Positions 1 through 64,000 of a stretch of DNA of 64,000 nucleotides are shown here, in pieces. Made by a program: the position numbers and the translations under genes. Origin of the DNA: Vibrio spartinae (GTDB lineage: Bacteria; Pseudomonadota; Gammaproteobacteria; Enterobacterales; Vibrionaceae). Where the stretch lies: assembly GCF_024347135.1 (NCBI RefSeq), contig NZ_AP024907.1, positions 1,789,001-1,853,000 of the forward strand, written 5' to 3'. Position 1 is the stretch's first letter; each line of letters begins with the position of its first letter. The notes under the pieces were generated by a model. The model searched no databases and had not been told where the DNA came from. It worked only from the letters and a program-made list of their open reading frames with translations.

Positions 1-24
1 TCCCGGTGGTATTTGCCACCGGGA
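1..24 (-). terminator. Hairpin downstream of the META-domain lipoprotein gene
   Basis: Nine-base arms (1-9 and 16-24) pair perfectly around a six-base loop, just past the stop of the leftward gene at 33. The sequence that would carry the U-tract lies outside the window, so the call rests on the stem and its position. Confidence 0.55.
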
Positions 25-32
25 GCGCATAG

Positions 33-476
33 CTACTTGCTCTGAGCCTGAAATACAAGGGTATGTTTTTCACCTTTTAAGGTCAGTTTGTTTTTATCAA
101 TGTCGATGCGACTCCATTCGGAGAGCGTTGATATAACGGTGTTATTGAGTGCCATTGATTTTTTCAGGCACAATTTCATCGTTGAGTTCAAATGGGTAAT
201 TCTGAACTCATGTGAATCGACATCGATGTCTACTTCACCAACATAATCATTACAACCCGCCAGCCCGGTAGCCGTCATTTTTTGATCAACACCGAGTGAT
301 GGTGCTTTTTTTCCTTTCGGGCGTTCCAAAGCTTTGCCATCCAACTCGACCAGATGCCACTGAGGTGTTTGCAGTTCAGACAACTGAATCGGCTTATCTT
401 TACTCGCGCACCCTGCCAAGCCAGCCAAAGCTGAGAATGTGATTGTTGTGACGATAGCCTTTGAACTAAGCTTCAT
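33..476 (-). CDS. META/HslJ-type outer-membrane lipoprotein
   Basis: The 147-residue product starts with a lipoprotein signal: a short basic start, a hydrophobic stretch and lipobox LAGC with Cys23 as the expected acylated residue. The residue after Cys23 is Ala, not Asp, so Lol sorting to the outer membrane is expected. The mature part carries the GLAGCNDYVG motif typical of META/HslJ domains, a small beta-rich fold often linked to stress or novobiocin tolerance. The function of this member is not known. It appears monocistronic, with a hairpin straight after its stop. I am sure of the lipoprotein nature and fairly sure of the META assignment. Confidence 0.82.
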   Translation of the reverse strand: MKLSSKAIVTTITFSALAGLAGCASKDKPIQLSELQTPQWHLVELDGKALERPKGKKAPSLGVDQKMTATGLAGCNDYVGEVDIDVDSHEFRITHLNSTMKLCLKKSMALNNTVISTLSEWSRIDIDKNKLTLKGEKHTLVFQAQSK

Positions 477-769
477 ATAACCAACCTTTGATTGTTAAAA
501 TTGTGACGTTGTTATTCTTTTTGCATATAGATTTACGGTCAATCTGGATACTCAAAGAATATATCCGGTAACCTTACTTGAGGGGCTGGACGACTCGTCA
601 TGATATGCAAATACAATTTGGCGAAGTTAACCAATTCCCAACGGGGATTGTAAAGAAGGATTTTGATATTTCAATCACCGGAGTGAAATAACGGAACGAA
701 AATACATTCCAGACGTAAGCCATATTGAACGAAACTATGGATATCGCACCAGATTTTGGATCATAAGAC
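477..769. other. Intergenic region between divergent genes
   Basis: This stretch separates the leftward lipoprotein gene from the rightward DUF1289 gene and must hold both promoters. It is AT-rich. I see no ORF with a ribosome binding site, no tRNA and no clear hairpin. Confidence 0.5.
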
Positions 770-1021
770 ATGGAACAACTCGAATTTTTTGATATTCCCA
801 GCCCTTGTATCCGAGTGTGTGAAGTGGATGAAAAAGGTTATTGTCGGGGCTGTATGAGAAACCGAGACGAACGTCTTCGTTGGTTGAAGATGAGTTCGGC
901 TGAGAAGATCCATGTCATTCAATTATGCAAAATGCGTTATCGCCGTAAAATGGCTAAAAAACAAACTGCTGGTCATCTGGACAAACACGACTCGCAAAGC
1001 CCGCAGCGCGATCTATTTTGA
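770..1021 (+). CDS. DUF1289 family small cysteine-rich protein (YdhL-like)
   Basis: This 83-residue protein has the DUF1289 signature near its start: a SPC-x3-C pair (Cys13, Cys17) followed by YCRGC (Cys25, Cys28) and a basic RNRDERLRW segment. The four cysteines suggest a bound metal. The tail is basic and variable. Family members are widespread in proteobacteria and their role is not established. The ATG start puts the conserved block at the expected distance from the N-terminus. It stands alone between divergent and convergent neighbours. Confidence 0.8.
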   Translation: MEQLEFFDIPSPCIRVCEVDEKGYCRGCMRNRDERLRWLKMSSAEKIHVIQLCKMRYRRKMAKKQTAGHLDKHDSQSPQRDLF

Positions 1022-1068
1022 ATGATGTTTTAGGCAGATGTGAAGCGCCGTGTGACCCAGTTTTTTGA

Positions 1069-1290
1069 TTATTTGTTGGTGTGCCAGCGATCATTGACCC
1101 AACCACCAGCCTGCTCATCAAAATGATTGCCCGTAAATTGACGGTTACTATCTGCTTTTCTTTCATGTCGAGGTTGTTCATGGAGTAGGTGATGGATGTA
1201 GTTTGCCATTGGATCATTAGATTGACCGTGTTGTTTTAGGGCGACCTCCTTAATCATATTGAGTCGATATGTTGAACTTGAATGTTTCAT
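1069..1290 (-). CDS. Hypothetical small protein, 73 aa
   Basis: I do not recognise the family. The reading frame looks real because a near-perfect Shine-Dalgarno (AGGAGGT) sits just upstream of its ATG. The product is polar and histidine-rich, with no signal peptide or membrane segment, and ends in a tryptophan-containing GGWVND..W block that looks constrained. It converges on the DUF1289 gene with 47 bp between stops. A second frame overlapping it on the same strand (954-1217) has no such ribosome site and is taken as a shadow. Confidence 0.55.
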   Translation of the reverse strand: MKHSSSTYRLNMIKEVALKQHGQSNDPMANYIHHLLHEQPRHERKADSNRQFTGNHFDEQAGGWVNDRWHTNK

Positions 1291-1449
1291 GTGACCTCCT
1301 ACTGGTGAGTGTTGTACAAAAAATAGTCACTTTGTATGACTGCGTCAATAAGGACTGCTTGAGTTTTCCGTTATTTTTGATCTTGGGCAAAAAATACTTA
1401 AAGATGTGCCAATACCAGCGTACGAAGTTAGGTGTCGTGAAACACAGAT

Positions 1450-1480
1450 AAAAAAAGAGATAGTCATTGGACTATCTCTT
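1450..1480 (-). terminator. Intrinsic terminator of the 48-aa ORF
   Basis: Ten-base perfect arms (1456-1465 and 1470-1479) flank a four-base loop. On the minus strand the stem is followed by a run of seven T. It lies about 45 bp past the stop of the small leftward gene at 1526. Confidence 0.75.
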
Positions 1481-1525
1481 CGGGCAGTGGTTTAGTGACG
1501 ACTGGGTTTGTCGTGTCCGGTCAAA

Positions 1526-1672
1526 TTAGCGTGTCGTTTGCTGAAATTTTTCGGAAGCGTCACGACAGCTTTTCTCAACATTACGCAAGTGTTTGCTTGT
1601 TTTCAGAAAGTTGTTTCCAATGGTTTTCAGGCTAGCGATAATTTGTTTTTGCGCTTGTGTTTCAGAATTCAT
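1526..1672 (-). CDS. Small protein, 48 aa, unrecognised
   Basis: Reading the minus strand directly gives a 48-codon ORF starting MNSETQAQKQ and ending FQQTTR. It has a purine-rich ribosome site (GAGGGGAC) about 8 bases before the ATG and an intrinsic terminator after its stop. The sequence is strongly helical and basic, with lysines and glutamines spaced as in an amphipathic helix and one cysteine. It has no membrane segment. I know no family for it. The gene begins only 19 bp after another minus-strand terminator (1691-1733), so its expression may depend on readthrough of that element or on a promoter overlapping it. Confidence 0.6.
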   Translation of the reverse strand: MNSETQAQKQIIASLKTIGNNFLKTSKHLRNVEKSCRDASEKFQQTTR

Positions 1673-1690
1673 CTGCAAGTCCCCTCAAGA

Positions 1691-1733
1691 TAAAAATAAA
1701 AAGGCTAACGAGAGCATTGCTCATACGTTAGCC
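1691..1733 (-). terminator. Intrinsic terminator in the leader of the 48-aa ORF
   Basis: Arms 1703-1710 and 1726-1733 (GGCTAACG/CGTTAGCC) enclose a smaller internal GAGC/GCTC stem. On the minus strand the helix is followed by TTTTTATTTTT. It ends a leftward transcript that has no sizeable ORF, which makes it either an sRNA terminator or an attenuator for the downstream 48-codon gene. Confidence 0.75.
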
Positions 1734-1877
1734 GAACTTACCGTTGTTAGAGACCTGAAGCAGAATGAATCGGAGCTGTTATCTGTTTTAGCGATTCATC
1801 GCTTTACTATTATTATTCATGTACGTTTATTATTTATGTACGTTGTGTCTGTAATCGTTATGTTGTGCTTGATTATT
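1691..1877 (-). ncRNA. Candidate sRNA or attenuated leader RNA
   Basis: A minus-strand TATACT (-10-like, 1884-1889), with a weak TCGAAA 17 bp upstream of it, predicts a transcript starting near 1877 and ending at the strong intrinsic terminator 1691-1733, about 185 nt. It contains a small AGCGA/TCGCT hairpin and a ten-codon ORF (1788-1820, MNNNSKAMNR) without an obvious ribosome site. The downstream 48-aa gene starts 19 bp after the T-tract. The promoter, terminator and short ORF are seen directly. That this is a regulatory RNA is inference, and it does not match an sRNA I can name. Confidence 0.4.
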
Positions 1878-1883
1878 GCCCCG

Positions 1884-1912
1884 AGTATACGGGAAGAGAG
1901 GGGTGTTTTCGA
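1884..1912 (-). promoter_or_regulatory. Possible promoter of the leader/sRNA
   Basis: The minus strand carries TATACT as a good -10 and TCGAAA 17 bp upstream as a weak -35. It fits the terminator-ended leader downstream of it, but no transcription data support it. Confidence 0.35.
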
Positions 1913-2039
1913 GCTATTTTGAACAAAAATTGATCAAAGCGAAGGGCGGGTTGCGGTTTTTTGTTTATTTATTAAACGTTTCATAACGAGATTGCTTCTC
2001 TACTATCATCGTTTAGCGTGGGAAGGCGAATAAAATAGC

Positions 2040-2072
2040 GAAACCCCGATGTTTGGTAGTCATCGGGGTTTC
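2040..2072 (-). terminator. rplY terminator
   Basis: Twelve-base arms GAAACCCCGATG/CATCGGGGTTTC are separated by nine bases, about 80 bp past the rplY stop. The minus-strand 3' side continues CGCTATTTT. The stem is symmetric and could also act from the other side. Confidence 0.7.
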
Positions 2073-2154
2073 TAAATTGTAGATATCACGGTTGGTAAAG
2101 CCGATTATCTTTATGCAAAAGGTGCTGGATTACTCCGGCTAATTCTAAAGAGAA

Positions 2155-2433
2155 TTAGATACGGATGAAGTCCATGTGTGTTACTTTTGGCTTGAACACA
2201 TGACGTTGCACATCTTGTGGTTTCACCTTAACTTCTGCACCGTCAATCACAAGAGTGATTGCTTCGTAGAATTCAGGCTTGTCCATTTGGTTGATGACAT
2301 CATCATGGGTCAGTGCGATAGATACAGGGGCTGCATCACCACCGTAAACGATAGCTGGGAATAGACCAGCATGACGTAGGCGGCGGCTCGCACCTTTACC
2401 TAGTTCAGTACGTAAAACTGCTTCAAGTTTCAT
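2155..2433 (-). CDS. rplY: 50S ribosomal protein L25
   Basis: This is the short single-domain L25 (92 aa), the 5S rRNA-binding protein of the large subunit central protuberance, as in E. coli (94 aa), not the long CTC form. Recognisable stretches are [17 protein letters not shown] and the C-terminal [21 protein letters not shown] chose the ATG giving [10 protein letters not shown] because it aligns with the start of the family and has a GAGAG ribosome site. A start five codons upstream is possible but unlikely. It is monocistronic with its own terminator. Confidence 0.95.
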
Positions 2434-2575
2434 ATTATTTACTCTCAAAATTAGTAAATGGTTTGGTTAAGTCTGGCAATGCGACCTTGCCAGACGAAGT
2501 CCGTTTCACACAGATAATGAAACGAGCGCGGATACTATCATTCTCTGCATTTACGGGCAATAAGTATCTTGTGAT

Positions 2576-4321
2576 CTAATGTTTTTGGCTCAATTCATCG
2601 GCAAATATCTTATCTCTGAGTTTCCAGAAACGGCCCGATTTTCGGGCTATCACAAATTGTGGCAACCGAAACCGATGTTGATGAGCGATGACTCGGCTTG
2701 GTGACGATTCGAGAAATGGCCGGTGTTTATCTGCCAGATGGGGCCTGACGAAACGTTGATGAAACAGCCGTTTCTGTTTTTGGGTTGTCAAAGGCCAAAA
2801 TTCATGAACTTGAGCCTGATTCTCTCCGTGGTAAGTGATTTTTAACTGGTTTTTGCCGTGATTATCTTTATGTAGATTGAGCTCCATATTCAGACATTCA
2901 AACACTAATGCATCTTTCAGATTGAGGGCTTCTTTCAGTTTTTTATCCGGATCGACCAGTATGGCCTGGCATTCATGGCAGAAGCGAGCGGCAATATCAT
3001 TGTCGGCACCACACTCATGACAATATTTCGCCCGGAAACGATAGTCACAATGATGCCGTTCTTGCGTGTCTTCATCAGTAAAGTAGCCCTGACACCGTCG
3101 TCCGTAATGTTCGATCAGAAATCCGCCGGCATCTAACTTGCCCCAAAAATTATTGTTAAAACCACATGCGGGGCAAGGGACGGTGACAATCTCACTTTGG
3201 CTATCGGGTTTGGGTTCGCCAATTTCGGGTTGCTCGAGATCGTATTGATTACCGGCATAATCGAGGATCAGGCAATCTTGCTTACCGGGAGAAAGACGTA
3301 ATCCCCGGCCAATAATTTGCTGATAGAGACTGACGGATTCGGTCGGGCGGAGAATCGCGATTAGATCTACATGAGGGGCATCAAAGCCTGTGGTTAATAC
3401 CGAGACGTTGACCATATATTTCAACTGACGCTGTTTAAATTGCCGAATCAGCTGATCTCGTTCTTGGGCCGGTGTCTCACCGGTGATGATTGCTGTTTCT
3501 GATTCGGGAAGCAGGGCATAGATTTCCCGGGCATGATGAACGGTTGCGGCAAAGATCATCACGCCATGTCGGTCTTGAGCTTGTTGGATGACCTGAGCAA
3601 TAATCTGAGGCGTCGCTCGTTTTGCTTGCGAAATGACTTTGTCCAGTTCAGAGGTTTTATACACACCGGTTGCCATCGGTTTGACTTGAGAAAAGTCATA
3701 ACTGAGTACCGGTGCATCAATCAACTTTGCCGGCGTCAAAAACGCTTCATCTAACAGATAGTGAATCGGCAGCTCGAAAATACAATCCCGGAAAAAACGG
3801 GGTTGTTCACTGCGAACCTGACCGCGGGTATGGTATTGATAGATCCAACCCATCCCCAGCCGATAGGGCGTCGCCGTTAAGCCAAGGATTTTAATCCCGG
3901 GATTATTGGCCTGAAGGTGTGAAATGACTTTCTGATAGCTGCTGTCTTGATTGTCCGGCACGCGATGACATTCATCGATGACGAGCAGCGAAAACTGATG
4001 GCTAAATGCCGATAAGTGACGAGCAACCGACTGAACGGATGCAAAGACCACTTGTTGATCGGTCTCCTTTCTGCCAAGTCCGGCAGAAAAGATGGCACCG
4101 TTCAGGCCGTACCCTTCATATTTTTCATGATTTTGTTCAACCAACTCTTTCACATGAGCCAGCACGAGAACCCGTCCTTTTGCCAGTCGGGCCAGTTCTG
4201 CAATGACAAGGCTCTTTCCCGCGCCTGTCGGTAAGACAATGACTGCCGGAGTATGGTGATGACGAAAATAATGGATGACCGCTTTCACAGCATCACTTTG
4301 ATAAGGACGAAGTGTATACAT
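2576..4321 (-). CDS. radD: DEAD/DEAH-box helicase RadD (YejH)
   Basis: The 581-residue product matches RadD in length and architecture. RadD is a superfamily 2 ATPase involved in recovery from double-strand breaks. Walker A is PTGAGKS (31-37), Walker B is DECH (116-119), motif III is LTATP, and motif VI is QQIIGRGLRLSPG. The C-terminal part has paired cysteines (CPAC, then CHECG and CHEC) forming a zinc-binding region typical of YejH. It runs divergently from rsuA with about 90 bp between starts, the same order as in many gammaproteobacteria. It appears intact. Confidence 0.92.
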   Translation of the reverse strand: MYTLRPYQSDAVKAVIHYFRHHHTPAVIVLPTGAGKSLVIAELARLAKGRVLVLAHVKELVEQNHEKYEGYGLNGAIFSAGLGRKETDQQVVFASVQSVARHLSAFSHQFSLLVIDECHRVPDNQDSSYQKVISHLQANNPGIKILGLTATPYRLGMGWIYQYHTRGQVRSEQPRFFRDCIFELPIHYLLDEAFLTPAKLIDAPVLSYDFSQVKPMATGVYKTSELDKVISQAKRATPQIIAQVIQQAQDRHGVMIFAATVHHAREIYALLPESETAIITGETPAQERDQLIRQFKQRQLKYMVNVSVLTTGFDAPHVDLIAILRPTESVSLYQQIIGRGLRLSPGKQDCLILDYAGNQYDLEQPEIGEPKPDSQSEIVTVPCPACGFNNNFWGKLDAGGFLIEHYGRRCQGYFTDEDTQERHHCDYRFRAKYCHECGADNDIAARFCHECQAILVDPDKKLKEALNLKDALVFECLNMELNLHKDNHGKNQLKITYHGENQAQVHEFWPLTTQKQKRLFHQRFVRPHLADKHRPFLESSPSRVIAHQHRFRLPQFVIARKSGRFWKLRDKIFADELSQKH

Positions 4322-4410
4322 AGATTCAATTATTCAAGAAAAGTGTGAAACTGCTCAACTAATGGCTGATAGGTAGCTATAATAGCGCACTTCAATATCA
4401 TGAGGTACGC

Positions 4411-5124
4411 ATGCGTCTGGATAAATTTTTATGTGATGCTTTAGGCATCACTCGTAGAGAAGCAACGAAGGTCATCAAACAGGGTGAGGTTTGTGTCAAT
4501 GAACAGGTTCAAAAAAGTGGCGCGCTGAAACTGACCGCAGCAGATGAAGTTACGTGGCAGGATCAACCGATACGGTTGCACGGGCCTAAGTATATTATGT
4601 TGTATAAGCCTGAAGATTATGTGTGCTCTCACGAAGATGGCTTTAATGAAACAGCTTTTATGTTGCTCGATGAGCCTCATCTGAAACATTTGCATTTTGC
4701 GGGGCGGTTGGATGTTGATACGACCGGTCTCGTGTTGATTACCGATGATGGTCAGTGGTCTCACCGGGTGACTTCGCCTAAACATCAATGTGCCAAGGTC
4801 TATCATGTGTGGCTGGCTGATCCGATTGCAGAGGATGCTGTTGCCCAATTTAAACAGGGAATTCAGTTACGCAATGAACGGGAACTGACTTTACCGGCCC
4901 AACTTGAAATTCTTGATGAAAAGGAAGCGCGCCTGAAAATTTATGAAGGCAAATATCATCAGGTGAAACGCATGTTTGCTGCCATTGGCAACAAAGTCGT
5001 CGGATTACACCGGGAGCAAGTCGGACAAATCTGTCTCGATGATACGCTGGCTCCGGGGGAGTATCGGTATCTGACCGAGGCTGAAGTGCAGTCGGTCTGG
5101 GAAAACCCGGCTGCGGATGTTTAG
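4411..5124 (+). CDS. rsuA: 16S rRNA pseudouridine(516) synthase
   Basis: RsuA converts U516 of 16S rRNA to pseudouridine. An S4 RNA-binding domain occupies about the first 60 residues (MRLDKFLCDALGITRREA), followed by the RsuA/RluB catalytic domain. The catalytic motif GRLDVDTTGL places the active Asp at residue 101, and the C-terminal KYHQVKRMFAAIGNKV block is present. Length (237) is close to E. coli RsuA (231). It lies opposite radD and about 70 bp ahead of the Bcr-type exporter. Confidence 0.95.
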   Translation: MRLDKFLCDALGITRREATKVIKQGEVCVNEQVQKSGALKLTAADEVTWQDQPIRLHGPKYIMLYKPEDYVCSHEDGFNETAFMLLDEPHLKHLHFAGRLDVDTTGLVLITDDGQWSHRVTSPKHQCAKVYHVWLADPIAEDAVAQFKQGIQLRNERELTLPAQLEILDEKEARLKIYEGKYHQVKRMFAAIGNKVVGLHREQVGQICLDDTLAPGEYRYLTEAEVQSVWENPAADV

Positions 5125-5193
5125 CATGTTATTGCTTATTAATCAGTATCATGCGTTCATTTGAACGGTGGCAATCACTTAAATAGGAGATTT

Positions 5194-6411
5194 ATGAGTA
5201 CTGGGCAGGCATTAAAACATGACAGTTCTCCTCGGATGGACTTATTACTTTTTATTATTTTAGGTGCGATTGGTGCGATTACTCCATTAGCGATTGATAT
5301 GTATCTTCCGGCCATGCCCGTGATTGCCCGTGATTTAGGGGTGAGTGCCGGGGCGGTGCAGATGACTTTAACGGCCTATACGGCCGGATTTACAGTGGGG
5401 CAGCTTGTTCAAGGCCCGTTTTCGGATAGCTATGGTCGTCGTCCGGTTATGTTACTCGGGATCGTTTTGTTTGGTCTTTGCTCGGTTGTATGTGCCAGTG
5501 TTAACGATATTGAAGCGCTGACCTATATTCGTGCCGCACAAGGGTTTGCCGGTGCAGCCGCTGCAGTTGTGATTCAGGCAGTCGTGCGTGACATGTTTAA
5601 TCAGGAAAATTTTGCCAAGGCGATGTCCTTTATTACGCTGGTTATCACGCTGGCACCCTTGGTTGCTCCTATGTTAGGGGGGCATTTGGCGGTCTTGTTC
5701 GGCTGGCGCTCAATTTTCTGGGTGCTGACGGGGTTTGCGTTGCTCGTTATTTTGATGGTGCTGTGGAAGATTCCTGAAACCTTAAAAGAAGAAAACCGTC
5801 AGTCATTAGATTTGAAACGGACCCTGAAAAACTATTGGCAATTGTGTCAGTCAAAACGCTCTCTCGGTCTGATGCTTTGTGGCGGATTCTCTTTTGCCGG
5901 GATGTTTTCTTTCTTAACGGCTGGCTCGTTTGTTTACGTTGATATTTATGGTGTGAGTCCGGATAAATTCGGTTATCTGTTTGGTCTGAATATCTTAGGT
6001 ATTATGTTGATGACCAGTGTGAACAGTCGCTTTGTCAAAAAAGTCGGCTCGATCATCATGCTTCGTTTTGGGTTATTGATTCAGTTTGTGGCGGGTCTCG
6101 GATTGTTAATCGGTTGGTTCTTTGACTGGGGATTATGGGGAACCGTGCCGTTTGTGGTGCTCTTTATCGGGATGATTTCAACCATCGGCAGTAATGCGAT
6201 GGGGCTGCTCATGAGTGGCTATCCGCACATTGCCGGAACCGTTTCGTCATTGGCGGGTACGTTTCGTTTCGGTGTCGGCTCGATCGTCGGGGTGATTGTT
6301 GCGGCAATGCCCGGCGATGCAGTCTGGCCGATGGTGTTCAGTATGGCGGTCTGTTCCGTATTATCTGGGGTGAGTTACTGGGTGTCTGAAAAGAGCTTAA
6401 GGAGCGCATGA
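5194..6411 (+). CDS. bcr: Bcr/CflA family drug-resistance MFS transporter
   Basis: This is an inner-membrane proton antiporter of the Bcr/CflA subfamily with about twelve predicted membrane segments. The family marks TPLAIDMYLPAMP at the end of helix 1 and GQLVQGPFSDSYGRRPVML (helix 2-3 loop) are clear. I start at the ATG preceded by AGGAG (405 aa). A TTG eleven codons upstream would add a hydrophilic stretch without a ribosome site. The next gene overlaps its stop by ATGA, so the two are probably cotranscribed. The substrate is unknown; E. coli Bcr exports bicyclomycin and other compounds. Confidence 0.88.
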   Translation: MSTGQALKHDSSPRMDLLLFIILGAIGAITPLAIDMYLPAMPVIARDLGVSAGAVQMTLTAYTAGFTVGQLVQGPFSDSYGRRPVMLLGIVLFGLCSVVCASVNDIEALTYIRAAQGFAGAAAAVVIQAVVRDMFNQENFAKAMSFITLVITLAPLVAPMLGGHLAVLFGWRSIFWVLTGFALLVILMVLWKIPETLKEENRQSLDLKRTLKNYWQLCQSKRSLGLMLCGGFSFAGMFSFLTAGSFVYVDIYGVSPDKFGYLFGLNILGIMLMTSVNSRFVKKVGSIIMLRFGLLIQFVAGLGLLIGWFFDWGLWGTVPFVVLFIGMISTIGSNAMGLLMSGYPHIAGTVSSLAGTFRFGVGSIVGVIVAAMPGDAVWPMVFSMAVCSVLSGVSYWVSEKSLRSA

Positions 6412-7088
6412 TGACCTATCATGATGAAATTCAGCGGGTAGTGAATACGGCGTTGACGGAATTAGCACAAGCGCACCAACGCGGCCAACTGGTGAATGCG
6501 CCGGTGTCCAACAATCATTTTCTGGTTCGCTGGGTGACGAACGCTTTAAAACAGCAACGTTTTCACCGCTGTGTCGGCGATGACCTGACAGGATGGCAAA
6601 AAGCCGGGCGTTCTCAGGGGAATCATGCCGCACTGGAACGTGTATTTCAGCGGATCTCGGCTTATTACGGCCTGTTCTTTACCACTGATACGTCAGCCGG
6701 GCAGCAAATTACCGGGCAACAGATTACCGATCAACAGATTGAGCAGTTTCTGGATACCATGACAGAAGCAGGGTGGGAGATCGCCACTTCAGAACCGCTG
6801 GTCGGCTGCGGTAAAGTGCAGTTATTTACGGAAAGCTCTGATTCATTAGCACTTTGTGCACAGCAGTGTGAATCTTGTTTTGATGGCGCGTTCCTGACGC
6901 AGCCGATGAGCTTATTTGTACGGGGCAACCATACCCAATTTGTTGATCAAGCCTGGCAAGCAGGTCTGATGGTCCATAAACAGACCAATTATAAATCCAA
7001 TGTAAAATATCACGGCGAGTATTTGATCTATCCGGGGAATCGGGGAGAACAACTGGCAGAAATTCCCCTCGGATTTGTGATTGAGTGA
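6408..7088 (+). CDS. DUF2913-like protein of unknown function
   Basis: The start overlaps the stop of the Bcr-type gene (ATGA), which indicates translational coupling. The 226-residue soluble protein has the pattern I associate with DUF2913: N-terminal EIQRVVNTALTELAQAH, then NNHFLVRWV, then GWQKAGRSQGN. The function is unknown. Around residues 100-112 there is a low-complexity run of three QQIT/QQI repeats, likely a local expansion. Several cysteines cluster near the middle. I first considered Syd but the sequence does not fit. The family name is a moderate-confidence recognition; the gene itself is clear. Confidence 0.65.
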   Translation: MMTYHDEIQRVVNTALTELAQAHQRGQLVNAPVSNNHFLVRWVTNALKQQRFHRCVGDDLTGWQKAGRSQGNHAALERVFQRISAYYGLFFTTDTSAGQQITGQQITDQQIEQFLDTMTEAGWEIATSEPLVGCGKVQLFTESSDSLALCAQQCESCFDGAFLTQPMSLFVRGNHTQFVDQAWQAGLMVHKQTNYKSNVKYHGEYLIYPGNRGEQLAEIPLGFVIE

Positions 7089-7187
7089 GTTGATGTGAGC
7101 GTAAGCTGAAGCCCCCTCAAATTGAACTTATCAAGGAGCATCCTTTTAAGTTCAGCATTTGTATCGGATGCGTTCCGTTTTACGTCG

Positions 7188-7976
7188 TTAGGTGAGCTTT
7201 GTCAGCTGCTTATCAATGTGCATCATCAATCCCGTTTCTCCTTTTGATAGATGCTCGGCTAAGATATTGGCATGATAATCCTCACTATCTTGGCGACGGA
7301 ATGGGATAGGGGCTTCATCAAATAGCTGTTCAAGGCGAGAATTCCAAGCGGTAAGCTCTGCCTCAAGCGCCGCTGGTTCTAATTTCCCTGTTCCATAGAC
7401 AGCATGAGTCGATAAGACATCGAATCCCGGAAAAAAGAGCATCCCGTGGGTAATCGGGAATAACAGCTCGTCTAAGGAGCCATTAATCCCGCGCAGACCA
7501 TAATCTTGATCTGGTCCTCCTACCATGACGGACAGTATTGCTCGTTTACCTTTGAAAATACCGTCGCCGTAGCGATAGCGATTCCCCTTACCTTGATAGC
7601 CGTAAGCAAAACCATAAGCATACACTCTGTCTATCCAGCCTTTCAGAATAGCAGGCATACCAAACCACCAAAGTGGAAAATGAAAGATGACAGCATCCGC
7701 GGCCAGTAGCTTCTGCTGCTCTGCGATAACGTCCTGAGTTTGTTGGCCTGTAACATAAGCGTGCTCTGATTCTTGGATAAACATAAGCTGGTCAGGATTG
7801 GTCCGATGGGGAAAGTCTGCTGCATCGAAAGTCGCTTTCCAACCCATGCTGTATAGGTCTGATTGCAGCACGTTATATCCAAGACGATCTAACGTTTGTA
7901 AAGTGTCGGACACGAATCGGCGCGTCAGAGATTTCGGTTCTGGGTGGGCATACACAACGAGTACAGTTTTTGACAT
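7188..7976 (-). CDS. NAD(P)H:quinone oxidoreductase, flavodoxin-fold
   Basis: The 262-residue protein has the flavodoxin_2 fold of NQO1, MdaB and KefF-type FMN/FAD reductases, which reduce quinones by two electrons. Markers are the N-terminal LVVYAHPEPKS (flavin phosphate region), FHFPLWWFGMPAILKGWIDRV and SVMVGGPDQDYG. It is transcribed divergently from a LysR-type regulator with 119 bp between starts. This arrangement usually means the regulator controls the reductase, probably in response to quinones or electrophiles (inference). No signal peptide is visible, so it is cytoplasmic. Confidence 0.85.
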   Translation of the reverse strand: MSKTVLVVYAHPEPKSLTRRFVSDTLQTLDRLGYNVLQSDLYSMGWKATFDAADFPHRTNPDQLMFIQESEHAYVTGQQTQDVIAEQQKLLAADAVIFHFPLWWFGMPAILKGWIDRVYAYGFAYGYQGKGNRYRYGDGIFKGKRAILSVMVGGPDQDYGLRGINGSLDELLFPITHGMLFFPGFDVLSTHAVYGTGKLEPAALEAELTAWNSRLEQLFDEAPIPFRRQDSEDYHANILAEHLSKGETGLMMHIDKQLTKLT

Positions 7977-8095
7977 TGGTCTTTTCCTCAGGTTATGTCA
8001 GCAAGCGAGATGCTTTGCTTGTCGATACCGAATGTAGTGTGCAGGTAAATATGGTATATCTGAAATATAAATATTTATTCGTAGGTATAGATTAA
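7977..8095. promoter_or_regulatory. Divergent control region, quinone reductase/LysR regulator
   Basis: This 119-bp gap contains both promoters. An AT-rich imperfect dyad near 8050-8090 is where a T-N11-A LysR site would be expected, but I cannot assign one exact site. Confidence 0.4.
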
Positions 8096-8989
8096 ATGGA
8101 TACCAAAAAACTGGATCTCAATTTACTGGTAACATTTGAAGTTTTAATGGAAGAGAAAAATGTCAGTAAGGCTGCTGCACGGTTACATCTGAGTCAGCCC
8201 GCAGTCAGCACCCAGCTCAGTCGGCTGAGAGATTTGTTCAATGATCAGTTATTGATTCCAGCTCGGCGTGGCATGATTCCTACTGCTAAAGCACTCGAGT
8301 TAACTTTGCCTTTGCGTCTTGCGTTAGATCAGGTTCGGGATACGCTGACAACGCACCAAAACTTTGAACCACAACAAGCCGACCTAACCGTGATGCTCGC
8401 TTGTACGGATTATCTTCAGTCTGTCATCGGCTTGTCCATTATTGAAACTTTAAGGCGGCAAGCACCTAACGTGAAGGTTGGGTTACGCAGCTTAGAGCCA
8501 GCCCGGTTAGAAGCGCAGCTGGCGAATGGTGAAGTCGACCTTGCTCTGATGACACCGGAAGCGGCACCTCCCGCTTTACGTACCAGACATTTGTATGATG
8601 AAGTCTATGTATTGATTGGCCGAAAGGGTCATCCACAGCTTGTCGATGATATGAGCCTTGAAGATTATGTCCGACTTGAGCACATTGTCGTATCTCTCGA
8701 TGGCGGAAAATTTTTAACACCTCATGATCAAGCGCTCAAAGCACTTGGCTATTCACGCAATGTTGTACTGTCGGTTGCCACATTTCTGATTGTTCCGGAG
8801 CTCGTCACTCAATCAAATTTTGTAGCACTGGTACCAAAACGTATGACATTAGGGCGAACGGACTTAACCGTTGTATCTTCGCCTGTCACATCAACCGGAT
8901 TTTCTGTAGGAATGGTGTGGCATGAGCGCACCCACGGTCACAGTGCACACCGCTGGGTCCGTGAAATGATCAGTCACATTATGCTTTAA
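8096..8989 (+). CDS. LysR-family transcriptional regulator
   Basis: This is a 297-residue LTTR. The winged helix-turn-helix covers about residues 5-65 (LNLLVTFEVLMEEKNVSKAAARLHLSQPAVS...), followed by the co-inducer-binding domain. The N-terminal pattern and internal sequence place it near the NodD/LeuO-like branch. It is divergent from the quinone reductase and likely controls it and itself. The effector is unknown. The start is set by an ATG directly before the HTH. Confidence 0.9.
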   Translation: MDTKKLDLNLLVTFEVLMEEKNVSKAAARLHLSQPAVSTQLSRLRDLFNDQLLIPARRGMIPTAKALELTLPLRLALDQVRDTLTTHQNFEPQQADLTVMLACTDYLQSVIGLSIIETLRRQAPNVKVGLRSLEPARLEAQLANGEVDLALMTPEAAPPALRTRHLYDEVYVLIGRKGHPQLVDDMSLEDYVRLEHIVVSLDGGKFLTPHDQALKALGYSRNVVLSVATFLIVPELVTQSNFVALVPKRMTLGRTDLTVVSSPVTSTGFSVGMVWHERTHGHSAHRWVREMISHIML

Positions 8990-9431
8990 TGACCGATGAG
9001 CACTGTGTTTTGTTCTTCGGGAGAGAGTCGGCTCTCTGGCTCATTTATGTCCAGAGGCTTCTAGACATGAAGTTTTACTCGTGGCACTTTTCTATCAAAG
9101 TGCCAGCTAGCTCAGATCTGCCCCATTCTTTGTTATCTCATCTTTTCAGTGGCGAATCGTACCAATGGGATCGCAGTACTTTTGCTAATGGTTGGCAGCG
9201 TAGTGATGGTGAAAGAAATCTCCCATTTTCTATCAAAATCAGTGTTTCAATCTGCGGTTTTCATTTGAATTGTTATGCATGTACGTTGGTGATCAGAATA
9301 TTGCATTAGTTAAAGTTTATCTTCCGGACTTTATGTAAACATTTCCGAACTTCTCATCAATCTGTCAGTGAGTCTCCTGGGGCATTATGTTCTTGTGCCT
9401 AGCCAACAATACATTAAACAGGAGAGCCATT
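8990..9431. other. Intergenic region without a supported gene
   Basis: An open frame at 8989-9309 begins at the LysR stop but has no ribosome site and an unconvincing composition, so I do not call it. I see a short GTGGCAC..GTGCCA hairpin near 9081-9106. Nothing else can be assigned. Confidence 0.5.
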
Positions 9432-10265
9432 TTGACTACTACTAATACATCAGGACCAATTGTAATCATCGGCAAAAACGCAAAGACAGGTGTAAGAGTT
9501 AATAAATTATTATGTGATCTAGGAATTGAAACTCGACCGGTCTCCCGAAGTACTGCTATTCACTTCGATTGGAACAACAGAAATTCTTGGTCTCAAGCCT
9601 TGAAAGGTGCAAAATCAGCCTATGTCACCTATCAACCAGACCTAGCCGTTCCCAATGCAGAAAGTGACATTCGAGCTTTTGTAGAAGTCGCTAAGAAAGA
9701 AGGTGTAGAACATATTGTTTTGCTATCTGGTCGTGGAGAAGAAGGGGCCGAGAAAGCAGAACAAATTCTGATTAACAGCGGTTTAGATTGGAACGTGGTT
9801 CGCGCGTCATGGTTTGCTCAGAATTTCAGTGAAAGCTTTATGGCGGAGGGGGTGCTAAATGGGAACTTGGTTTTGCCAGCGGCAAGCACACCAGAACCTT
9901 TCATTGACACTGATGATATAGCGGAAGTAGCAGTAGCAGCACTCGTTGACGCAAGTAAACGTAACCGCCTTTACGAAGTAACGGGACCAGAACTATTAAC
10001 CTTCCGAGATTGTGTCGATGAAATATCTAAACAACTGGGAAAAAAGATCGCGTTTACCTCGGTGAGCATTGATGACTACTTGACCATTCTGGAAAGCCAA
10101 AAAGTCCCACAAGACTATCAATGGTTGCTCAACGAGTTGTTCACCGTGGTATTTGATGGTCGCAATTCTAATTTAACCCATGGAGTGGAGGAAGCTATTG
10201 GACGTAAGCCAACTAAGTTTTCGGACTATGTTTCAAAGACTATTGAGGCTGGTTACTGGGGCTAA
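9432..10265 (+). CDS. NmrA-like NAD(P)-binding protein (atypical SDR)
   Basis: This cytoplasmic Rossmann-fold protein of the NmrA/atypical SDR type shows a relaxed glycine motif (IIGKNAKTGVRV), the HIVLLSGRGEEGAE segment and DTDDIAEVAVAAL typical of the group. Members act as NAD(P)H sensors or oxidoreductases; the substrate here is unknown. I favour the TTG start at 9432 because AGGAGAG lies about seven bases upstream. An ATG at 9387 would add 15 residues but has no ribosome site. An AraC regulator lies convergently downstream, a common pairing for such reductases. Confidence 0.82.
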   Translation: MTTTNTSGPIVIIGKNAKTGVRVNKLLCDLGIETRPVSRSTAIHFDWNNRNSWSQALKGAKSAYVTYQPDLAVPNAESDIRAFVEVAKKEGVEHIVLLSGRGEEGAEKAEQILINSGLDWNVVRASWFAQNFSESFMAEGVLNGNLVLPAASTPEPFIDTDDIAEVAVAALVDASKRNRLYEVTGPELLTFRDCVDEISKQLGKKIAFTSVSIDDYLTILESQKVPQDYQWLLNELFTVVFDGRNSNLTHGVEEAIGRKPTKFSDYVSKTIEAGYWG

Positions 10266-10340
10266 CTAAAGAAAGGAAATCGAAAGTACTGCCCGATTTT
10301 GTTATTGGGCAGTTATCTGTCTGGTTGATGCGAAGCGGCG

Positions 10341-11312
10341 CTATACATATTGTTTTTTTGTTGTTGATGGAGACTCACCATATTTTGCTTTATAAGCACG
10401 GCTAAAAGCGGCTTCTGATTGGTATCCTACATCCAGAGCGATATTCAACACATTTGCTTTCCCATGTAATAGCCTCTCTCTAGCGAGCGATAAACGCCAA
10501 TCTGAGATGTATTTCTTCGGGGGTTGACCAACCATCTTTTTGAAATACGCGATGAAGCTTGTGCGAGACATACCGGATAACTGTGCTAGAGAGTCGATAT
10601 TTATATTCGCAGAAGAGTCGTTGTGTATCACTTTCATTGCACGAGAAAGACGCTTGTCTGTATGCGCGACTATCCAATTTGGGTTCTCGTCAGACACCTC
10701 ATTTATCCAAGAACGTATGCACTGCAAAATCAAGATATCGGCCAATTTAGAGACCACTAACTCCGAACCATAATCCTCGTATCTCGTTTCCCTATGTATA
10801 GCTTGCACCATATTTTTGATCGTTTCGTGTGCCTTTGATTGAGTTGAGATAATAATAAAGTCTGGCATAGAAGAGATGATCGAAGTCGTGATCTCGTTAT
10901 CAAACAATACAGTCCCACATAGTGTAGTCGTGATATCACCATGTTCCTTGGTCTTTAGTCGTTCGTAGTGCTCCGTAACTTTCTCTAGCTCGTTTTCAAA
11001 TAAATCTCTAGCGACAGTATTGTTTATATCAACAATATCATGACCAGTTCCGCGTGGTATCAGGATGAAATCCCCAGGTCCAAGTTTCACCTTCTCATCA
11101 AACACCGACACAATTGCTTCACCCTCAAGTATCAAGTGAAACATAGTGCTAGATGGAATGGCTGGCATCTTGATGCCCCATGGTTGCTTCATGGTGGAAT
11201 GCGTATAGAACACGCTGTTCATTTTAAGCTGACTTAATGGTGAAGCAGAATCGATTTCTTTGCGCTTTTCCGGAGCAAACTTCGCCAACGCCTGGGATTT
11301 TTTATCATCCAT
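10341..11312 (-). CDS. AraC-family regulator with cupin sensor domain
   Basis: The N-terminal half is a cupin-type ligand domain (AraC_binding/cupin_6-like: MFHLILEGEAIV, LGPGDFILIPRGTGHDI). The C-terminal 100 residues carry two helix-turn-helix motifs (LAQLSGMSRTSFIAYFKKMVG and ALDVGYQSEAAFSRAYKAKYG). I start at the ATG giving MDDKKSQAL because AGGAAG precedes it; a further upstream start adds 24 residues with no support. Its neighbours are the NmrA-like reductase and, divergently, a DUF1772 membrane protein, and it may control both (inference). Confidence 0.87.
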   Translation of the reverse strand: MDDKKSQALAKFAPEKRKEIDSASPLSQLKMNSVFYTHSTMKQPWGIKMPAIPSSTMFHLILEGEAIVSVFDEKVKLGPGDFILIPRGTGHDIVDINNTVARDLFENELEKVTEHYERLKTKEHGDITTTLCGTVLFDNEITTSIISSMPDFIIISTQSKAHETIKNMVQAIHRETRYEDYGSELVVSKLADILILQCIRSWINEVSDENPNWIVAHTDKRLSRAMKVIHNDSSANINIDSLAQLSGMSRTSFIAYFKKMVGQPPKKYISDWRLSLARERLLHGKANVLNIALDVGYQSEAAFSRAYKAKYGESPSTTKKQYV

Positions 11313-11409
11313 AATTGTACTTCCTGCAAATCTTCTGAGATTTCCTGCAAACCAAATTATCACTGAATGACTTGTAATAGACAAACTATTCGATGACGAG
11401 AAGAACTAA

Positions 11410-11859
11410 ATGCTTATACTTACATTCCAAGCTCTTAGCTTGATAACGGCCATTTCAACAGCGCTATTAGCAGGGACTTACTTTATCTTTCATAACACAG
11501 TCATGATAGTGCTTGCAGAGCAATGTGGTATGAAAATGATGAATCGCATAAATAAAGTCATCTTGAACAAAACATTTTTGACCATTTTTGTATTGTCACC
11601 TTTATGTAGCCTTTTGTTGCTCATCATTGGCTTGACTGGAGGGCAACTAACTACACAAACACCGTTGCTCTATGGTACTTTGCTTTCAATTCTAGGCTTC
11701 CTCATCACCATTCGGTTCAATGTGCCACTTAATAATCGTTTAGCTCTTGCAGTAGAAAGCGACAAAAATATGTGGGAACACTATCTTGTACATTGGGTAA
11801 TCTGGAATCAACGTCGCTATTATATTTCGACTTTAGCTGTCGCAGGTTTTCTATTTTAA
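11410..11859 (+). CDS. DUF1772/anthrone-oxygenase-like membrane protein
   Basis: The 149-residue protein has four predicted membrane helices and the late motif FNVPLNNRLA ... W..Y...WVIWNQRR that marks the DUF1772 family, related to fungal anthrone oxygenases. Bacterial members are of unknown function and often accompany SDR or NmrA genes and AraC regulators, as here. It starts about 100 bp from the divergent AraC gene. Confidence 0.75.
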   Translation: MLILTFQALSLITAISTALLAGTYFIFHNTVMIVLAEQCGMKMMNRINKVILNKTFLTIFVLSPLCSLLLLIIGLTGGQLTTQTPLLYGTLLSILGFLITIRFNVPLNNRLALAVESDKNMWEHYLVHWVIWNQRRYYISTLAVAGFLF

Positions 11860-12226
11860 TATTAACGATATAGAAAAAATTAGAGCCGTCATTTCGTCAG
11901 CGCCAAAGCTTCATTTGAGTTTGGACAGATGCCCTGACACGCCTTTGCCCCATTCGGTGTTAACGTAATTACTCAGTGGCAAATCAGCGGCATTGAAATC
12001 ACCGTACTTTTGTTCATGTCTACCAACGGAAAGACAGTGACAGAAAACTCCCAAAAGCGAGCAACGGCAACCTCATAGAGAGCTTGAAGTTTACTGTGAT
12101 AACAACTGCCATAACGACCAATAGTATTGATATAAGGCCCCCCCTTACGTTAATGAAAAACAACGGTTCTCGCGGTTGTCTAAGGCTTTAAAATACGGTA
12201 ATCGGGGCGTAGCTCAAATTCGGAAT
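11860..12226. other. Degenerate intergenic DNA with one copy of a dispersed repeat
   Basis: No complete ORF with a ribosome site is visible. The minus strand can be read as a short remnant (FNAADLPLSNYV...TEWGKG) in one frame. About 60 bp (11961-12019) reappear in diverged form at 18150-18208. It looks like debris of a gene or element that I cannot identify. Confidence 0.45.
11961..12019. repeat. Dispersed repeat, copy 1
   Basis: This segment begins TAACGTAATTACTCA and continues to a GTACTTTTGTTCATG block. The same order of blocks occurs at 18150-18208 with substitutions. It is probably the relic of a shared element. Confidence 0.5.
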
Positions 12227-12922
12227 TCAAACTAACTCTGATTTGATATTGAAAATATTAATAATGGGACTAAGTGAATCTTTGTTTGGTACATCTCCAA
12301 CATCGCCAAATCCATATCCATAGAAAAAATATGAAATTGTTTGTATTAGTATTCCAGCAATCAACCAAAACATTGCGCTAGTTAATAATGCATGAGCCAT
12401 CTTTACACAAGTAACAGTGTCATTGGTTAAATCATAGTTTTTCCGCAAAGTACTCAACAATTTTTTCACTAATTGCAGTTGTAATGTTTTGGTGTTGTTA
12501 TGCGTTATTAACTCTTTCCAGTTTAATAAGTGGAAAGGTGAAACTTTAAGTGCTTTGTGAGACCACATGACGCACCTAACCAATATAGTTAATGCCAACA
12601 TGAATACTGCAATTGTGAGTAAATCTAATACACTTAAAAGATTAAATTTCACTGGTATTTTTAGTTTGATGACTACTGGAGCCAATGAGAGGAGTATTGT
12701 TATTAGTGCGATTGAAACAGCGATATATACACCAGCTTTACTATCTATGGTGGATCGTCTTGCCTGTTCCTGATCATACAATCGTCTAGACTCATCTAAG
12801 AGAATACCTGTTGCGTCATTAGTTGATAAACCAGTTATTAGGTCTAAATCTTTTTCAAGTAGTTCTCTTTTTATACTTTGAGAATCTTGCGAAAGCGTTG
12901 GCCAAAATAAGTCAAGATTCAT
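12227..12922 (-). CDS. Membrane protein coupled to the ATP-grasp gene
   Basis: I do not recognise a named family. The product (about 231 aa) has a soluble N-terminal third with a charged helix (DESRRLYDQEQARRSTIDSK), followed by two close membrane segments at roughly residues 65-87 and 97-120, a cytoplasmic helical stretch, and a third segment near 180-205. This helix-then-paired-TM layout resembles Pycsar/SLATT-type membrane proteins in general shape only. The ATG at 12922 lies inside the end of the ATP-grasp gene, so the two are translationally coupled. Its partner is broken and its present role is unclear. Confidence 0.7.
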   Translation of the reverse strand: MNLDLFWPTLSQDSQSIKRELLEKDLDLITGLSTNDATGILLDESRRLYDQEQARRSTIDSKAGVYIAVSIALITILLSLAPVVIKLKIPVKFNLLSVLDLLTIAVFMLALTILVRCVMWSHKALKVSPFHLLNWKELITHNNTKTLQLQLVKKLLSTLRKNYDLTNDTVTCVKMAHALLTSAMFWLIAGILIQTISYFFYGYGFGDVGDVPNKDSLSPIINIFNIKSELV

Positions 12923-13534
12923 AATTGTTCTCACTAATCTTCAGTAGTTCATCAACGATAGATGAAGCTATTGGTAACTTAGTTTGATTCTCAATCCAAG
13001 CCCACTGACCATTAGGATTGATCTCAAGAAACCAATAGTCCCCATCTAAGTCACACACCAAATCAATAGCACCGAATCTCAGGTTTAAGTCTTTGACTAA
13101 ATTGATACATTTCATTTTGAGTTCATCTGGTATATCTATATGTTCGTGCAGCAGATCAATTCGCCCTCCTTGACGCCAATCAACCTTGGTTGCTTCTGAT
13201 GTTTGTGACCAAATAGCAACAGGAAACACTTTGTTGCCAACTACAGTTACCCGAACATCATATTTTTTAGAGATTTCTTGTTGGTATATAGAGGGAGCAA
13301 AGGCTATTGACTCTTCATACTCAGGTGTAAGAGATGGTATCTGGCTAGTAAAAATAACACTTTCATTCTTTCCCTTTAGAAGTGCTTGTCTCAATGGCTT
13401 GGCTATGAGGCTTTCATTCGTCGTTCTTTCCATGACAGTAAAAACATCATTGGTAATGATACCTTGTGGTATCTGAAACCCAAGAGCATTAGCAGCAACA
13501 AGCTGTCTTGGTTTATCTTCAGCTAAGGCTATGT
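12912..13534 (-). pseudogene. Graspetide-type (MvdD-like) ATP-grasp ligase, 5'-truncated by IS
   Basis: Family members are about 320 aa and form ester or amide cross-links in ribosomal peptides (graspetides such as microviridin and marinostatin). The surviving frame stays open from the IS edge at 13534: KPRQLVAANALGFQIPQG, then IAKPL, then DVRVTVVGNKVFPVAI, and the hallmark EINPNGQWAWIE near the C-terminus. About 205 residues remain. The N-terminal domain and any upstream precursor-peptide gene are gone, replaced by the left inverted repeat of an IS3-family element. An internal ATG at 13433 is not a natural start. The downstream membrane protein overlaps its stop. Confidence 0.8.
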
Positions 13535-14315
13535 TGGGTTCTACCCCGTTTTCACGGACGGTTTAGTAAAGACGTAAACTTGCTGTCTTGATTCGCCAGT
13601 CTACGTCGCATTCTTGGATTATGGAACCGTTCGATATAATCAAAAATATCTGCTCTGGCTTCATTTCTTGTCCGGTATTGTCGATAATTGATTCGTTCCC
13701 GTTTCATCACACCGAAGAACCCTTCACAAGCCGCGTTATCTGCACAATGGCCTACAGCACTCATGCTGCTGGTTAGGTTCTTTTGCTTGAGAAAGCGCTG
13801 ATAATCTCCGCTGGTAAATTGTGTGCCACGATCTGAATGTAAGATAACATGATGTCTTTCCTGTCGCTGCCAAACCGCCATTTCGACGGCTCGAATCACC
13901 ATATGACGGTCTTGTCGATGATGCATCGACCAGCCAACGATGAGCTTGTTAAACAGGTCAAGCACCACACACAGATAAAGCTTCCCTTCAAGTGTCCCAA
14001 TTTCTGTAATGTCTGTGACCCATTTGGTTTCCGGCTCCAAAGCATGAAAGTCCCGCTCAAGATGATTCTTTAAACCGTCAGGACGTGCGGACTGTCGCTT
14101 TGCCCCTCGACCTTTTTTACGCGGCCTGCCATAAAGTCCATTCGCTGACATCAGCCTGGCGACACGATTTAAGCTCGCTTGCAACCCTTCGGCTTGCAGA
14201 TCTTCGTGCATACGTGGTGCGCCGATAATACCACCGCTATCATCATGGATCTCGCGCATTCGTTTTAATAACGTTGCGTTAGCAAGAGCACGCGCACTTG
14301 GCTGACGTTCCACCC
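13535..14315 (-). pseudogene. Partial second copy of IS3 orfB and left end
   Basis: The 780 bases duplicate 14315-15094 and contain the last 250 or so codons of the transposase, including the DDE region, but lack its first 20 codons. The junction at 14315/14316 runs straight into GGGTTCTACCCC of the complete element. The leading T of that end is replaced by C. The frame is open but cannot give a normal transposase. Confidence 0.85.
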
Positions 14316-14331
14316 GGGTTCTACCCCGTTT

Positions 14332-15156
14332 TCACGGACGGTTTAGTAAAGACGTAAACTTGCTGTCTTGATTCGCCAGTCTACGTCGCATTCTTGGATT
14401 ATGGAACCGTTCGATATAATCAAAAATATCTGCTCTGGCTTCATTTCTTGTCCGGTATTGTCGATAATTGATTCGTTCCCGTTTCATCACACCGAAGAAC
14501 CCTTCACAAGCCGCGTTATCTGCACAATGGCCTACAGCACTCATGCTGCTGGTTAGGTTCTTTTGCTTGAGAAAGCGCTGATAATCTCCGCTGGTAAATT
14601 GTGTGCCACGATCTGAATGTAAGATAACATGATGTCTTTCCTGTCGCTGCCAAACCGCCATTTCGACGGCTCGAATCACCATATGACGGTCTTGTCGATG
14701 ATGCATCGACCAGCCAACGATGAGCTTGTTAAACAGGTCAAGCACCACACACAGATAAAGCTTCCCTTCAAGTGTCCCAATTTCTGTAATGTCTGTGACC
14801 CATTTGGTTTCCGGCTCCAAAGCATGAAAGTCCCGCTCAAGATGATTCTTTAAACCGTCAGGACGTGCGGACTGTCGCTTTGCCCCTCGACCTTTTTTAC
14901 GCGGCCTGCCATAAAGTCCATTCGCTGACATCAGCCTGGCGACACGATTTAAGCTCGCTTGCAACCCTTCGGCTTGCAGATCTTCGTGCATACGTGGTGC
15001 GCCGATAATACCACCGCTATCATCATGGATCTCGCGCATTCGTTTTAATAACGTTGCGTTAGCAAGAGCACGCGCACTTGGCTGACGTTCCACCCAAGCG
15101 TAATAACCACTAGGAGAGACGCGCAAACAACGGCACATGAGGCGAATAGAAAACAC
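14332..15156 (-). CDS. IS3-family transposase OrfB (DDE integrase domain)
   Basis: This is the complete 274-residue OrfB. It begins with the HTH_21-type region ([15 protein letters not shown]) and carries the rve integrase core with [17 protein letters not shown] (first D), [14 protein letters not shown] (second D) and the [15 protein letters not shown] segment (E). It cuts and joins element ends. OrfA lies 29 bp upstream. In this family, OrfA and OrfB are usually joined by -1 frameshifting to make the active enzyme; I did not locate the slippery site with confidence. Confidence 0.92.
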
Positions 15157-15185
15157 ATCGCGGCAACGCGATATCGCAAGATACC

Positions 15186-15479
15186 TTACGGTAACTCTTT
15201 GGCGAAGAACGTTGCCGCTTCTCGCAAAAAATCTCGTTCCTTTTTCACTTTCGCTAATTCGCGTTTTAGCCTCGCCATTTCTTCATCACGAGGAGAGCCA
15301 CTGCCTTGAAATGCTTTATCTTGTGACTGCTCCGCCTCTCGTTTCCAACGGTTTAATAAGTTAGGATTGATGCCGATATCTAATGCTATCTGACGACAAC
15401 TCACACCCGGTTGCTGAGTCAGCGCAACGGCTTCGCGTTTGAATTCTGCAGAATATTTTCTTCGCTTGGTCATAGACAC
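15186..15479 (-). CDS. IS3-family transposase OrfA (HTH protein)
   Basis: The 97-residue OrfA has the HTH_8 domain ([16 protein letters not shown] ... [21 protein letters not shown]) and a C-terminal leucine-zipper helix ([26 protein letters not shown]). It binds the inverted repeats and provides the N-terminal part of the fused transposase. The start at 15479 lies about 60 bp inside the right inverted repeat. It is intact. Confidence 0.92.
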
Positions 15480-15538
15480 TCCTTTTAGGCATAGTATGCC
15501 TCTTTATAGATGTGTCCGTAAAATATGGGTAGAACCCA

Positions 15539-15985
15539 AGTGATTTACTAAAGCTGCATGTATATGATGTTTCTTCGCAAGGAGTAATCTATGAAAGGGT
15601 TCAATGCATCCAGCAAAAAACTGGCACCGACGTCCACTACGGGATTACCCCGAGAACGCAACAAAGTATTAGCCGATGGATCTACTCGGCATCCTTAGAG
15701 GCAAGCAGTTTTTTGTTTCCAAGTGGTCGCCGAAAAGGACAACCTATCAGCTACTCATTCTATCGATCGATTATCAGGAACTGGGCAGTAAAACTTGGAT
15801 TGAATGCGGACTACTATGGCACTCATTCCATGCGCCGTACTAAAGCAACCTTGATCTATGCCAAAACAAAAAACATCAGAGCGGTACAGATTTTACTGGG
15901 GCACTCGAAGCTAGATAACACTATTCGTTACCTTGGAGTGGAACTGGAAGACGCTCTGAGGCTCTCAGAGCAAACAGACTGCTGA
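15539..15985 (+). pseudogene. Tyrosine recombinase (integrase), 5'-truncated
   Basis: The frame is open from the IS edge (SDLLKLHVYDV, then QQKTGTDVHYGITP) through FPSGRRKGQP and YGTHSMRRTKA to LLGHSKLDNTIRYLGVE. It retains the catalytic H-x-x-R, the second His (GHSKL) and the nucleophilic Tyr (IRYLG) of the phage-integrase fold. The first half, including the N-terminal core-binding domain and the first catalytic Arg, is missing because the IS junction cuts it. About 148 codons remain. It marks a former integrative element. Confidence 0.85.
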
Positions 15986-15996
15986 GGCTTGCTGAT

Positions 15997-16022
15997 ACAG
16001 GCTTTTCTCCTGAAAAGCCTGT
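15997..16022 (+). terminator. Hairpin after the integrase remnant
   Basis: Eleven-base perfect arms (ACAGGCTTTTC/GAAAAGCCTGT) enclose four bases. There is no U-tract, so termination is uncertain. It lies 12 bp past the integrase stop. Confidence 0.4.
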
Positions 16023-16116
16023 GCCCCAAAATCTTTCAGAGTAGTTATTCGACCGTATTCTGTTAATGAGATTTTCCCTATCAAAAGTAATGTTTGTAAC
16101 AAGGCAAGAATTGACC

Positions 16117-17199
16117 CTATCGGTCTTTCTTTGCAATTAATTCCTTTTGAGCATCTGATAAATTATTAATAAACTTGCTGCGTTGCACACTTAGAGATGA
16201 GTGTCCGTCAAGTTTGTGGTTATATAAATATTTTATACAACTATCTATCAAATTATATACATAATTTGTATTACCTAACTTTTCATCTAATTCGGTATCT
16301 TCTTTAAATAAATCAGATAATTTTGTGAAAATGGCTTCATGGTCGGATGTGGCATTTTCCTCATCTCTATAGCGAAATGCGTGATCACGTACCGCATACA
16401 AAGTCTTTACTAGCAATTCGTTATTAAAATACACTTTTAGTCCACGAGGTCCACTATAAAGTAAGCAATAGTCTAGTAAGTCGCTATATGGGAAAATATA
16501 GGGTTTATTTTTTTCTAGAAATGTGTTCCCAGTGAAAATTATTAGGTTGTCCAATATATATTTGAAGTGATGAACTTCTCTATTAATATAGAAAATATTC
16601 GAAAATAACATTTTATCGTCAAGGATTACATCTCCACTTTTATATTTTTTAATTTTTACAATGTGCAACTGATTTTTGAGTCTCATTACCCAAGTAACAA
16701 TATTGTCTAATTTATTGAAATCGACTGAAGTATAGGTAAGGATTTCTCTAACAAGGATTTGATAACAAGCAATTTTGTCTGATAACTCCCCACTGGAGCC
16801 TTTCTGTTTAATATCCACACTTGTGCTAAAGTTATTGAAGTTATTTTCTGGGAAAATAGATCTATAGAATCGATCTCGGTCTGTAAATTTATATCGATTT
16901 TCATAGGTTTGTTCTAACTCATCCAGAAGTTTCATAAATGCTTCTTTGTGAGACTGATACATTTGGATTCGTTGAAGAGCTTGTTGGTCTTCATGTTGTT
17001 TAGTTAGGAAGGTTAAAGTTTTTCGCGTAAAGTTTGCAGCAAAAATAGCTCCGAAAGCAGCAATTATAGCGGCTATAGCCGATAACCAGGCTGCACCTAT
17101 ATCAACGAAGACATTCATTGCTCCGCCTATAATTGCCCCTAACATAACTAGAAGGACAGCTACGGCGATTTTTAGGTAATACTTAAATTCATTTTGCAC
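16117..17199 (-). CDS. Two-TM membrane-anchored protein of unknown function
   Basis: The 360-residue protein begins with two membrane helices (about residues 9-30 and 34-56), followed by a long charged helix (RKTLTFLTKQHEDQQALQRIQMYQSHKEAF) and an alpha-helical cytoplasmic domain of about 270 residues. I recognise no catalytic motif. The gene is markedly AT-rich and stands alone on an island. Two-TM proteins with helical cytoplasmic domains occur among phage-defence effectors (for example retron or CBASS partners), but no reverse transcriptase, cyclase or toxin partner is adjacent, so no such role is assigned. The gene looks intact. Confidence 0.72.
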   Translation of the reverse strand: MQNEFKYYLKIAVAVLLVMLGAIIGGAMNVFVDIGAAWLSAIAAIIAAFGAIFAANFTRKTLTFLTKQHEDQQALQRIQMYQSHKEAFMKLLDELEQTYENRYKFTDRDRFYRSIFPENNFNNFSTSVDIKQKGSSGELSDKIACYQILVREILTYTSVDFNKLDNIVTWVMRLKNQLHIVKIKKYKSGDVILDDKMLFSNIFYINREVHHFKYILDNLIIFTGNTFLEKNKPYIFPYSDLLDYCLLYSGPRGLKVYFNNELLVKTLYAVRDHAFRYRDEENATSDHEAIFTKLSDLFKEDTELDEKLGNTNYVYNLIDSCIKYLYNHKLDGHSSLSVQRSKFINNLSDAQKELIAKKDR

Positions 17200-17783
17200 T
17201 TAAACACCCATTTACACCACTATACGCTTAATACATAGGATAACTCATTTTAATCCTTGCTGGACTGGTAAATCCAATGTTGGTAATAACAGGGACACAA
17301 AGATTAAGCTGAACGGAAAAGGACTGTAGTGACTGAGTAAAATTGACCACCATTTTAATTATTTCGAATACATTTTCTCATCCGAAATAGACGGATTTCA
17401 ATTCGTTTGCCAACTCAATTCTGTCCAATTCCTTTTTAAAAACTGACTGTCCCCAAATTCACTGATTCCTATGCTCAACATCCCAAAATCTCATACTTTT
17501 TTCATACTTTTGTCTATCGAAAAACTGATAGCCTGTGAATGCACTGGCAAAATCCAGTGTCGGGATTGAGACCCCTGTATTTTCTTCACAAGACATGTAA
17601 AATGCCAGCTCTGCTGATATTTTCATGTAACTTCAGCACACCTGAATTATGGTGGACTGGATAGGGGCGCTTTGGCGCACCGTTTCTTGTGAGCGGCTGT
17701 CTCAAACCTGTCCGGTTCGCCACTCAAAGTTTGAGACCTTTGTGTGGTGGTGTATCGTTCATCACAAGAAGAGGTTACAACCT
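17200..17783. other. Intergenic region, nothing certain
   Basis: This AT-rich stretch of almost 600 bp has no ORF with good initiation signals. The open frame beginning at 17649 enters the 61-aa gene below in frame, but its extra 45 codons have no ribosome site and look like leader sequence. Confidence 0.45.
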
Positions 17784-17969
17784 ATGTACGAAACCATCCC
17801 TTACGATCATCAATTCGCCCAAAAAGCCCGCGAATACCTGCGCCAGTTAGAAGAAATGTTTGAAGCCGAACAGCGGCACAACAGTCAAGAACTGCGCAAC
17901 GTGCTGCTGTATCTGAATAACCTGATTACCACCCATTACGTGCGCTATCATGAAGAGCCGGATGAGTAA
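17784..17969 (+). CDS. Small hypothetical protein, 61 aa
   Basis: The ORF starts at the ATG behind AAGAGG and encodes a charged helical protein (EYLRQLEEMFEAEQRHNSQELRNVLLYLNNL) ending in acidic residues. It has no signal or membrane segment. A strong terminator follows 36 bp after its stop, supporting a real transcription unit. Its codon use is richer in G and C than the flanking DNA. I do not recognise the family; similar small helical proteins are common on conjugative elements. Confidence 0.55.
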   Translation: MYETIPYDHQFAQKAREYLRQLEEMFEAEQRHNSQELRNVLLYLNNLITTHYVRYHEEPDE

Positions 17970-18004
17970 GATTGGTATGATGATTGATTGGTTTATTTAA
18001 TTTT

Positions 18005-18028
18005 CGAGCCGCAATTGCGGCTCGTTTT
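18005..18028 (+). terminator. Intrinsic terminator after the 61-aa gene
   Basis: Ten-base arms CGAGCCGCAA/TTGCGGCTCG meet without a loop insert and are followed by TTTT. The minus strand also has A/T-rich flanks, so it may work both ways. Confidence 0.75.
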
Positions 18029-18360
18029 GATCAAGTTCTAAGAGCCTGCTCTGATCGCGGGACTGAATCACATGCTGAGTATCGTAGGTGTATTGTTTGC
18101 GAGAAAATTTTGATGATTAAAACGGTGGTAACTATGCCCCTTTCCTTCTTAACGTAATTACTCAATAGCTGATCACGCCACTGGAATCACAGTACTTTTT
18201 GTTCATGACATACGGTTGAGGGGCGGTGCTCAAAACCTCCCCCAAAACCATTACGATTTAACATTTACCCTCTATTTTATATTTGCATAATAATTCGCTT
18301 GGACGATTTTCCAGTCTGGGTGGCGCAGTCCAGTTCCCTATTACACCGGATTTGATACAT
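18029..18360. other. Intergenic region with second copy of the dispersed repeat
   Basis: No gene is supported. Positions 18150-18208 resemble 11961-12019. The rest is low-information sequence between the terminator and the DUF1203 gene. Confidence 0.45.
18150..18208. repeat. Dispersed repeat, copy 2
   Basis: It shares TAACGTAATTACTCA and a AATCACxGTACTTTT..GTTCATG block with 11961-12019, in the same order and orientation, with substitutions between. Confidence 0.5.
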
Positions 18361-18834
18361 CTAGGTTCTATAAACAGTACAGTTGAAACAGCCAGGATTC
18401 GCATTATGAACCTGTAGGTATTTAACGTTGGGCTCGGTCAACTGATGGTAAATAATATTTTCCAAACCAGAAGCCAAAGTAGTTTCAGCATGAATCATAA
18501 TACTATCTTCACTATAAGCTCTTACCGACAGTAGTCGTTTAGTGAGTATTTCGGGAATTTCATTTATGTTCAATTTTGCCTCTACAGCATCTTCCCGAAT
18601 GAAAATGGGTCCAGAAGCTTTATATGGTGAGTTTACATCATGATATTTGTGCGGGATGAGTAAAACCCTCTCGCCAATCTCAGCTTCTTTTAAAGAGACT
18701 CGACATGGGAAACCAGGCTTTGAGTCTGCAATCAACCATTTTGCATTAAATTTTTCAAGTTGTTGATCGTTGAGGTTAAAGTATTCACTAAACATGCTCT
18801 TTTCAATTGGTTTTATAATAAAGTTTGTATTCAT
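18361..18834 (-). CDS. DUF1203 family protein
   Basis: The 157-residue protein ends in the family's conserved block (YLQVHNANPGCFNCTVYR), and its central part (GFPCRVSLKEAEIGERVLLIPHKYHDVNSPYKASGPIFIRE) is the usual DUF1203 core. Function is unknown. It has no signal peptide. It is a single gene divergent from ada, with about 190 bp between the starts. Confidence 0.85.
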   Translation of the reverse strand: MNTNFIIKPIEKSMFSEYFNLNDQQLEKFNAKWLIADSKPGFPCRVSLKEAEIGERVLLIPHKYHDVNSPYKASGPIFIREDAVEAKLNINEIPEILTKRLLSVRAYSEDSIMIHAETTLASGLENIIYHQLTEPNVKYLQVHNANPGCFNCTVYRT

Positions 18835-19024
18835 TAGGTTATACCTGATTAGCTATTTTGCTTTTGATGAATACTCATGCTAACGATGTGAACCGCTCTT
18901 AAACATCCGAAAATTGCGCCATATTCAAATTGAAGGGTTAATAAACATCCTCGAATTAACCAGCAAGAATCGGATGGTATCATCAAACTTGGTGTGATGA
19001 GATGCTGATGAATCACGCGACACA

Positions 19025-20095
19025 GTGAGCGTAGCTATGCCAAAGTTATCAGACAATGCAATGAAAAATGCGGTAGCGCAGAGAGATGGATCTTTTGACG
19101 GACATTTTTACTATGGCGTCATCACCACTGGTGTATTTTGTTCGCCTTCCTGTTCAACCAAAGCGGCAAATCCAGAAAACCTGAGATTCTTCTTAGACAT
19201 CGAATCTGCAATGCAAGCAGGTTTTCGTCCTTGTAAGCGTTGCAATCCAGCAGGACAGGACGAGCGTACTCAACAGCTAATCGATGTGGCTCGCCATATA
19301 GAAACTCATGCCGAAGACAAGATGACACTAACCCAGTTAGGCAATATTGCAGGATTTTCACCTTCCCGATTACAACGCTCATTTAAAGACATGTTTGGTG
19401 TGTCTCCCAAGCATTATCAGGATGCAGTGCGAATGCGAAAATTTAAGCGTTCGTTAAAAGAGGGGGAGAGTGTGACTGATGCGATTTATTCGTCAGGTTA
19501 TGGCTCAATAAGTCGGGTATATGGTGAAGCGACCAGAAATATAGGCATGACGCCAAAAGCATACAGAGCTGGCGGTAAGGGTGAAATTATCCATTATGCG
19601 TGTCGAGAGACAGCCCTTGGATACATGATAATGGCTGCGACAGATAAGGGGGTATGCTCGGTACAGTTTGGTGATGACAAAGATTCTTTGCTAACTTTGT
19701 TAGGTGACGAGTTTCCAGAGGCTCGGCTTGTACTTTCTGCGGCACAAGAGGCACCAGAGCTGGATAGCTGGATATTGGCTTTAGATCAGCATATTAGTCA
19801 GGGCGCTCCCAGACCCGATGTCCCTCTTGATATCAGAGGAACGGCATTCCAAATTAAGGTGTGGCAGTTTTTACTAAGTATCAAAGAAGGGGACGTGATG
19901 AGCTATGGTGAGGTTGCAGAGCATATTGATAATCCGAAGGCGGTTCGCGCTGTAGGAACGGCTTGTGGCAAAAACCCAGTTGGGATTCTTATCCCCTGCC
20001 ATCGAGTATTGCGCAACGACGGTTCTTTAGGAGGTTACCGCTGGGGACTAGAGCGCAAAAGAACATTGTTGGATATGGAAAGAGCAAAGCACTAA
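19025..20095 (+). CDS. ada: Bifunctional Ada: O6-methylguanine methyltransferase and AraC activator
   Basis: Ada repairs alkylated DNA by self-methylation and activates the adaptive response. Three parts are present. The N-terminal zinc domain has Cys39, Cys43, Cys70 and Cys73 (VFCSPSC, PCKRC), where the first Cys accepts methyl groups from phosphotriesters. A two-HTH AraC domain spans about residues 85-185. The C-terminal methyltransferase has PCHRV with Cys325 as the O6-methylguanine acceptor. Length 356 matches E. coli Ada (354). The GTG at 19025 gives the full family length; an ATG four codons later is equally possible. It sits within an accessory stretch, so it may have been acquired. 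Confidence 0.93.
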   Translation: MSVAMPKLSDNAMKNAVAQRDGSFDGHFYYGVITTGVFCSPSCSTKAANPENLRFFLDIESAMQAGFRPCKRCNPAGQDERTQQLIDVARHIETHAEDKMTLTQLGNIAGFSPSRLQRSFKDMFGVSPKHYQDAVRMRKFKRSLKEGESVTDAIYSSGYGSISRVYGEATRNIGMTPKAYRAGGKGEIIHYACRETALGYMIMAATDKGVCSVQFGDDKDSLLTLLGDEFPEARLVLSAAQEAPELDSWILALDQHISQGAPRPDVPLDIRGTAFQIKVWQFLLSIKEGDVMSYGEVAEHIDNPKAVRAVGTACGKNPVGILIPCHRVLRNDGSLGGYRWGLERKRTLLDMERAKH

Positions 20096-20314
20096 TTCAA
20101 CTGACCACTAGGATAAGTGAAATATTGAATACTCACTGATAAATCCTGCATTAAATGAATCTAATAGTGTTGGTGGAGAGTGGAAGATTTTATCCAGTTC
20201 CGCGTAAATCGTTCACCGCTGACAACGGTGGTCTTTGATGTTTTAGGATACGAAAAGTCATTTAAATATGCATAAATTATTGAATTAAGTGAAAAAACTT
20301 TATCCAAGAGTGAG
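20096..20314. other. Gap between convergent ada and exonuclease genes
   Basis: I see no ORF and no strong hairpin here. Confidence 0.4.
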
Positions 20315-20929
20315 TTAAACACGACTTTTAGCCAGTAGTCGGTTTACTTTCCCTTTTGCTGTTTTACTAACGGTTTGCATAAAGTGAAAGCTTGGATTGG
20401 CGATTCCTGACAGCTCTAAGTCTTCGACCATGTGAAGCCAAAGTTTGGCTGTCATTTGTGCATCAGCTAATGCTCGGTGAAAAACACCGTCGTTATCGAT
20501 GTTTTTGTAGCGAACCAGTTCACCTAGTTTGTATGACGGAGCATCTTGAATCAGTCTTCTTGCCACCAGTAATGAGCAACCGAATTCTCCTGCATAACCA
20601 CGGTTGATTCTTTCAAGCTCTGCGTCCAGAAATCGTTTATCGAACGAAGCGTTGTGAGCGATAAGGTTCTCATCGGCAATGAACTCACTAAAAGATATCA
20701 TTACCTCATCGCAGCTTGGCGCTGTTCGTAACATGGTATTGGTGATGCCGGTATAATTTTCAATGAATGAGCTTACTCTGAAGCCCGGATTCATTAGTTG
20801 TTGAAAACTATCGACAACCTCACCATCGACTAATTTCACCGCACCGATTTCAATTGCGCGGTCACCAAGGTTAGGAGAGAGGCCAGTGGTTTCAAAGTCG
20901 AGTACGATAACGGAATTGGCTTGAGGCAT
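20315..20929 (-). CDS. DEDDh 3'-5' exonuclease (DnaQ/epsilon-like)
   Basis: The product has the exonuclease motifs of the DnaQ fold: Exo I VLDFETTGLSP, Exo II HNASFDKRFLDAE, and Exo III with HRALADAQMTAKLW. It is a stand-alone enzyme of about 204 residues, not the replicative epsilon subunit, because the polymerase-binding tail is absent. I start at the ATG giving MPQANSVIVLDFE; an upstream start adds four residues. Its role (repair or nucleic acid scavenging) is not determined by context. Confidence 0.87.
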   Translation of the reverse strand: MPQANSVIVLDFETTGLSPNLGDRAIEIGAVKLVDGEVVDSFQQLMNPGFRVSSFIENYTGITNTMLRTAPSCDEVMISFSEFIADENLIAHNASFDKRFLDAELERINRGYAGEFGCSLLVARRLIQDAPSYKLGELVRYKNIDNDGVFHRALADAQMTAKLWLHMVEDLELSGIANPSFHFMQTVSKTAKGKVNRLLAKSRV

Positions 20930-21200
20930 GACGTTTTCCAACTAAACACGAATGTGTAAGAGTATCATCGAAGGCGATAGAAAAATAAAGGCGATTAGGG
21001 CGCTGTCCAGCTTTTCTATACCTGAGATTCAAGTGTCCTAAATAATCTAAGCCGATCCTAAACTGAATTTGGTTGCCCTTATATGGCACTCAGGCGCATT
21101 CAATGTACCCGACAATCACAGCGGTATGATTGCAATATCTTGTGCCTATCAACAAAAGTATTCCTGAGCTTTCATCACGTTCAAATAATTATTAATAAAA

Positions 21201-21226
21201 ATGTAAATAATCGGATTAATTTACAT
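21201..21226. promoter_or_regulatory. Candidate operator palindrome
   Basis: Eight-base perfect arms ATGTAAAT/ATTTACAT surround a ten-base centre that itself holds AATC/GATT. It lies about 80 bp upstream of the likely -35 of the cassette, where an activator or repressor dimer could bind. The regulator is unknown, and no regulator gene lies in the cassette. Confidence 0.45.
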
Positions 21227-21306
21227 ATTTATCATTAACATGTTATTAACATAGTTGGCTAATTTAGTACAGGGTTAAATGAGCGTTGTTAACATTCACC
21301 CTACTC

Positions 21307-21335
21307 TTGAAAAACGTTTTGTTCGAAAATATTTA
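21307..21335 (+). promoter_or_regulatory. Likely promoter of the six-gene cassette
   Basis: TTGAAA (21307-21312) and TATTTA (21330-21335) are spaced by 17 bp, giving a start near 21342 and a leader of about 24 nt before the first ATG. This is a sequence match only. Confidence 0.45.
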
Positions 21336-21365
21336 TATTCAAACGTTAGGGAGTAATTATAGGTT

Positions 21366-22652
21366 ATGGAATCAAGAAATATTGCCATTGTCGGTGGTGG
21401 TGTTGGAATGCTGTCAATTTTAGATCACCTTAGTAAACAGGTTGATGGTATATGTAATATTTCAGTTTTTATGAAAAATACGACTGGTATTGGTGAAGCG
21501 TATCGTTTTGCTCCAGATGAGTTAATCATGAATACTCGAAATGACAGCATCAATTTTTTCGATCATATTGTCGATTTTAAACAATGGCTAAAGAAACATC
21601 ATAACGACATTTCTTCTGAGTTTGAATTTATACCCCGACGTATATTTGGTTCTTATTTACACTTGGTGAAAAAGAAAATTCTGAATAAATTTCGATTGAA
21701 AGGACATAGAGTTGAATTCCGGGAGGAAATAAAAGAGATTGATAAAAAAGGTACTATTGTAACTCAAAATGGTGATTATAAATATTTTAGTGCAATATTT
21801 GTATCTGTTGGTTTTGGCACAGATACAGCGATTAAAGAAAATACGATTAAAATCAGAAATATTCCTAAAAATGGCATTTTAAATATTGTTGGTTCTGGTT
21901 TGTCTGCTATAGATTGGATCATTTTAACTAACAGTATACGTCCAGATATTTTTATTAATGTTGTCTCGAAAAGTGGATTGTTCCCTGCGGTTAGAAGTTC
22001 TTTTTCATCGAGTGATTATCCCAATATTATTGAATCTAATGAGGAGCTGATTAAAAAACCGGATTTAATTAAATTCTTAAAAATACTCAGAAATGAATGT
22101 AAGAAAGATATTAATTACGGTTTGGATGATTTTATTAATCTATTGATACCCAATAGGAGTCTTTCTGAAGAGCTAAGTATTGCACAGAAAAGAATACCTG
22201 TTTGGCAACCTCTATTATATCGTTCAACAGTAAATTACAAGGATTTTTTTAAAGCATTACCTGAATATCAAAAGAAATATTTGTTGAAACGACGTTCTAA
22301 ATTTATAAATAGAAGAGGAATGTTTCCAGTTAAGAATGCGAAAATTATTCATGAATTAATTGAATCAAATCGTTTAAAGATCGAATCAAAAACCATTCCA
22401 GATGATGAAATTAGTGCTATAGATACAATTAACTGCACAAATGATAATTTGGCAATGTATGAATTTTTAGATCGAATAAATATAGACTGTTTAGATCGGA
22501 ATAAAATAGTTAATAATAATTTCAAAGCATGTGTATCTAGAAATTTATATCTACTTGGTCCGGCAACGAATACAGTTAACTTTTTTACCGAAGTCTCATC
22601 TCTTACGTATGTTCATGCTGAACATGCAGTAAAAGATTATTTAAACCATTAA
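21366..22652 (+). CDS. YdhS-like FAD/NAD(P)-binding protein, cassette gene 1
   Basis: The 428-residue protein belongs to the FAD/NAD(P)-binding group with the NAD_binding_9 fold (COG4529/YdhS-like). The dinucleotide motif VGGGVGM is at 9-15, the group mark GIGEAY at 41-46 and MNTRND at 55-60. A second Rossmann motif GSGLSAID (176-183) would bind NAD(P)H. The closing YLLGPATNTVNFFT is typical of flavin contact. Related proteins are oxidases or monooxygenase-like enzymes, but most are uncharacterised. It is strongly AT-rich, more so than the aldolase gene behind it. It is first in an operon, 16 bp ahead of gene 2. The substrate is unknown. Confidence 0.8.
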   Translation: MESRNIAIVGGGVGMLSILDHLSKQVDGICNISVFMKNTTGIGEAYRFAPDELIMNTRNDSINFFDHIVDFKQWLKKHHNDISSEFEFIPRRIFGSYLHLVKKKILNKFRLKGHRVEFREEIKEIDKKGTIVTQNGDYKYFSAIFVSVGFGTDTAIKENTIKIRNIPKNGILNIVGSGLSAIDWIILTNSIRPDIFINVVSKSGLFPAVRSSFSSSDYPNIIESNEELIKKPDLIKFLKILRNECKKDINYGLDDFINLLIPNRSLSEELSIAQKRIPVWQPLLYRSTVNYKDFFKALPEYQKKYLLKRRSKFINRRGMFPVKNAKIIHELIESNRLKIESKTIPDDEISAIDTINCTNDNLAMYEFLDRINIDCLDRNKIVNNNFKACVSRNLYLLGPATNTVNFFTEVSSLTYVHAEHAVKDYLNH

Positions 22653-22668
22653 TGAAAGGAGAAAGTAA

Positions 22669-23448
22669 ATGGTTATCAAGCAATATGAAAAAAACATATT
22701 TAAGTCACGTCTGAAAAATGGTGAAAAGCTACATGGTCTGTGGTTTTCTTCATGTAGCCCAATTATTGCAGATGTCATTCGTGACTCGGGTTATGACTGG
22801 GTACTGATTGATATGGAACATTCTATCAACACGACAGAAAGTGTGAGTAACATTCTGCGTTGTTTCCGTGATAGCGATACTGCGCCGATTGTCCGGCCAC
22901 CTGTAAACGATCCTGTAGAAGTAAAGCGCTTACTGGATGCTGGTGTTAGAAACTTTCTATTTCCACTGACGGAGTCTGTAGAAATGGCAGAGCAGGCTGT
23001 TGCATCGACGCGTTATAAAGCAAAAGGCGGTCTTCGTGGTGTATCTCTGGGACAGTCAGCCAACCATTTTGGGCGAATTGCCGATTATTTCGATAAAGCG
23101 AACGATGATATTACGGTGATCCTCCAGGTTGAAAGTACTCAGGCCGTTTCACTTGTTCCACAATTGGCATCGGTGGAAGGTGTTGATGGTATTTTCGTCG
23201 GCCCTGCCGACTTATCTGATGATATGGGGAAAACCGGAAAAACTTTTGAAGGGGACGTTCAGGAAGTAATCAATGACTTTGTTCAATTATGTAAGGCTTC
23301 GTCTATTCCTGCTGGCTCTCTGATTTTCAATGAGGAAGTGGCTGAACAGTATTATTCAAAGGGATTCAGTTTTATCTCTTGTGCAAGTGACATCTCGTTA
23401 TTACGAAATGCAGCTGATGCACAAGTGAAGAAGTTTTCTAATGAATAA
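22669..23448 (+). CDS. HpcH/HpaI-type class II aldolase, cassette gene 2
   Basis: The 259-residue enzyme keeps every HpaI catalytic residue in register: Arg76, His51 and metal ligands Glu155 and Asp181 match E. coli HpaI Arg70, His45, Glu149 and Asp175, all shifted by six. Signatures are LIDMEHS, RPPVNDP, LQVEST and FVGPADLS. Such enzymes reversibly join pyruvate or a related 2-oxo acid to an aldehyde, giving a 4-hydroxy-2-oxo acid. The staphylococcal citrate synthase SbnG shares this fold, so a different condensation is possible. AAGGAG precedes the ATG. Its base composition is less AT-rich than genes 1 and 3. Confidence 0.85.
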   Translation: MVIKQYEKNIFKSRLKNGEKLHGLWFSSCSPIIADVIRDSGYDWVLIDMEHSINTTESVSNILRCFRDSDTAPIVRPPVNDPVEVKRLLDAGVRNFLFPLTESVEMAEQAVASTRYKAKGGLRGVSLGQSANHFGRIADYFDKANDDITVILQVESTQAVSLVPQLASVEGVDGIFVGPADLSDDMGKTGKTFEGDVQEVINDFVQLCKASSIPAGSLIFNEEVAEQYYSKGFSFISCASDISLLRNAADAQVKKFSNE

Positions 23449-23459
23449 GGTATAAAATA

Positions 23460-24455
23460 ATGGAGATGGTTGATCTATCGTTGGGTATACCGAATTCCCC
23501 AAAAAAACATTCGGATATAATTTCGAAAGTAATATTTAGTGAGGGTGTGTTCTGCGATAGATATCCATCTTCATTACTATCTTCTGAATTAGAAATAGTG
23601 GATAGTTGTTTTCTGAATAAACTTGGCCTTGATGTTTTTTGTGATAAAAATTTAAGTGTTCATCATGGAGGTAGAGGAGCACTGTTTACAGTATTATCAT
23701 GTCATTTAAATCATGAAAATGTAAATATTGATACGTCATATCCATATTGGAATGGTTATAACTCAATCGTTAAATCTATAAATGAAAACTCTATGATTAA
23801 CAACATGGATAATCAAAGTAATAGTCAAGTGTCTTTATTATGCTTACCTAACAATCCTGATGGCTCTTTGGATATTGAAAGATTAAATTATTGCTTAAAA
23901 AATTATGAACATGTTGTTATTGATTTGGTTTATTTTAACTTTTTGGATGCTTTTGAAATTAAGTCTATTTCAGATGTACTCATGGGTCGAAATAACTATT
24001 CTTTGATTTTTAGTGTATCGAAACATAGTGCTTCTCCCAATGTGCGTGTTGGTTATGTTTATACACCATCTACTGAATTATCGGCAAAGTATAGAGCCTT
24101 TCAGTTTAATATATCTAACTTGCCATCAAATATTAATCGTACAGTCGCTGTTTATCATCTGATGCAAGAAGAAAGAAATCTGATGATTACAGATTATTAC
24201 AATCGCATTTCATTTGAAATCAATAATATTCAAAGCTATCCAGGGATTAGGATTTGTGCAAAAGGTATGTTTGTTTGGATTACATGTGATAAGAAAAAAT
24301 CAAAATACATTGTGGATGCTATTTTATCCGAATTGAATATTAAAGGAGCTTTAGGCGATAGCTTTGGAGACGAATATGGTTCGAGGTGGTTAATTAAAGA
24401 TGGTGTTGATTATAAAAAATTGATTGAAAGAATTTATTATCTAAACAAGGGGTAG
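23460..24455 (+). CDS. PLP-dependent aminotransferase-fold enzyme, cassette gene 3
   Basis: The 331-residue protein has fold type I class I/II aminotransferase features: HHGGRGALFTVLS (cofactor phosphate region), CLPNNPDGS, the PLP lysine Lys188 in FSVSKHSASPNVRVGYVY, and a C-terminal FVWITC segment. The lysine motif resembles those of alliinases and tryptophan-aminotransferase-related proteins as much as histidinol-phosphate aminotransferases, so transamination or C-S lyase/decarboxylase chemistry are all possible. It is short for the family. It begins 11 bp after gene 2. Next to an aldolase making a 2-oxo acid, amination to an amino acid is the simplest reading (inference). The gene is very AT-rich. 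Confidence 0.78.
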   Translation: MEMVDLSLGIPNSPKKHSDIISKVIFSEGVFCDRYPSSLLSSELEIVDSCFLNKLGLDVFCDKNLSVHHGGRGALFTVLSCHLNHENVNIDTSYPYWNGYNSIVKSINENSMINNMDNQSNSQVSLLCLPNNPDGSLDIERLNYCLKNYEHVVIDLVYFNFLDAFEIKSISDVLMGRNNYSLIFSVSKHSASPNVRVGYVYTPSTELSAKYRAFQFNISNLPSNINRTVAVYHLMQEERNLMITDYYNRISFEINNIQSYPGIRICAKGMFVWITCDKKKSKYIVDAILSELNIKGALGDSFGDEYGSRWLIKDGVDYKKLIERIYYLNKG

Positions 24456-24458
24456 TAT

Positions 24459-24830
24459 ATGCGTGATGTTATTTTTAAACAAAACTTACTCAATGACGTA
24501 AATCAAATTAGTTGGTCACCAATGAACACGGATGGTCGACTTGGGGTAAACATTTGTGAAATTTTCAATGATATATCATTTGGAGAACACGGTTCCCGGT
24601 TAGCAATACTGAATTATGAACCTGGGGCTTTAGTTCCTAAGCACCTACACACTGGTTACGAGATGATTTTTATGCTCGATGGTGAACTTTTTGATGACTA
24701 TGGTACTTATTCGAAAGGAGACCTTGTTGCGTATCAACCAAATTCGGAACATTCCCTTTCAACTCGTTCAGGATGTACTTTCCTAGTCTTATGGGAAAAG
24801 CCAGCGATCAGTATTCAGGGAGATGCTTAA
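24459..24830 (+). CDS. Single-domain cupin, cassette gene 4
   Basis: The 123-residue protein is a small cupin resembling the ChrR cupin family. The metal-binding pattern is complete: His62 and His64 in PKHLHTGYE, Glu68, and His98 in PNSEHS. Metal cupins of this size act as dioxygenases, isomerases, epimerases or sensors; the reaction here is unknown. It starts 3 bp after gene 3 and its stop overlaps the start of gene 5 (TAATG), so translation is probably coupled. Confidence 0.78.
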   Translation: MRDVIFKQNLLNDVNQISWSPMNTDGRLGVNICEIFNDISFGEHGSRLAILNYEPGALVPKHLHTGYEMIFMLDGELFDDYGTYSKGDLVAYQPNSEHSLSTRSGCTFLVLWEKPAISIQGDA

Positions 24831-26101
24831 TGTCTCATAAAGACGTCCAGCGTATGGCCAATATTCTTTCTGGAGTAAATGTAATTGATATCGTTGGCTT
24901 TGGAAGTTGTATGTCTCCTGATTACTTGTTCAAACTGATGATTCAATCTAAGAACCTATCGAACCGAAACAAAAAGTACGGATTTATATGTCCGACTTTT
25001 CCCGGTTCGGGAATGAATGGTGGTATCAATGAATTAGCCGACAGTGGTTTAATCGAATGGACGATTGGTGGATTCTATGGTGCGGCCCGAAAATTAGGGC
25101 TTGATATTTCAAGAGGGATCATCGACGGATATACCATACCTCAAGGGGTTGTCAGTCACTTGTTAACTCATCCTGAACGAACAATGTGTTCAGATATTGG
25201 CTGTGGAACATTGGTCGATCCTCAATGCCGGGGAGGGGCTTTAGGGGATGTACCGAAATTGACCCCTGTCAGGTCAATAGAAAAGCCACAATTAAATCAA
25301 TCCGGGATGCTGAGTTTTACATTGCCTGATTCAGATTTGGTATTGATGCGTGGTGCTGGCTTTACTGATAGTGGAGACATTATTTTAGAGTCATTTCCAA
25401 TTCATCTTGATTTAAAGGATATTTTAATTTCTGCAAAAATCAGAGGTGCTAAGGTCGTCATTCAGGTTCCGGATTTGCAGCAAGTGCCATCAATTGATTC
25501 AAATTGCGTATCGCCGGATTTGTTTGATGCAGTATTGATCTCACCACCGGCATACCATCAGGATACCTATCGATCTGAGTATTCGAGGCATTCAACCGAT
25601 GGAAAACTCTTTCGTCAGAATGATGTTGTTGACGAATTAGCGGTCCAACTAAGACAAAGACTAAATCCACATGAGCGCATCATTGCAGGTATTGGTTTAC
25701 CCGTCGCTGCAGTCAACACGATCAATGATCCATATGAGAAATACTGTGTCTCTGTTGAGTCAGGCAATATTGGAGGGTATCCAATAGACGGAATAGGATT
25801 TGGCATATCAATAAATCCTCAGAATATTATCTCTCAAAAAGCGATGTTTTCTGATATTTGGTCTGGGAAATTTGATCATGCTTTGCTCGGTGTCGGAGAT
25901 ATGGATGATGATGGAAATATTTATGTTGCAAAGCTTGGTGAGCAAACATTTGGTATCGGAGGATTTATAGATATTGTTAATAGCGTCAATAAAATTACTT
26001 TTGTTGGGAGGAAAGGAAAGAAAAAATTTCAATATCCAAAAAGTGAATGGGTGTGTTATAAACATAACTGTAACACTGATGTTAAATATATTTTGGCTTA
26101 G
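24830..26101 (+). CDS. Compact family I CoA-transferase (YdiF/Pct-like), cassette gene 5
   Basis: The 423-residue protein fuses both CoA-transferase halves. The first half has VGFGS, GYTIPQGVVSHLL, GCGTLVDPQCRGG and LMRGAGFTDSGD; the second has LISPPAYHQ, IAGIGLPVAAV, then VESGNIGG and LLGVGDMDDDGNIYV. Glu310 in the ESG motif is the expected catalytic residue that carries CoA. Acetate or propionate CoA-transferases of this type are about 520 aa, so this one is roughly 100 residues shorter. It would move CoA between acids, activating a carboxylic acid. The start is the ATG overlapping the cupin stop; an upstream in-frame start at 24773 lies inside the cupin gene and is rejected. Confidence 0.85.
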   Translation: MSHKDVQRMANILSGVNVIDIVGFGSCMSPDYLFKLMIQSKNLSNRNKKYGFICPTFPGSGMNGGINELADSGLIEWTIGGFYGAARKLGLDISRGIIDGYTIPQGVVSHLLTHPERTMCSDIGCGTLVDPQCRGGALGDVPKLTPVRSIEKPQLNQSGMLSFTLPDSDLVLMRGAGFTDSGDIILESFPIHLDLKDILISAKIRGAKVVIQVPDLQQVPSIDSNCVSPDLFDAVLISPPAYHQDTYRSEYSRHSTDGKLFRQNDVVDELAVQLRQRLNPHERIIAGIGLPVAAVNTINDPYEKYCVSVESGNIGGYPIDGIGFGISINPQNIISQKAMFSDIWSGKFDHALLGVGDMDDDGNIYVAKLGEQTFGIGGFIDIVNSVNKITFVGRKGKKKFQYPKSEWVCYKHNCNTDVKYILA

Positions 26102-26121
26102 TTGAGGTAAGGATATTCCTA

Positions 26122-26748
26122 ATGGTTGAGTATAATTCCCTGTTTGCTTTTTTCGTTTTAGCAGTTGTTGCAACCCTGTCACCCGGACCTGCTGTTTTGT
26201 TGGCAATATCGAATGGTGCCAATCTTGGCGTCAGAAAGGCTGTGATTGGCATCTTTGGTAATGTATCAGCCATGATTTTCTATGCGACGTTCGCATCGCT
26301 AGGGATGGGGGTTCTGATTAACGAAGGTGGAGAATTTTTACTGAGATGTATACAGTTTGCCGGAGGACTCTATTTATGTTACCTCGGTTATAAATCCATC
26401 GTGTCAGTAAGGACGAATAAACCCCTTTCAGAACCCCACCAGTCACAAGGGATCTCTGTATTCACAAAGGCTGCACTTGTGGGATTATCAAATCCAAAGG
26501 CTATCATTTTCTTTTCTGCACTTTTTCCTCAATTTATTAATAATCAGGGTGATTTTTTAGTTCAAACGACAATATTGACCTCGATCTTTGCTGGTTGTTC
26601 TTTTTCAGCACTCACGATGTATGCATTCCTTTCTAGCAAAATATTTGTTGGCAGAAATAATAAATGGTTTAATTTTATTAATAAACTATCTGGTGTCATA
26701 TTCATGTGTTTTGGTATTGCACTCATGGGGAATAGTATAAAAAATTAA
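26122..26748 (+). CDS. LysE/RhtB-family exporter, cassette gene 6
   Basis: This 208-residue inner-membrane protein has six predicted helices and the family signature near the start (VATLSPGPAVLLAISNG) and in the middle (AALVGLSNPKAIIFFSALFPQF). LysE/RhtB proteins export amino acids and similar compounds using the proton gradient. It lies 20 bp after the CoA-transferase gene on the same strand. As the last gene of the cassette, it probably exports the product or a toxic intermediate (inference). AT-rich like genes 1 and 3. Confidence 0.88.
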   Translation: MVEYNSLFAFFVLAVVATLSPGPAVLLAISNGANLGVRKAVIGIFGNVSAMIFYATFASLGMGVLINEGGEFLLRCIQFAGGLYLCYLGYKSIVSVRTNKPLSEPHQSQGISVFTKAALVGLSNPKAIIFFSALFPQFINNQGDFLVQTTILTSIFAGCSFSALTMYAFLSSKIFVGRNNKWFNFINKLSGVIFMCFGIALMGNSIKN

Positions 26749-26814
26749 GCATAAGATGGGAGGATAGGGCAAGGTCGTGAACATTATTTGAACAAAACAG
26801 ATCAGTTTGACGAT

Positions 26815-26995
26815 CACATCTTGCTGTAGCCATTTTTACGGTTTGGTTGCTCGCAATCTTCCAGATGTTGTTCGAGTTCCGCCTTTAAGGCGGCTTCGGT
26901 GAGCTGTTTGATGAGAGGAGTAAGAAAGCCGGTCTTGTCCCGACTGAAGAGCTTTAAGAGCTTGTTCTAGATCGAAGTTTGTGGTCAGTGTGTCA
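26815..26995 (-). pseudogene. IS256-family transposase N-terminal relic
   Basis: In two minus-strand frames the sequence reads DTLTTNFDLEQALKALQSGQD and then KTGFLTPLIKQLTEAAL, AELEQHLEDCEQPNRKNGYSK, which is the start of an IS256-type transposase. A frameshift lies between the two parts, the initiating codon is not in frame, and the rest of the gene is missing. No inverted repeats were found. Confidence 0.75.
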
Positions 26996-27044
26996 TTCCT
27001 GTTTTATACATATTACTGAAATAACAGAGATTTCTAAACACTAC

Positions 27045-27779
27045 CTAAGATGGAATCAATAATTTTTTATATTGCTCTTTCATATATTGCTCCGCTTTTT
27101 GGATTTTATATCGAATCTTAGAGCGGAGCCAACTGTCTTGAAACCAATGTCTATCAACTTCAGTGCTTCCATATATTTCTGTTGCAATTTGTTTGTGTGA
27201 CTTTTTTGAATTTCTCATATCTAATATTATTAAATATTCTAAATATTTTCTATTGGCTTCTTTGAAAGGTATACTGCCAGAAGTGTTAATAACTTGATTT
27301 ACAATCCGAATGATTTCTGATATGTACAGTTCTGGCAAATTGGCAGATATAAGTAACATACCTTGTTCACTTAGTAGTTGATTTTTATTGTCGGAATATA
27401 ATTGTATCATTTCACCATTATTAGATAATGAAACAATACTATTATCATTTTCTAAATGTATAATTTTTTTCGTACCATCAAATTTGCTTAGATCAACATA
27501 AATATCCCATTTAGATTTAAAGTGATTTTCTCCCAAGCTGACAAACCTCAGGTATCTCCCTATATCAATGCAGTTCCAAATAACCTCCCTGACATCTTCA
27601 ATTTGTGGATCGCAGTATGAGAGTAATCCCCAGCGTTTCGCATTTTTACTATGTATCCACTTGATATTATCTTGCTCTTTCTTTAGGTATTTCCACTCAT
27701 TGATGTAGTCTGGATTTCTTCTTAAAAACTCCCAAGCCAAAGATAAATTACTGATCGTTGTACTACTATGTTGTGTCAT
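27045..27779 (-). CDS. DUF6499/DUF2285 DNA-binding-type regulator
   Basis: The 244-residue protein starts with LSLAWEFLRRNPDYINEW, the mark of the DUF6499 transcriptional-regulator-like domain, and ends with a DUF2285 segment (YLEYLIILDMRNSKKSHKQIATEIYG ... WLRSKIRYKIQKAEQYM) that forms a helix-turn-helix. Such proteins are frequent on integrative conjugative elements, where they act as regulators. Here its conjugation partners are absent. It is AT-rich and stands between transposase relics. The gene appears full length for the two-domain form. Confidence 0.78.
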   Translation of the reverse strand: MTQHSSTTISNLSLAWEFLRRNPDYINEWKYLKKEQDNIKWIHSKNAKRWGLLSYCDPQIEDVREVIWNCIDIGRYLRFVSLGENHFKSKWDIYVDLSKFDGTKKIIHLENDNSIVSLSNNGEMIQLYSDNKNQLLSEQGMLLISANLPELYISEIIRIVNQVINTSGSIPFKEANRKYLEYLIILDMRNSKKSHKQIATEIYGSTEVDRHWFQDSWLRSKIRYKIQKAEQYMKEQYKKLLIPS

Positions 27780-27900
27780 ATTGTTCTCATTATTCTGAAT
27801 TAAAACCGATTAATGTTATCAATATGTTGATTTATGTGCTTTTTTATGTAAAGACAACTCTTTTTTGACCAAAGATATGGTGGAATGATTGCGTAATCCC
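27780..27900. other. Upstream of DUF2285 gene
   Basis: AT-rich, presumably with the promoter of the leftward regulator; nothing else is visible. Confidence 0.35.
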
Positions 27901-28056
27901 GGTAGGCCTGAGTTGCTAAAGAACCCAACCCGAGCAAGGTTGTACGTCGCATTAACTCGCGCACGTCATAGTGTTGCTATTGTGCTAGACCCTAATGAAG
28001 AAGAAGTATTCGAAGGGGCTACTGATCCGCACCAGCAGTTTTGGACATCGAGTTAA
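27901..28056 (+). pseudogene. UvrD/Rep-type helicase, C-terminal fragment
   Basis: The frame encodes PELLKNPTRARLYVALTRAR followed by HSVAIVLDP and ends QQFWTSS-stop. YVALTRAR is motif VI of superfamily 1A helicases. Only about 50 codons remain, with a stop just upstream, so the body of the gene is lost. The parent may have been a DNA-repair or defence helicase; the fragment is too short to tell. Confidence 0.65.
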
Positions 28057-28084
28057 GTGAGTACAATCACTAACGAGGTGAACC

Positions 28085-28361
28085 ATGACAAGCAAGAAAA
28101 AACTTATTATCCATTCTCCTGAATTTAAAGCAGAAGCCCTGAATCTAGCAGAGAAAGTGGGAGTTGCTGTGGCAGCTAGACTGCTCGGGTTACACGAATC
28201 CCAGATCTACGGTTGGCGTAAGGCAGTCAAGAAAGACACCAATACCAGTCAGCGAGAAAAAGATTGAAGTCGCCAAGCTCAAAAGGCAATTGGCTGAGCA
28301 AGCTGAGGAGCTAGATATAGTAAAAACAGCCACCTACTTCGCGAAAAATCTAAAGTAGATT
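28085..28361 (+). pseudogene. IS3-family OrfA relic, frameshifted
   Basis: Frame 1 gives an HTH protein (HSPEFKAEALNLAEKVGVAVAARLLGLHESQIYGWRKAV) that stops early at 28267. The next frame continues with the leucine-zipper helix (KIEVAKLKRQLAEQAEELDIVKTATYFAKNLK). A one-base shift in the run of A near 28255 separates them. A good ribosome site precedes the ATG, but the product is broken. It is a different IS3 lineage from the element at 13535-15538. Confidence 0.75.
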
Positions 28362-28372
28362 GCTACGAATTT

Positions 28373-28678
28373 ATGCTCGAACACCTGCTGTGCTTCAATG
28401 TTGTCCGTATGGCTAAGGTGTTTGGGGTTTCTCGAAGTGGTTTTTATTACTGGATTAAGCTCCGCCACAAGGCCATCCAGCGCGAAGCTAATCAGCAAGA
28501 GCTAGCTGAGAACGGTAATAGCCATAATGTCAAAACCATTGCCGCCAGTATGAGGCGTCAGGATTTGACTCCGAAAGCCGCACGCAAGTTTAAATGTACA
28601 ACGGACAGCAAGCATAAAATGCCTGTCGCTCCAAACCTGTTGGCTCAGGACTTTCTTTTGAGCCTAGTTTCCTACTGA
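28373..28678 (+). pseudogene. IS3-family OrfB relic with internal deletion and truncation
   Basis: The frame begins like an OrfB (MLEHLLCFNVVRMAKVFGVSRSGFYYWIK) and resumes at NSHNVKTIAASMRRQDL and KFKCTTDSKHKMPVAPNLLAQDF. Some residues of the HTH_21 region between QQEL and NSHN appear deleted, and the whole DDE integrase core is absent. It pairs with the broken OrfA just upstream and is inactive. Confidence 0.75.
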
Positions 28679-28682
28679 AAAT

Positions 28683-28713
28683 GCTTGAGCGAGAACACTG
28701 TTCTCGCTCAAGC
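28683..28713. repeat. Perfect 14-bp inverted repeat
   Basis: Arms GCTTGAGCGAGAAC/GTTCTCGCTCAAGC are perfect with a three-base loop, just past the OrfB relic. There is no U-tract on either side, so it is not an obvious terminator. It could be an element end, a recombination site or a hairpin-forming target. Confidence 0.55.
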
Positions 28714-28810
28714 CTCCACAGAAAGTTTGTTTGCTATCTAATTAGTTATCGAACTGCAAACTTGGCAAGGCACAGGTGTTCAGATTAGTATTGGAAGAAG
28801 ACAGAGAATT

Positions 28811-28857
28811 TGGTGGCCCCTCGCAGACTTGAACTGGGGACCCATCGATTATGAGCC
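28811..28857 (-). tRNA. 3' half of a tRNA-Ile(CAU)-like gene (fragment)
   Basis: Reading the minus strand from about 28857 gives the anticodon loop CTCATAA, a T-arm with TTCAAGT, the acceptor 3' strand GAGGGGCC and an encoded CCA end. This matches the 3' half of tRNA-Ile2 (CAU anticodon, modified to lysidine). The 5' half is missing and the T-stem has one mismatch, so it is not functional. tRNA 3' ends are common attachment sites, so this is probably a residual att site of an integrated element. It overlaps the last codons of the adjacent DUF2867 gene. Confidence 0.7.
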
Positions 28858-30297
28858 GCTTGGTGTGGTTTTTTGCTCCGCCTGTCGGCAGATTCGTTTC
28901 ACCATGCCTTTAAAAATAAATAAGTGCGCCGGCATCATTACGAACCAATAGAGCAGGCCATAGAATCCTTGTGGATGCCACCATGCGCGGATGTCTAAGG
29001 TGCGGTGGGTGCCGTCATCGGTGATGGAACATTCCAGCCGGCCCAGTCCCGGCGCTTTCATGCCAAATAGCAGGGAGAGAAACTGACCCGGCTCGCAACG
29101 AATCACTTTCCATGAATCGATATAATCACCGACCTTCAGGTGATCGCCTTGCGGCTTTCTTCTGACGGGTTTGCCGCCGCCGAAAAAGAAGTCTAGCCAT
29201 TCCCGTGTTCGCCATAAACTGTCGGCGAAAAAGTACCCCTCTGGTCGTTGTCCAATCCGTTCAATCACAGCCCAGAGTTGTTCGGTTGTCGCGGTGGTCT
29301 GACATGTTGCGCCAGCCTGTTTGGGATAATAGCCATAACCGTGTTGCCAACGATTGAGTGCGTGTGGGTCGAATCCCCAGACCTGACTCCGTACAAACCG
29401 TCCTTCATGGGCAATTGTCTGTTGTACAGCGTCGCTGTAGCTGAGTAACTTTTGTGGGTAAAGCTGGGTGATTGCACGGTTATCAGCCACATAGTCATGG
29501 GTTAGGCCAGCCAGCAGCGCTTTGCCAATACTACTTGGCACCGAGGTAATCATTCCGAGCCAGTAGGAAGCGATTTGGGGTGTCAGTAAGCGTGTTGACC
29601 AGAGACGGAAAGGCTGGTTGGCCATCTGGCAAATTGTTTTGAATTGCTCGCGGTAACTGAGCACCTCCGGGCCGCCAATCTCAAATAATTGATGTCCGGT
29701 AGGAGAGGATTCTGCAAAGCGTAGTAAATAATAATTGAGATTTTCCAGTGCGATAGGATTGGCTTTTGAATCAACCCATTTGGGCGTAATCAAGATCGGT
29801 AAGTTGTAGACAAAATCACGCATAATTTCAAAAGCAGCGGAGCCCGGACCAATCACAACGCCTGCCCGAAGTTCAGTGATCGGGATTGAAAGCTGGCGCA
29901 GACATTCTCCGGTCATTTTTCTGGCTTTGAGGTGTTCAGAGTGGCCTGAATCCGGCTGAATGGCACTGAGATAAATTATATGTTCAATGTCACTGTGTTC
30001 TGCCGCCTGTCGGAAATTTTCTGCCAGTTGTAATTCGTAGTCAAAAAAGTCCCCGCCGTAGGCCATGCCATGCACGAGAAAGTAGACCAGTTCAAAGTGA
30101 GGGATTAATGCTTGTGTCGCAGTGGCATCGGCTAAATCAAGATATGCGAGCTGGAGGTTAGGGTGAGGCGCCAGACGTGCTTTTAATGACTCAACATGGC
30201 GCGTTGCGGCTGTGACGGTGTAACCTTGTGCCAGCAGGTGGGGGACAAGTTGTGAACCGATGTAACCGGATGCGCCGAGGACGAGTACATTTTTCAT
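28849..30297 (-). CDS. SDR-family protein with DUF2867 domain
   Basis: The 482-residue protein has an N-terminal NAD(P)-binding extended-SDR domain (VLGASGYIGSQLVPHLL, TAATRH) and a C-terminal DUF2867 domain (about 320-470) with YFFADSLWRTREWLDFFFGG and a late membrane-associated segment. Its substrate is unknown. The last codons (SGS-stop) coincide with the tRNA-like fragment, so the original 3' end has probably been replaced by integration-related recombination. The rest appears intact. Confidence 0.85.
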   Translation of the reverse strand: MKNVLVLGASGYIGSQLVPHLLAQGYTVTAATRHVESLKARLAPHPNLQLAYLDLADATATQALIPHFELVYFLVHGMAYGGDFFDYELQLAENFRQAAEHSDIEHIIYLSAIQPDSGHSEHLKARKMTGECLRQLSIPITELRAGVVIGPGSAAFEIMRDFVYNLPILITPKWVDSKANPIALENLNYYLLRFAESSPTGHQLFEIGGPEVLSYREQFKTICQMANQPFRLWSTRLLTPQIASYWLGMITSVPSSIGKALLAGLTHDYVADNRAITQLYPQKLLSYSDAVQQTIAHEGRFVRSQVWGFDPHALNRWQHGYGYYPKQAGATCQTTATTEQLWAVIERIGQRPEGYFFADSLWRTREWLDFFFGGGKPVRRKPQGDHLKVGDYIDSWKVIRCEPGQFLSLLFGMKAPGLGRLECSITDDGTHRTLDIRAWWHPQGFYGLLYWFVMMPAHLFIFKGMVKRICRQAEQKTTPSGS

Positions 30298-30507
30298 AAA
30301 TAATCCATAAGTCGTGGGTTATGCCGATACGGTGATTCAGTCTACTGATATGAATAACGATTAGCATACAGAATACCTTTTAGGGTGTCACTGGCCCGTG
30401 TTATACTCACACGGTTTTTCAGTCTTTCAGTACCTATATTCAGTACCTATATTTTCCTGAGTCATGACGGGCTCAGATGTATCGTCCTGTCACGGAGTCA
30501 TAAGCTT

Positions 30508-31890
30508 TTGTCTAAGATTATCACAATTTTTTCCTCGATCAGGGGCAGTTTTGTACGTCAGTTGATTGCGATTGCTATCCCGATTGCGGTGCAGAATATT
30601 TTGTTCTCTAGTCGGGGGCTGGTCGATGTCATCATGCTGGGGCAGCTCGGTGAGGCAGAAATTGCCGCAGTGGGTGTCGCTGCCAGAGCGACATTTGTCT
30701 CAACCATCATGCTGGTTGGCGTGACAACCGGCGGGGCGCTGCTTACCGCTCAATATTGGGGCGCTGCGAATCGGCAGGGCGTTCGGGAAAGCACCGCATT
30801 GACCTGTTTAGTGTCGATGTTTTTTGCCACTCTCACCGTATTACTGTTTATGTTTTGTTCCGAATCGGTGATGTCGTTGGCGACAGATTCGCCCGATGTG
30901 ATTCGTTTGGGGAGCGAATATCTCCGGATCACGTCGGTTAGTATGTATGCAGTGGCGCTGGTCAGCAGTATGGCGGTCGGCTTGCGTGCGATGCATAAAC
31001 CCGCAGTAAGCACCTTTTTCAGTGCGATCGGGATTGGTGCGAATGTGGTGTTGAACTGGGTCTTGATTTTCGGTCATTTCGGCTTACCCGCGATGGGGAT
31101 AGCGGGCGCTGCAATTGCAACCGTGCTCAGTGGCGTGATCGAAATTGTGACTTTGTATGGTTACCTTTACCGAAAACAGCATTTATTGGCGTTTGGGTGG
31201 CATGACGTGGTCGCTGCGGTTAATTTGCGGAAGATGAAGCGCTTTTTGCAGCTCTCATTGCCGACGACATTTAACTTCTTGATCTGGTCTGGCGGCTTGT
31301 TTGCTTATCATGCCATTATGGGATTGAGTGGGGTGCAAGGGCTGGCTGCGCTATCGGTGATGACACCGGTTGAATCGATTTCGCTCAGTTTTATGATCGG
31401 CATTTCCAGTGCCGCATCGGTGCTGGTCGGTAATCAATTGGGCGCGAAAGAATATGAGAAAACCTATGATCAGGCCATTGCATTGACGATGCTGTGTGTC
31501 TTTGCCAGTATTGTCATCGCTATCTTGTTGTATTTGTTGCAAACCCCTGTGCTCAATGCGTTTTCTGCTTTAACGCCGGAAACTCGCGCGTTGGCTGAAA
31601 AGTTTATCGCAATTCTGAGTATCGGCATTGTGTTACGTTCTTTTCCGATGTCTGCAATTGTTGGTGTGTTGCGTGCCGGCGGTGATGTGAAATTCTGTTT
31701 ATATCAGGATATCTGTGCACAGTGGGTGATTGGCATTCCGGTCACAGCCATCGTGGCGGTCATGCTTCATGCGCCACCTGAATGGGTTTATCTGTCATTC
31801 CTGACGGAGGAATGCGTCAAATGGATTGGCTCAATTCTCCGGATACGGAGTAAGAAATGGATGAGAAATCTGATAGACACAGATGTGTGA
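30508..31890 (+). CDS. MATE-family efflux transporter
   Basis: The protein has about twelve membrane helices in two homologous halves typical of MATE exporters (NorM/DinF type): RQLIAIAIPIAVQNILFSSRGLVDVIMLGQLG in helix 1-2 and FGLPAMGIAGAAIATVLS in the middle. I choose the TTG at 30508 because GGAG lies at the right distance and it gives the usual family length (460 aa). An open frame from 30385 adds 41 residues without a start signal. It probably expels cationic compounds with Na+ or H+; the substrate is unknown. Confidence 0.87.
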   Translation: MSKIITIFSSIRGSFVRQLIAIAIPIAVQNILFSSRGLVDVIMLGQLGEAEIAAVGVAARATFVSTIMLVGVTTGGALLTAQYWGAANRQGVRESTALTCLVSMFFATLTVLLFMFCSESVMSLATDSPDVIRLGSEYLRITSVSMYAVALVSSMAVGLRAMHKPAVSTFFSAIGIGANVVLNWVLIFGHFGLPAMGIAGAAIATVLSGVIEIVTLYGYLYRKQHLLAFGWHDVVAAVNLRKMKRFLQLSLPTTFNFLIWSGGLFAYHAIMGLSGVQGLAALSVMTPVESISLSFMIGISSAASVLVGNQLGAKEYEKTYDQAIALTMLCVFASIVIAILLYLLQTPVLNAFSALTPETRALAEKFIAILSIGIVLRSFPMSAIVGVLRAGGDVKFCLYQDICAQWVIGIPVTAIVAVMLHAPPEWVYLSFLTEECVKWIGSILRIRSKKWMRNLIDTDV

Positions 31891-31969
31891 TTAACACCGC
31901 AAAATACTTTCTCCATTATGGTTTTTAGTGTAGATTCACACACCGAGATGTGTGAGAGTGGATCCAAAG

Positions 31970-32641
31970 ATGTTAGAACTGACAGACCTGTGTAAAGGCT
32001 ATTTAGATGGGGAGGAATTTCACCCTATTTTACAAGGCGCAGAGCTGAAACTGACATCGGGTGAGCAGGTCGCATTGATGGGAGAGAGCGGCTCTGGTAA
32101 GAGTACACTTTTGAACCTGATTGCAGGGATTGATAAAGTCGACTCTGGAGACATTTGGTTTCCTAATTTCCCGATGCATAGCGCTTCAGAACACCACCGT
32201 GCGGCTTATCGACGCCATCATATCGGTCACGTTTTCCAACAGTTTAATTTACTTCCGACGCTGAATATTGCCGATAATATTCGTTTTTGTCGTCAATTAC
32301 GCCGACTACCCGAAGATCAAGGCTTGTGGCGTCAGATTTTATCCGCCCTTGATTTAATGCCTCTGCTCGGGCGTTATCCGGAAGAAGTGTCCGGTGGTCA
32401 GCAGCAACGTGCCGCGATTGCCAGAGCGCTATATATGGAACCGAAGCTGCTGTTGGCTGATGAGCCCACGGGAAGTTTGGATGAAAAAAATGCAGAAGCG
32501 GTACTCCGGCTACTGACATCTTTATCCCGTAGACTTGAATATACACTATTGCTTGTCACCCACAGTGAAAAAGTGGCGAGTCATATGGAACGGTGTGTTC
32601 GTCTACAGGGAGGGCAGTTACATGTTGTGTCCCGTAGTTAA
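31970..32641 (+). CDS. ABC transporter ATP-binding protein, LolD/MacB type
   Basis: The nucleotide-binding subunit has Walker A GESGSGKST, the Q-loop FQQFNLLPTLN typical of the LolD/MacB/YbbA group, signature VSGGQQQR and Walker B LLLADEPTG. It powers the FtsX-like permease that overlaps its end by 20 bp. Group members handle lipoproteins, peptides or cell-envelope stress rather than nutrient uptake. I choose the ATG at 31970; a GTG at 31952 is possible. Confidence 0.9.
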   Translation: MLELTDLCKGYLDGEEFHPILQGAELKLTSGEQVALMGESGSGKSTLLNLIAGIDKVDSGDIWFPNFPMHSASEHHRAAYRRHHIGHVFQQFNLLPTLNIADNIRFCRQLRRLPEDQGLWRQILSALDLMPLLGRYPEEVSGGQQQRAAIARALYMEPKLLLADEPTGSLDEKNAEAVLRLLTSLSRRLEYTLLLVTHSEKVASHMERCVRLQGGQLHVVSRS

Positions 32642-35075
32642 AGGACTGATGGGTCATTATCGTCGGTCACCATTACAGATTTTACTGGTCTGGTTGGGGC
32701 TGACATTAGGCGTTTCTATTCTGATCGGTGTGACAGCGATTACAGAACATGCCCGTAAAAGTTATGCGCATGGCGAAAAGTTATTTGCGAATCCGCTGCC
32801 GTATCACATCCGTCCCCGTTCCCTCGAAAATCAGATTCCATATCAAGTTTATCAACATCTCCAGCAGACCGGTTTTCACCAGTGTGTGCCTTTCAGCCGT
32901 TTTAAAACCGAAACGCAGCACGGTGAGACGATCACCGTGATTGGGATCGACCCGGTCAGTATGGCGAATGTCATTCCTTCAAAGCAGTCACTCTGGCAAC
33001 AACCACTGTTGCCGTTACTGATTGCACCAAATTCGGTGATCATCAGCCGCGAGTTTGCCAAGCATGAACAGCTAAAAAATGGTGACTGGATTACACTATC
33101 ATCCGGAGGGCATATCGGCCCGGTGATTGTCGATCAACATGATTGGGTTTATGGGCGCCGTGTGATGACCAACCTGGCGCTGGTCCGTGCTTTGACGGGG
33201 GCGAATTTTCTATCGGTGATAGCCTGCCGGGAGATGCCGAATGAGACGTTACAGCGATTAAAGCAGGTACTGCCACCGACGTTGTCGATTAATCGGCAGT
33301 ATCGTTCTGATATCGGGTCGCTGACTAAGGCTTTTTTGTTGAACTTAGATGTCATTGGTGTGCTGGCTTTTTTAGTCGGACTTTTTATTTTCTACCAAGC
33401 GATATCACTTTCTTTTATTCAGCGCCAATCGCTGGTGGGCATCATGCGTCAGGCGGGTGTCTCGGGCCTCGAACTGACGAAAGCATTGATGATCGAGCTC
33501 ATCCTATTGATTCTGATCTCTTGGGTTTCTGGTAACTTTTTGGGATTACTGTTGGCGGATCGTTTGATTCCGTCCGTATATTCAACGGTGATGAGCGAAC
33601 CGGACAGCTTCTTCATCGACTGGAACTGGCATTGGGGGCTATACAGTTTCGTCATGGCAACGCTCGGTGCTTTGGCTGCATGCCTGTGGCCATTGATTCG
33701 GCTATTGAAATCACCTTCCATCCGTTTAACTGCAAAAGTCTCTTTGGTGCGTTTCGCTGGCGTTGAGTTTGCCTGTCAGGCAATTGCTGCCGTGTTATTA
33801 TTCGGAACCGCAGTCCTGATTTATCTGTTTGTGCAACAGGCGTGGATTGGCTTTGTCGTACCGGCACTGATTTTAATGAGTGTCGGGTTAATGACCCCAT
33901 TTCTGTTCTGGAAAGTTTGTGACTGGCTTTCTTATCGTCTCAAAGATGTCAAACGACGCTGGTTTTTTGCTGACGCTGCCGCAAGTATGGGATATCGCGG
34001 TATTGCGACCATGGCGTTCTTAATTGCGCTGACTGCCAATATCGGTATTGAGACTTTAGTCGGGAGTTTCCGGGGTACGATGGAACACTGGCTCAATGAA
34101 AAATTGGCCGCTGATTTGTATATCTACGCTTCACCATCGTCTCAGGCAGATATGACTCGCTGGCTACGGCAGCAGGATGAGGTCGACTTTGTCTGGAAAC
34201 GTTGGGAGCGTGATATTCCGTCAGAACAAGGTCTTATCCAAGTGGTGAGTACCGGTGTGACGGATATTGAGTTGGGAGCCACGACCATGAAAGTTGCCGT
34301 ACCGAATTTCTGGGAGTACCTGCATCGAAGCAAGAGTGTATTGATTAGTGAGTCGATGGCGTTGAAACTGAATATTCAACCCGGAGAGCAAATCTCACTG
34401 CCACCCCCGCTGGGAAAAGGCTGGTATGTCGCTGGTATCTATTATGACTATGGTAATCCTTTCTATCAGGTTCTTATTTCGGAATTTGCCTGGCATAAAA
34501 TCTTTGCTACGCACGGGGATATTATCCTTAATATCTTGACGAAAACGTCGGATCTTGAGGCCGAAAGTCGTCTCAAGCAGCGATTACTGAATACTTTTTA
34601 TCTGGATAGTGAGCGGGTCTTTAATCACCGGACCGTTCATCAAGCCGTCATGCGTACGTTTGACCGCACTTTTTCTATTGCAGATAAACTCAGTAAAATT
34701 ACCTTGCTGATTGCTGTGATCGGGATTTTCTTCGCCACTTTCTCCGGCGAGTTGGCAAGACGCAAACATCTGACACTGATGCGTTATCTTGGTGTATCCG
34801 GTAAAGAGCTGGTCATGATTGGGAGTTTACAACTGTCGACTTTCGGTATCATTTCTCTGTTGATTGCCATTCCACTCGGTATTAGCTTGTCCATCTTGGT
34901 GATGGACTTGGTCATTCGGCAGACATTTGGTTGGTCTGTACAACTTCATTTCACGTATTTCGGTTATTTATCCACGGCACTGTGGTCGATTGCAGCACTG
35001 GTTATTGCCGGGGCAATTCCAGTGGTTAAATTAACGTTGCGTTCTCCGATTCAATCTTTCAGAGATTCTCTATAA
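32622..35075 (+). CDS. FtsX-like ABC transporter permease
   Basis: The 817-residue permease has the FtsX/MacB arrangement in duplicate: one N-terminal membrane segment (LQILLVWLGLTLGVSILIGVTAI), a large periplasmic domain, three membrane helices, then a second set ending in three helices (VIGIFFATFSGELARRKHLTLMRYLGVSGKELV). It resembles YbbP/AttF-type permeases. The start is the ATG overlapping the upstream ATPase gene; an open frame from 32535 lies inside that gene and is rejected. With its ATPase it probably works on envelope lipids or lipoproteins; no substrate is indicated. Confidence 0.87.
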   Translation: MLCPVVKGLMGHYRRSPLQILLVWLGLTLGVSILIGVTAITEHARKSYAHGEKLFANPLPYHIRPRSLENQIPYQVYQHLQQTGFHQCVPFSRFKTETQHGETITVIGIDPVSMANVIPSKQSLWQQPLLPLLIAPNSVIISREFAKHEQLKNGDWITLSSGGHIGPVIVDQHDWVYGRRVMTNLALVRALTGANFLSVIACREMPNETLQRLKQVLPPTLSINRQYRSDIGSLTKAFLLNLDVIGVLAFLVGLFIFYQAISLSFIQRQSLVGIMRQAGVSGLELTKALMIELILLILISWVSGNFLGLLLADRLIPSVYSTVMSEPDSFFIDWNWHWGLYSFVMATLGALAACLWPLIRLLKSPSIRLTAKVSLVRFAGVEFACQAIAAVLLFGTAVLIYLFVQQAWIGFVVPALILMSVGLMTPFLFWKVCDWLSYRLKDVKRRWFFADAAASMGYRGIATMAFLIALTANIGIETLVGSFRGTMEHWLNEKLAADLYIYASPSSQADMTRWLRQQDEVDFVWKRWERDIPSEQGLIQVVSTGVTDIELGATTMKVAVPNFWEYLHRSKSVLISESMALKLNIQPGEQISLPPPLGKGWYVAGIYYDYGNPFYQVLISEFAWHKIFATHGDIILNILTKTSDLEAESRLKQRLLNTFYLDSERVFNHRTVHQAVMRTFDRTFSIADKLSKITLLIAVIGIFFATFSGELARRKHLTLMRYLGVSGKELVMIGSLQLSTFGIISLLIAIPLGISLSILVMDLVIRQTFGWSVQLHFTYFGYLSTALWSIAALVIAGAIPVVKLTLRSPIQSFRDSL

Positions 35076-35220
35076 TCTTTAAATAGTCATATTTTCTCGG
35101 TTTTTTCATTCGTTTTTTCCGAAGTGAACTATCATTAGAATCGATTTTTATATATTCCAATTGATTGTTAAAATCGTGATATGTATGTTTCAAAAAATAG
35201 TTTGAATCAGGAGCCTTCGA

Positions 35221-36396
35221 ATGACGCAAATGATCCGGAAATTCTTCAGCATGGAATCAAGCAGTGGGGTGATGCTGATATTCGCCTCTATTTTAGCAAT
35301 GTGGGTTGCTAACTCGTCACTACAAGGATTATATGAGGAAGTTTTACATATAAAATTAGTCGGTTTATCACTGCGTCACTGGATAAACGATGGATTAATG
35401 GCGGTATTCTTTCTGCTCATTGGACTGGAAGTTAAACGAGAGCTGTTTATTGGTGCTCTGAATAAGAAAGAAACGGCGATGTTTCCTGCGATTGGGGCCG
35501 TTGGGGGCATGCTTGCTCCTGCTTTAATTTACGCATTTTTCAATCAAGGTGATGCGTTGGCGATTCAAGGCTGGGCGATTCCCGCCGCGACGGATATTGC
35601 ATTTGCTTTAGGGATTATGGCGTTATTGGGGAACCGGGTGCCAGCCAGTTTAAAAGTGTTCCTATTGGCGCTGGCGATAATTGATGATTTAGGCGTCATT
35701 GTGATTATTGCGCTGTTTTATAATAGTGATTTGTCAACTCTGGCGCTATCTGTGGGTTTGGCAATGACGGCGCTTCTGGCCTTTATGAGCTATAAACGTG
35801 TTACCCATCTGACACCTTATCTGATCATTGGTGCAATTCTCTGGGTTGCGGTGTTGAAATCAGGTGTCCATGCGACTCTGGCTGGTGTTGTGCTTGGTTT
35901 CTCGATTCCGCTGAAAGGAAAAGATGCGCATTCCTCCCCGTTAAAGCAACTGGAGCACTGGCTACATCCCTATGTGTCCTTCATTATTTTACCTATCTTT
36001 GCGTTTGCCAATGCAGGGATTCCGATGGATGCGATTTCTAGCGAGGTATTGACTAGTCCTGTGCCATTGGGCGTTGCGTTAGGACTCTTGCTTGGTAAAC
36101 CGCTCGGGGTGTTTAGTTTCTGCTATGCTGCGCTGAAATTGGGGGTTGCAAAACTGCCGCGCGGGGTACAGATCAAACAGATATTTGCAGTGTCTGTGCT
36201 GTGTGGTATCGGTTTTACTATGTCGATCTTTATCTCTTCGCTGGCGTTCGGTGAAATTGCGGAAGCACTCGATACTTACGCAAGGTTAGGGATTTTACTC
36301 GGGTCAACGGTTGCAGCAATACTCGGATATATTTTATTGAGTCTTGCTTTGCCCGCGAAGAACACAGAAAAAGTCACCGTTTCGGATGAACTTTAA
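35221..36396 (+). CDS. nhaA: Na+/H+ antiporter NhaA
   Basis: NhaA expels Na+ in exchange for protons and supports growth in salt and alkaline conditions. The 391-residue protein has about twelve helices, the [20 protein letters not shown] segment and the paired aspartates of the cation site (IIDDLGVIV), equivalent to E. coli Asp163/Asp164. GGAG-containing sequence precedes the ATG. It has its own terminator. In a marine Vibrio this is a core housekeeping gene. Confidence 0.96.
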
Positions 36397-36412
36397 ACCA
36401 ATAATTATCGTG

Positions 36413-36442
36413 AAAGACGGGGCTTTGCCCTCGTCTTTTTTT
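36413..36442 (+). terminator. nhaA terminator
   Basis: AAAGACGGGGC pairs with GCCCTCGTCTTT with one bulge, followed by TTTTT, 16 bp past the stop. Confidence 0.78.
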
Positions 36443-36903
36443 GGGAAATTGTTCAGAAAAATAATTGCAAGTTGTGTCCGTTGTATGTTAGATTTCGCGA
36501 CAATCTCGGAGTGAATCACACTTTCTGGGGGATACGCGTAGTGAACATTCAGGCTGATTGTGTCATTACGTAGGGTAGGTATCAGCAAATCCTTTTGTTG
36601 ATAGACGGGATACTCTAGTCGTGGGAGCGGCATCAAAATGGGAAACCCAACATTGAAACCATATATTTTATCTTCATTAATCAGCTTTGTTCTTCCTCAA
36701 TGCCCTGTCCAGCAGGACAGTAGTATTACTGAACCTTGATACCCAGCAATCGCTGATTTTCCACTTTATTTATTGTGTCTCTAAACACGTCTGTCGTATA
36801 TATCCGATTGTCCAGATGATGTAAGAGGCCGGTTGCTATTACCCATCCTTATCATTGATATTTTTATTCCTTAAAGATGGGCGTTTTTCCTGAGGGGGCG
36901 CAG
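36443..36903. promoter_or_regulatory. Upstream region of the norspermidine operon
   Basis: This gap of about 460 bp holds no supported ORF. A CTGTCC/GGACAG inverted repeat around 36705-36720 may be a regulatory site. The promoter of the aminotransferase-decarboxylase gene must lie here, but I cannot point to one pair of hexamers with confidence. Confidence 0.4.
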
Positions 36904-39792
36904 ATGAGTACTGCCTTTGAAGTCAATCAAAATATTTCACCAGTTTTTTCATCACAATTACCTGACGTAAAAGGCGTTTATGATTTAACACCGGATCAGG
37001 TACTCTTAGATCAAGAGAAATACGAGTCTGAAGTTCGTTCGTATCCCCGGCGTTTGCCCATTGCTATCAAACAAGCTTATGGCCTTCTGGTTGAAGATAC
37101 GCGCGGTCAGATTTTTCTTGACTGTCTTGCCGGTGCCGGGACTTTGGTGCTTGGATATAATCATCCGGAAATCAATCAGGCATTAAAAGAGCAGTTAGAT
37201 ACAGGACTGCCTTATCAAACGCTGGATATGACTACACCAGCGAAAGATCATTTTATTAAGCAGGTTCGCTCATTTCTCCCTCAAGAGCTTAGCTCGAACT
37301 GTGCGATTCAGTTCTGTGGACCTTCCGGTGCCGATGCCGTAGAAGCCGCTATCAAGCTCGCCAAACAAACGACGGGTCGCAATACGATGTTTGCCTTCCG
37401 TGGTGCATACCATGGTATGACCAACGGGACGATGGGCATGATGGGGAATTTGAATACCAAAGCCCGTCGGACCGGTTTGATGTCTGATGTCCATTTTATG
37501 CCGTTTCCTTATCACATTCGCTGTCCGTTTGGTCTTGGCGGAGAAGAGGGCGCGCGCGCCAGTATTCGTTACATTGAACGGCTATTGGGCGATGATGAAG
37601 CTGGGATCATGAAGCCGGCAGGGATCATTGTCGAACCGGTTCAAGGGGAAGGGGGGGTTGTTCCTGCGCCTGCATTCTGGCTTCGTGAACTCCGTCGTAT
37701 TTGTGATGAACACGGTATCTTACTGATTTTTGATGAAGTGCAGTGTGGTGTCGGCAAAACTGGCTACAACTTTGCGTTTGAAGAAGCGGGTATTATTCCG
37801 GATATTCTTTGTCTGTCCAAAGCGATTGGCGGTGGATTGCCAATGTCGCTGCTCGTCTTCAAAAAAGAAGTCGATACATGGCGTGCCGGTGAGCATACCG
37901 GTACATTCCGTGGTAACCAGTTAGCAATGGTCTCCGGTGCGAAAGCGCTGGAAATCATTCAGCGTGATAACTTAGTCGAGCATGCCAATATTGCTGGCCA
38001 ATATCTGCGGATGGGGCTGGAGAAAATTCAAAGCCGTGTGAACTGTATTGCAGACGTTCGTGGTAAAGGGTTGATGCTGGGCGTTGAGATTAAGGATCCG
38101 CAAGGCGGCCTGAATAAATTTGGTGAACCGCAAGCCGATGGGGAACTGACACTCAGAATCCAACGCGCGGCTTTAGAAAGAGGCCTGATGGTTGAAAAAG
38201 GCGGCCGTGAAGGCGCTGTGATTCGTTTCCTGCCACCGATTATTATTTCTTACGAACAAATTGATTTTGCACTGCGTGTATTAGAAGAAGCCATCTTAGT
38301 TGCCGGTGGCGGCGAGAAGTTACCTGAAGCATCTCATCAGGCTGAATGGAAGAAGCATTTTATTCAGACCGGAGCTCAGGGGAGTGAGCAATTTGCCAAA
38401 GTCATGAATCACACCACCGCGGCAATGAAATCGATTTTTGAAGCCGTTCAGGCACCTTATTGCGGTATGGATCCTGCGCAGTTGGAGCAAACCATTTATG
38501 CCGTCGATTTAGATCATAAAAATGCGCTGCTGACCGATGTGATTTCTGATACAGCAAAACGAGTTGGTGCCAACTCAATCATGGTTCAGCATCCGAACTG
38601 TATTGCACATTTACATACTCCACCGTTGTTAGCTTCTGTTGCGGCAGAGTCGATGATCGGCGCATTAAATCAGTCGATGGACTCGTGGGATCAGTCATCC
38701 GCGGCAACCTATGTTGAACAGTGTGTGATTGATTGGTTGTGTACCAAGTTCCGGTTAGGCGATTCACCTGATGGTGTCTTTACCAGTGGTGGGACGCAAA
38801 GTAATCAAATGGGCTTGCAATTGGCGCGCGATTGGATTGCTGACAAGTTAAGCGGTCACTCGATTCAGAAACTTGGTTTGCCTGACTATGCCGATAAATT
38901 ACGGATTGTCTGCTCTGGTAATGCACACTTCACAGTGCAAAAGGCAGCCTCTTGGATGGGATTGGGTGAGAAAGCAGTATTAACGGTGGATTCTTTGCCA
39001 AATGGGACAATGGATGTCTCTAAACTTGCAGATGTCATTGAGCAAGCGAAGGCTGAAGGTTTGATTCCGTTTGCAGTGGTTGGTACCGCCGGAACCACCG
39101 ATCACGGCGCCATTGACGATTTAAACATGATTGCAGACGTCGCGGAGCAACATGACTTATGGATGCATGTTGATAGTGCCTATGGCGGTGCGTTGATCCT
39201 GAGTCGTCATGCGGCACGTTTAAATGGTATTGAACGAGCTCGTTCAATTACCGTCGATTTTCATAAATTATTCTATCAAACAATCAGTTGTGGTGCATTT
39301 CTGGTCAACAACAAAGCGGATTTGAAATATCTGTTGCACCATGCTGACTATTTGAATCGGGAACATGACACATTGCCGAATTTGGTTGATAAATCACTGG
39401 CAACGACCCGACGTTTTGATGCGTTAAAAGTCTATATGACAATGCAAAGTGTCGGACCGATTGCTCTGGGAGAAATGTTCGATCATTTAATCCAGCAGAC
39501 ACAGCAGGTCGCGCAGTTAATTGATGATGCTCCGGGATATGAATTGTTATCTCAGCCATCATTATCTACGGTTTTATACCGTGTTGTGCATCCCGCAGCC
39601 ACTGATCTCGATGCATTGAATCAGCAGGTGCGTTTTGAAGCATTAACTCGCGGGATTGCTGTACTCGGTGAAACGGTGGTGAACGGTCAAACAGCTTTGA
39701 AATTGACCATTTTGAATCCATGTTTAGACATCAACGATTTCGAATCGTTAATGGAGAAGATTACACAGCTAACTCATGAATTAGTCGGATAA
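36904..39792 (+). CDS. Fused diaminobutyrate aminotransferase / L-2,4-diaminobutyrate decarboxylase
   Basis: This 962-residue protein joins two PLP enzymes. The first 460 residues are a class III aminotransferase (EctB/Dat-like) making 2,4-diaminobutyrate from aspartate semialdehyde, with Lys306 in CLSKAIGGG. The rest is a group II decarboxylase making 1,3-diaminopropane, with Lys788 in DFHKLFYQ and the VDSAYGG motif. The fusion is characteristic of vibrios and supplies the diamine for norspermidine. The ATG is preceded by GAGGGGGC. The two following genes complete the pathway. Confidence 0.93.
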   Translation: MSTAFEVNQNISPVFSSQLPDVKGVYDLTPDQVLLDQEKYESEVRSYPRRLPIAIKQAYGLLVEDTRGQIFLDCLAGAGTLVLGYNHPEINQALKEQLDTGLPYQTLDMTTPAKDHFIKQVRSFLPQELSSNCAIQFCGPSGADAVEAAIKLAKQTTGRNTMFAFRGAYHGMTNGTMGMMGNLNTKARRTGLMSDVHFMPFPYHIRCPFGLGGEEGARASIRYIERLLGDDEAGIMKPAGIIVEPVQGEGGVVPAPAFWLRELRRICDEHGILLIFDEVQCGVGKTGYNFAFEEAGIIPDILCLSKAIGGGLPMSLLVFKKEVDTWRAGEHTGTFRGNQLAMVSGAKALEIIQRDNLVEHANIAGQYLRMGLEKIQSRVNCIADVRGKGLMLGVEIKDPQGGLNKFGEPQADGELTLRIQRAALERGLMVEKGGREGAVIRFLPPIIISYEQIDFALRVLEEAILVAGGGEKLPEASHQAEWKKHFIQTGAQGSEQFAKVMNHTTAAMKSIFEAVQAPYCGMDPAQLEQTIYAVDLDHKNALLTDVISDTAKRVGANSIMVQHPNCIAHLHTPPLLASVAAESMIGALNQSMDSWDQSSAATYVEQCVIDWLCTKFRLGDSPDGVFTSGGTQSNQMGLQLARDWIADKLSGHSIQKLGLPDYADKLRIVCSGNAHFTVQKAASWMGLGEKAVLTVDSLPNGTMDVSKLADVIEQAKAEGLIPFAVVGTAGTTDHGAIDDLNMIADVAEQHDLWMHVDSAYGGALILSRHAARLNGIERARSITVDFHKLFYQTISCGAFLVNNKADLKYLLHHADYLNREHDTLPNLVDKSLATTRRFDALKVYMTMQSVGPIALGEMFDHLIQQTQQVAQLIDDAPGYELLSQPSLSTVLYRVVHPAATDLDALNQQVRFEALTRGIAVLGETVVNGQTALKLTILNPCLDINDFESLMEKITQLTHELVG

Positions 39793-39808
39793 TTAAGGTA
39801 ATAGGACT

Positions 39809-41053
39809 ATGTCAATTTTACAAATTGGAGCAGGAGGTGTTGGTTGGGTTGTTGCGCATAAGGCAGCTCAGAACAACGATATTTTAGGTGATATTACGAT
39901 TGCATCTCGGACAATCGCAAAGTGCGAAAAGATTATTGAATCTGTACGTCGTAAAGGCAACCTGAAAAACGCCCAAAAGAAGTTAGAAGCTCGTGAAGTT
40001 AACGCAGACGATATTGACGCTTTAGTGGCGTTGATTCACGAGGTTCAGCCTGATTTAGTGATCAATGTTGGCCCTCCGTGGGTCAACATCCATATTATGG
40101 AAGCCTGTTATCGGGCGAAAGTGTCCTACTTGGATACGTCTGTTGCTGTTGATCTCTGTTCTGAAGGTCAACAGGTGCCTGAAGCCTACGATTGGCAATG
40201 GGAATATCGTGACAAGTTCAAAGAAGCCGGTATCACGGGGATTCTCGGCGCTGGTTTTGATCCGGGTGTGGTCAGTGTATTTGCAGCTTATGCTGTCAAA
40301 CATCTTTTCGATGACATTGATAGTATTGACGTCATGGATGTCAATGCGGGCGATCACGGCAAGACATTTGCGACGAATTTTGATCCTGAAACGAATATGT
40401 TAGAAATTCAGGGCGATTCATTTTACTGGGATGACAACGAATGGAAACAGGTCGGTTGTCATACACGAATGCATGAATTTGATTTTCCGGTGGTTGGTAA
40501 ACATAAAGTTTACTCAATGGCGCACGATGAAGTGCGTTCCATGAAAGAATTCATTCCGGCAAAACGAATCGAGTTTTGGATGGGATTTGGTGATCGTTAT
40601 CTGAATTACTTTAATGTGATGCGAGATATCGGTTTATTAAGCCCTGATCTGTTGACCTTACCCGATGGCCGCGAAGTTCAGCCTCTGCATGTCCTCAAAG
40701 CTTTATTACCGGATCCGACTTCTTTGGCACCGGGGTATACGGGAAAAACCTGTATCGGGACTTGGGTCCAAGGGCAAAAAGACGGGAAAGCGCGTAGTGT
40801 TTTCTTATATAACATCGCAGACCATGAAATCGCTTATCATGATGTTGAGCATCAGGCGATTTCTTATACGACGGGTGTGCCTGCTATTACAGCAGCAATT
40901 CAGTTCTTCCGTCAGCAGTGGGCTGCGCCCGGTGTTTTCAATATGGAACAGTTGGATCCGGATCCGTTCCTCGAGACCATGCCAAGTATTGGTTTGGATT
41001 GGGATATGCAGGAACTCGACGTAGCTCAGCCGGACATCCAAATTCTGAAATAA
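39809..41053 (+). CDS. Carboxynorspermidine dehydrogenase (synthase)
   Basis: The 414-residue saccharopine-dehydrogenase-family enzyme has an N-terminal Rossmann motif (ILQIGAGGVGWVVAHKAA) and the family segments ...GFDPGVVSVFAAYAV and TLPDGREVQPLHVLKALLPDP. It joins aspartate semialdehyde and 1,3-diaminopropane with NADPH to form carboxynorspermidine. It starts 16 bp after the fused decarboxylase gene and is presumably cotranscribed. Intact. Confidence 0.93.
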   Translation: MSILQIGAGGVGWVVAHKAAQNNDILGDITIASRTIAKCEKIIESVRRKGNLKNAQKKLEAREVNADDIDALVALIHEVQPDLVINVGPPWVNIHIMEACYRAKVSYLDTSVAVDLCSEGQQVPEAYDWQWEYRDKFKEAGITGILGAGFDPGVVSVFAAYAVKHLFDDIDSIDVMDVNAGDHGKTFATNFDPETNMLEIQGDSFYWDDNEWKQVGCHTRMHEFDFPVVGKHKVYSMAHDEVRSMKEFIPAKRIEFWMGFGDRYLNYFNVMRDIGLLSPDLLTLPDGREVQPLHVLKALLPDPTSLAPGYTGKTCIGTWVQGQKDGKARSVFLYNIADHEIAYHDVEHQAISYTTGVPAITAAIQFFRQQWAAPGVFNMEQLDPDPFLETMPSIGLDWDMQELDVAQPDIQILK

Positions 41054-41096
41054 TTGAGATGTCGTTCGTCGAACTGACAATAATGACACATATTAA

Positions 41097-41129
41097 GCGG
41101 CCGTAGCAGTGATGCTATGGCTGTTTTTT
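41097..41129 (+). terminator. Hairpin between dehydrogenase and nspC
   Basis: Arms GCCGTAGCA/TGCTATGGC (one G-U) are followed by TGTTTTTT. Being between two pathway genes, it may reduce transcription into nspC, which then would need a promoter of its own in the 120 bp that follow. Confidence 0.6.
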
Positions 41130-41245
41130 AACCTATCCCCGTACTGGATGTAGTTCTCAATGAATACTGAGTGGCGTTATGGATGCTGCTGAGAGATCAA
41201 CGTCACATGCGTACAGGGTAAACATGATCAATCGGTAAATGAATC

Positions 41246-42379
41246 ATGCAAAAAAGTGAATTTAAAACCCCTTATTTTATGATTGATGAATCTAAATTGA
41301 TTCGCAATCTTGAAATCGCCAAACAACTTAAAGCTATTTCCGGTGTGAAATTAGTGCTTGCTCTCAAGTGTTTTTCCACATGGGGCGTGTTTGATATTAT
41401 CAAACCATATCTGGATGGCACAACCAGCTCAGGTCCTTACGAAGTCAAGCTGGGTTATGAGACATTTGGTGGTGAGACTCATGCTTATAGCGTTGGCTAT
41501 AGTGAAGATGATGTCAAAGCGGTCGCAGATATCTGCGATAAAATGATTTTTAACTCACAGTCACAATTAGCGGCACATCGACATTTGGTTGAAGGAAAAG
41601 CATCGTTGGGGTTGCGTTTGAATCCCGGAGTGAGTTACGCGGGTCAAGATTTAGCGAATCCGGCTCGCCAGTTCTCTCGGTTAGGCGTGCAGGCCGATCA
41701 TCTTGATCCGAGTGTGTTTGAGTCTATCGATGGTGTGATGTTCCACATGAACTGTGAGAATAAAGATGTTGATGCATTCATCCGTCTTTTAGATGCGATT
41801 TCAACACAGTTCGGCGCTCATCTGGATCAACTCGATTGGGTCAGCCTTGGTGGCGGCGTATTCTTTACCTGGCCGGGATATGATGTTGAAAAACTCGGGA
41901 TGGCTTTAAAAGCATTTGCTGAGAAACACAATGTCCAGTTGTATCTTGAACCGGGAGAAGCGATTATCACTGGCACAACTGATCTGGTGGTGTCTGTAGT
42001 TGATATTGTTGAGAATGAGATGAAAACCGCGATTGTTGACTCTGCAACAGAAGCGCATCGCTTGGATACCTTGATCTACAATGAGCCCGCTTCAGTGTAC
42101 GAGAGCAGTCAGAATGGCGATCATGAATATGTGATTGGGTCTTGTTCATGTTTGGCCGGCGACCAATTTTGTATCGCAAAATTTGCTCAACCGCTTGAGA
42201 TTGGCCAAAAACTCCATTTAATGGATAGTGCAGGGTATACCATGGTGAAACTCAACTGGTTTAATGGGTTAAAAATGCCTTCAGTCTACTGTCAACGTCT
42301 CAATGGGGAAGTCCAAAAACTCAATGAGTTTGACTACGCTGATTTTAAACGTTCACTCTCTCTGTGGTCGGTGCAATAA
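41246..42379 (+). CDS. nspC: Carboxynorspermidine decarboxylase
   Basis: NspC removes CO2 from carboxynorspermidine to give norspermidine, a polyamine that in vibrios affects biofilm formation. The 377-residue enzyme is an alanine-racemase-fold PLP decarboxylase: PLP Lys41 in [17 protein letters not shown] and the CSCLAGD motif near the C-terminus that supplies the active-site Cys. It lies 192 bp behind the dehydrogenase, with a hairpin between. A terminator shared with the convergent chemoreceptor gene follows. Confidence 0.95.
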
Positions 42380-42412
42380 GTCAGAAGAACAATGATTCGA
42401 TGACATAAAAAG

Positions 42413-42447
42413 ATCCCCCAACGATGACATATCAATCATTGGGGGAT
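42413..42447. terminator. Bidirectional terminator between nspC and the chemoreceptor gene
   Basis: ATCCCCCA-(A)-C/T-GAT pairs with ATCATTGGGGGAT around a short loop. T-rich runs follow on both strands (TTGTTGTTTT and CTTTTTATG), matching the two convergent genes. Confidence 0.75.
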
Positions 42448-42486
42448 TTGTTGTTTTATTGCCTGTTGAATGGTATTTCGAAAGGA

Positions 42487-44094
42487 CTACAGTTTGAACA
42501 TCATCAGTTTGTCATCCAATTGTTGAGACATACTGGCTAAACGTTCACTTTCTTTGGCAAGCGTCGTTGCTGATTCTGACATTTCCTGAGCAGAATCATT
42601 GATACCAGAAATGTTGCGATTCATCTCTTCGGCAACGGCACTTTGTTCTTCGGCAGCCGTAGCAATTTGCGCAGACTTATCAGTGATATGCTGAATATGA
42701 GTGACAATTAATTTTAAGTCGCTCCCGGAACCTTCCGCACGCTGAACACTGTTGTAAGCCAGCTCTTGGCTCTTTTTCATGGCATCAGCGGTACTGACAG
42801 CCAACTGTTGCAGCCGATTAATGGTGCTCTGAATCTCTTCTGTGGATTGATTGGTCCGACTGGCCAGATTACGGACTTCATCAGCAACGACCGCGAATCC
42901 ACGTCCTTGTTCTCCGGCTCGGGCTGCTTCTATTGCGGCATTTAGCGCCAGTAGGTTGGTTTGTTCGGAAATACCGCTAATCACAGAAGTCACTTCACTG
43001 ATTTCCATGACGCCTTCTTTGAGTTTATTGACCCGATCAGAAGCGACTTCCAGCTCTTGAGAGAGGGACTTGATGCTTTCAACACTCGATGAGACATCCT
43101 GATCGCCAAGTCCGGCTTCTTGACTTGCTTCTGCTGTGTCCTTGGCGGTTGATTCTGCGTGGTTGGCAACATCTGCGACGGTTGCACTCATCTCATTCAT
43201 TGCTGTTGCAATTTGGGTGAGTTGATCTTTCTGGGAACTAACCGCTTGACTGGTATCCTCTGCGGACGAGGCAATTCGATTGGCTGCTTCAGACAGTTGT
43301 TTGGCTGATTTGACTGATTCATATAAGGCGGTTCGTATAGAACTGATACTCTCATTAATACGTTGGGCAAGAACACCGATCTCATCCTTGCCGTTAATGG
43401 GAATTTCAACGGTCATATCGCCATTAACAATATGATACATTGTATCTTTAATCTGCTCCAACGGTACAATAATTGCTCGGGAGATGACGACTCCGAGTAA
43501 AATCATACCTGCCACAATAAGGAGTGTTGATAATCCCATTTTGATTAATAATGAATTCATTTCATGATCAATATCAGAAACGAGCATTCCTGAGCCGATA
43601 ATCCAACCCCAAGGCCTATAACTATTGATATAGGAAAGTTTATCAACTACTTTGCCATTTCTATCTTGGAAGCGGTAAAGTACCATATCACCGCCTTGCT
43701 TCTGACCGGCTTTGACAAATTCAAACCAGCGTTTATCTTCAGGGTTATTGGCCTTTCCCATCTGTTTACCATCTAACTCTGGTTTTATCGGATGGACAAT
43801 AATATACCGTGATTTATTTAACGTGAATAAATAATTACCTCCGTCAAAGCGAGTCGTGTTCAGTAATAATTTTGCCTGTTTTTGTGCTTCTGCTTTGGGA
43901 AGTGTTTGATCAAGGTAAGCTATTTGAGAAATGACGGATTCGATGACAGCCGAAAGACGTTGTTTTTTTTCATTGAGTAAGTTCCTTTCTAATGTTTGAT
44001 TGGCAATCACGAGTAATATAACAAAACCGAAAATAGCGACTAACACCAGACAGGCTAGTTTTCGGCTGACTTTCATATTTTTTAGCATTGACAT
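42487..44094 (-). CDS. Methyl-accepting chemotaxis protein with periplasmic Cache domain
   Basis: The 535-residue receptor has an N-terminal membrane helix (13-33), a periplasmic single Cache-type domain ([27 protein letters not shown] ... [22 protein letters not shown]), a second membrane helix near 190-210, a HAMP domain, and the MA signalling hairpin with its tip ([35 protein letters not shown]). sCache_2 domains typically bind small organic acids or amines, but the ligand is unknown here. It has no CheR pentapeptide tail. It is convergent with nspC. Confidence 0.92.
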
Positions 44095-44325
44095 GACGTT
44101 TTACCTCGAAGCACCTACAAAAGATGCTTGTTTATTATTATTTCAACAATGTTATCCACTATTATATTTTATAATGGTCCATACAACTATCTCCGCAATA
44201 ATAAGCGGTTATTTTGCTGATTAGATCATAGAAATATGTAATTGACAATATTATTTTTTGCGACTTAGTTGTCATTTTTGGAATAAAATAATAAGTATTT
44301 TCATACATCTATGTTGTTGACCCAA

Positions 44326-44850
44326 TTAATGCATTGTTGAGCTATCGATCAGGACTTGGGTATCTTCACTCAGAGATTCCAGTTCACTAATAACATCATC
44401 GATTAATAATGTCTCAGGTAAACGAAGGGAGATATGTGCCGTAAATAAACTGGAGTTGACACCGCAACGGTCAGAAATAAATATGCGCTGACAATTCATG
44501 TCTAACACTCTAATTCTCTGACTATCGAGTAGGTGAGTGATTTCATTGACAATGCCTGCTCTATCGTTCGCGTCTATTCTTAAATTATATTCTTTTTTTT
44601 GTTCAGTATCGTGCGGCTCACAGTCGGTAATCATCGTTGATAAGTTTGGTTGTGACAGAAAGGCATCTTTAATATACATTTCGGTCTCTTCGGGGGCAGA
44701 TATTTTGATCAATGCTGCGACACGGTTTTCTAAATAGTTGATTTTACTTGTTATCCATTGTCCACCATTTTCATGGGTAATTGCAGCGAGATGATGGATA
44801 TCCGCTGGTGCAGCATCACCGATAAAGCTGACAATAAATAGGTGATTCAT
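44326..44850 (-). CDS. ACT-domain protein, GcvR-like
   Basis: Two ACT domains are visible, the second beginning LRIDANDRAGIVNEITHLLDSQRIRVLDMNCQ. This is the GcvR pattern, a protein that in E. coli binds glycine and GcvA to repress the glycine cleavage operon. Here no gcv genes are adjacent, so the target is uncertain. I start at the ATG giving MNHLFIVSFIG, as in the family; a start six codons earlier is less likely. Confidence 0.75.
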   Translation of the reverse strand: MNHLFIVSFIGDAAPADIHHLAAITHENGGQWITSKINYLENRVAALIKISAPEETEMYIKDAFLSQPNLSTMITDCEPHDTEQKKEYNLRIDANDRAGIVNEITHLLDSQRIRVLDMNCQRIFISDRCGVNSSLFTAHISLRLPETLLIDDVISELESLSEDTQVLIDSSTMH

Positions 44851-45137
44851 CCGGTTTCTCCTTACCAAGTTTACTGACTGATACTATTATCTTAGGCTGA
44901 GGTGTCGTGATTAGCAGAATGTTTTACAGTTTTGTTAATTAGATCGGATCTTTTTCCGACGGAGACAGAATCAGCGGTTAAACGGCTATCAGGTTGAAAT
45001 CAAAGCAAATGAGACGGAGAATAACAAGTCTTTTCCTCTCGTGTATTGTATGATGTAACGACGTAGATTTCTGGGCTAGGGAATAAGGGAAGCACCTCTT
45101 TCGTACCTAGGTGATTTGGACTGAATAAAAGGTTTTA

Positions 45138-46376
45138 GTGATGCTAAAAGTTGCGATGCTTAGTACCGGTGAAGAAGTACTCCATGGTGATATTCAAGAT
45201 ACGAATGCGACATGGTTGTCCAGCCTTTTTTTTGAACAAGGCTACCCACTGACAAAGCGTTCAACCACTGGCGATAACCGTCAGATGTTGCGTGATGAAA
45301 TTCTGATGCTGGCTTTAAATTCAGATGTTTTGATTGTCAATGGTGGTTTGGGACCAACCAGCGACGATCTGTCTACCGAAGTCGCAGCAGAGGCGGCTGA
45401 GCAGCAGTTGGTGTTATTTCCAGACTGGCTTGAAACAATGAAAGTTCGTTTCGCTCAGCGTAACTTGGTTATGTCTGACAGTAATATCAAGCAAGCAATG
45501 TTACCGGAACATGCAACGATCTTGGATAACCCCATAGGAACCGCTTGTGGGTTTAAAGTGGAAATTCATGGTTGCCTTTGTTATTTCACCCCCGGAGTCC
45601 CGTCAGAGTTTCAAAAAATGATCAGCGAGCAAGTGCTGCCGGATTTAAAGCAACAGTTTCCGGATAGCTCTGATCTAGTTTGCCATCGTTTATACACGTT
45701 AGGGTCGTCCGAGTCTGTTTTAGAAGACTTACTCCATCAGGTTGAACTGCCTGACGAATATCTACTGGGTTTTCGTGCTTACCTTCCTTTTATTGAAGTC
45801 AAATTGTTCGGACCGGCAGGGCAAGACAATGAAATGTACCGTTTAATGGAAGATATTTTTACCCACGTGTCCGAGTGGACCGTCAGTATTGATCAGCCGA
45901 TGCTGGCCCAGCTTTCTCAAGTTATGTATGACAGTGGTAAAACACTGGCAATTGCTGAACAGTCAACACGAGGCTGGCTGGTGGATTGGCTGTTTAGTGA
46001 TGATGCGATCTTTGAACAATGCGGGAGTAGTTGGGTGCTAAGTCCGAAAGTCTCTGGAAAAATGTCTGATCAAGACTCGGTTTCTGCCGTTTTGGCATTA
46101 GCCAGTGCGACGAAAGAGAAAAGTGAGACAGAGCTCGCTCTCGTGACGGGGGAGTTTCGCGAAGATGGTTTTACATTGGCGTTATCAGCCTCTGAAGGGG
46201 AGTGGGCACAGCAGCTAAAATTCAAACGGGATTATCGCGCTGATGAGCGAAAAATTTTGATCGGTACGATTGCTGCGGATATGTTGTTGCGTTACTTATC
46301 CTCAAAACCTGTTTTTGGCAAGTATTCATCGACTCTGTCCGAGAAACAAATTTATATTCCGGCAACATCCTTATAA
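45138..46376 (+). CDS. CinA-related protein with degenerate amidase motif
   Basis: The N-terminal 170 residues form the molybdopterin-binding-like (MoCF) domain of CinA, with VNGGLGPTSDDLSTEVAAEA and FTPGVPSEF. In the C-terminal region, canonical NMN-amidases have AESCTGG; here the aligned stretch is AEQSTRGW, with Gln275 in place of the usual Ser, so amidase activity is doubtful. The domain is also shorter and divergent. It matches the gamma-proteobacterial group annotated as deamidase-related. It is 412 aa and monocistronic. Confidence 0.82.
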   Translation: MMLKVAMLSTGEEVLHGDIQDTNATWLSSLFFEQGYPLTKRSTTGDNRQMLRDEILMLALNSDVLIVNGGLGPTSDDLSTEVAAEAAEQQLVLFPDWLETMKVRFAQRNLVMSDSNIKQAMLPEHATILDNPIGTACGFKVEIHGCLCYFTPGVPSEFQKMISEQVLPDLKQQFPDSSDLVCHRLYTLGSSESVLEDLLHQVELPDEYLLGFRAYLPFIEVKLFGPAGQDNEMYRLMEDIFTHVSEWTVSIDQPMLAQLSQVMYDSGKTLAIAEQSTRGWLVDWLFSDDAIFEQCGSSWVLSPKVSGKMSDQDSVSAVLALASATKEKSETELALVTGEFREDGFTLALSASEGEWAQQLKFKRDYRADERKILIGTIAADMLLRYLSSKPVFGKYSSTLSEKQIYIPATSL

Positions 46377-46647
46377 ATCAACATATTATATTCAGATGTA
46401 TCGTTTTGCTCCGGTATGTGTCTCCCCCCGTATCATGTTAGTCATCACATTTGATAGGGGGTAATACTTTGAATTGCCACCTTATAATTTCAAAGAAAAT
46501 ATGATTATTCTTTATGCGTAAATTGTCTAATGTTTAATCCGATGATTTCTTAAGTGTTTCCTCATTCCCTCAAAAATGGTTATACCCAAGAGTGTCCTAT
46601 CCACGCTAAACTAAAATCTCGTAAAACGGATACGGCAGGAGGCTGAC

Positions 46648-46926
46648 ATGCAGAGTCATTCAAAGATTCTTGTTTGGTACAAAGTTGCAAGTCAACAAGT
46701 TGTTTTGGGAGAAGCATATCAGGATATGAGTGATCGACTGGTTTCGCTTTGGTTAGATACACCGACGGAAAACGACTTGATGAGTGATTTGGGCTATCAT
46801 ATTTCACTGTTTGGAGATGATGGACGTAAGATTGCCGATAAAGCAATTTCAATGTTGACCGCTGATCAGTTATTGGGAAAAGCACAACGACTTGCTGAAG
46901 CCGGAAAAACTGAGGCCCGGCTATAG
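46648..46926 (+). CDS. Small hypothetical protein, 92 aa
   Basis: I do not recognise the family. A strong ribosome site (AGGAGG) lies about 5 bp before the ATG. The product is soluble, without cysteines or membrane segments, and mostly mixed alpha/beta (ILVWYKVASQQVVLGEAY ... GYHISLFGDDGRKIADKAI). It is convergent with yfaE. Nothing in its context suggests a function. Confidence 0.65.
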   Translation: MQSHSKILVWYKVASQQVVLGEAYQDMSDRLVSLWLDTPTENDLMSDLGYHISLFGDDGRKIADKAISMLTADQLLGKAQRLAEAGKTEARL

Positions 46927-46991
46927 CGACTAGAAATCAGCCATAGCCGTGTGATAAACATCAGATAGATTGTTGATTTGATGGTAATCGG

Positions 46992-47273
46992 CTAGGCTCG
47001 CTTCACTTTATGCTTGTAATGAACATCCTGAAGTTCTATCGATTGACCACTTGCCCGGCAAATACAAGGTAAGATTTCATCAGACCGGGTATACGCGAGC
47101 GCAAAACCCACATACTCAACTTCCCCCGCAGATAACTTACATCGACAGGCACCACAGTGCCCGTCTCTGCAATTATATTCAACATTCAGCCCAGCGTTTT
47201 CCATGGTCTCAAGTAATGTCTCGGAGCCATTGGATTCGATTGTGAGCGTCTGATTGATTTTGATGGTTGGCAT
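46992..47273 (-). CDS. yfaE: 2Fe-2S ferredoxin YfaE, ribonucleotide reductase maintenance
   Basis: The 93-residue plant-type ferredoxin has the cluster-binding set Cys35, Cys40, Cys43 and Cys70 (NCRDGHCGACRC ... LPC). In E. coli, YfaE reduces the NrdB di-iron site to maintain its tyrosyl radical. The gene follows nrdB with a 2-bp gap, the standard nrdAB-yfaE arrangement. Confidence 0.93.
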   Translation of the reverse strand: MPTIKINQTLTIESNGSETLLETMENAGLNVEYNCRDGHCGACRCKLSAGEVEYVGFALAYTRSDEILPCICRASGQSIELQDVHYKHKVKRA

Positions 47274-47275
47274 GA

Positions 47276-48409
47276 TTACAGCTCAAAGCCTTCAAAGTCA
47301 TCAAGGTTCACTTGATTATCAATCTGGCCGACCAGATATGAGCTGATCTCTGCTTCCTGAGGGGCAACCTGAACATTATCTGAGGATAACCAAGCATTAA
47401 TCCAAGGAATCGGGTTATTGACTGCCTCCGGATAAGCCACTTCCAGCCCGACAGCTTGCATACGGATATTGGTTATATACTCGACATATTGACAGAGGAT
47501 ATCTTTGTTCAGACCAATCATTGAGCCATCTTTGAACAGATATTCTGCCCACTCTTTCTCTTGCTCGGCTGCAGTCTTAAACAGATCAAAACACTCTTGC
47601 TTACACTCTTCTGCGATCTGAATGAACGAAAAATCATCCTGACCATTGCGCAGGAGGTTAAGCATATGCTGTGTGCCGGTCAGGTGGAGTGCCTCATCGC
47701 GAGCAATCAGCTTGATAATTTTGGCATTGCCTTCCATCAGCTCTCGCTCCGCAAAGGCAAAAGAGCAGGCAAAGCTGACGTAAAAACGAATCGCTTCAAG
47801 TGCGTTGACTGACATCAGACACAAATAGAGCTTTTTCTTTAATTCATGGAGGCTGACAACGACAGTCTGATGATTGATCTCATGTTTGCCTTCACCATAA
47901 CGGTGATAGTCGTTGGTCAATTTGATCAGTTCATCATAATAATAGGCAATGTCACCGGCTCGTTTAATGATGTGTTCATTTTCAACAATATCATCGAAAA
48001 CGACTGCGGGGTCATTGACGATATTACGGATAATATGGGTGTATGACCGAGAGTGAATCGTTTCAGAGAAAGACCACGTTTCAATCCATGTTTCCAATTC
48101 AGGCAGTGACACTAAAGGAAGGAGTGCGACGTTTGGACTGCGTCCCTGGATGGAATCGAGCAGCGTCTGATATTTCAGATTGGAGATGAAAATATGCTTT
48201 TCATGATCCGGTAGATTGTTGTAGTTGATTCGATCTGTCGAAACATCGACTTCTTCGGGACGCCAGAAGAAAGAGAGCTGTTTCTCAATTAATTTTTCGA
48301 AGATCTCATATTTTTGTTGGTCATAACGTGCCACGTTTACAGGTTGACCAAGAAACATCGGTTCTTTGAGCTGGTTGTTCTTTTTTTGTGTAAAAGTGCT
48401 GTAAGCCAT
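47276..48409 (-). CDS. nrdB: Class Ia ribonucleotide reductase beta subunit
   Basis: NrdB houses the di-iron centre and tyrosyl radical for deoxyribonucleotide synthesis. Iron ligands are recognisable in EELET-like and ENEHIIK, and in LIARDEALH; the radical Tyr region is in [15 protein letters not shown]. Length (377) matches E. coli (376), and the C-terminus (LDDFEGFEL) is the docking tail for NrdA. It lies between nrdA and yfaE on the same strand. Confidence 0.96.
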
Positions 48410-48497
48410 AGTCGCCTCAATCTATTTCACCCTCTCGTTGAGAGAGGGTGTAAAACTGGTATATGTTGACAGAGAAAAATTCTATACGGTATACGCG

Positions 48498-50786
48498 TTA
48501 AATCTTACAAGCGCCACCGGCACAATCATCATCTTCAGCGATTGATGAAGTCGCATCATTCTGATCGTCTTTCGCGCCATCTCTCGTATTGTGATAATAC
48601 AGGGTTTTCACGCCAAATTTGTAGGCAGTCAGTAGATCCTGAAGCAGTTGCTTCATCGGCACCCTGCCACTCTCGTAACGCGTCGGGTCATAGTTTGTAT
48701 TTGCCGAAATCGATTGGTCGATAAATTTTTGCATAATACTGACAAGATGCAGATAGCCTTCATTTGAACCGATATTCCACAAGAGCTCGTAGTTAGATTT
48801 CAACTCAGTAAACTCAGGAACAACCTGTTTCAAAATCCCGTCTTTAGATGCTTTCACTGAAATATAACCACGTGGAGGCTCAATTCCATTGGTTGCATTT
48901 GAAATCTGAGAAGATGTTTCTGAAGGCATCAGTGCGGTCAGCGTTGAGTTTCTCAAACCATATTCCATGATATCGGCGCGAAGCTGACCCCAATCATAGT
49001 GCAGTGGTTCAGCACAAAGTTGATCGATATCCTTTTTGTAGGTATCAACCGGCATGAGGCCTTTCGCATAGTTGGTTTCATTGAAAGCAGGACAGCGACC
49101 TTGCTCTTTCGCCAAATTCATTGATGCTTTGAGCAAATAATATTGCATGGCTTCAAAAGTACGGTGTGTGAGGGCATTCGCGCTACCGTCAGAATATTTG
49201 ACCCCGTGTTTTGCCAGATAATAGGCATAGTTGATCACACCAACACCCAGCGTCCGGCGATTCATGGTTGCTTTACGCGCTGCGGGAAGTGGGTAATCTT
49301 GATAATCAAGCAGGGCATCCAGTGCGCGGACAACAAGATCAGAGAGACCTTCAAAGTCATCCAGAGACTGAATTGCACCGAGGTTAAAGGCAGACAGCGT
49401 ACACAGTGCAATTTCACCTTCGTCATCTTCAACATTGCTCAATGGCTTGGTTGGCAGCGCAATTTCAAGGCACAGATTCGATTGGCGAACCGGGGCAACA
49501 CTGGCATCAAACGGACTATGGGTATTGCAGTGATCAACGTTTTGGATATAGATCCGTCCGGTAGAAGCTCGCTCTTGCATCAGCAGGGTAAAGAGTTCAA
49601 CCGCTTTCACAGTTTCTCTCTTGATCGAAGCGTCATTTTCGTACTGAGCATACAAACGCTCAAACTCAGCCTGATCTTGGAAGAAAGCGTCGTAGAGCCC
49701 CGGTACATCAGAAGGGGAGAACAAAGAAATATTGCCGCCCTGAACCAGACGTGTATACATTAGCTTGTTGAGCTGAACACCGTAGTCCATATGGCGGACT
49801 CGGTTTTCTTCAACACCACGGTTATTTTTAAGGACCAGCAGTGATTGTGATTCGCGATGCCACAATGGGTAAAAGACTGTCGCAGCCCCCCCGCGAACAC
49901 CACCTTGAGAGCAACATTTTACAGCGGTTTGGAAATATTTATAGAAAGGGATACAACCGGTGTGAAATGCTTCTCCGCCACGGATTTCAGAACCCAGCGC
50001 ACGAATACGACCAGCATTGATACCAATGCCTGCCCGCTGTGATACGTAACGGACGATAGAACTCGATGTTGCATTGATCGAGTCGAGGCTGTCACCACAC
50101 TCAATCAAAACACAGGAGCTGAATTGACGTGTCGGTGTACGGACACCTGACATAATCGGCGTTGGTAACGAGATCTGAAACTTTGATGTCGCATCATAGA
50201 AACGTTTGATATAGCTCAGGCGTGTTTCCTGAGGATATTTGGCAAACAGGCAGGCTGCGACCAGAATGTACAGGAATTGGGCACTCTCATAGATTTGTCC
50301 GGTAACACGGTTTTGGACGAAATACTTACCCTCCAACTGCTTAACGGCAGCATAAGAGAAATTCAGATCGCGGCGATGATCGATATAGTTGCCCAGTTCT
50401 GCCCACTCTGCTTGGGTATAATCTTCGATGAGATGACGGTCATACTTGCCCATCTCAACCAGTTTTGTCACATGGTCGAATAATGTGGGCGGCTCATATT
50501 GACCATATGCTTTTTTTCTCAAATGGAATACAGCAAGTCTGGCAGCAAGATATTGATAATCTGGCGAATCTTCGGAGATCAGATCGGCTGCGGATTTAAT
50601 CAGTGTCTCGTGAATGTCGGAAGTGGTGATGCCATTATAAAACTGGATATGGGCTCGGAGTTCAACTTGCGAAACCGATACATTGTGCAGTTCTTCTGCT
50701 GCCCATGCGATAACCCGATGGATCTTATCTAGATCAATTTGCTCTTTACGTCCATCGCGTTTCGTAACTGTGAGTTGTTGGTTCAT
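48498..50786 (-). CDS. nrdA: Class Ia ribonucleotide reductase alpha subunit
   Basis: NrdA reduces ribonucleoside diphosphates. The N-terminal ATP-cone domain (LTVTKRDGRKEQIDLDKIHRVIAWAAE) gives allosteric activity control. The active-site cysteines are in RQFSSCVLIECGD, in SNLCLEIALPT (Asn-x-Cys-x-Glu) and in LALCTLSAFNLG. The C-terminal redox pair CAGGAC is followed by KI. Length 762 matches E. coli (761). It is first in the nrdAB-yfaE operon. Confidence 0.97.
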   Translation of the reverse strand: MNQQLTVTKRDGRKEQIDLDKIHRVIAWAAEELHNVSVSQVELRAHIQFYNGITTSDIHETLIKSAADLISEDSPDYQYLAARLAVFHLRKKAYGQYEPPTLFDHVTKLVEMGKYDRHLIEDYTQAEWAELGNYIDHRRDLNFSYAAVKQLEGKYFVQNRVTGQIYESAQFLYILVAACLFAKYPQETRLSYIKRFYDATSKFQISLPTPIMSGVRTPTRQFSSCVLIECGDSLDSINATSSSIVRYVSQRAGIGINAGRIRALGSEIRGGEAFHTGCIPFYKYFQTAVKCCSQGGVRGGAATVFYPLWHRESQSLLVLKNNRGVEENRVRHMDYGVQLNKLMYTRLVQGGNISLFSPSDVPGLYDAFFQDQAEFERLYAQYENDASIKRETVKAVELFTLLMQERASTGRIYIQNVDHCNTHSPFDASVAPVRQSNLCLEIALPTKPLSNVEDDEGEIALCTLSAFNLGAIQSLDDFEGLSDLVVRALDALLDYQDYPLPAARKATMNRRTLGVGVINYAYYLAKHGVKYSDGSANALTHRTFEAMQYYLLKASMNLAKEQGRCPAFNETNYAKGLMPVDTYKKDIDQLCAEPLHYDWGQLRADIMEYGLRNSTLTALMPSETSSQISNATNGIEPPRGYISVKASKDGILKQVVPEFTELKSNYELLWNIGSNEGYLHLVSIMQKFIDQSISANTNYDPTRYESGRVPMKQLLQDLLTAYKFGVKTLYYHNTRDGAKDDQNDATSSIAEDDDCAGGACKI

Positions 50787-50885
50787 TCTGCTTTATTTCC
50801 CTAACAAAAAAACTGATAAGGCCGACTATGAATTATTTGAGATTTAGGGGCATGCTTATCTGATATAAATAATATTATACGCAAA

Positions 50886-50901
50886 ACACAATATATAGGG
50901 T
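50886..50901. promoter_or_regulatory. NrdR box-like sequence
   Basis: ACACAATATATAGGGT fits the NrdR consensus (aCAcwATATwTtGtGt) in its left and central part. NrdR boxes come in pairs; the partner upstream is weaker. It lies about 100 bp ahead of the nrdA start. Confidence 0.55.
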
Positions 50902-50971
50902 CTTCGTGCCTTGCGGATTACAAGATAGTGCTATTACGGGCTTATTTCAAGTCTGTCATCAGGGGACATCT

Positions 50972-50980
50972 TGTGGATAA
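50972..50980. promoter_or_regulatory. Perfect DnaA box upstream of nrdA
   Basis: TGTGGATAA is the exact complement of the DnaA consensus TTATCCACA, about 190 bp ahead of nrdA. DnaA boxes control nrdAB in E. coli, so this fits control linked to replication. Confidence 0.6.
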
Positions 50981-51215
50981 CCATCGCATGAAATTTTTTT
51001 GTTAGTAGCTGCTTACTGAGAACCTGTGCTTACAAGAGAATGGCAAAAACAGGGAAGATTTATTTGAGTGAAGTTCTACTAAAATGAAAAAAAAACCGCT
51101 TGATCTTTAGAGGCAAATGATCAGATCAAATGCCTGATGTTAATTTCGTCAATATGTATGAAAATTGAGCATTAGCAAGCCGATGCACTTACTTTATATA
51201 AGGAATCGAAAGAGA

Positions 51216-51923
51216 CTATTCGGGCAATATTGTATGCACAATATAATTGACATCGACTCGATGCCCGAGACGATATGTCTGAGTGAAGGGATTGTAGTGT
51301 AGCCCCGTGATCCCTCGCTCTTGCAGCGGTGTCTGATCAATCATCCGGAATAACTCTGAAGGACGAATAAATTTCTCATGGTCATGTGTGCCTTCCGGTA
51401 CAATCTTCAGCAACTTCTCTGCACCGACAATCGCAAATAGATAGGATTTCAAGTTACGGTTCAGGGTTGAAAAGAACACATGTCCACCGGGCTTAACCAG
51501 TCGGGCACACGCCTGAATAATAGATTGAGGTTCAGGGACATGTTCGATCATTTCCATACATGTGACCACATCATAAGCTGCTGGATGGTGTAGGGCGTGT
51601 TCTTCAATGGTTGTCTGGACATAATCAATTTGTAAATGGCTTTCTAATGCGTGGAGTCGTGCAACTTCCAGCGGCTCTTTTCCCATGTCGAGGCCTGTGA
51701 CAGTCGCGCCCTCGCGCGCGATACTCTCAGTGAGAATGCCACCACCGCATCCGACATCCAGAACTTGTTTACCGAATAGTCCATTGGCTTGTTGCAAAAC
51801 ATAATCTAGGCGAAGTGGGTTGATTTGATGTAGTGGTTTAAACTCTCCTTCCAGATCCCACCATCGGGAAGCCATGTCTTCAAACTTTTGAATTTCTTTC
51901 GGGTCCACATTCTGTGTTGTCAT
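51216..51923 (-). CDS. ubiG: Ubiquinone O-methyltransferase UbiG
   Basis: UbiG carries out both O-methylations in ubiquinone synthesis. The SAM-binding motif [28 protein letters not shown] is intact, preceded by [23 protein letters not shown], typical of UbiG. Length 235 (E. coli 240). It is divergent from gyrA, the same neighbour order as in many gammaproteobacteria. Confidence 0.95.
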
Positions 51924-52307
51924 TTTCAGATCCGTTGTTGATATCTACATTGTCGCAATCGCGATGTATCGTTTTGCTCGTCGTATTATACAGAAATGCA
52001 ATGCCCCCGAAAGTTTCAGTCTCTGAAACAAGCAATATTTACCATTTATTCATCTCATCGATTGATTCCGGCTCGCTAATTATACTGATGACTGTCAAAA
52101 GTTGATTGTGTTATGCGTCGAAAAAATGCACTGATGAATCAATGACTCTTGACGAAGTGAGTAAAATATAGGCAGTTAATTCGCGACCGATGTGACAAGC
52201 TGAGAAAAGGAGAGTGAAAGTGATGCCGAAGTAGCAAAACCTGTGTTATATTTTCCGGTCTTATACGTATCGAATATACGATCAAACTATAGAGGGACAA
52301 TGGCTCT
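51924..52307. other. Divergent ubiG/gyrA control region
   Basis: The 384-bp gap contains promoters for both genes. I found no ORF or hairpin worth naming. The gyrA ATG has a purine-rich AGAGGGAC ribosome site. Confidence 0.5.
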
Positions 52308-55067
52308 ATGAGCGATCTAGCTAAAGAGATCACGCCTGTCAGTATAGAAGATGAGCTGAGAGGCTCATACCTTGATTATGCAATGTCGGTCATTGTAGGT
52401 CGGGCACTTCCTGATGCACGTGACGGACTTAAACCTGTGCACCGTCGGGTACTATACGCAATGAGCGTGTTGGGGAATGATTGGAATAAACCCTATAAAA
52501 AATCGGCTCGCGTTGTCGGCGATGTCATCGGTAAATATCACCCCCATGGTGATAGTGCCGTCTACGACACAATTGTACGGATGGCACAACCGTTTTCACT
52601 TCGTTATATGCTGGTCGATGGTCAGGGCAACTTTGGCTCGATTGATGGTGATTCTGCGGCAGCAATGCGTTATACCGAAGTTCGGATGTCAAAAATTGCC
52701 CATGAGTTGCTTGCCGATCTGGATAAAGAAACCGTTGATTATGTTTCAAACTACGATGATACCGAGCAAATTCCAGCCGTATTACCAACAAAAGTTCCGA
52801 ACTTGTTGGTCAATGGTTCTTCTGGGATTGCGGTCGGTATGGCGACCAACATTCCTCCTCATAATTTAGGGGAAGTTATCGATGGGTGCCTTGCTTTCAT
52901 TGATAATGAAGAGATTACGATTGATGAATTAATCGAATACATTCCGGGCCCGGATTTTCCAACCGCAGCAATGATTAGCGGACGGAAAGGCATCATTGAT
53001 GCTTATAAAACGGGACGAGGAAAAATCTATCTCCGCTCTAAAGCGGATATCGAAACCGAAAAGAATGGTCGTGAAACCATTGTTGTTACTGAAATTCCTT
53101 ATCAGGTCAATAAAGCACGTCTGATCGAGAAGATCGCAGAACTGGTCAAAGATAAAAAAGTCGAAGGTATCAGTGCACTACGTGATGAGTCCGATAAAGA
53201 TGGGATGCGTATTGTTATCGAATGTAAGCGTGATGCTGTCGGAGAAGTGGTACTGAACAACCTGTATTCACAGACTCAGTTGCAAACGACTTTCGGTATC
53301 AATATGGTCGCTCTTGATAATGGTCAGCCCAAACTGTTTAACCTGAAAGAGCTGTTAAAGTGTTTTGTTAACCATCGCCGTGAAGTGGTTACCCGCCGTA
53401 CAATTTTCGAATTACGCAAAGCACGAGATCGTGCCCATATCCTTGAAGGTCTGGCGCTTGCACTGGCAAATATCGATGACATTATCGAGTTGATTCGTCG
53501 TGCACCAACACCGGCAGAAGCAAAAGCGGGTCTATTGGCGCGTGGTTGGTCTTTGGGGAATGTTGCAGCGATGCTGGAACGTGCGGGAGGGGATTCTGCA
53601 CGACCTGACTGGCTGGAACCACAATATGGTATCCGTGATGGGCTGTATTTCCTGACTGAACAACAGGCGCAAGCGATTCTTGAGTTAAGACTGCACCGAC
53701 TGACCGGTCTTGAGCATGAGAAAATTCTGGATGAGTACAAGGTACTCCTGGAGGAAATCGCTGAATTAATGTTGATCCTTTCCAGCACTGAACGTCTCAT
53801 GGAAGTCATCCGGGAAGAACTGGAAACGGTCAGAAATGGTTTCGGTGATCAGCGTTTGACAGAAATTACAGCGGCCTCACATGATATTGATCTGGAAGAG
53901 CTGATTGCACGTGAAGATGTGGTCGTGACCTTATCTCATGAAAGATATGTGAAATATCAATCACTGAGTGATTATGAGTCACAGCGTCGTGGTGGTAAGG
54001 GTAAAAGTGCCACGAAGATGAAAGACGAAGATTATATCGAACGTCTGCTCGTGGCGAATACACATGATAACATTCTGTGTTTCTCGACACGGGGTAAAAC
54101 TTATCGTCTCAAAGTGTATCAGTTACCTCATGCGACTCGGACTGCACGAGGAAAGCCAATCAATAATATCCTTCCGCTGGAAGAAAATGAGCGGATTACT
54201 GCTATTCTTCGAGTTGCTGAATATTCTGAAGATAAGTTTATCTTTATGGCAACCGGTGATGGGACGGTGAAGAAAACGCCGCTTGATCAGTTTGCCAATG
54301 TTCGCTCCAACGGCTTGATTGCTGTGAACTTGCGAGATGACGATTCATTGATTGGTGTCGATATTACGGATGGGAACAGTGAGATTATGTTGTTCTCTAA
54401 ATTCGGTAAAGTCGTTCGCTTTAAAGAAGCAGAAGAAATCGCCGTCGTGGATGAAAATGGTCAACCAGTGCTGGATGAAGATGGCCAGCCGGAGATCAAA
54501 TTCAAAGGCGTGAGACCAATGGGTCGTACTGCATCTGGTGTGCGAGGCATGAAACTGGCTGATGGTGATCAGGTGGTATCGTTAATTGTACCGAAGACCG
54601 ATGGTGATGTACTCACAGTCACTGAAAATGGTTATGGTAAGCGCACCAGCCTGTCTGAATACCCAACGAAAGGCCGTGGTACTCAGGGGGTTGTTTCAAT
54701 CAAAGTGTCTGACCGTAACGGTTGTGTCGTCGGTGCCGTACAGGTGGACTGCGGTGATGAATTTATGATGATCACCAATGCTGGCACACTGGTTCGAACC
54801 CGTGTCGGAGAAGTGAGTCAGGTTGGTCGTAATACTCAGGGCGTGACACTGATTCGTACATCAGAGGACGAAAAAGTTGTTGGCCTACAGCGAATTGAAG
54901 AAGTAGAAGTAGAAGTAGAAGACGCAGATATCGATATTGACGTCGAATCTGAAGGTGTTCTGACAGGTGAAGGTGATGCACCTGAGGAAGCATCTTCGTC
55001 ATCAGAAGCGGTATCGCCAAATGAGGATAATGATTCAGATGAGCAAGATCTGTCTGAAGATGATTAA
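52308..55067 (+). CDS. gyrA: DNA gyrase subunit A
   Basis: GyrA is the cleavage and religation subunit. The catalytic Tyr122 is in AAAMRYTE, and the quinolone-resistance positions are wild type, with Ser83 and Asp87 in [10 protein letters not shown]. The C-terminal wrapping domain with the GyrA-box QRRGGKGKS follows, then an acidic tail of about 60 residues. Compared with E. coli, about 30 extra residues occur before the GVRG segment ([16 protein letters not shown]), as in other vibrios. Length 919. A terminator follows. Confidence 0.98.
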
Positions 55068-55094
55068 TTCTGACTAATCGCGATAACTCTCATG

Positions 55095-55121
55095 AAACCG
55101 GGCTTTTTGCCCGGTTTTTTT
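55095..55121 (+). terminator. gyrA terminator
   Basis: Arms AAACCGGGC/GCCCGGTTT with a short loop, followed by a run of T, 28 bp past the gyrA stop. Confidence 0.85.
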
Positions 55122-55319
55122 ATCCTATTGGCCGCTTGTTATAGCTCTGTCTGGGATTGACAGCGGAATGAATAATGAAATTAACAAGTTAATCAGTTGC
55201 TCTTAGCAAAGAAAAGTGACATTAAATGTGACGGTCATTCCAATAATTTAATTTTCATAGGACAATAAATGAGAAAGTGATAAAATTTTTTCACTTGTTA
55301 CCGATAATGGATAGATGCA
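55122..55319. other. Gap between gyrA and the 58-aa ORF
   Basis: AT-rich sequence, probably including the promoter of the small gene. Nothing else is seen. Confidence 0.35.
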
Positions 55320-55496
55320 GTGGACTCTCAAGTAACTCAGTTGAAGAAAGACTTCTACCAGCAGATTATGTCGCAGCACGCGTATACATTTCCAGATACG
55401 TCTTCAACATTGTCACTTTTAACTGATGAAGAGCTGGAGCAGATTGAAAGAGTCTGGATCGAGCTTATCATGTGGAAGAAATCGCAGACGCATTAA
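55320..55496 (+). CDS. Small protein, 58 aa, GTG start
   Basis: Translating 55320-55496 gives MDSQVTQLKKDFYQ... ending ELIMWKKSQTH. The frame has a coding look, with conserved-type hydrophobic spacing, an acidic TDEELEQIERVW helix, and a terminator 25 bp after the stop. A stop lies just upstream in frame, so the GTG is the only sensible start; its ribosome site is weak. I do not recognise a family. Confidence 0.55.
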   Translation: MDSQVTQLKKDFYQQIMSQHAYTFPDTSSTLSLLTDEELEQIERVWIELIMWKKSQTH

Positions 55497-55521
55497 CAGG
55501 TAGCGACTCATGTATATAAGA

Positions 55522-55554
55522 AACCCGGTGAATCAATAGATTACCGGGTTTTTT
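55522..55554 (+). terminator. Terminator of the 58-aa gene
   Basis: Arms AACCCGGT/ACCGGGTT around a 13-base loop, followed by TTTT. Confidence 0.7.
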
Positions 55555-55796
55555 ATGTTGAAAACTTTCAGTGATGCAATATATGGTGCTGTTTATCAGT
55601 CGGTTCAATGGCGTTTGATGCGTATGATCTGAAAGGATTGCGCAGCAATATAGAATAATCTCTTTTTCTCTCGGACATCTAGTGGTATTTTCTATTTGTA
55701 ATATTATAACGTCACCTCGGATTCGCGAGGGAGACGTAAATGCGAAATGTTTTGATTGTTATCGATATGAATATATCTGAGTAAGAGAGTACTGAT

Positions 55797-56393
55797 ATGG
55801 CGGATGTCCGAGCCAGAGTGGATTTAAAAGTTGGAGCAAAAAGTGATATTGATGCTGAGATCCTCTCTTTTAACGGTTTGAATACAGAGAAAGAACACGT
55901 TGCTTTGATTTTTAAATCTGCAGACTTAAATCAAGAAATTCCTTTAGTGAGAATGCATTCAGAGTGTCTGACAGGTGATGTGTTCCACTCATCAAGATGT
56001 GACTGTGGTGAACAACTAGAAGAAACTATCACGAAAATGGGAGAGCTGGGTGGAATTATCCTTTACCTTCGTCAGGAAGGACGAGGAATTGGTTTATATA
56101 ATAAAATTGATGCGTATCGCCTTCAAAGTCAGGGGTTGAATACTTACGAAGCAAACCGAGAGCTTGGTTTTGATGACGACCTCAGAGAGTTTTCTGAAGC
56201 AGCCCAAATGCTGAAGGCACTGAATATCACTAAAATTCGCTTAGTCACGAATAACCCCAAGAAAGTGAATGATTTGAAAACATACGGCATTGAAATTGTC
56301 GAGATAGTCCATACGGCAGCCCATATAAAAGCAGGTAATGCCAACTATCTGAAAGCAAAAGTCAGTTATGGTAAGCATAAACTCTCATTGTAA
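55797..56393 (+). CDS. ribA: GTP cyclohydrolase II
   Basis: RibA opens the imidazole ring of GTP in the first step of riboflavin synthesis. The zinc ligands are in [18 protein letters not shown], the catalytic region [13 protein letters not shown] follows, and RLVTNNPKK is present. Length 198 (E. coli 196). It is monofunctional, not fused to RibB. It stands alone. In vibrios it may be subject to FMN control, but I did not find an FMN riboswitch in the 240 bp upstream. Confidence 0.95.
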
Positions 56394-56640
56394 GTGAGAC
56401 CATTATCACTGATTATCCACCTCATCGCCTCATCGATGTTTATATGTTTTAGCGTTATTCCATCTCATGGAAATCATATTGCCTCTGCGTTCATTACGAC
56501 AGGAAAGAGTGGCTCTCAGACTGGCGTTTGTGGTGAGTGCAGGAGGCATTTTGAATGTACGATTCGCTTCGTAGCCGCTCCTTGTCAAACCTATCTTGGA
56601 GTGTCATAGTTCACTGACATTGGGTTTTATAAGGAAAAAT

Positions 56641-57297
56641 ATGTCTCTTCAATATCAAATTGTCCCCGTAACGGCTTTTGCTCAGAATTGCTCAATTGTT
56701 TGGTGTGATGAAACAATGAAGGGCATCGTGATTGATCCCGGTGGTGATGAAAAGCATCTTGCAGAAGTGATTCAGGGGTTAGGTGTACAAATTGTACATA
56801 TCGTTTTAACGCATGGACATCTCGATCATGTTGGTGGGACGCAGGCGTTGCAACAATCGCTTGGCGCTGTCGATATTATTGGCCCTCATCTGGCCGATCA
56901 ATTTTGGCTACAAGAGCTGGAAAATCAAAGTCAGATGTTTGGTTTTCCCCGGACGATATCGTTTGACCCCGATCAGTGGTTGAATGAGGGAGATTCGGTT
57001 TCTTTTGGTCGGCAAGAGCTTCAGGTTTATCACACGCCGGGTCATACACCGGGTCATGTTTGTTTGTTCTGTGAATCAGCAAAGGTTGCTTTTGTCGGTG
57101 ACGTTTTGTTTCAGGGAAGTATCGGAAGAACAGACTTTCCTCAAGGTGACTTCGAGACATTAATTCGTTCGATCAAAACTAAGCTTTGGCCATTGGGCAA
57201 TGATGTTACGTTTATTCCCGGGCATGGTCCACAATCAACTTTTGGTCATGAACGTGCTTCAAATCCCTTTGTTGCTGATGAAATGCCACTCTATTGA
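56641..57297 (+). CDS. Metallo-beta-lactamase-fold hydrolase, YcbL-like
   Basis: The 218-residue enzyme has the zinc motif THGHLDHVGG, a second His in HTPGHTPGHV, an Asp in FVGDVLF and a late His in IPGHGPQ. This is the pattern of the short glyoxalase-II-like YcbL group, which lacks the GloB C-terminal domain. Activity on thioesters is likely but untested. I start at the ATG at 56641 with a GGA upstream; a frame from 56596 adds 15 residues. Its 3' end overlaps the convergent DUF2982 gene by 7 bp. Confidence 0.9.
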   Translation: MSLQYQIVPVTAFAQNCSIVWCDETMKGIVIDPGGDEKHLAEVIQGLGVQIVHIVLTHGHLDHVGGTQALQQSLGAVDIIGPHLADQFWLQELENQSQMFGFPRTISFDPDQWLNEGDSVSFGRQELQVYHTPGHTPGHVCLFCESAKVAFVGDVLFQGSIGRTDFPQGDFETLIRSIKTKLWPLGNDVTFIPGHGPQSTFGHERASNPFVADEMPLY

Positions 57298-57971
57298 CGG
57301 GATTGCTCCGGTTCCGCTGCTGCAATATAGCGCCGGGCCATGCCAATCAGTTCATCTCCTTGAATGCCCAAATCACTCATGGGGATGAATATATCATACC
57401 CATGATAATTTCTTTGGTAGCTCATTCGGTTTGCCAGCATCGCCAGTAAACCGGAATATAGCTGTCCGTCTGCTGATTTATATACACTCGGATCCAAAAC
57501 AATATCTTCAAACTCAGAGAGTCGGATATGATGTTGTTTCATGCCCAGATAGAGCAGTCCACGCTGAGACAGTAACATCTCACTGATAATACGTGGGCAA
57601 ATACTGTTAAGATAAGGTGAGTAGGACTTCAAGCGGATACCAACCCATGGTAGCGGTTGATGCCAGCCATCAATATTATAGGTGCATTGGTTAATCTCTT
57701 GGATATTGTTCCATTTGACCACCCAACCGCCCCGAAACGTATGTTGTTGAAAGTGGGTTGCGGTCAGCGTATAGCGCACCTGACTTTTGCGGATCAGCCA
57801 ATAGAGCAGCACTGCGGCTCCGGAGAATAATGCGGTATAAACCAAAGCCAGAGAGAATGTGTTTGCCGTCATGATGATAAGCAGGGCGACCGTGGCATAC
57901 GCAATCATCATTAAACGTACAGATCGCTGCTGAAAATCAAATTCAAAATTCGAAAGATGAACTGTCTGCAT
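57291..57971 (-). CDS. DUF2982 family membrane protein
   Basis: The 226-residue protein has two N-terminal membrane helices (about 22-40 and 43-62) followed by a cytoplasmic domain with RYTLTATHFQQHTFRGGWVVKWNNI and GIQGDELIGMARRYI, as expected for DUF2982, a family of vibrios and relatives with unknown function. It converges on the YcbL-like gene. Confidence 0.8.
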   Translation of the reverse strand: MQTVHLSNFEFDFQQRSVRLMMIAYATVALLIIMTANTFSLALVYTALFSGAAVLLYWLIRKSQVRYTLTATHFQQHTFRGGWVVKWNNIQEINQCTYNIDGWHQPLPWVGIRLKSYSPYLNSICPRIISEMLLSQRGLLYLGMKQHHIRLSEFEDIVLDPSVYKSADGQLYSGLLAMLANRMSYQRNYHGYDIFIPMSDLGIQGDELIGMARRYIAAAEPEQSRQ

Positions 57972-58280
57972 ATCTGTTCCACAATCATTTGGCTCTATGC
58001 TCTTTCTTCAGTCGGTGATTATCCAGAAGAAATAACGACTTGGGAGCTGACACTTGAAATTATCTGAACATAGTATCGCCAAGTATTCACAAGATACAAT
58101 GCTCTTGCCTCATTGTTGTTTTATTCATGCCAATTTGCTTGGTTTTTAATCGCTTTCGGCCTAAAAGTGGACTTTTCATGCCAAATCATTTCTGCTGTCT
58201 ATAAATTAAGACAAAATTTTGATATAAACCGCACTTTGTTTAATGAATACTGTCTCGGCAGTTGTAATGGAGAATATTCG
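57972..58280. other. Gap ahead of the 118-aa gene
   Basis: About 300 bp with the promoters of the flanking divergent genes. An open frame from 58113 continues in frame into the 118-aa gene but lacks a ribosome site. Nothing else is seen. Confidence 0.4.
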
Positions 58281-58637
58281 ATGAGACTTGCTCACAAGCG
58301 TAATGTGCAGAATAAACTGCAAAAGCGCATGAAAGCCTTTGCTGTAAAACCGACTTTAAAACAGTCTGAAACCAAGCCGCAGCTCCCCGTTTCTGCGAGT
58401 CAGCCAAAGGTAGCGAAAATCGTCAATGAAAATCTCACCCCGAAGCAGGCTCAAGTGCTAGACATTGTGACTCAATATGCGGATGGAATTAATCCGAAAA
58501 GCATAGGACTAGAAGCGGGCCAAGAAGAAACAAAAGCGGCTAGTTGGGCAACAGGGGCACTGAAAAAACTTTTAGAAGACAATCTTGTTGAGAAAGTGCA
58601 ACTGGCGGGGAATAAGGTGCTTTATAAACGCACTTAA
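58281..58637 (+). CDS. Small winged-helix-like protein, 118 aa
   Basis: I start at the ATG after GGAG, giving MRLAHKRNVQNKLQKRMKAFAVKP. A basic, low-complexity N-terminal 50 residues precede a compact C-terminal domain (LTPKQAQVLDIVTQYADGINPKSIGLEAGQEE ... GALKKLLEDNLVEKVQLAGNKVLYKR) that looks like a winged helix. A nucleic-acid-binding role is likely, but I do not recognise the family. It shares a terminator with the convergent cosR gene. Confidence 0.7.
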   Translation: MRLAHKRNVQNKLQKRMKAFAVKPTLKQSETKPQLPVSASQPKVAKIVNENLTPKQAQVLDIVTQYADGINPKSIGLEAGQEETKAASWATGALKKLLEDNLVEKVQLAGNKVLYKRT

Positions 58638-58652
58638 ACCTGAGATATACTG

Positions 58653-58689
58653 AAAAGATCCAGTCATGATGTCATTGGCTGGATCTTTT
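58653..58689. terminator. Bidirectional terminator, 118-aa gene and cosR
   Basis: Eleven-base arms AAAAGATCCAG/CTGGATCTTTT with T-rich ends on both strands lie between the convergent genes. Confidence 0.75.
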
Positions 58690-58722
58690 GGGAAAATAAG
58701 TGGTTGTTCTACAAGTTATGCT

Positions 58723-59205
58723 TTACTCGTGATTCAAAATACTACCGATTTCTAACATCGGTGCTACATCTATATTATCTGCTTTCATCATTGCTGAAAG
58801 ACGCTGAATCGAAGATAGTAGTAACGTCTGTTCCCATTCTTCCAACTGCTGAAACTGAGAAACAAAATTATCCTGCAAGGGTTGCGGTGCTTTATGTAAC
58901 AGCTCCAGACCGAATTCCGTCAGATGAGCGTGAACTTTTCTCTTGTCTGTCACGCTACGAACGCGGCGCACATAACCATTTCTTTCCAGACGATCAAGAA
59001 TAGTCGTTGCTGTTGCCTGACTCATATTCGTATTACGAGAAAGCTCACGTATTGTAACTTCACCTAACTGTTCGATAGAGCGCATCAGTATCAGTTGTGG
59101 TCCCGTGAGTCCTGCAATTTTGCTTAATTTCTTTGAATGAAGGTCAATAGCTCGGATGATCTGGCGTATAGCAACCAGTACTTCTTCATGTTTTTCCAAA
59201 ATCAA
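58723..59205 (-). CDS. cosR: MarR-family regulator, CosR-like (compatible-solute control)
   Basis: The 160-residue MarR protein has the wing-HTH VTIRELSRNTNMSQATATTILDRLERNGYVRR. Its divergent BCCT neighbour is the arrangement known for Vibrio CosR (VC1278 next to opuD VC1279; VP1906 next to bccT3), a salt-responsive repressor of ectoine and betaine genes. The assignment rests on family and gene order, so it is strong but not proven here. A 483-bp control region lies between the two genes. Confidence 0.82.
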   Translation of the reverse strand: MILEKHEEVLVAIRQIIRAIDLHSKKLSKIAGLTGPQLILMRSIEQLGEVTIRELSRNTNMSQATATTILDRLERNGYVRRVRSVTDKRKVHAHLTEFGLELLHKAPQPLQDNFVSQFQQLEEWEQTLLLSSIQRLSAMMKADNIDVAPMLEIGSILNHE

Positions 59206-59688
59206 TACCCAGACTTTGAGTGATTTAATAATATAAATAACGCGGACATTACCTTACTTGTTTACAGAAGAAAAGTATTGATGTCATCGTTTTCTTTGCA
59301 ATTTTCTCCAGAAAAGGAGGTTACTGAAAAGTATCTTGCTGAATTGTTCAGATAAAGGATGACATGAATGTCATTCTGTTGCAATGCAGTCGTTTGCGAA
59401 ACTGTAGCATAAGATTTTTTACGATATTGTAATCTACATAAAATATTAGTGTACAAAACAATTTTGTCAGTGAAGCACGCTAGATGTGTTTTAGTTTTAA
59501 CCATAAAACTCTGTATTATCTATTTTTTAGGCTATATTTTAACCATTTGATGGCGTTATTGATTTTTTTAAGATAAATTATTCTATGACCATTACGTATT
59601 TGTTTATGGCGTATTCAGATGATTTTTAGCTGATTTTCCTATGGATAGGTAATAATAATTTGAAGGCTAAATCATAAAGAGGGGAATT
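59206..59688. promoter_or_regulatory. cosR/opuD divergent control region
   Basis: This 483-bp AT-rich region is expected to hold both promoters and CosR-binding DNA, as in other vibrios. I see an AGAGGGGAA ribosome site ahead of the carrier gene, but cannot mark a CosR site. An open frame at 59262-59504 (minus) has no start signal and is not called. Confidence 0.5.
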
Positions 59689-61263
59689 ATGACCAAAGGT
59701 ATTGATAAGTATAGTATCGACAGTACCGATTACACTGTCGGGCAGGATAATGTGCAGAAGTGGGGTTTTGATGTCCATAACCCTGTATTTGGCATTAGCG
59801 CGGGGCTGATCCTGTTGTTCCTTGTTGCAACACTAGTTGCTGATCCTGAAACTGCAAAATCTGTTTTAGACGGTATCAAATGGAAAATCATCGGTAACTT
59901 TGACTGGCTGTTTATTTGGGCTGGTAATATTTTTGTGGTTTTCTGTTTGATTCTTGTGGTTTCACCATTCGGCAAAATTCGTTTAGGTGGACAATCGGCA
60001 ACGGCCGATTACTCTTATGTCTCTTGGCTGGCGATGTTATTTGCTGCCGGTATGGGGATAGGCCTGATGTTCTGGAGTGTTGCTGAACCTGTGGCATATT
60101 ATACCGGATGGTATAATACACCGTTAAATGTTGCAGCATATTCACCGGAGGCTGCGAAGCTTGCTTTGGGGGCGACCATGTTCCACTGGGGTTTGCATCC
60201 GTGGGCCATTTATGGCGTTGTCGCTCTTTCTCTAGCATTCTTCTGCTATAACAAAGGGTTGCCGTTATCAATCCGCTCAATCTTTTATCCGTTGCTCGGG
60301 GACCGAGCTTGGGGATGGCCCGGACATCTGGTTGATATCCTTGCCGTCGTTGCAACGTTATTTGGATTAGCGACATCATTGGGACTTGGTGCACAACAGG
60401 CAGCAAGTGGTATTCATCATGTCTTCGGCATTGAAGCAGGTCTTGGGTTGCAGGTGATTGTCATTGTCGTCGTCACCATGTTAGCTGTTGTTTCAGTGGT
60501 TCGTGGTATTGATGGTGGTGTGAAAGTCATTTCGAATATCAATATGATAATCGCTTTGTTGCTGTTGGTTGCCGTGGGATTGATTGGCTACGCAGTAACG
60601 TTTGACTCCATTAAAACTACGTTACTCGCCTATATTGAAAATATTGTTTCCTTGAGTAACCCTCATGGTCGTGAAGACGAAGCATGGTTCCAAGGCTGGA
60701 CTGTATTCTACTGGGCTTGGTGGATCTCTTGGTCACCATTTGTCGGTATGTTTATTGCCCGGGTTTCAAAAGGTCGTACTGTCAGAGAATTTATTACAGC
60801 GGTGCTTTTTGTTCCGACACTTGTCACAGTGGTTTGGATGTCTGTATTCGGTGGTATGGCAATTGATCAAGTGGTTCATCAAGTTGGTGAACTGGGGCAT
60901 AAAGGGATTACTGAAGTTTCACTGGCTATGTTCCAGATGTTTGATGTCTTGCCTTACGGCAAAGTACTTTCTTTAATTGGTGTTGTATTAGTTTTGGTAT
61001 TTTTTATTACCTCTTCTGACTCAGGTTCATTGGTTATCGATAGTATTACCGCGGGTGGTAAGGTTGATGCTCCTGTCCCTCAGAGAATCTTCTGGGCTTC
61101 GATTGAGGGGGCCATTGCGATTGCATTGTTATGGGTTGGTGGAACGGAAGCGGTTCAGGCATTGCAAGCGGGTGCCATTTCGACGGCACTGCCATTTACA
61201 TTTGTCCTGCTGATGATGTGTGTCAGTCTGGTGATGGGCATGAGAACCGAACGATTAGATTAA
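59689..61263 (+). CDS. BCCT-family betaine/choline/carnitine-type transporter (OpuD/BccT3)
   Basis: The 524-residue Na+-coupled carrier has about twelve membrane helices and the BCCT signature in helix 8 (WWISWSPFVGMFIARVSKGRTVREF), and the GMGIGLMFWSVAEPV segment in helix 3, where glycine betaine-type substrates bind. It takes up osmoprotectants under salt stress. The neighbouring CosR-like gene points to OpuD/BccT3. Start ATG after GAGGGGAA. A terminator follows. Confidence 0.93.
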   Translation: MTKGIDKYSIDSTDYTVGQDNVQKWGFDVHNPVFGISAGLILLFLVATLVADPETAKSVLDGIKWKIIGNFDWLFIWAGNIFVVFCLILVVSPFGKIRLGGQSATADYSYVSWLAMLFAAGMGIGLMFWSVAEPVAYYTGWYNTPLNVAAYSPEAAKLALGATMFHWGLHPWAIYGVVALSLAFFCYNKGLPLSIRSIFYPLLGDRAWGWPGHLVDILAVVATLFGLATSLGLGAQQAASGIHHVFGIEAGLGLQVIVIVVVTMLAVVSVVRGIDGGVKVISNINMIIALLLLVAVGLIGYAVTFDSIKTTLLAYIENIVSLSNPHGREDEAWFQGWTVFYWAWWISWSPFVGMFIARVSKGRTVREFITAVLFVPTLVTVVWMSVFGGMAIDQVVHQVGELGHKGITEVSLAMFQMFDVLPYGKVLSLIGVVLVLVFFITSSDSGSLVIDSITAGGKVDAPVPQRIFWASIEGAIAIALLWVGGTEAVQALQAGAISTALPFTFVLLMMCVSLVMGMRTERLD

Positions 61264-61284
61264 TTGATGGGTTTGGTTGTACTG

Positions 61285-61311
61285 AAAAAGCCGACGGATG
61301 TCGGCTTTTTT
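61285..61311 (+). terminator. Terminator of the BCCT carrier gene
   Basis: AAGCCGAC/GTCGGCTT arms with a four-base loop, flanked by runs of A and T, 22 bp past the stop. Confidence 0.8.
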
Positions 61312-61402
61312 CTGTCTGGACAACGCCCCTTGGGCGAGGGGAGATATAAAAAGTGAACATGCGGCTTCGTGATTTTTGTACCCTCTTGATGAGATGAGAG
61401 TT

Positions 61403-62125
61403 TTATATCCAAAAATCACTAACCGGGCGAGAGCGATCATAGTGATTGGCGATCTGTGCCTGAAGAAGTTCAGCCGTAGCGAGTGCATCAAGCAGTGCAT
61501 CATGTAGTGGATAGAGTGGTAATCCGTAGCGCTCTCTGGTATTTCCTAAGCGTACTGACGGCTTTTTCTTAAAACTATTCATGAGATTGAAAATGCCACC
61601 GGATTGCTGTGCCAAAATTCTTTCTTCGATATTCATGGTATCAACGACCGGAAACTCAATGCCTTCCTTAATTCTTTTTTTAAGTGCCTGGTCGAGAAAC
61701 TGTCGTTCTATCGGATAGTAATGTACGACAGTTATTTTTCCCGCCATTAGATGGAGAATTTCATCAATAAAATCATTTAAATCAGGAGCATCCATGATAT
61801 CCGTATGGGTGATGCCATGAATAATGATGGATGATTCTTTCAAAGGACGACGAGGTTTCACCAGCCAATGTTTACACTGACTCAGTTTAATTCGATCCAG
61901 CGTGAAAGGTACCGCGCCAATCGTCACGATTTCATCTTTAGCCGGATTTAACCCTGTGGTTTCAAAATCAAGAGCCAGAAACTCGATTTCCTCAATCGGG
62001 GTATCTGCATTTGGTAGTAATTGTTGATAAAAATAGTCGAGAGACGGGTGTGTAACCCGTTTCTGTTTGAGTTGATATTTCTTTTGCCAGTCAATGCTGG
62101 GGGCTTTCAATAGTTTTTTTAGCAT
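61403..62125 (-). CDS. DEDDh 3'-5' exonuclease
   Basis: The 240-residue enzyme has Exo I FLALDFETTGLNP, Exo II VVHYYPIERQFLDQAL, and Exo III with the YPLHDALLDALATAELLQA helix (His and Asp). It is a DnaQ-type exonuclease with an N-terminal extension of about 45 residues. It follows the CBS-DUF294 gene with one base between stop and start, an operon found in many gammaproteobacteria. Its target is unknown. Confidence 0.88.
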   Translation of the reverse strand: MLKKLLKAPSIDWQKKYQLKQKRVTHPSLDYFYQQLLPNADTPIEEIEFLALDFETTGLNPAKDEIVTIGAVPFTLDRIKLSQCKHWLVKPRRPLKESSIIIHGITHTDIMDAPDLNDFIDEILHLMAGKITVVHYYPIERQFLDQALKKRIKEGIEFPVVDTMNIEERILAQQSGGIFNLMNSFKKKPSVRLGNTRERYGLPLYPLHDALLDALATAELLQAQIANHYDRSRPVSDFWI

Positions 62126-62126
62126 T

Positions 62127-64000
62127 TTATGATGAACGTGGTGAACTGTTAGCTTTATAACGATATTTCAAAAAGTTTTGCGCATTGCTCAAAATTTGAA
62201 ATGCATCTTTTAGGTTACGTCGTTCAAAATCTGAGAGATTTTCCGGCTCAATATTGTTGTCCGGCTCAATGCGATTCTCAACATCGTAGGCCTGATGACG
62301 AATACGCACCATTGAAATAAATTCAAGCGCATCTCTGAGGTTTTCACCACCGCCTTTCGGGAGCAAACCCGATTCGATAATATCATCCAATCGCTCAAAT
62401 GAATTTTTCGCATGTGAGCCAATGGCAAGGGCGTGAACCCGGATGACATCGGCTAGCGGTGCCGTTCCTCGTCGTTTTAAGTTGATGGAGTTATTGTGGC
62501 GACCATCTTTTTCCATCACAAAGTTTTTGAAAAATCCCAGTGGTGGGGTGCGGTTCAACGCATTACGGGCTAGACAAGCGAGGAAACGCGGACTTCTTTG
62601 GGCGCGTCTGACAATAAACCGATTGAGTTGTTCTGCCCAGCGAGTTTGTCCATAGACGCCATCCAGATCGAAAAAAATCGATGCATTCAGCAGCGCTTTA
62701 GGGTTCGGATCATCAATCCAATCGGAGAAGCAAACTTCCCATTCCTGACGGGTCATCCGCCAAATCGGATTCGTTGCCATTATCCCACCGGTACAATAGC
62801 TGTAACCGCAGCGTGCGAGTGCGTCACAAACAAACTGAGAGAGTTTACTGAAATAGGTATCATGTTTGTTAGCATTATAACGATTGTCGAGAATAATCGC
62901 GTTATCCTGATCCGTGACCACCAGTTGTTCATCTCTTCCCATTGAACCCAGTGCCAGAAAACAGTAGGGGATCGGTGGCGAACCATATTCTACTTCCGCC
63001 AGCTCAATAATCCGTTGTTTAAAGCTTCTGCCAATCACTGACATCGCAGTGCCAATCATATGGGCATTTGCATCTTCATTAACCAGACGAACAAAACTCT
63101 CTTTCACCTGCTCGGCAATCGTAACCAAATCGTCCACACTATTTTGATGGAATATGCTACTGACTAATAATAGTGAGTTTTGCGACTGATAACGAACCAA
63201 ATCGGTTGTTTCGAGTATGCCTAACGGTTTGTTCTCTTTCAGAATAGGGAGATGGTGAATTTTTTGACGCAACATCACCATCATGGCTTCATAAACATAA
63301 GCATTATGATCAAGTGTTAACAGCTCAGTTGTCATCACTTCACGAATCGGACGCTGTGGAGAAATGCCATTGGCCAATACTCGACTACAAAGGTCTCTGT
63401 CTGTAATGATACCTAACTGAGATTTGTCATCATGGCTGTCTACTGTGGGTTGCTCGGGATTCAATATCAGCAGGGCAGAGACATTTTCTTCGGCCATTTT
63501 TTGCGCTGTTTCATGGATCGATGTTTCAGGGGAAATCCAGATGGTTTCCCCTGTCAGTAAATTCTTAACTTTGGCGGTGGACAGATCATTGGTTTCTACG
63601 GTACTGGAAACCGCATGACGGAGCCTAGTTTTATCATTGACCTCAACAAAGTCGGCAAAGATCTCGTAATTATCATACAGAGACTGGAACAGCGATTCTG
63701 GAACTCGATAGACCAATGTATCTTCAATTGCAGTGACAGGAAAAACGACTTTGTTGTTGGTCAATAATCCCATTTGACCAAACAGATCGCCTTGTGAGAG
63801 ACGGTTATAGAGTTCACCTTTGCGTCGATAAACCTCAACCGCGCCACTTCGGATCATGAACAGCTCCTGAATCGCACCACCGTTTTGAATGATCGGCGTT
63901 CCTTTTCGAAAATAGGTGATTTCTATCTGTTGAACGATCTCTTCAAGAACTACGTCTTCAAACTCGTTGAATGGTGGATATTGGGCAAGAAATTGTTTAA
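62127..64000 (-). CDS. Cyclic nucleotide-binding/CBS/DUF294 nucleotidyltransferase-like protein (5' end outside window)
   Basis: The frame stays open to the right edge, so the gene is partial here and the ATG at 63857 is internal. Domains in order: a cyclic-nucleotide-binding-type domain (QNGGAIQELFMIRSGAVEVY ... GDLFGQMGLL), two CBS repeats (about 140-260 of the visible part, e.g. LGIITDRDLCSRVLANG), a DUF294 nucleotidyltransferase-like domain (LGSMGRDEQLVVTDQDNAIILD, with an Asp pair), and its C-terminal helical domain. It is probably a regulated nucleotidyltransferase of unknown substrate. The exonuclease gene follows directly. Confidence 0.87.
   Translation of the reverse strand, partial: KQFLAQYPPFNEFEDVVLEEIVQQIEITYFRKGTPIIQNGGAIQELFMIRSGAVEVYRRKGELYNRLSQGDLFGQMGLLTNNKVVFPVTAIEDTLVYRVPESLFQSLYDNYEIFADFVEVNDKTRLRHAVSSTVETNDLSTAKVKNLLTGETIWISPETSIHETAQKMAEENVSALLILNPEQPTVDSHDDKSQLGIITDRDLCSRVLANGISPQRPIREVMTTELLTLDHNAYVYEAMMVMLRQKIHHLPILKENKPLGILETTDLVRYQSQNSLLLVSSIFHQNSVDDLVTIAEQVKESFVRLVNEDANAHMIGTAMSVIGRSFKQRIIELAEVEYGSPPIPYCFLALGSMGRDEQLVVTDQDNAIILDNRYNANKHDTYFSKLSQFVCDALARCGYSYCTGGIMATNPIWRMTRQEWEVCFSDWIDDPNPKALLNASIFFDLDGVYGQTRWAEQLNRFIVRRAQRSPRFLACLARNALNRTPPLGFFKNFVMEKDGRHNNSINLKRRGTAPLADVIRVHALAIGSHAKNSFERLDDIIESGLLPKGGGENLRDALEFISMVRIRHQAYDVENRIEPDNNIEPENLSDFERRNLKDAFQILSNAQNFLKYRYKANSSPRSS

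Follow-up and report, generated by a model that had tools for sequence, protein, structure and literature searches.

An orphan six-gene cassette on a genomic island of Vibrio spartinae, possibly for making and exporting a modified amino acid

The cassette and its genomic island

The window analyzed here, the whole 64,000-nucleotide stretch of Vibrio spartinae DNA, contains a cassette of six intact + strand open reading frames (ORFs) at positions 21366-26748. These encode a putative class B flavin-monooxygenase-like FAD/NAD(P) protein (gene 1: 21366..22652, 428 aa), a class II pyruvate aldolase of the HpaI/GarL family (gene 2: 22669..23448, 259 aa), a short divergent fold-type I PLP enzyme (gene 3: 23460..24455, 331 aa), a small ChrR-type metal cupin (gene 4: 24459..24830, 123 aa), a compact family I CoA-transferase (gene 5: 24830..26101, 423 aa), and a LysE/RhtB-family exporter (gene 6: 26122..26748, 208 aa). 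The ORF coordinates confirm the six same-strand genes of a preliminary description and its intergenic gaps, which from gene 1 to gene 6 are 16, 11, 3, −1, and 20 bp. The −1 bp gap is a TAATG overlap joining genes 4 and 5, and purine-rich stretches lie upstream of the cassette gene starts. Outside the cassette, 8 of 52 neighboring ORF pairs in the window share a strand with a gap of ≤20 bp; five such junctions in succession have a probability of ~9e-5 under independence, a rough figure given that the ORF list is mechanical. Promoter- and terminator-like sites are no more frequent than in shuffled sequence.

The cassette lies within a genomic island of ~21.8 kb (7089..28848, no strand assigned) that is absent at the matching place in three relatives. 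Its flanks, window positions 6408-7088 and 28849-30297, are neighbors in all three: the aligned flank ends are ~70 bp apart in relative L054 and ~35 bp apart in L056, and in L053 the exonuclease gene stands between the aligned flanking genes. This adjacency supports the earlier proposal that the island was acquired. The island also carries an IS3-type transposase, an integrase fragment, Ada, an exonuclease, and regulators. Sequence comparison indicates a Vibrio-like host rather than Shewanella: several relatives have their marker genes divided between two large contigs, and nrdA matches four Vibrio records at 73-74% and, over a shorter length, one from Moellerella.

GC content is uneven across the cassette, at 30% in genes 1 and 3 and 38-43% in genes 2, 4, 5, and 6, which allows a patchwork origin. 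The six genes would then have been acquired separately and be co-transcribed by accident, or represent a decaying cluster, and in neither case would they form one pathway; the insertion sequence and integrase remnants on the island fit this picture. It is nevertheless improbable, given that all six ORFs are intact and spaced at −1 to 20 bp, that most active sites are preserved, and that a run of five tight junctions is unlikely to arise by chance. A role in anti-phage defence was rejected, as eight proteins (the six and two neighbors) matched no PADLOC family at E ≤ 0.01.

Families and active sites of the six proteins

Pfam, NCBIfam, and structure matches bear out the protein families named in the preliminary description, with the exception that "YdhS-like" understates gene 1, whose profile is closest to flavin monooxygenases (FMOs) and an aspartate N-hydroxylase. 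All NCBIfam matches of the six proteins fall below curated cut-offs, so no exact function could be assigned by this route. The catalytic and cofactor residues sought are present, with two exceptions: gene 1 lacks a C-terminal glycine motif, and gene 5 lacks the C-terminal ~100 residues.

Gene 1 matches PF13454 above the curated cut-off (4e-17) and, judged from its sequence, is best interpreted as an enzyme resembling class B flavin N-monooxygenases. A profile built from gene 1 and ten relatives matches FMOs and 8CP2, a Streptomyces L-aspartate N-hydroxylase, the latter over the FAD domain only; ferredoxin reductases, FSP1, and a handful of chance chains are matched as well. Both dinucleotide-binding motifs, for FAD and NADPH, are found, and their glycines G10 (in GGG) and G176 (in GSGLSAID) are invariant in 11 of 11 sequences, as is R91. 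A C-terminal ATG-type glycine motif is typical of class B N-hydroxylating flavin monooxygenases. The glycine occurs in all ten relatives, while gene 1 has INCTND instead, in a region where the alignment is loose. Loss of a motif kept by ten relatives weakens the case for an N-oxidizing biosynthetic pathway and strengthens that for a patchwork or decaying cluster. The likeness to the L-aspartate N-hydroxylase of Streptomyces sp. V2 (8CP2/8CP5, CreE/FzmM type) comprises the FAD-domain profile match and Asn56, which is invariant in all 11 sequences and aligns with Asn62, described as catalytic in the 8CP2 enzyme (PMC10404684). However, that enzyme has 616 residues in the numbering of the same paper versus 428 in gene 1, and no lyase gene is found among the six. 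Gene 1 was rejected as a true aspartate N-hydroxylase since Arg13 of the 8CP2 aspartate chamber, the one position of the Arg cluster that was aligned, is replaced by Val13.

Gene 2 matches HpcH_HpaI above the curated cut-off (5e-39). As the preliminary description stated, its catalytic residues are all there: the catalytic His and Arg and the metal-binding Glu and Asp correspond to H51, R76, D90, E155, and D181, each six positions on from its HpaI counterpart (45, 70, 84, 149, and 175). NCBIfam scores lie below the exact-function cut-offs for both HpaI (230.2 vs 368.8 bits) and GarL (234.8 vs 406.75). Gene 3 matches Aminotran_1_2 (PF00155) above the curated cut-off (5e-6), with weak matches to HisC-, CobD-, and LL-DAP-aminotransferase-like proteins. 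Residues N132, D155, Y158, K188, R196, and R309 are present; motifs assign K188 as the Schiff-base lysine, D155 as the PLP-binding aspartate, and R309 as the carboxylate-binding arginine of a fold-type I PLP enzyme.

Gene 4 matches Cupin_7 above the curated cut-off (6e-13). Its ligands H62, H64, E68, and H98 form an H/H/E/H set, a set shared by many cupins, and its structural matches at E ≤ 0.01 are to ChrR and DddK only. Both the generality of the ligands and the narrow structural matches tell against a hydrazine-forming pathway, in which gene 1 would N-hydroxylate, the CoA-transferase would activate, and the cupin would form an N-N bond, as in sets of an N-hydroxylase, a zinc cupin, and a MetRS-like protein; moreover, Pfam and NCBIfam searches of the cassette identified no MetRS-like gene among the six. 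The idea draws on an adjacent N-hydroxylase-like gene and on the similarity in type between the gene 4 ligands and those reported for the PyrN cupin, His50, His52, Glu56, and His90 (PMC8664883), and is best regarded as a long shot.

Gene 5 has no Pfam match but matches the NCBIfam FadX model (2e-26) and the YdiF structure 2ahu (1e-27). Family I CoA-transferases carry their catalytic Glu in an ExG motif, and E310 of gene 5, in VESGNIGG, aligns with VETGPIGG of YdiF. The protein is a compact CoA-transferase with its catalytic Glu, as first described; Gln105 is likewise kept at ~30% identity to YdiF and FadX. In contrast to these homologs, it is ~100 residues shorter at the C-terminus, without a complete C-terminal domain, and stands in a different gene context. 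This truncation is a further point in favor of a patchwork.

The named families nearest to genes 2 and 5 (HpaI, GarL, FadX, YdiF) have catabolic roles, raising the possibility of a catabolic or detoxification operon. In such a scheme, the flavoenzyme, cupin, and PLP enzyme would open a nitrogen compound, the CoA-transferase would activate an acid, the aldolase would cleave a 4-hydroxy-2-oxo acid to pyruvate and an aldehyde, and the LysE protein would remove a toxic intermediate. Some weight is lent to this by a Skermanella plasmid, in whose sugar-acid catabolic region a CoA-transferase gene and an HpaI-type gene are ~4 kb apart. However, no importer adjoins the six genes, and the sole transporter, gene 6, belongs to an export family (Pfam LysE, 4e-31, above the curated cut-off). 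A catabolic role is possible but, on balance, unlikely.

Neighborhoods of gene 1 relatives and search for further copies

Catabolism is also at odds with the surroundings of gene 1 relatives, which mostly stand beside exporter-type proteins. A polytopic membrane protein lies within two genes of the relative at 9 of 13 loci; of the 88 remaining genes at these loci, 11 have such a neighbor. With the 13 loci grouped by hand into eight lineages, a polytopic or exporter-type neighbor occurs in six; those tested with Pfam were EamA, MFS, and LysE proteins. Genes for ATP-grasp, 2-oxoglutarate oxygenase, haem-oxygenase-like, or PLP proteins are nearby in four of the eight. The exporter-type neighbors speak for a modified amino acid that is synthesized and then exported. 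Applied to the window itself, the two-gene rule finds no polytopic neighbor for gene 1 but finds one for 13 of 40 other genes; the cassette exporter stands five genes downstream. Relatives of genes 2-5 were not found near the gene 1 relatives (tblastn, 1e-3). The cluster shared by Photobacterium halotolerans and Vibrio mimicus, which encodes a WelO5-like oxygenase, an AlaX-like protein, LysE, the flavoenzyme, EamA, and ATP-grasp, resembles the cassette in flavoenzyme family and LysE exporter. However, its flavoenzyme is only ~25% identical to gene 1, and it has no homologs of genes 2-5 detectable at 1e-3.

Searches of genomes, plasmids, and viral contigs identified no second copy of the six-gene set. 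Gene 3, the most specific marker, has no ortholog in 100 relatives or in draws of 196 genus, 369 class, and 325 family genomes, which overlap and each count the home genome; a looser limit added three general aminotransferase matches (2e-4 to 4e-4). Gene 5 matched 18 of the 369 class genomes, one of them the home genome; in the rest, identity was 28-32%. In 299 phylum genomes gene 1 matched only itself at 1e-10, and the only other sequences that its two-row profile recovered from 247 order genomes were two distant relatives. In a collection of 84,980 species, six low-degeneracy gene 5 peptides gave 23 stretches and no relative, and a ten-residue gene 1 family motif gave 47 stretches, 13 distant relatives, and no ortholog; both short-motif scans are weak negatives that can miss orthologs varying in those stretches. 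Four scans of viral contigs found nothing, as did megablast against E. coli genomes. On plasmids, at 1e-8, gene 3 had no match and gene 1 a single distant relative; genes 2 and 5 gave many general-family matches with less than 60% identity.

With no second copy found, the six genes lack comparative support as a unit, which counts against a common biosynthetic pathway and in favor of a patchwork. The cassette is a single unusual orphan and not an established recurrent system, and the earlier suggestion of a new system found no support in these marker-gene, profile, and motif searches. The accompanying statement that the pathway is unrecognized holds within the open-licence literature, where a word search found no matching described cluster.

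Proposed function and comparison with known systems

What is observed is the gene order, the intact frames, the protein families, the island, and the majority of the catalytic residues. These are most readily accommodated by an acquired operon whose product, a small modified amino acid, is made and then exported; the likeliest candidate is a γ-hydroxy-α-amino acid with an oxidized nitrogen or a cyclized derivative. We tentatively give this reading a probability of roughly 0.48. The HpaI-type aldolase would join pyruvate and an aldehyde into a 4-hydroxy-2-oxo acid, which the PLP enzyme would aminate; gene 1 would use NADPH and O2 to oxidize the nitrogen. The CoA-transferase may activate a carboxylate, which could power an acylation or the closure of a lactone or hydroxamate ring; the cupin may catalyze a rearrangement or oxidation, and the LysE/RhtB protein would export the product. 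The biosynthesis-and-export operon of the preliminary description fits most of the data, including the neighborhoods of gene 1 relatives and the largely intact active sites; which substrates are used, in what order the steps run, and what is made are all inferred. The shortened gene 5, the lost glycine motif of gene 1, and the uneven GC count against it.

A class II pyruvate aldolase followed by an aminotransferase makes up the homoserine-type route from pyruvate and formaldehyde. Formation of 2-keto-4-hydroxybutyrate from these two by a pyruvate aldolase is known chemistry (PMC10992282). The cassette likewise has genes of both enzyme classes next to each other, together with an RhtB-family exporter, and adds a flavoenzyme, a cupin, and a CoA-transferase. 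LysE exporters are also described as part of the amino-acid antimetabolite clusters amb (PMC4357302) and gvg (PMC8064604), which share with the cassette the logic of a small modified amino acid. However, the cassette has an aldolase and a CoA-transferase in place of a formyltransferase or NRPS: no counterpart of the gvg formyltransferase gvgI is found among the six genes (Pfam, NCBIfam), and the word "aldolase" is absent from the main text of the FVG paper (PMC8064604). A gvg/FVG or amb relative was rejected on these differences in gene content. The ham (fragin/valdiazen) cluster resembles the cassette in combining an N-oxygenase, a cupin protein, and an aminotransferase, but in the account of PMC11659414 its N-oxygenase is AurF-like, an NRPS is needed, and the passages on the cluster name neither an aldolase nor a CoA-transferase; a ham/valdiazen-type cluster was rejected on the first two points.

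It is tempting to speculate about an NRPS-free pathway of a new kind, in which an aldolase-made hydroxy amino acid would be N-oxidized by the class B flavoenzyme and then converted, through CoA activation and the metal cupin, into an exported, reactive amino acid with an N-O or N-N bond, with the extra acquired Ada alkylation-repair gene of the island protecting the producer. This elaboration is very unlikely. In several bacteria unrelated to one another, members of the little-studied small flavoenzyme family stand beside exporter-type proteins. Should the product of the cassette be a new amino-acid antimetabolite or signal, its six small genes would offer an easy route to a new natural product and to new enzyme chemistry, and would tie this family to a testable function.

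The cassette and its island

Six genes were found as open reading frames on the forward strand at 21366–26748, with intergenic gaps of 16, 11, 3, −1 and 20 bp, and the preliminary description was accurate as to genes, strand, coordinates and gaps. Gene 1 (21366–22652) encodes a flavoenzyme matching Pfam PF13454, gene 2 (22669–23448) an HpaI-type aldolase (Pfam HpcH_HpaI), gene 3 (23460–24455) a PLP enzyme with a weak Pfam class I/II aminotransferase match, gene 4 (24459–24830) a Pfam ChrR-type cupin, gene 5 (24830–26101) a CoA-transferase with no Pfam match that resembles FadX (NCBIfam) and YdiF (2ahu, solved structures), and gene 6 (26122–26748) a LysE/RhtB exporter (Pfam LysE). All NCBIfam matches of the six proteins fall below their curated cut-offs, and PADLOC defence models gave no match to them at 0.01. 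Elsewhere in the window, same-strand pairs no more than 20 bp apart make up 8 of 52 neighbouring pairs in a mechanical ORF list; assuming independent pairs, the chance of five such junctions consecutively is about 9e-5. G+C content varies between the six genes, at ~30% in genes 1 and 3 and ~38–43% in genes 2 and 4–6. Just downstream, on the opposite strand, 27045–27779 encodes a possible regulator, in which a RovC DNA-binding domain and a proteobacterial regulator-like domain were recognized.

The window belongs to a contig of 4.0 Mb in a genome totalling 5.19 Mb. In several relatives the two marker genes fall on separate large contigs, and a flank is 73–74% identical to nrdA in four Vibrio records and 72% identical, over a short stretch, in one Moellerella record; the host is on these grounds probably Vibrio-like. 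The genes bordering 7089–28848 adjoin each other in three relatives (loci L053, L054 and L056), and the intervening ~21.8 kb is therefore most simply read as an insertion. The aligned ends of the flanking genes are ~70 bp apart in L054 and ~35 bp in L056; in L053 an exonuclease gene stands between them. A fourth locus, L055, is centred on the exonuclease gene alone, without the flanking pair. The island carries IS3-type transposase ORFs (13552–15479; the one tested matches Pfam rve and HTH_21), a phage-integrase fragment (15713–15985), regulators and, near its right edge, an IS3-like remnant (~28080–28678) recognized by eye, with no Pfam match. G+C content is 35.8% in the cassette versus 44.6% outside the island.

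The island also holds an Ada-type alkylation repair gene (19025–20095), an extra copy in this genome; the second (home genome, G000:C1:1409419) is 34% identical to it. None of six same-genus genomes matched the island copy at E ≤ 1e-40, and one of three same-order genomes has a 35% match. A self-protection role is conceivable because Ada lies 1.27 kb upstream of the cassette, but its G+C content is unlike that of the cassette.

Active sites of the encoded enzymes

Gene 1 alone had no match among flavoproteins of solved structure. A profile of gene 1 and ten relatives matched 38 distinct chains of solved structure at 0.01, chiefly flavin-containing monooxygenases (FMOs), ferredoxin reductases and FSP1, plus a few evident chance chains; ornithine monooxygenase 3s5w is among them (8e-4). 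The top two matches were an FMO and 8cp2, the latter aligned over the FAD domain only. 8CP2 is described as the L-aspartate N-hydroxylase of Streptomyces sp. V2 with aspartate bound, its Asn62 lying above flavin C4a and being critical in class B monooxygenases (PMC10404684). Counted along the printed alignment, Asn62 corresponds to gene 1 Asn56, invariant in 11/11 sequences. Gene 1 has Val13 where the aspartate chamber of 8cp2 has Arg13, which makes hydroxylation of aspartate an unlikely role for it. At the C-terminal ATG-type motif, where the alignment is loose, 10 of 10 relatives have glycine and gene 1 has INCTND; the missing glycine counts against a working monooxygenase.

Gene 2 retains all five residues checked (His51, Arg76, Asp90, Glu155, and Asp181), as expected of the catalytically complete aldolase previously claimed. 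They are offset by a constant six from HpaI residues 45, 70, 84, 149, and 175. In gene 3, Asn132, Asp155, Tyr158, Lys188, Arg196, and Arg309 are present, assigned by motif. Gene 5 retains Gln105 and Glu310, in keeping with its earlier description as a compact CoA-transferase with its catalytic Glu. The exporter gene begins 20 bp past the gene 5 stop, leaving no space for a broken-off end. Gene 5 lacks ~100 C-terminal residues of FadX/YdiF-type homologs and is therefore only probably a working CoA-transferase.

Relatives of the flavoenzyme

Relatives of gene 1 were collected from 13 loci (47 pattern matches, 84,980-species collection), a Pantoea stewartii plasmid and two same-order genomes (one being G864), and were sorted by us into eight lineages. 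L036 and L032 score above the cut-off of the Lys/Orn monooxygenase model, and the Pantoea relative slightly below. With near-duplicates L033, L042, and L046 and the window excluded, the flavoenzyme has a protein of at least six predicted membrane spans no more than two genes away in 9/13 loci tested, versus 11/88 for other genes of the same loci (same strand required: 7/13 versus 8/88). Gene 1 in the window has no such neighbor because its exporter sits five genes downstream; 13 of 40 other window genes do. By lineage, the neighbor occurs in six of eight (Jeotgalibaca, Vibrio/Photobacterium, Mixta, Jeotgalicoccus, Pantoea, and genome G972), and is scored as absent in Salinicoccus and Xenorhabdus/Moellerella, the Moellerella membrane protein being discounted at the lineage level as >2 kb away. 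With one member tested per lineage, Pfam assigns these neighbors to EamA (Jeotgalibaca, Photobacterium, Mixta; G972 below cut-off), MFS (Jeotgalicoccus, Pantoea) and LysE (Photobacterium).

Four lineages also have ATP-grasp, oxygenase or haem-oxygenase-like companions: ATP-grasp occurs in Pantoea, Photobacterium and G972 (the last below cut-off); Photobacterium has both a WelO5-like 2-oxoglutarate oxygenase and an AlaX-like editing protein, and Mixta combines a haem-oxygenase-like enzyme, an aminotransferase and a TauD dioxygenase. Such companions are typical of pathways to small modified amino acids or dipeptides. Genes 2–5 have no relatives in these neighborhoods at 1e-3; among the cassette neighbors of gene 1, only the LysE protein has counterparts there (L035 and L036, 1e-3).

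Photobacterium halotolerans (L036:7149–12916) and Vibrio mimicus CAIM 602 (L035:7147–12919) share a cluster comprising, by Pfam tests in L036 only, the WelO5-like oxygenase, AlaX-like tRNA-editing protein, LysE, PF13454 flavoenzyme (471 aa in L036, 420 aa in L035), EamA and ATP-grasp. Its appearance is that of a cluster for an amino-acid antimetabolite in which the tRNA-editing gene confers self-resistance. In Mixta sp. (L039:281–6610, at the end of a short contig) a PF13454-family flavoenzyme lies near EamA, the haem-oxygenase-like protein, aminotransferase, a second flavoprotein and TauD dioxygenase. On P. stewartii plasmid pCN101 (L026:11974–15885), flavoenzyme, ATP-grasp and MFS exporter form a three-gene unit that comes after mobilization genes.

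Recurrence and a possible pathway

The gene 3 marker was found in the home genome only, in overlapping draws of genomes from the genus (196), class (369) and family (325) that each include it; at a looser limit, 4 of 100 relatives matched, namely the home genome and three with weak general matches. Scans of the 84,980-species collection gave no second cassette, weak negatives because they rely on short exact motifs. The co-occurrence that the preliminary description proposed as a check did not appear in the searched genomes. Among the open-licence PMC articles listed by word searches, none matched this gene combination by title and abstract, in line with the preliminary statement that no such described cluster is known, and the Pfam accession as query found no papers. 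The proposal of a new system is limited by the lack of a second example.

The simplest pathway employing all six proteins would begin with aldol addition to pyruvate, followed by amination of the product, N-oxidation, activation with rearrangement or ring closure, and export. Addition of formaldehyde to pyruvate is reported as established chemistry for class II aldolases (PMC10992282), and LysE exporters are reported in the amb (PMC4357302) and gvg (PMC8064604) clusters. A bolder variant, by analogy with sets of N-hydroxylase, zinc cupin and MetRS-like protein reported to form N–N bonds (PMC8664883), would have the cassette make such a bond. Gene 4 has a metal-ligand pattern (His62, His64, Glu68, and His98) of the same type as that zinc cupin; however, this ligand set is common, and the cassette has no MetRS-like gene. 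The broader reading as a biosynthesis and export operon, proposed in the preliminary description, is judged the best available: the cassette, found here in a single genome, is classed as a putative small-molecule operon, an orphan with an unusual set of genes.
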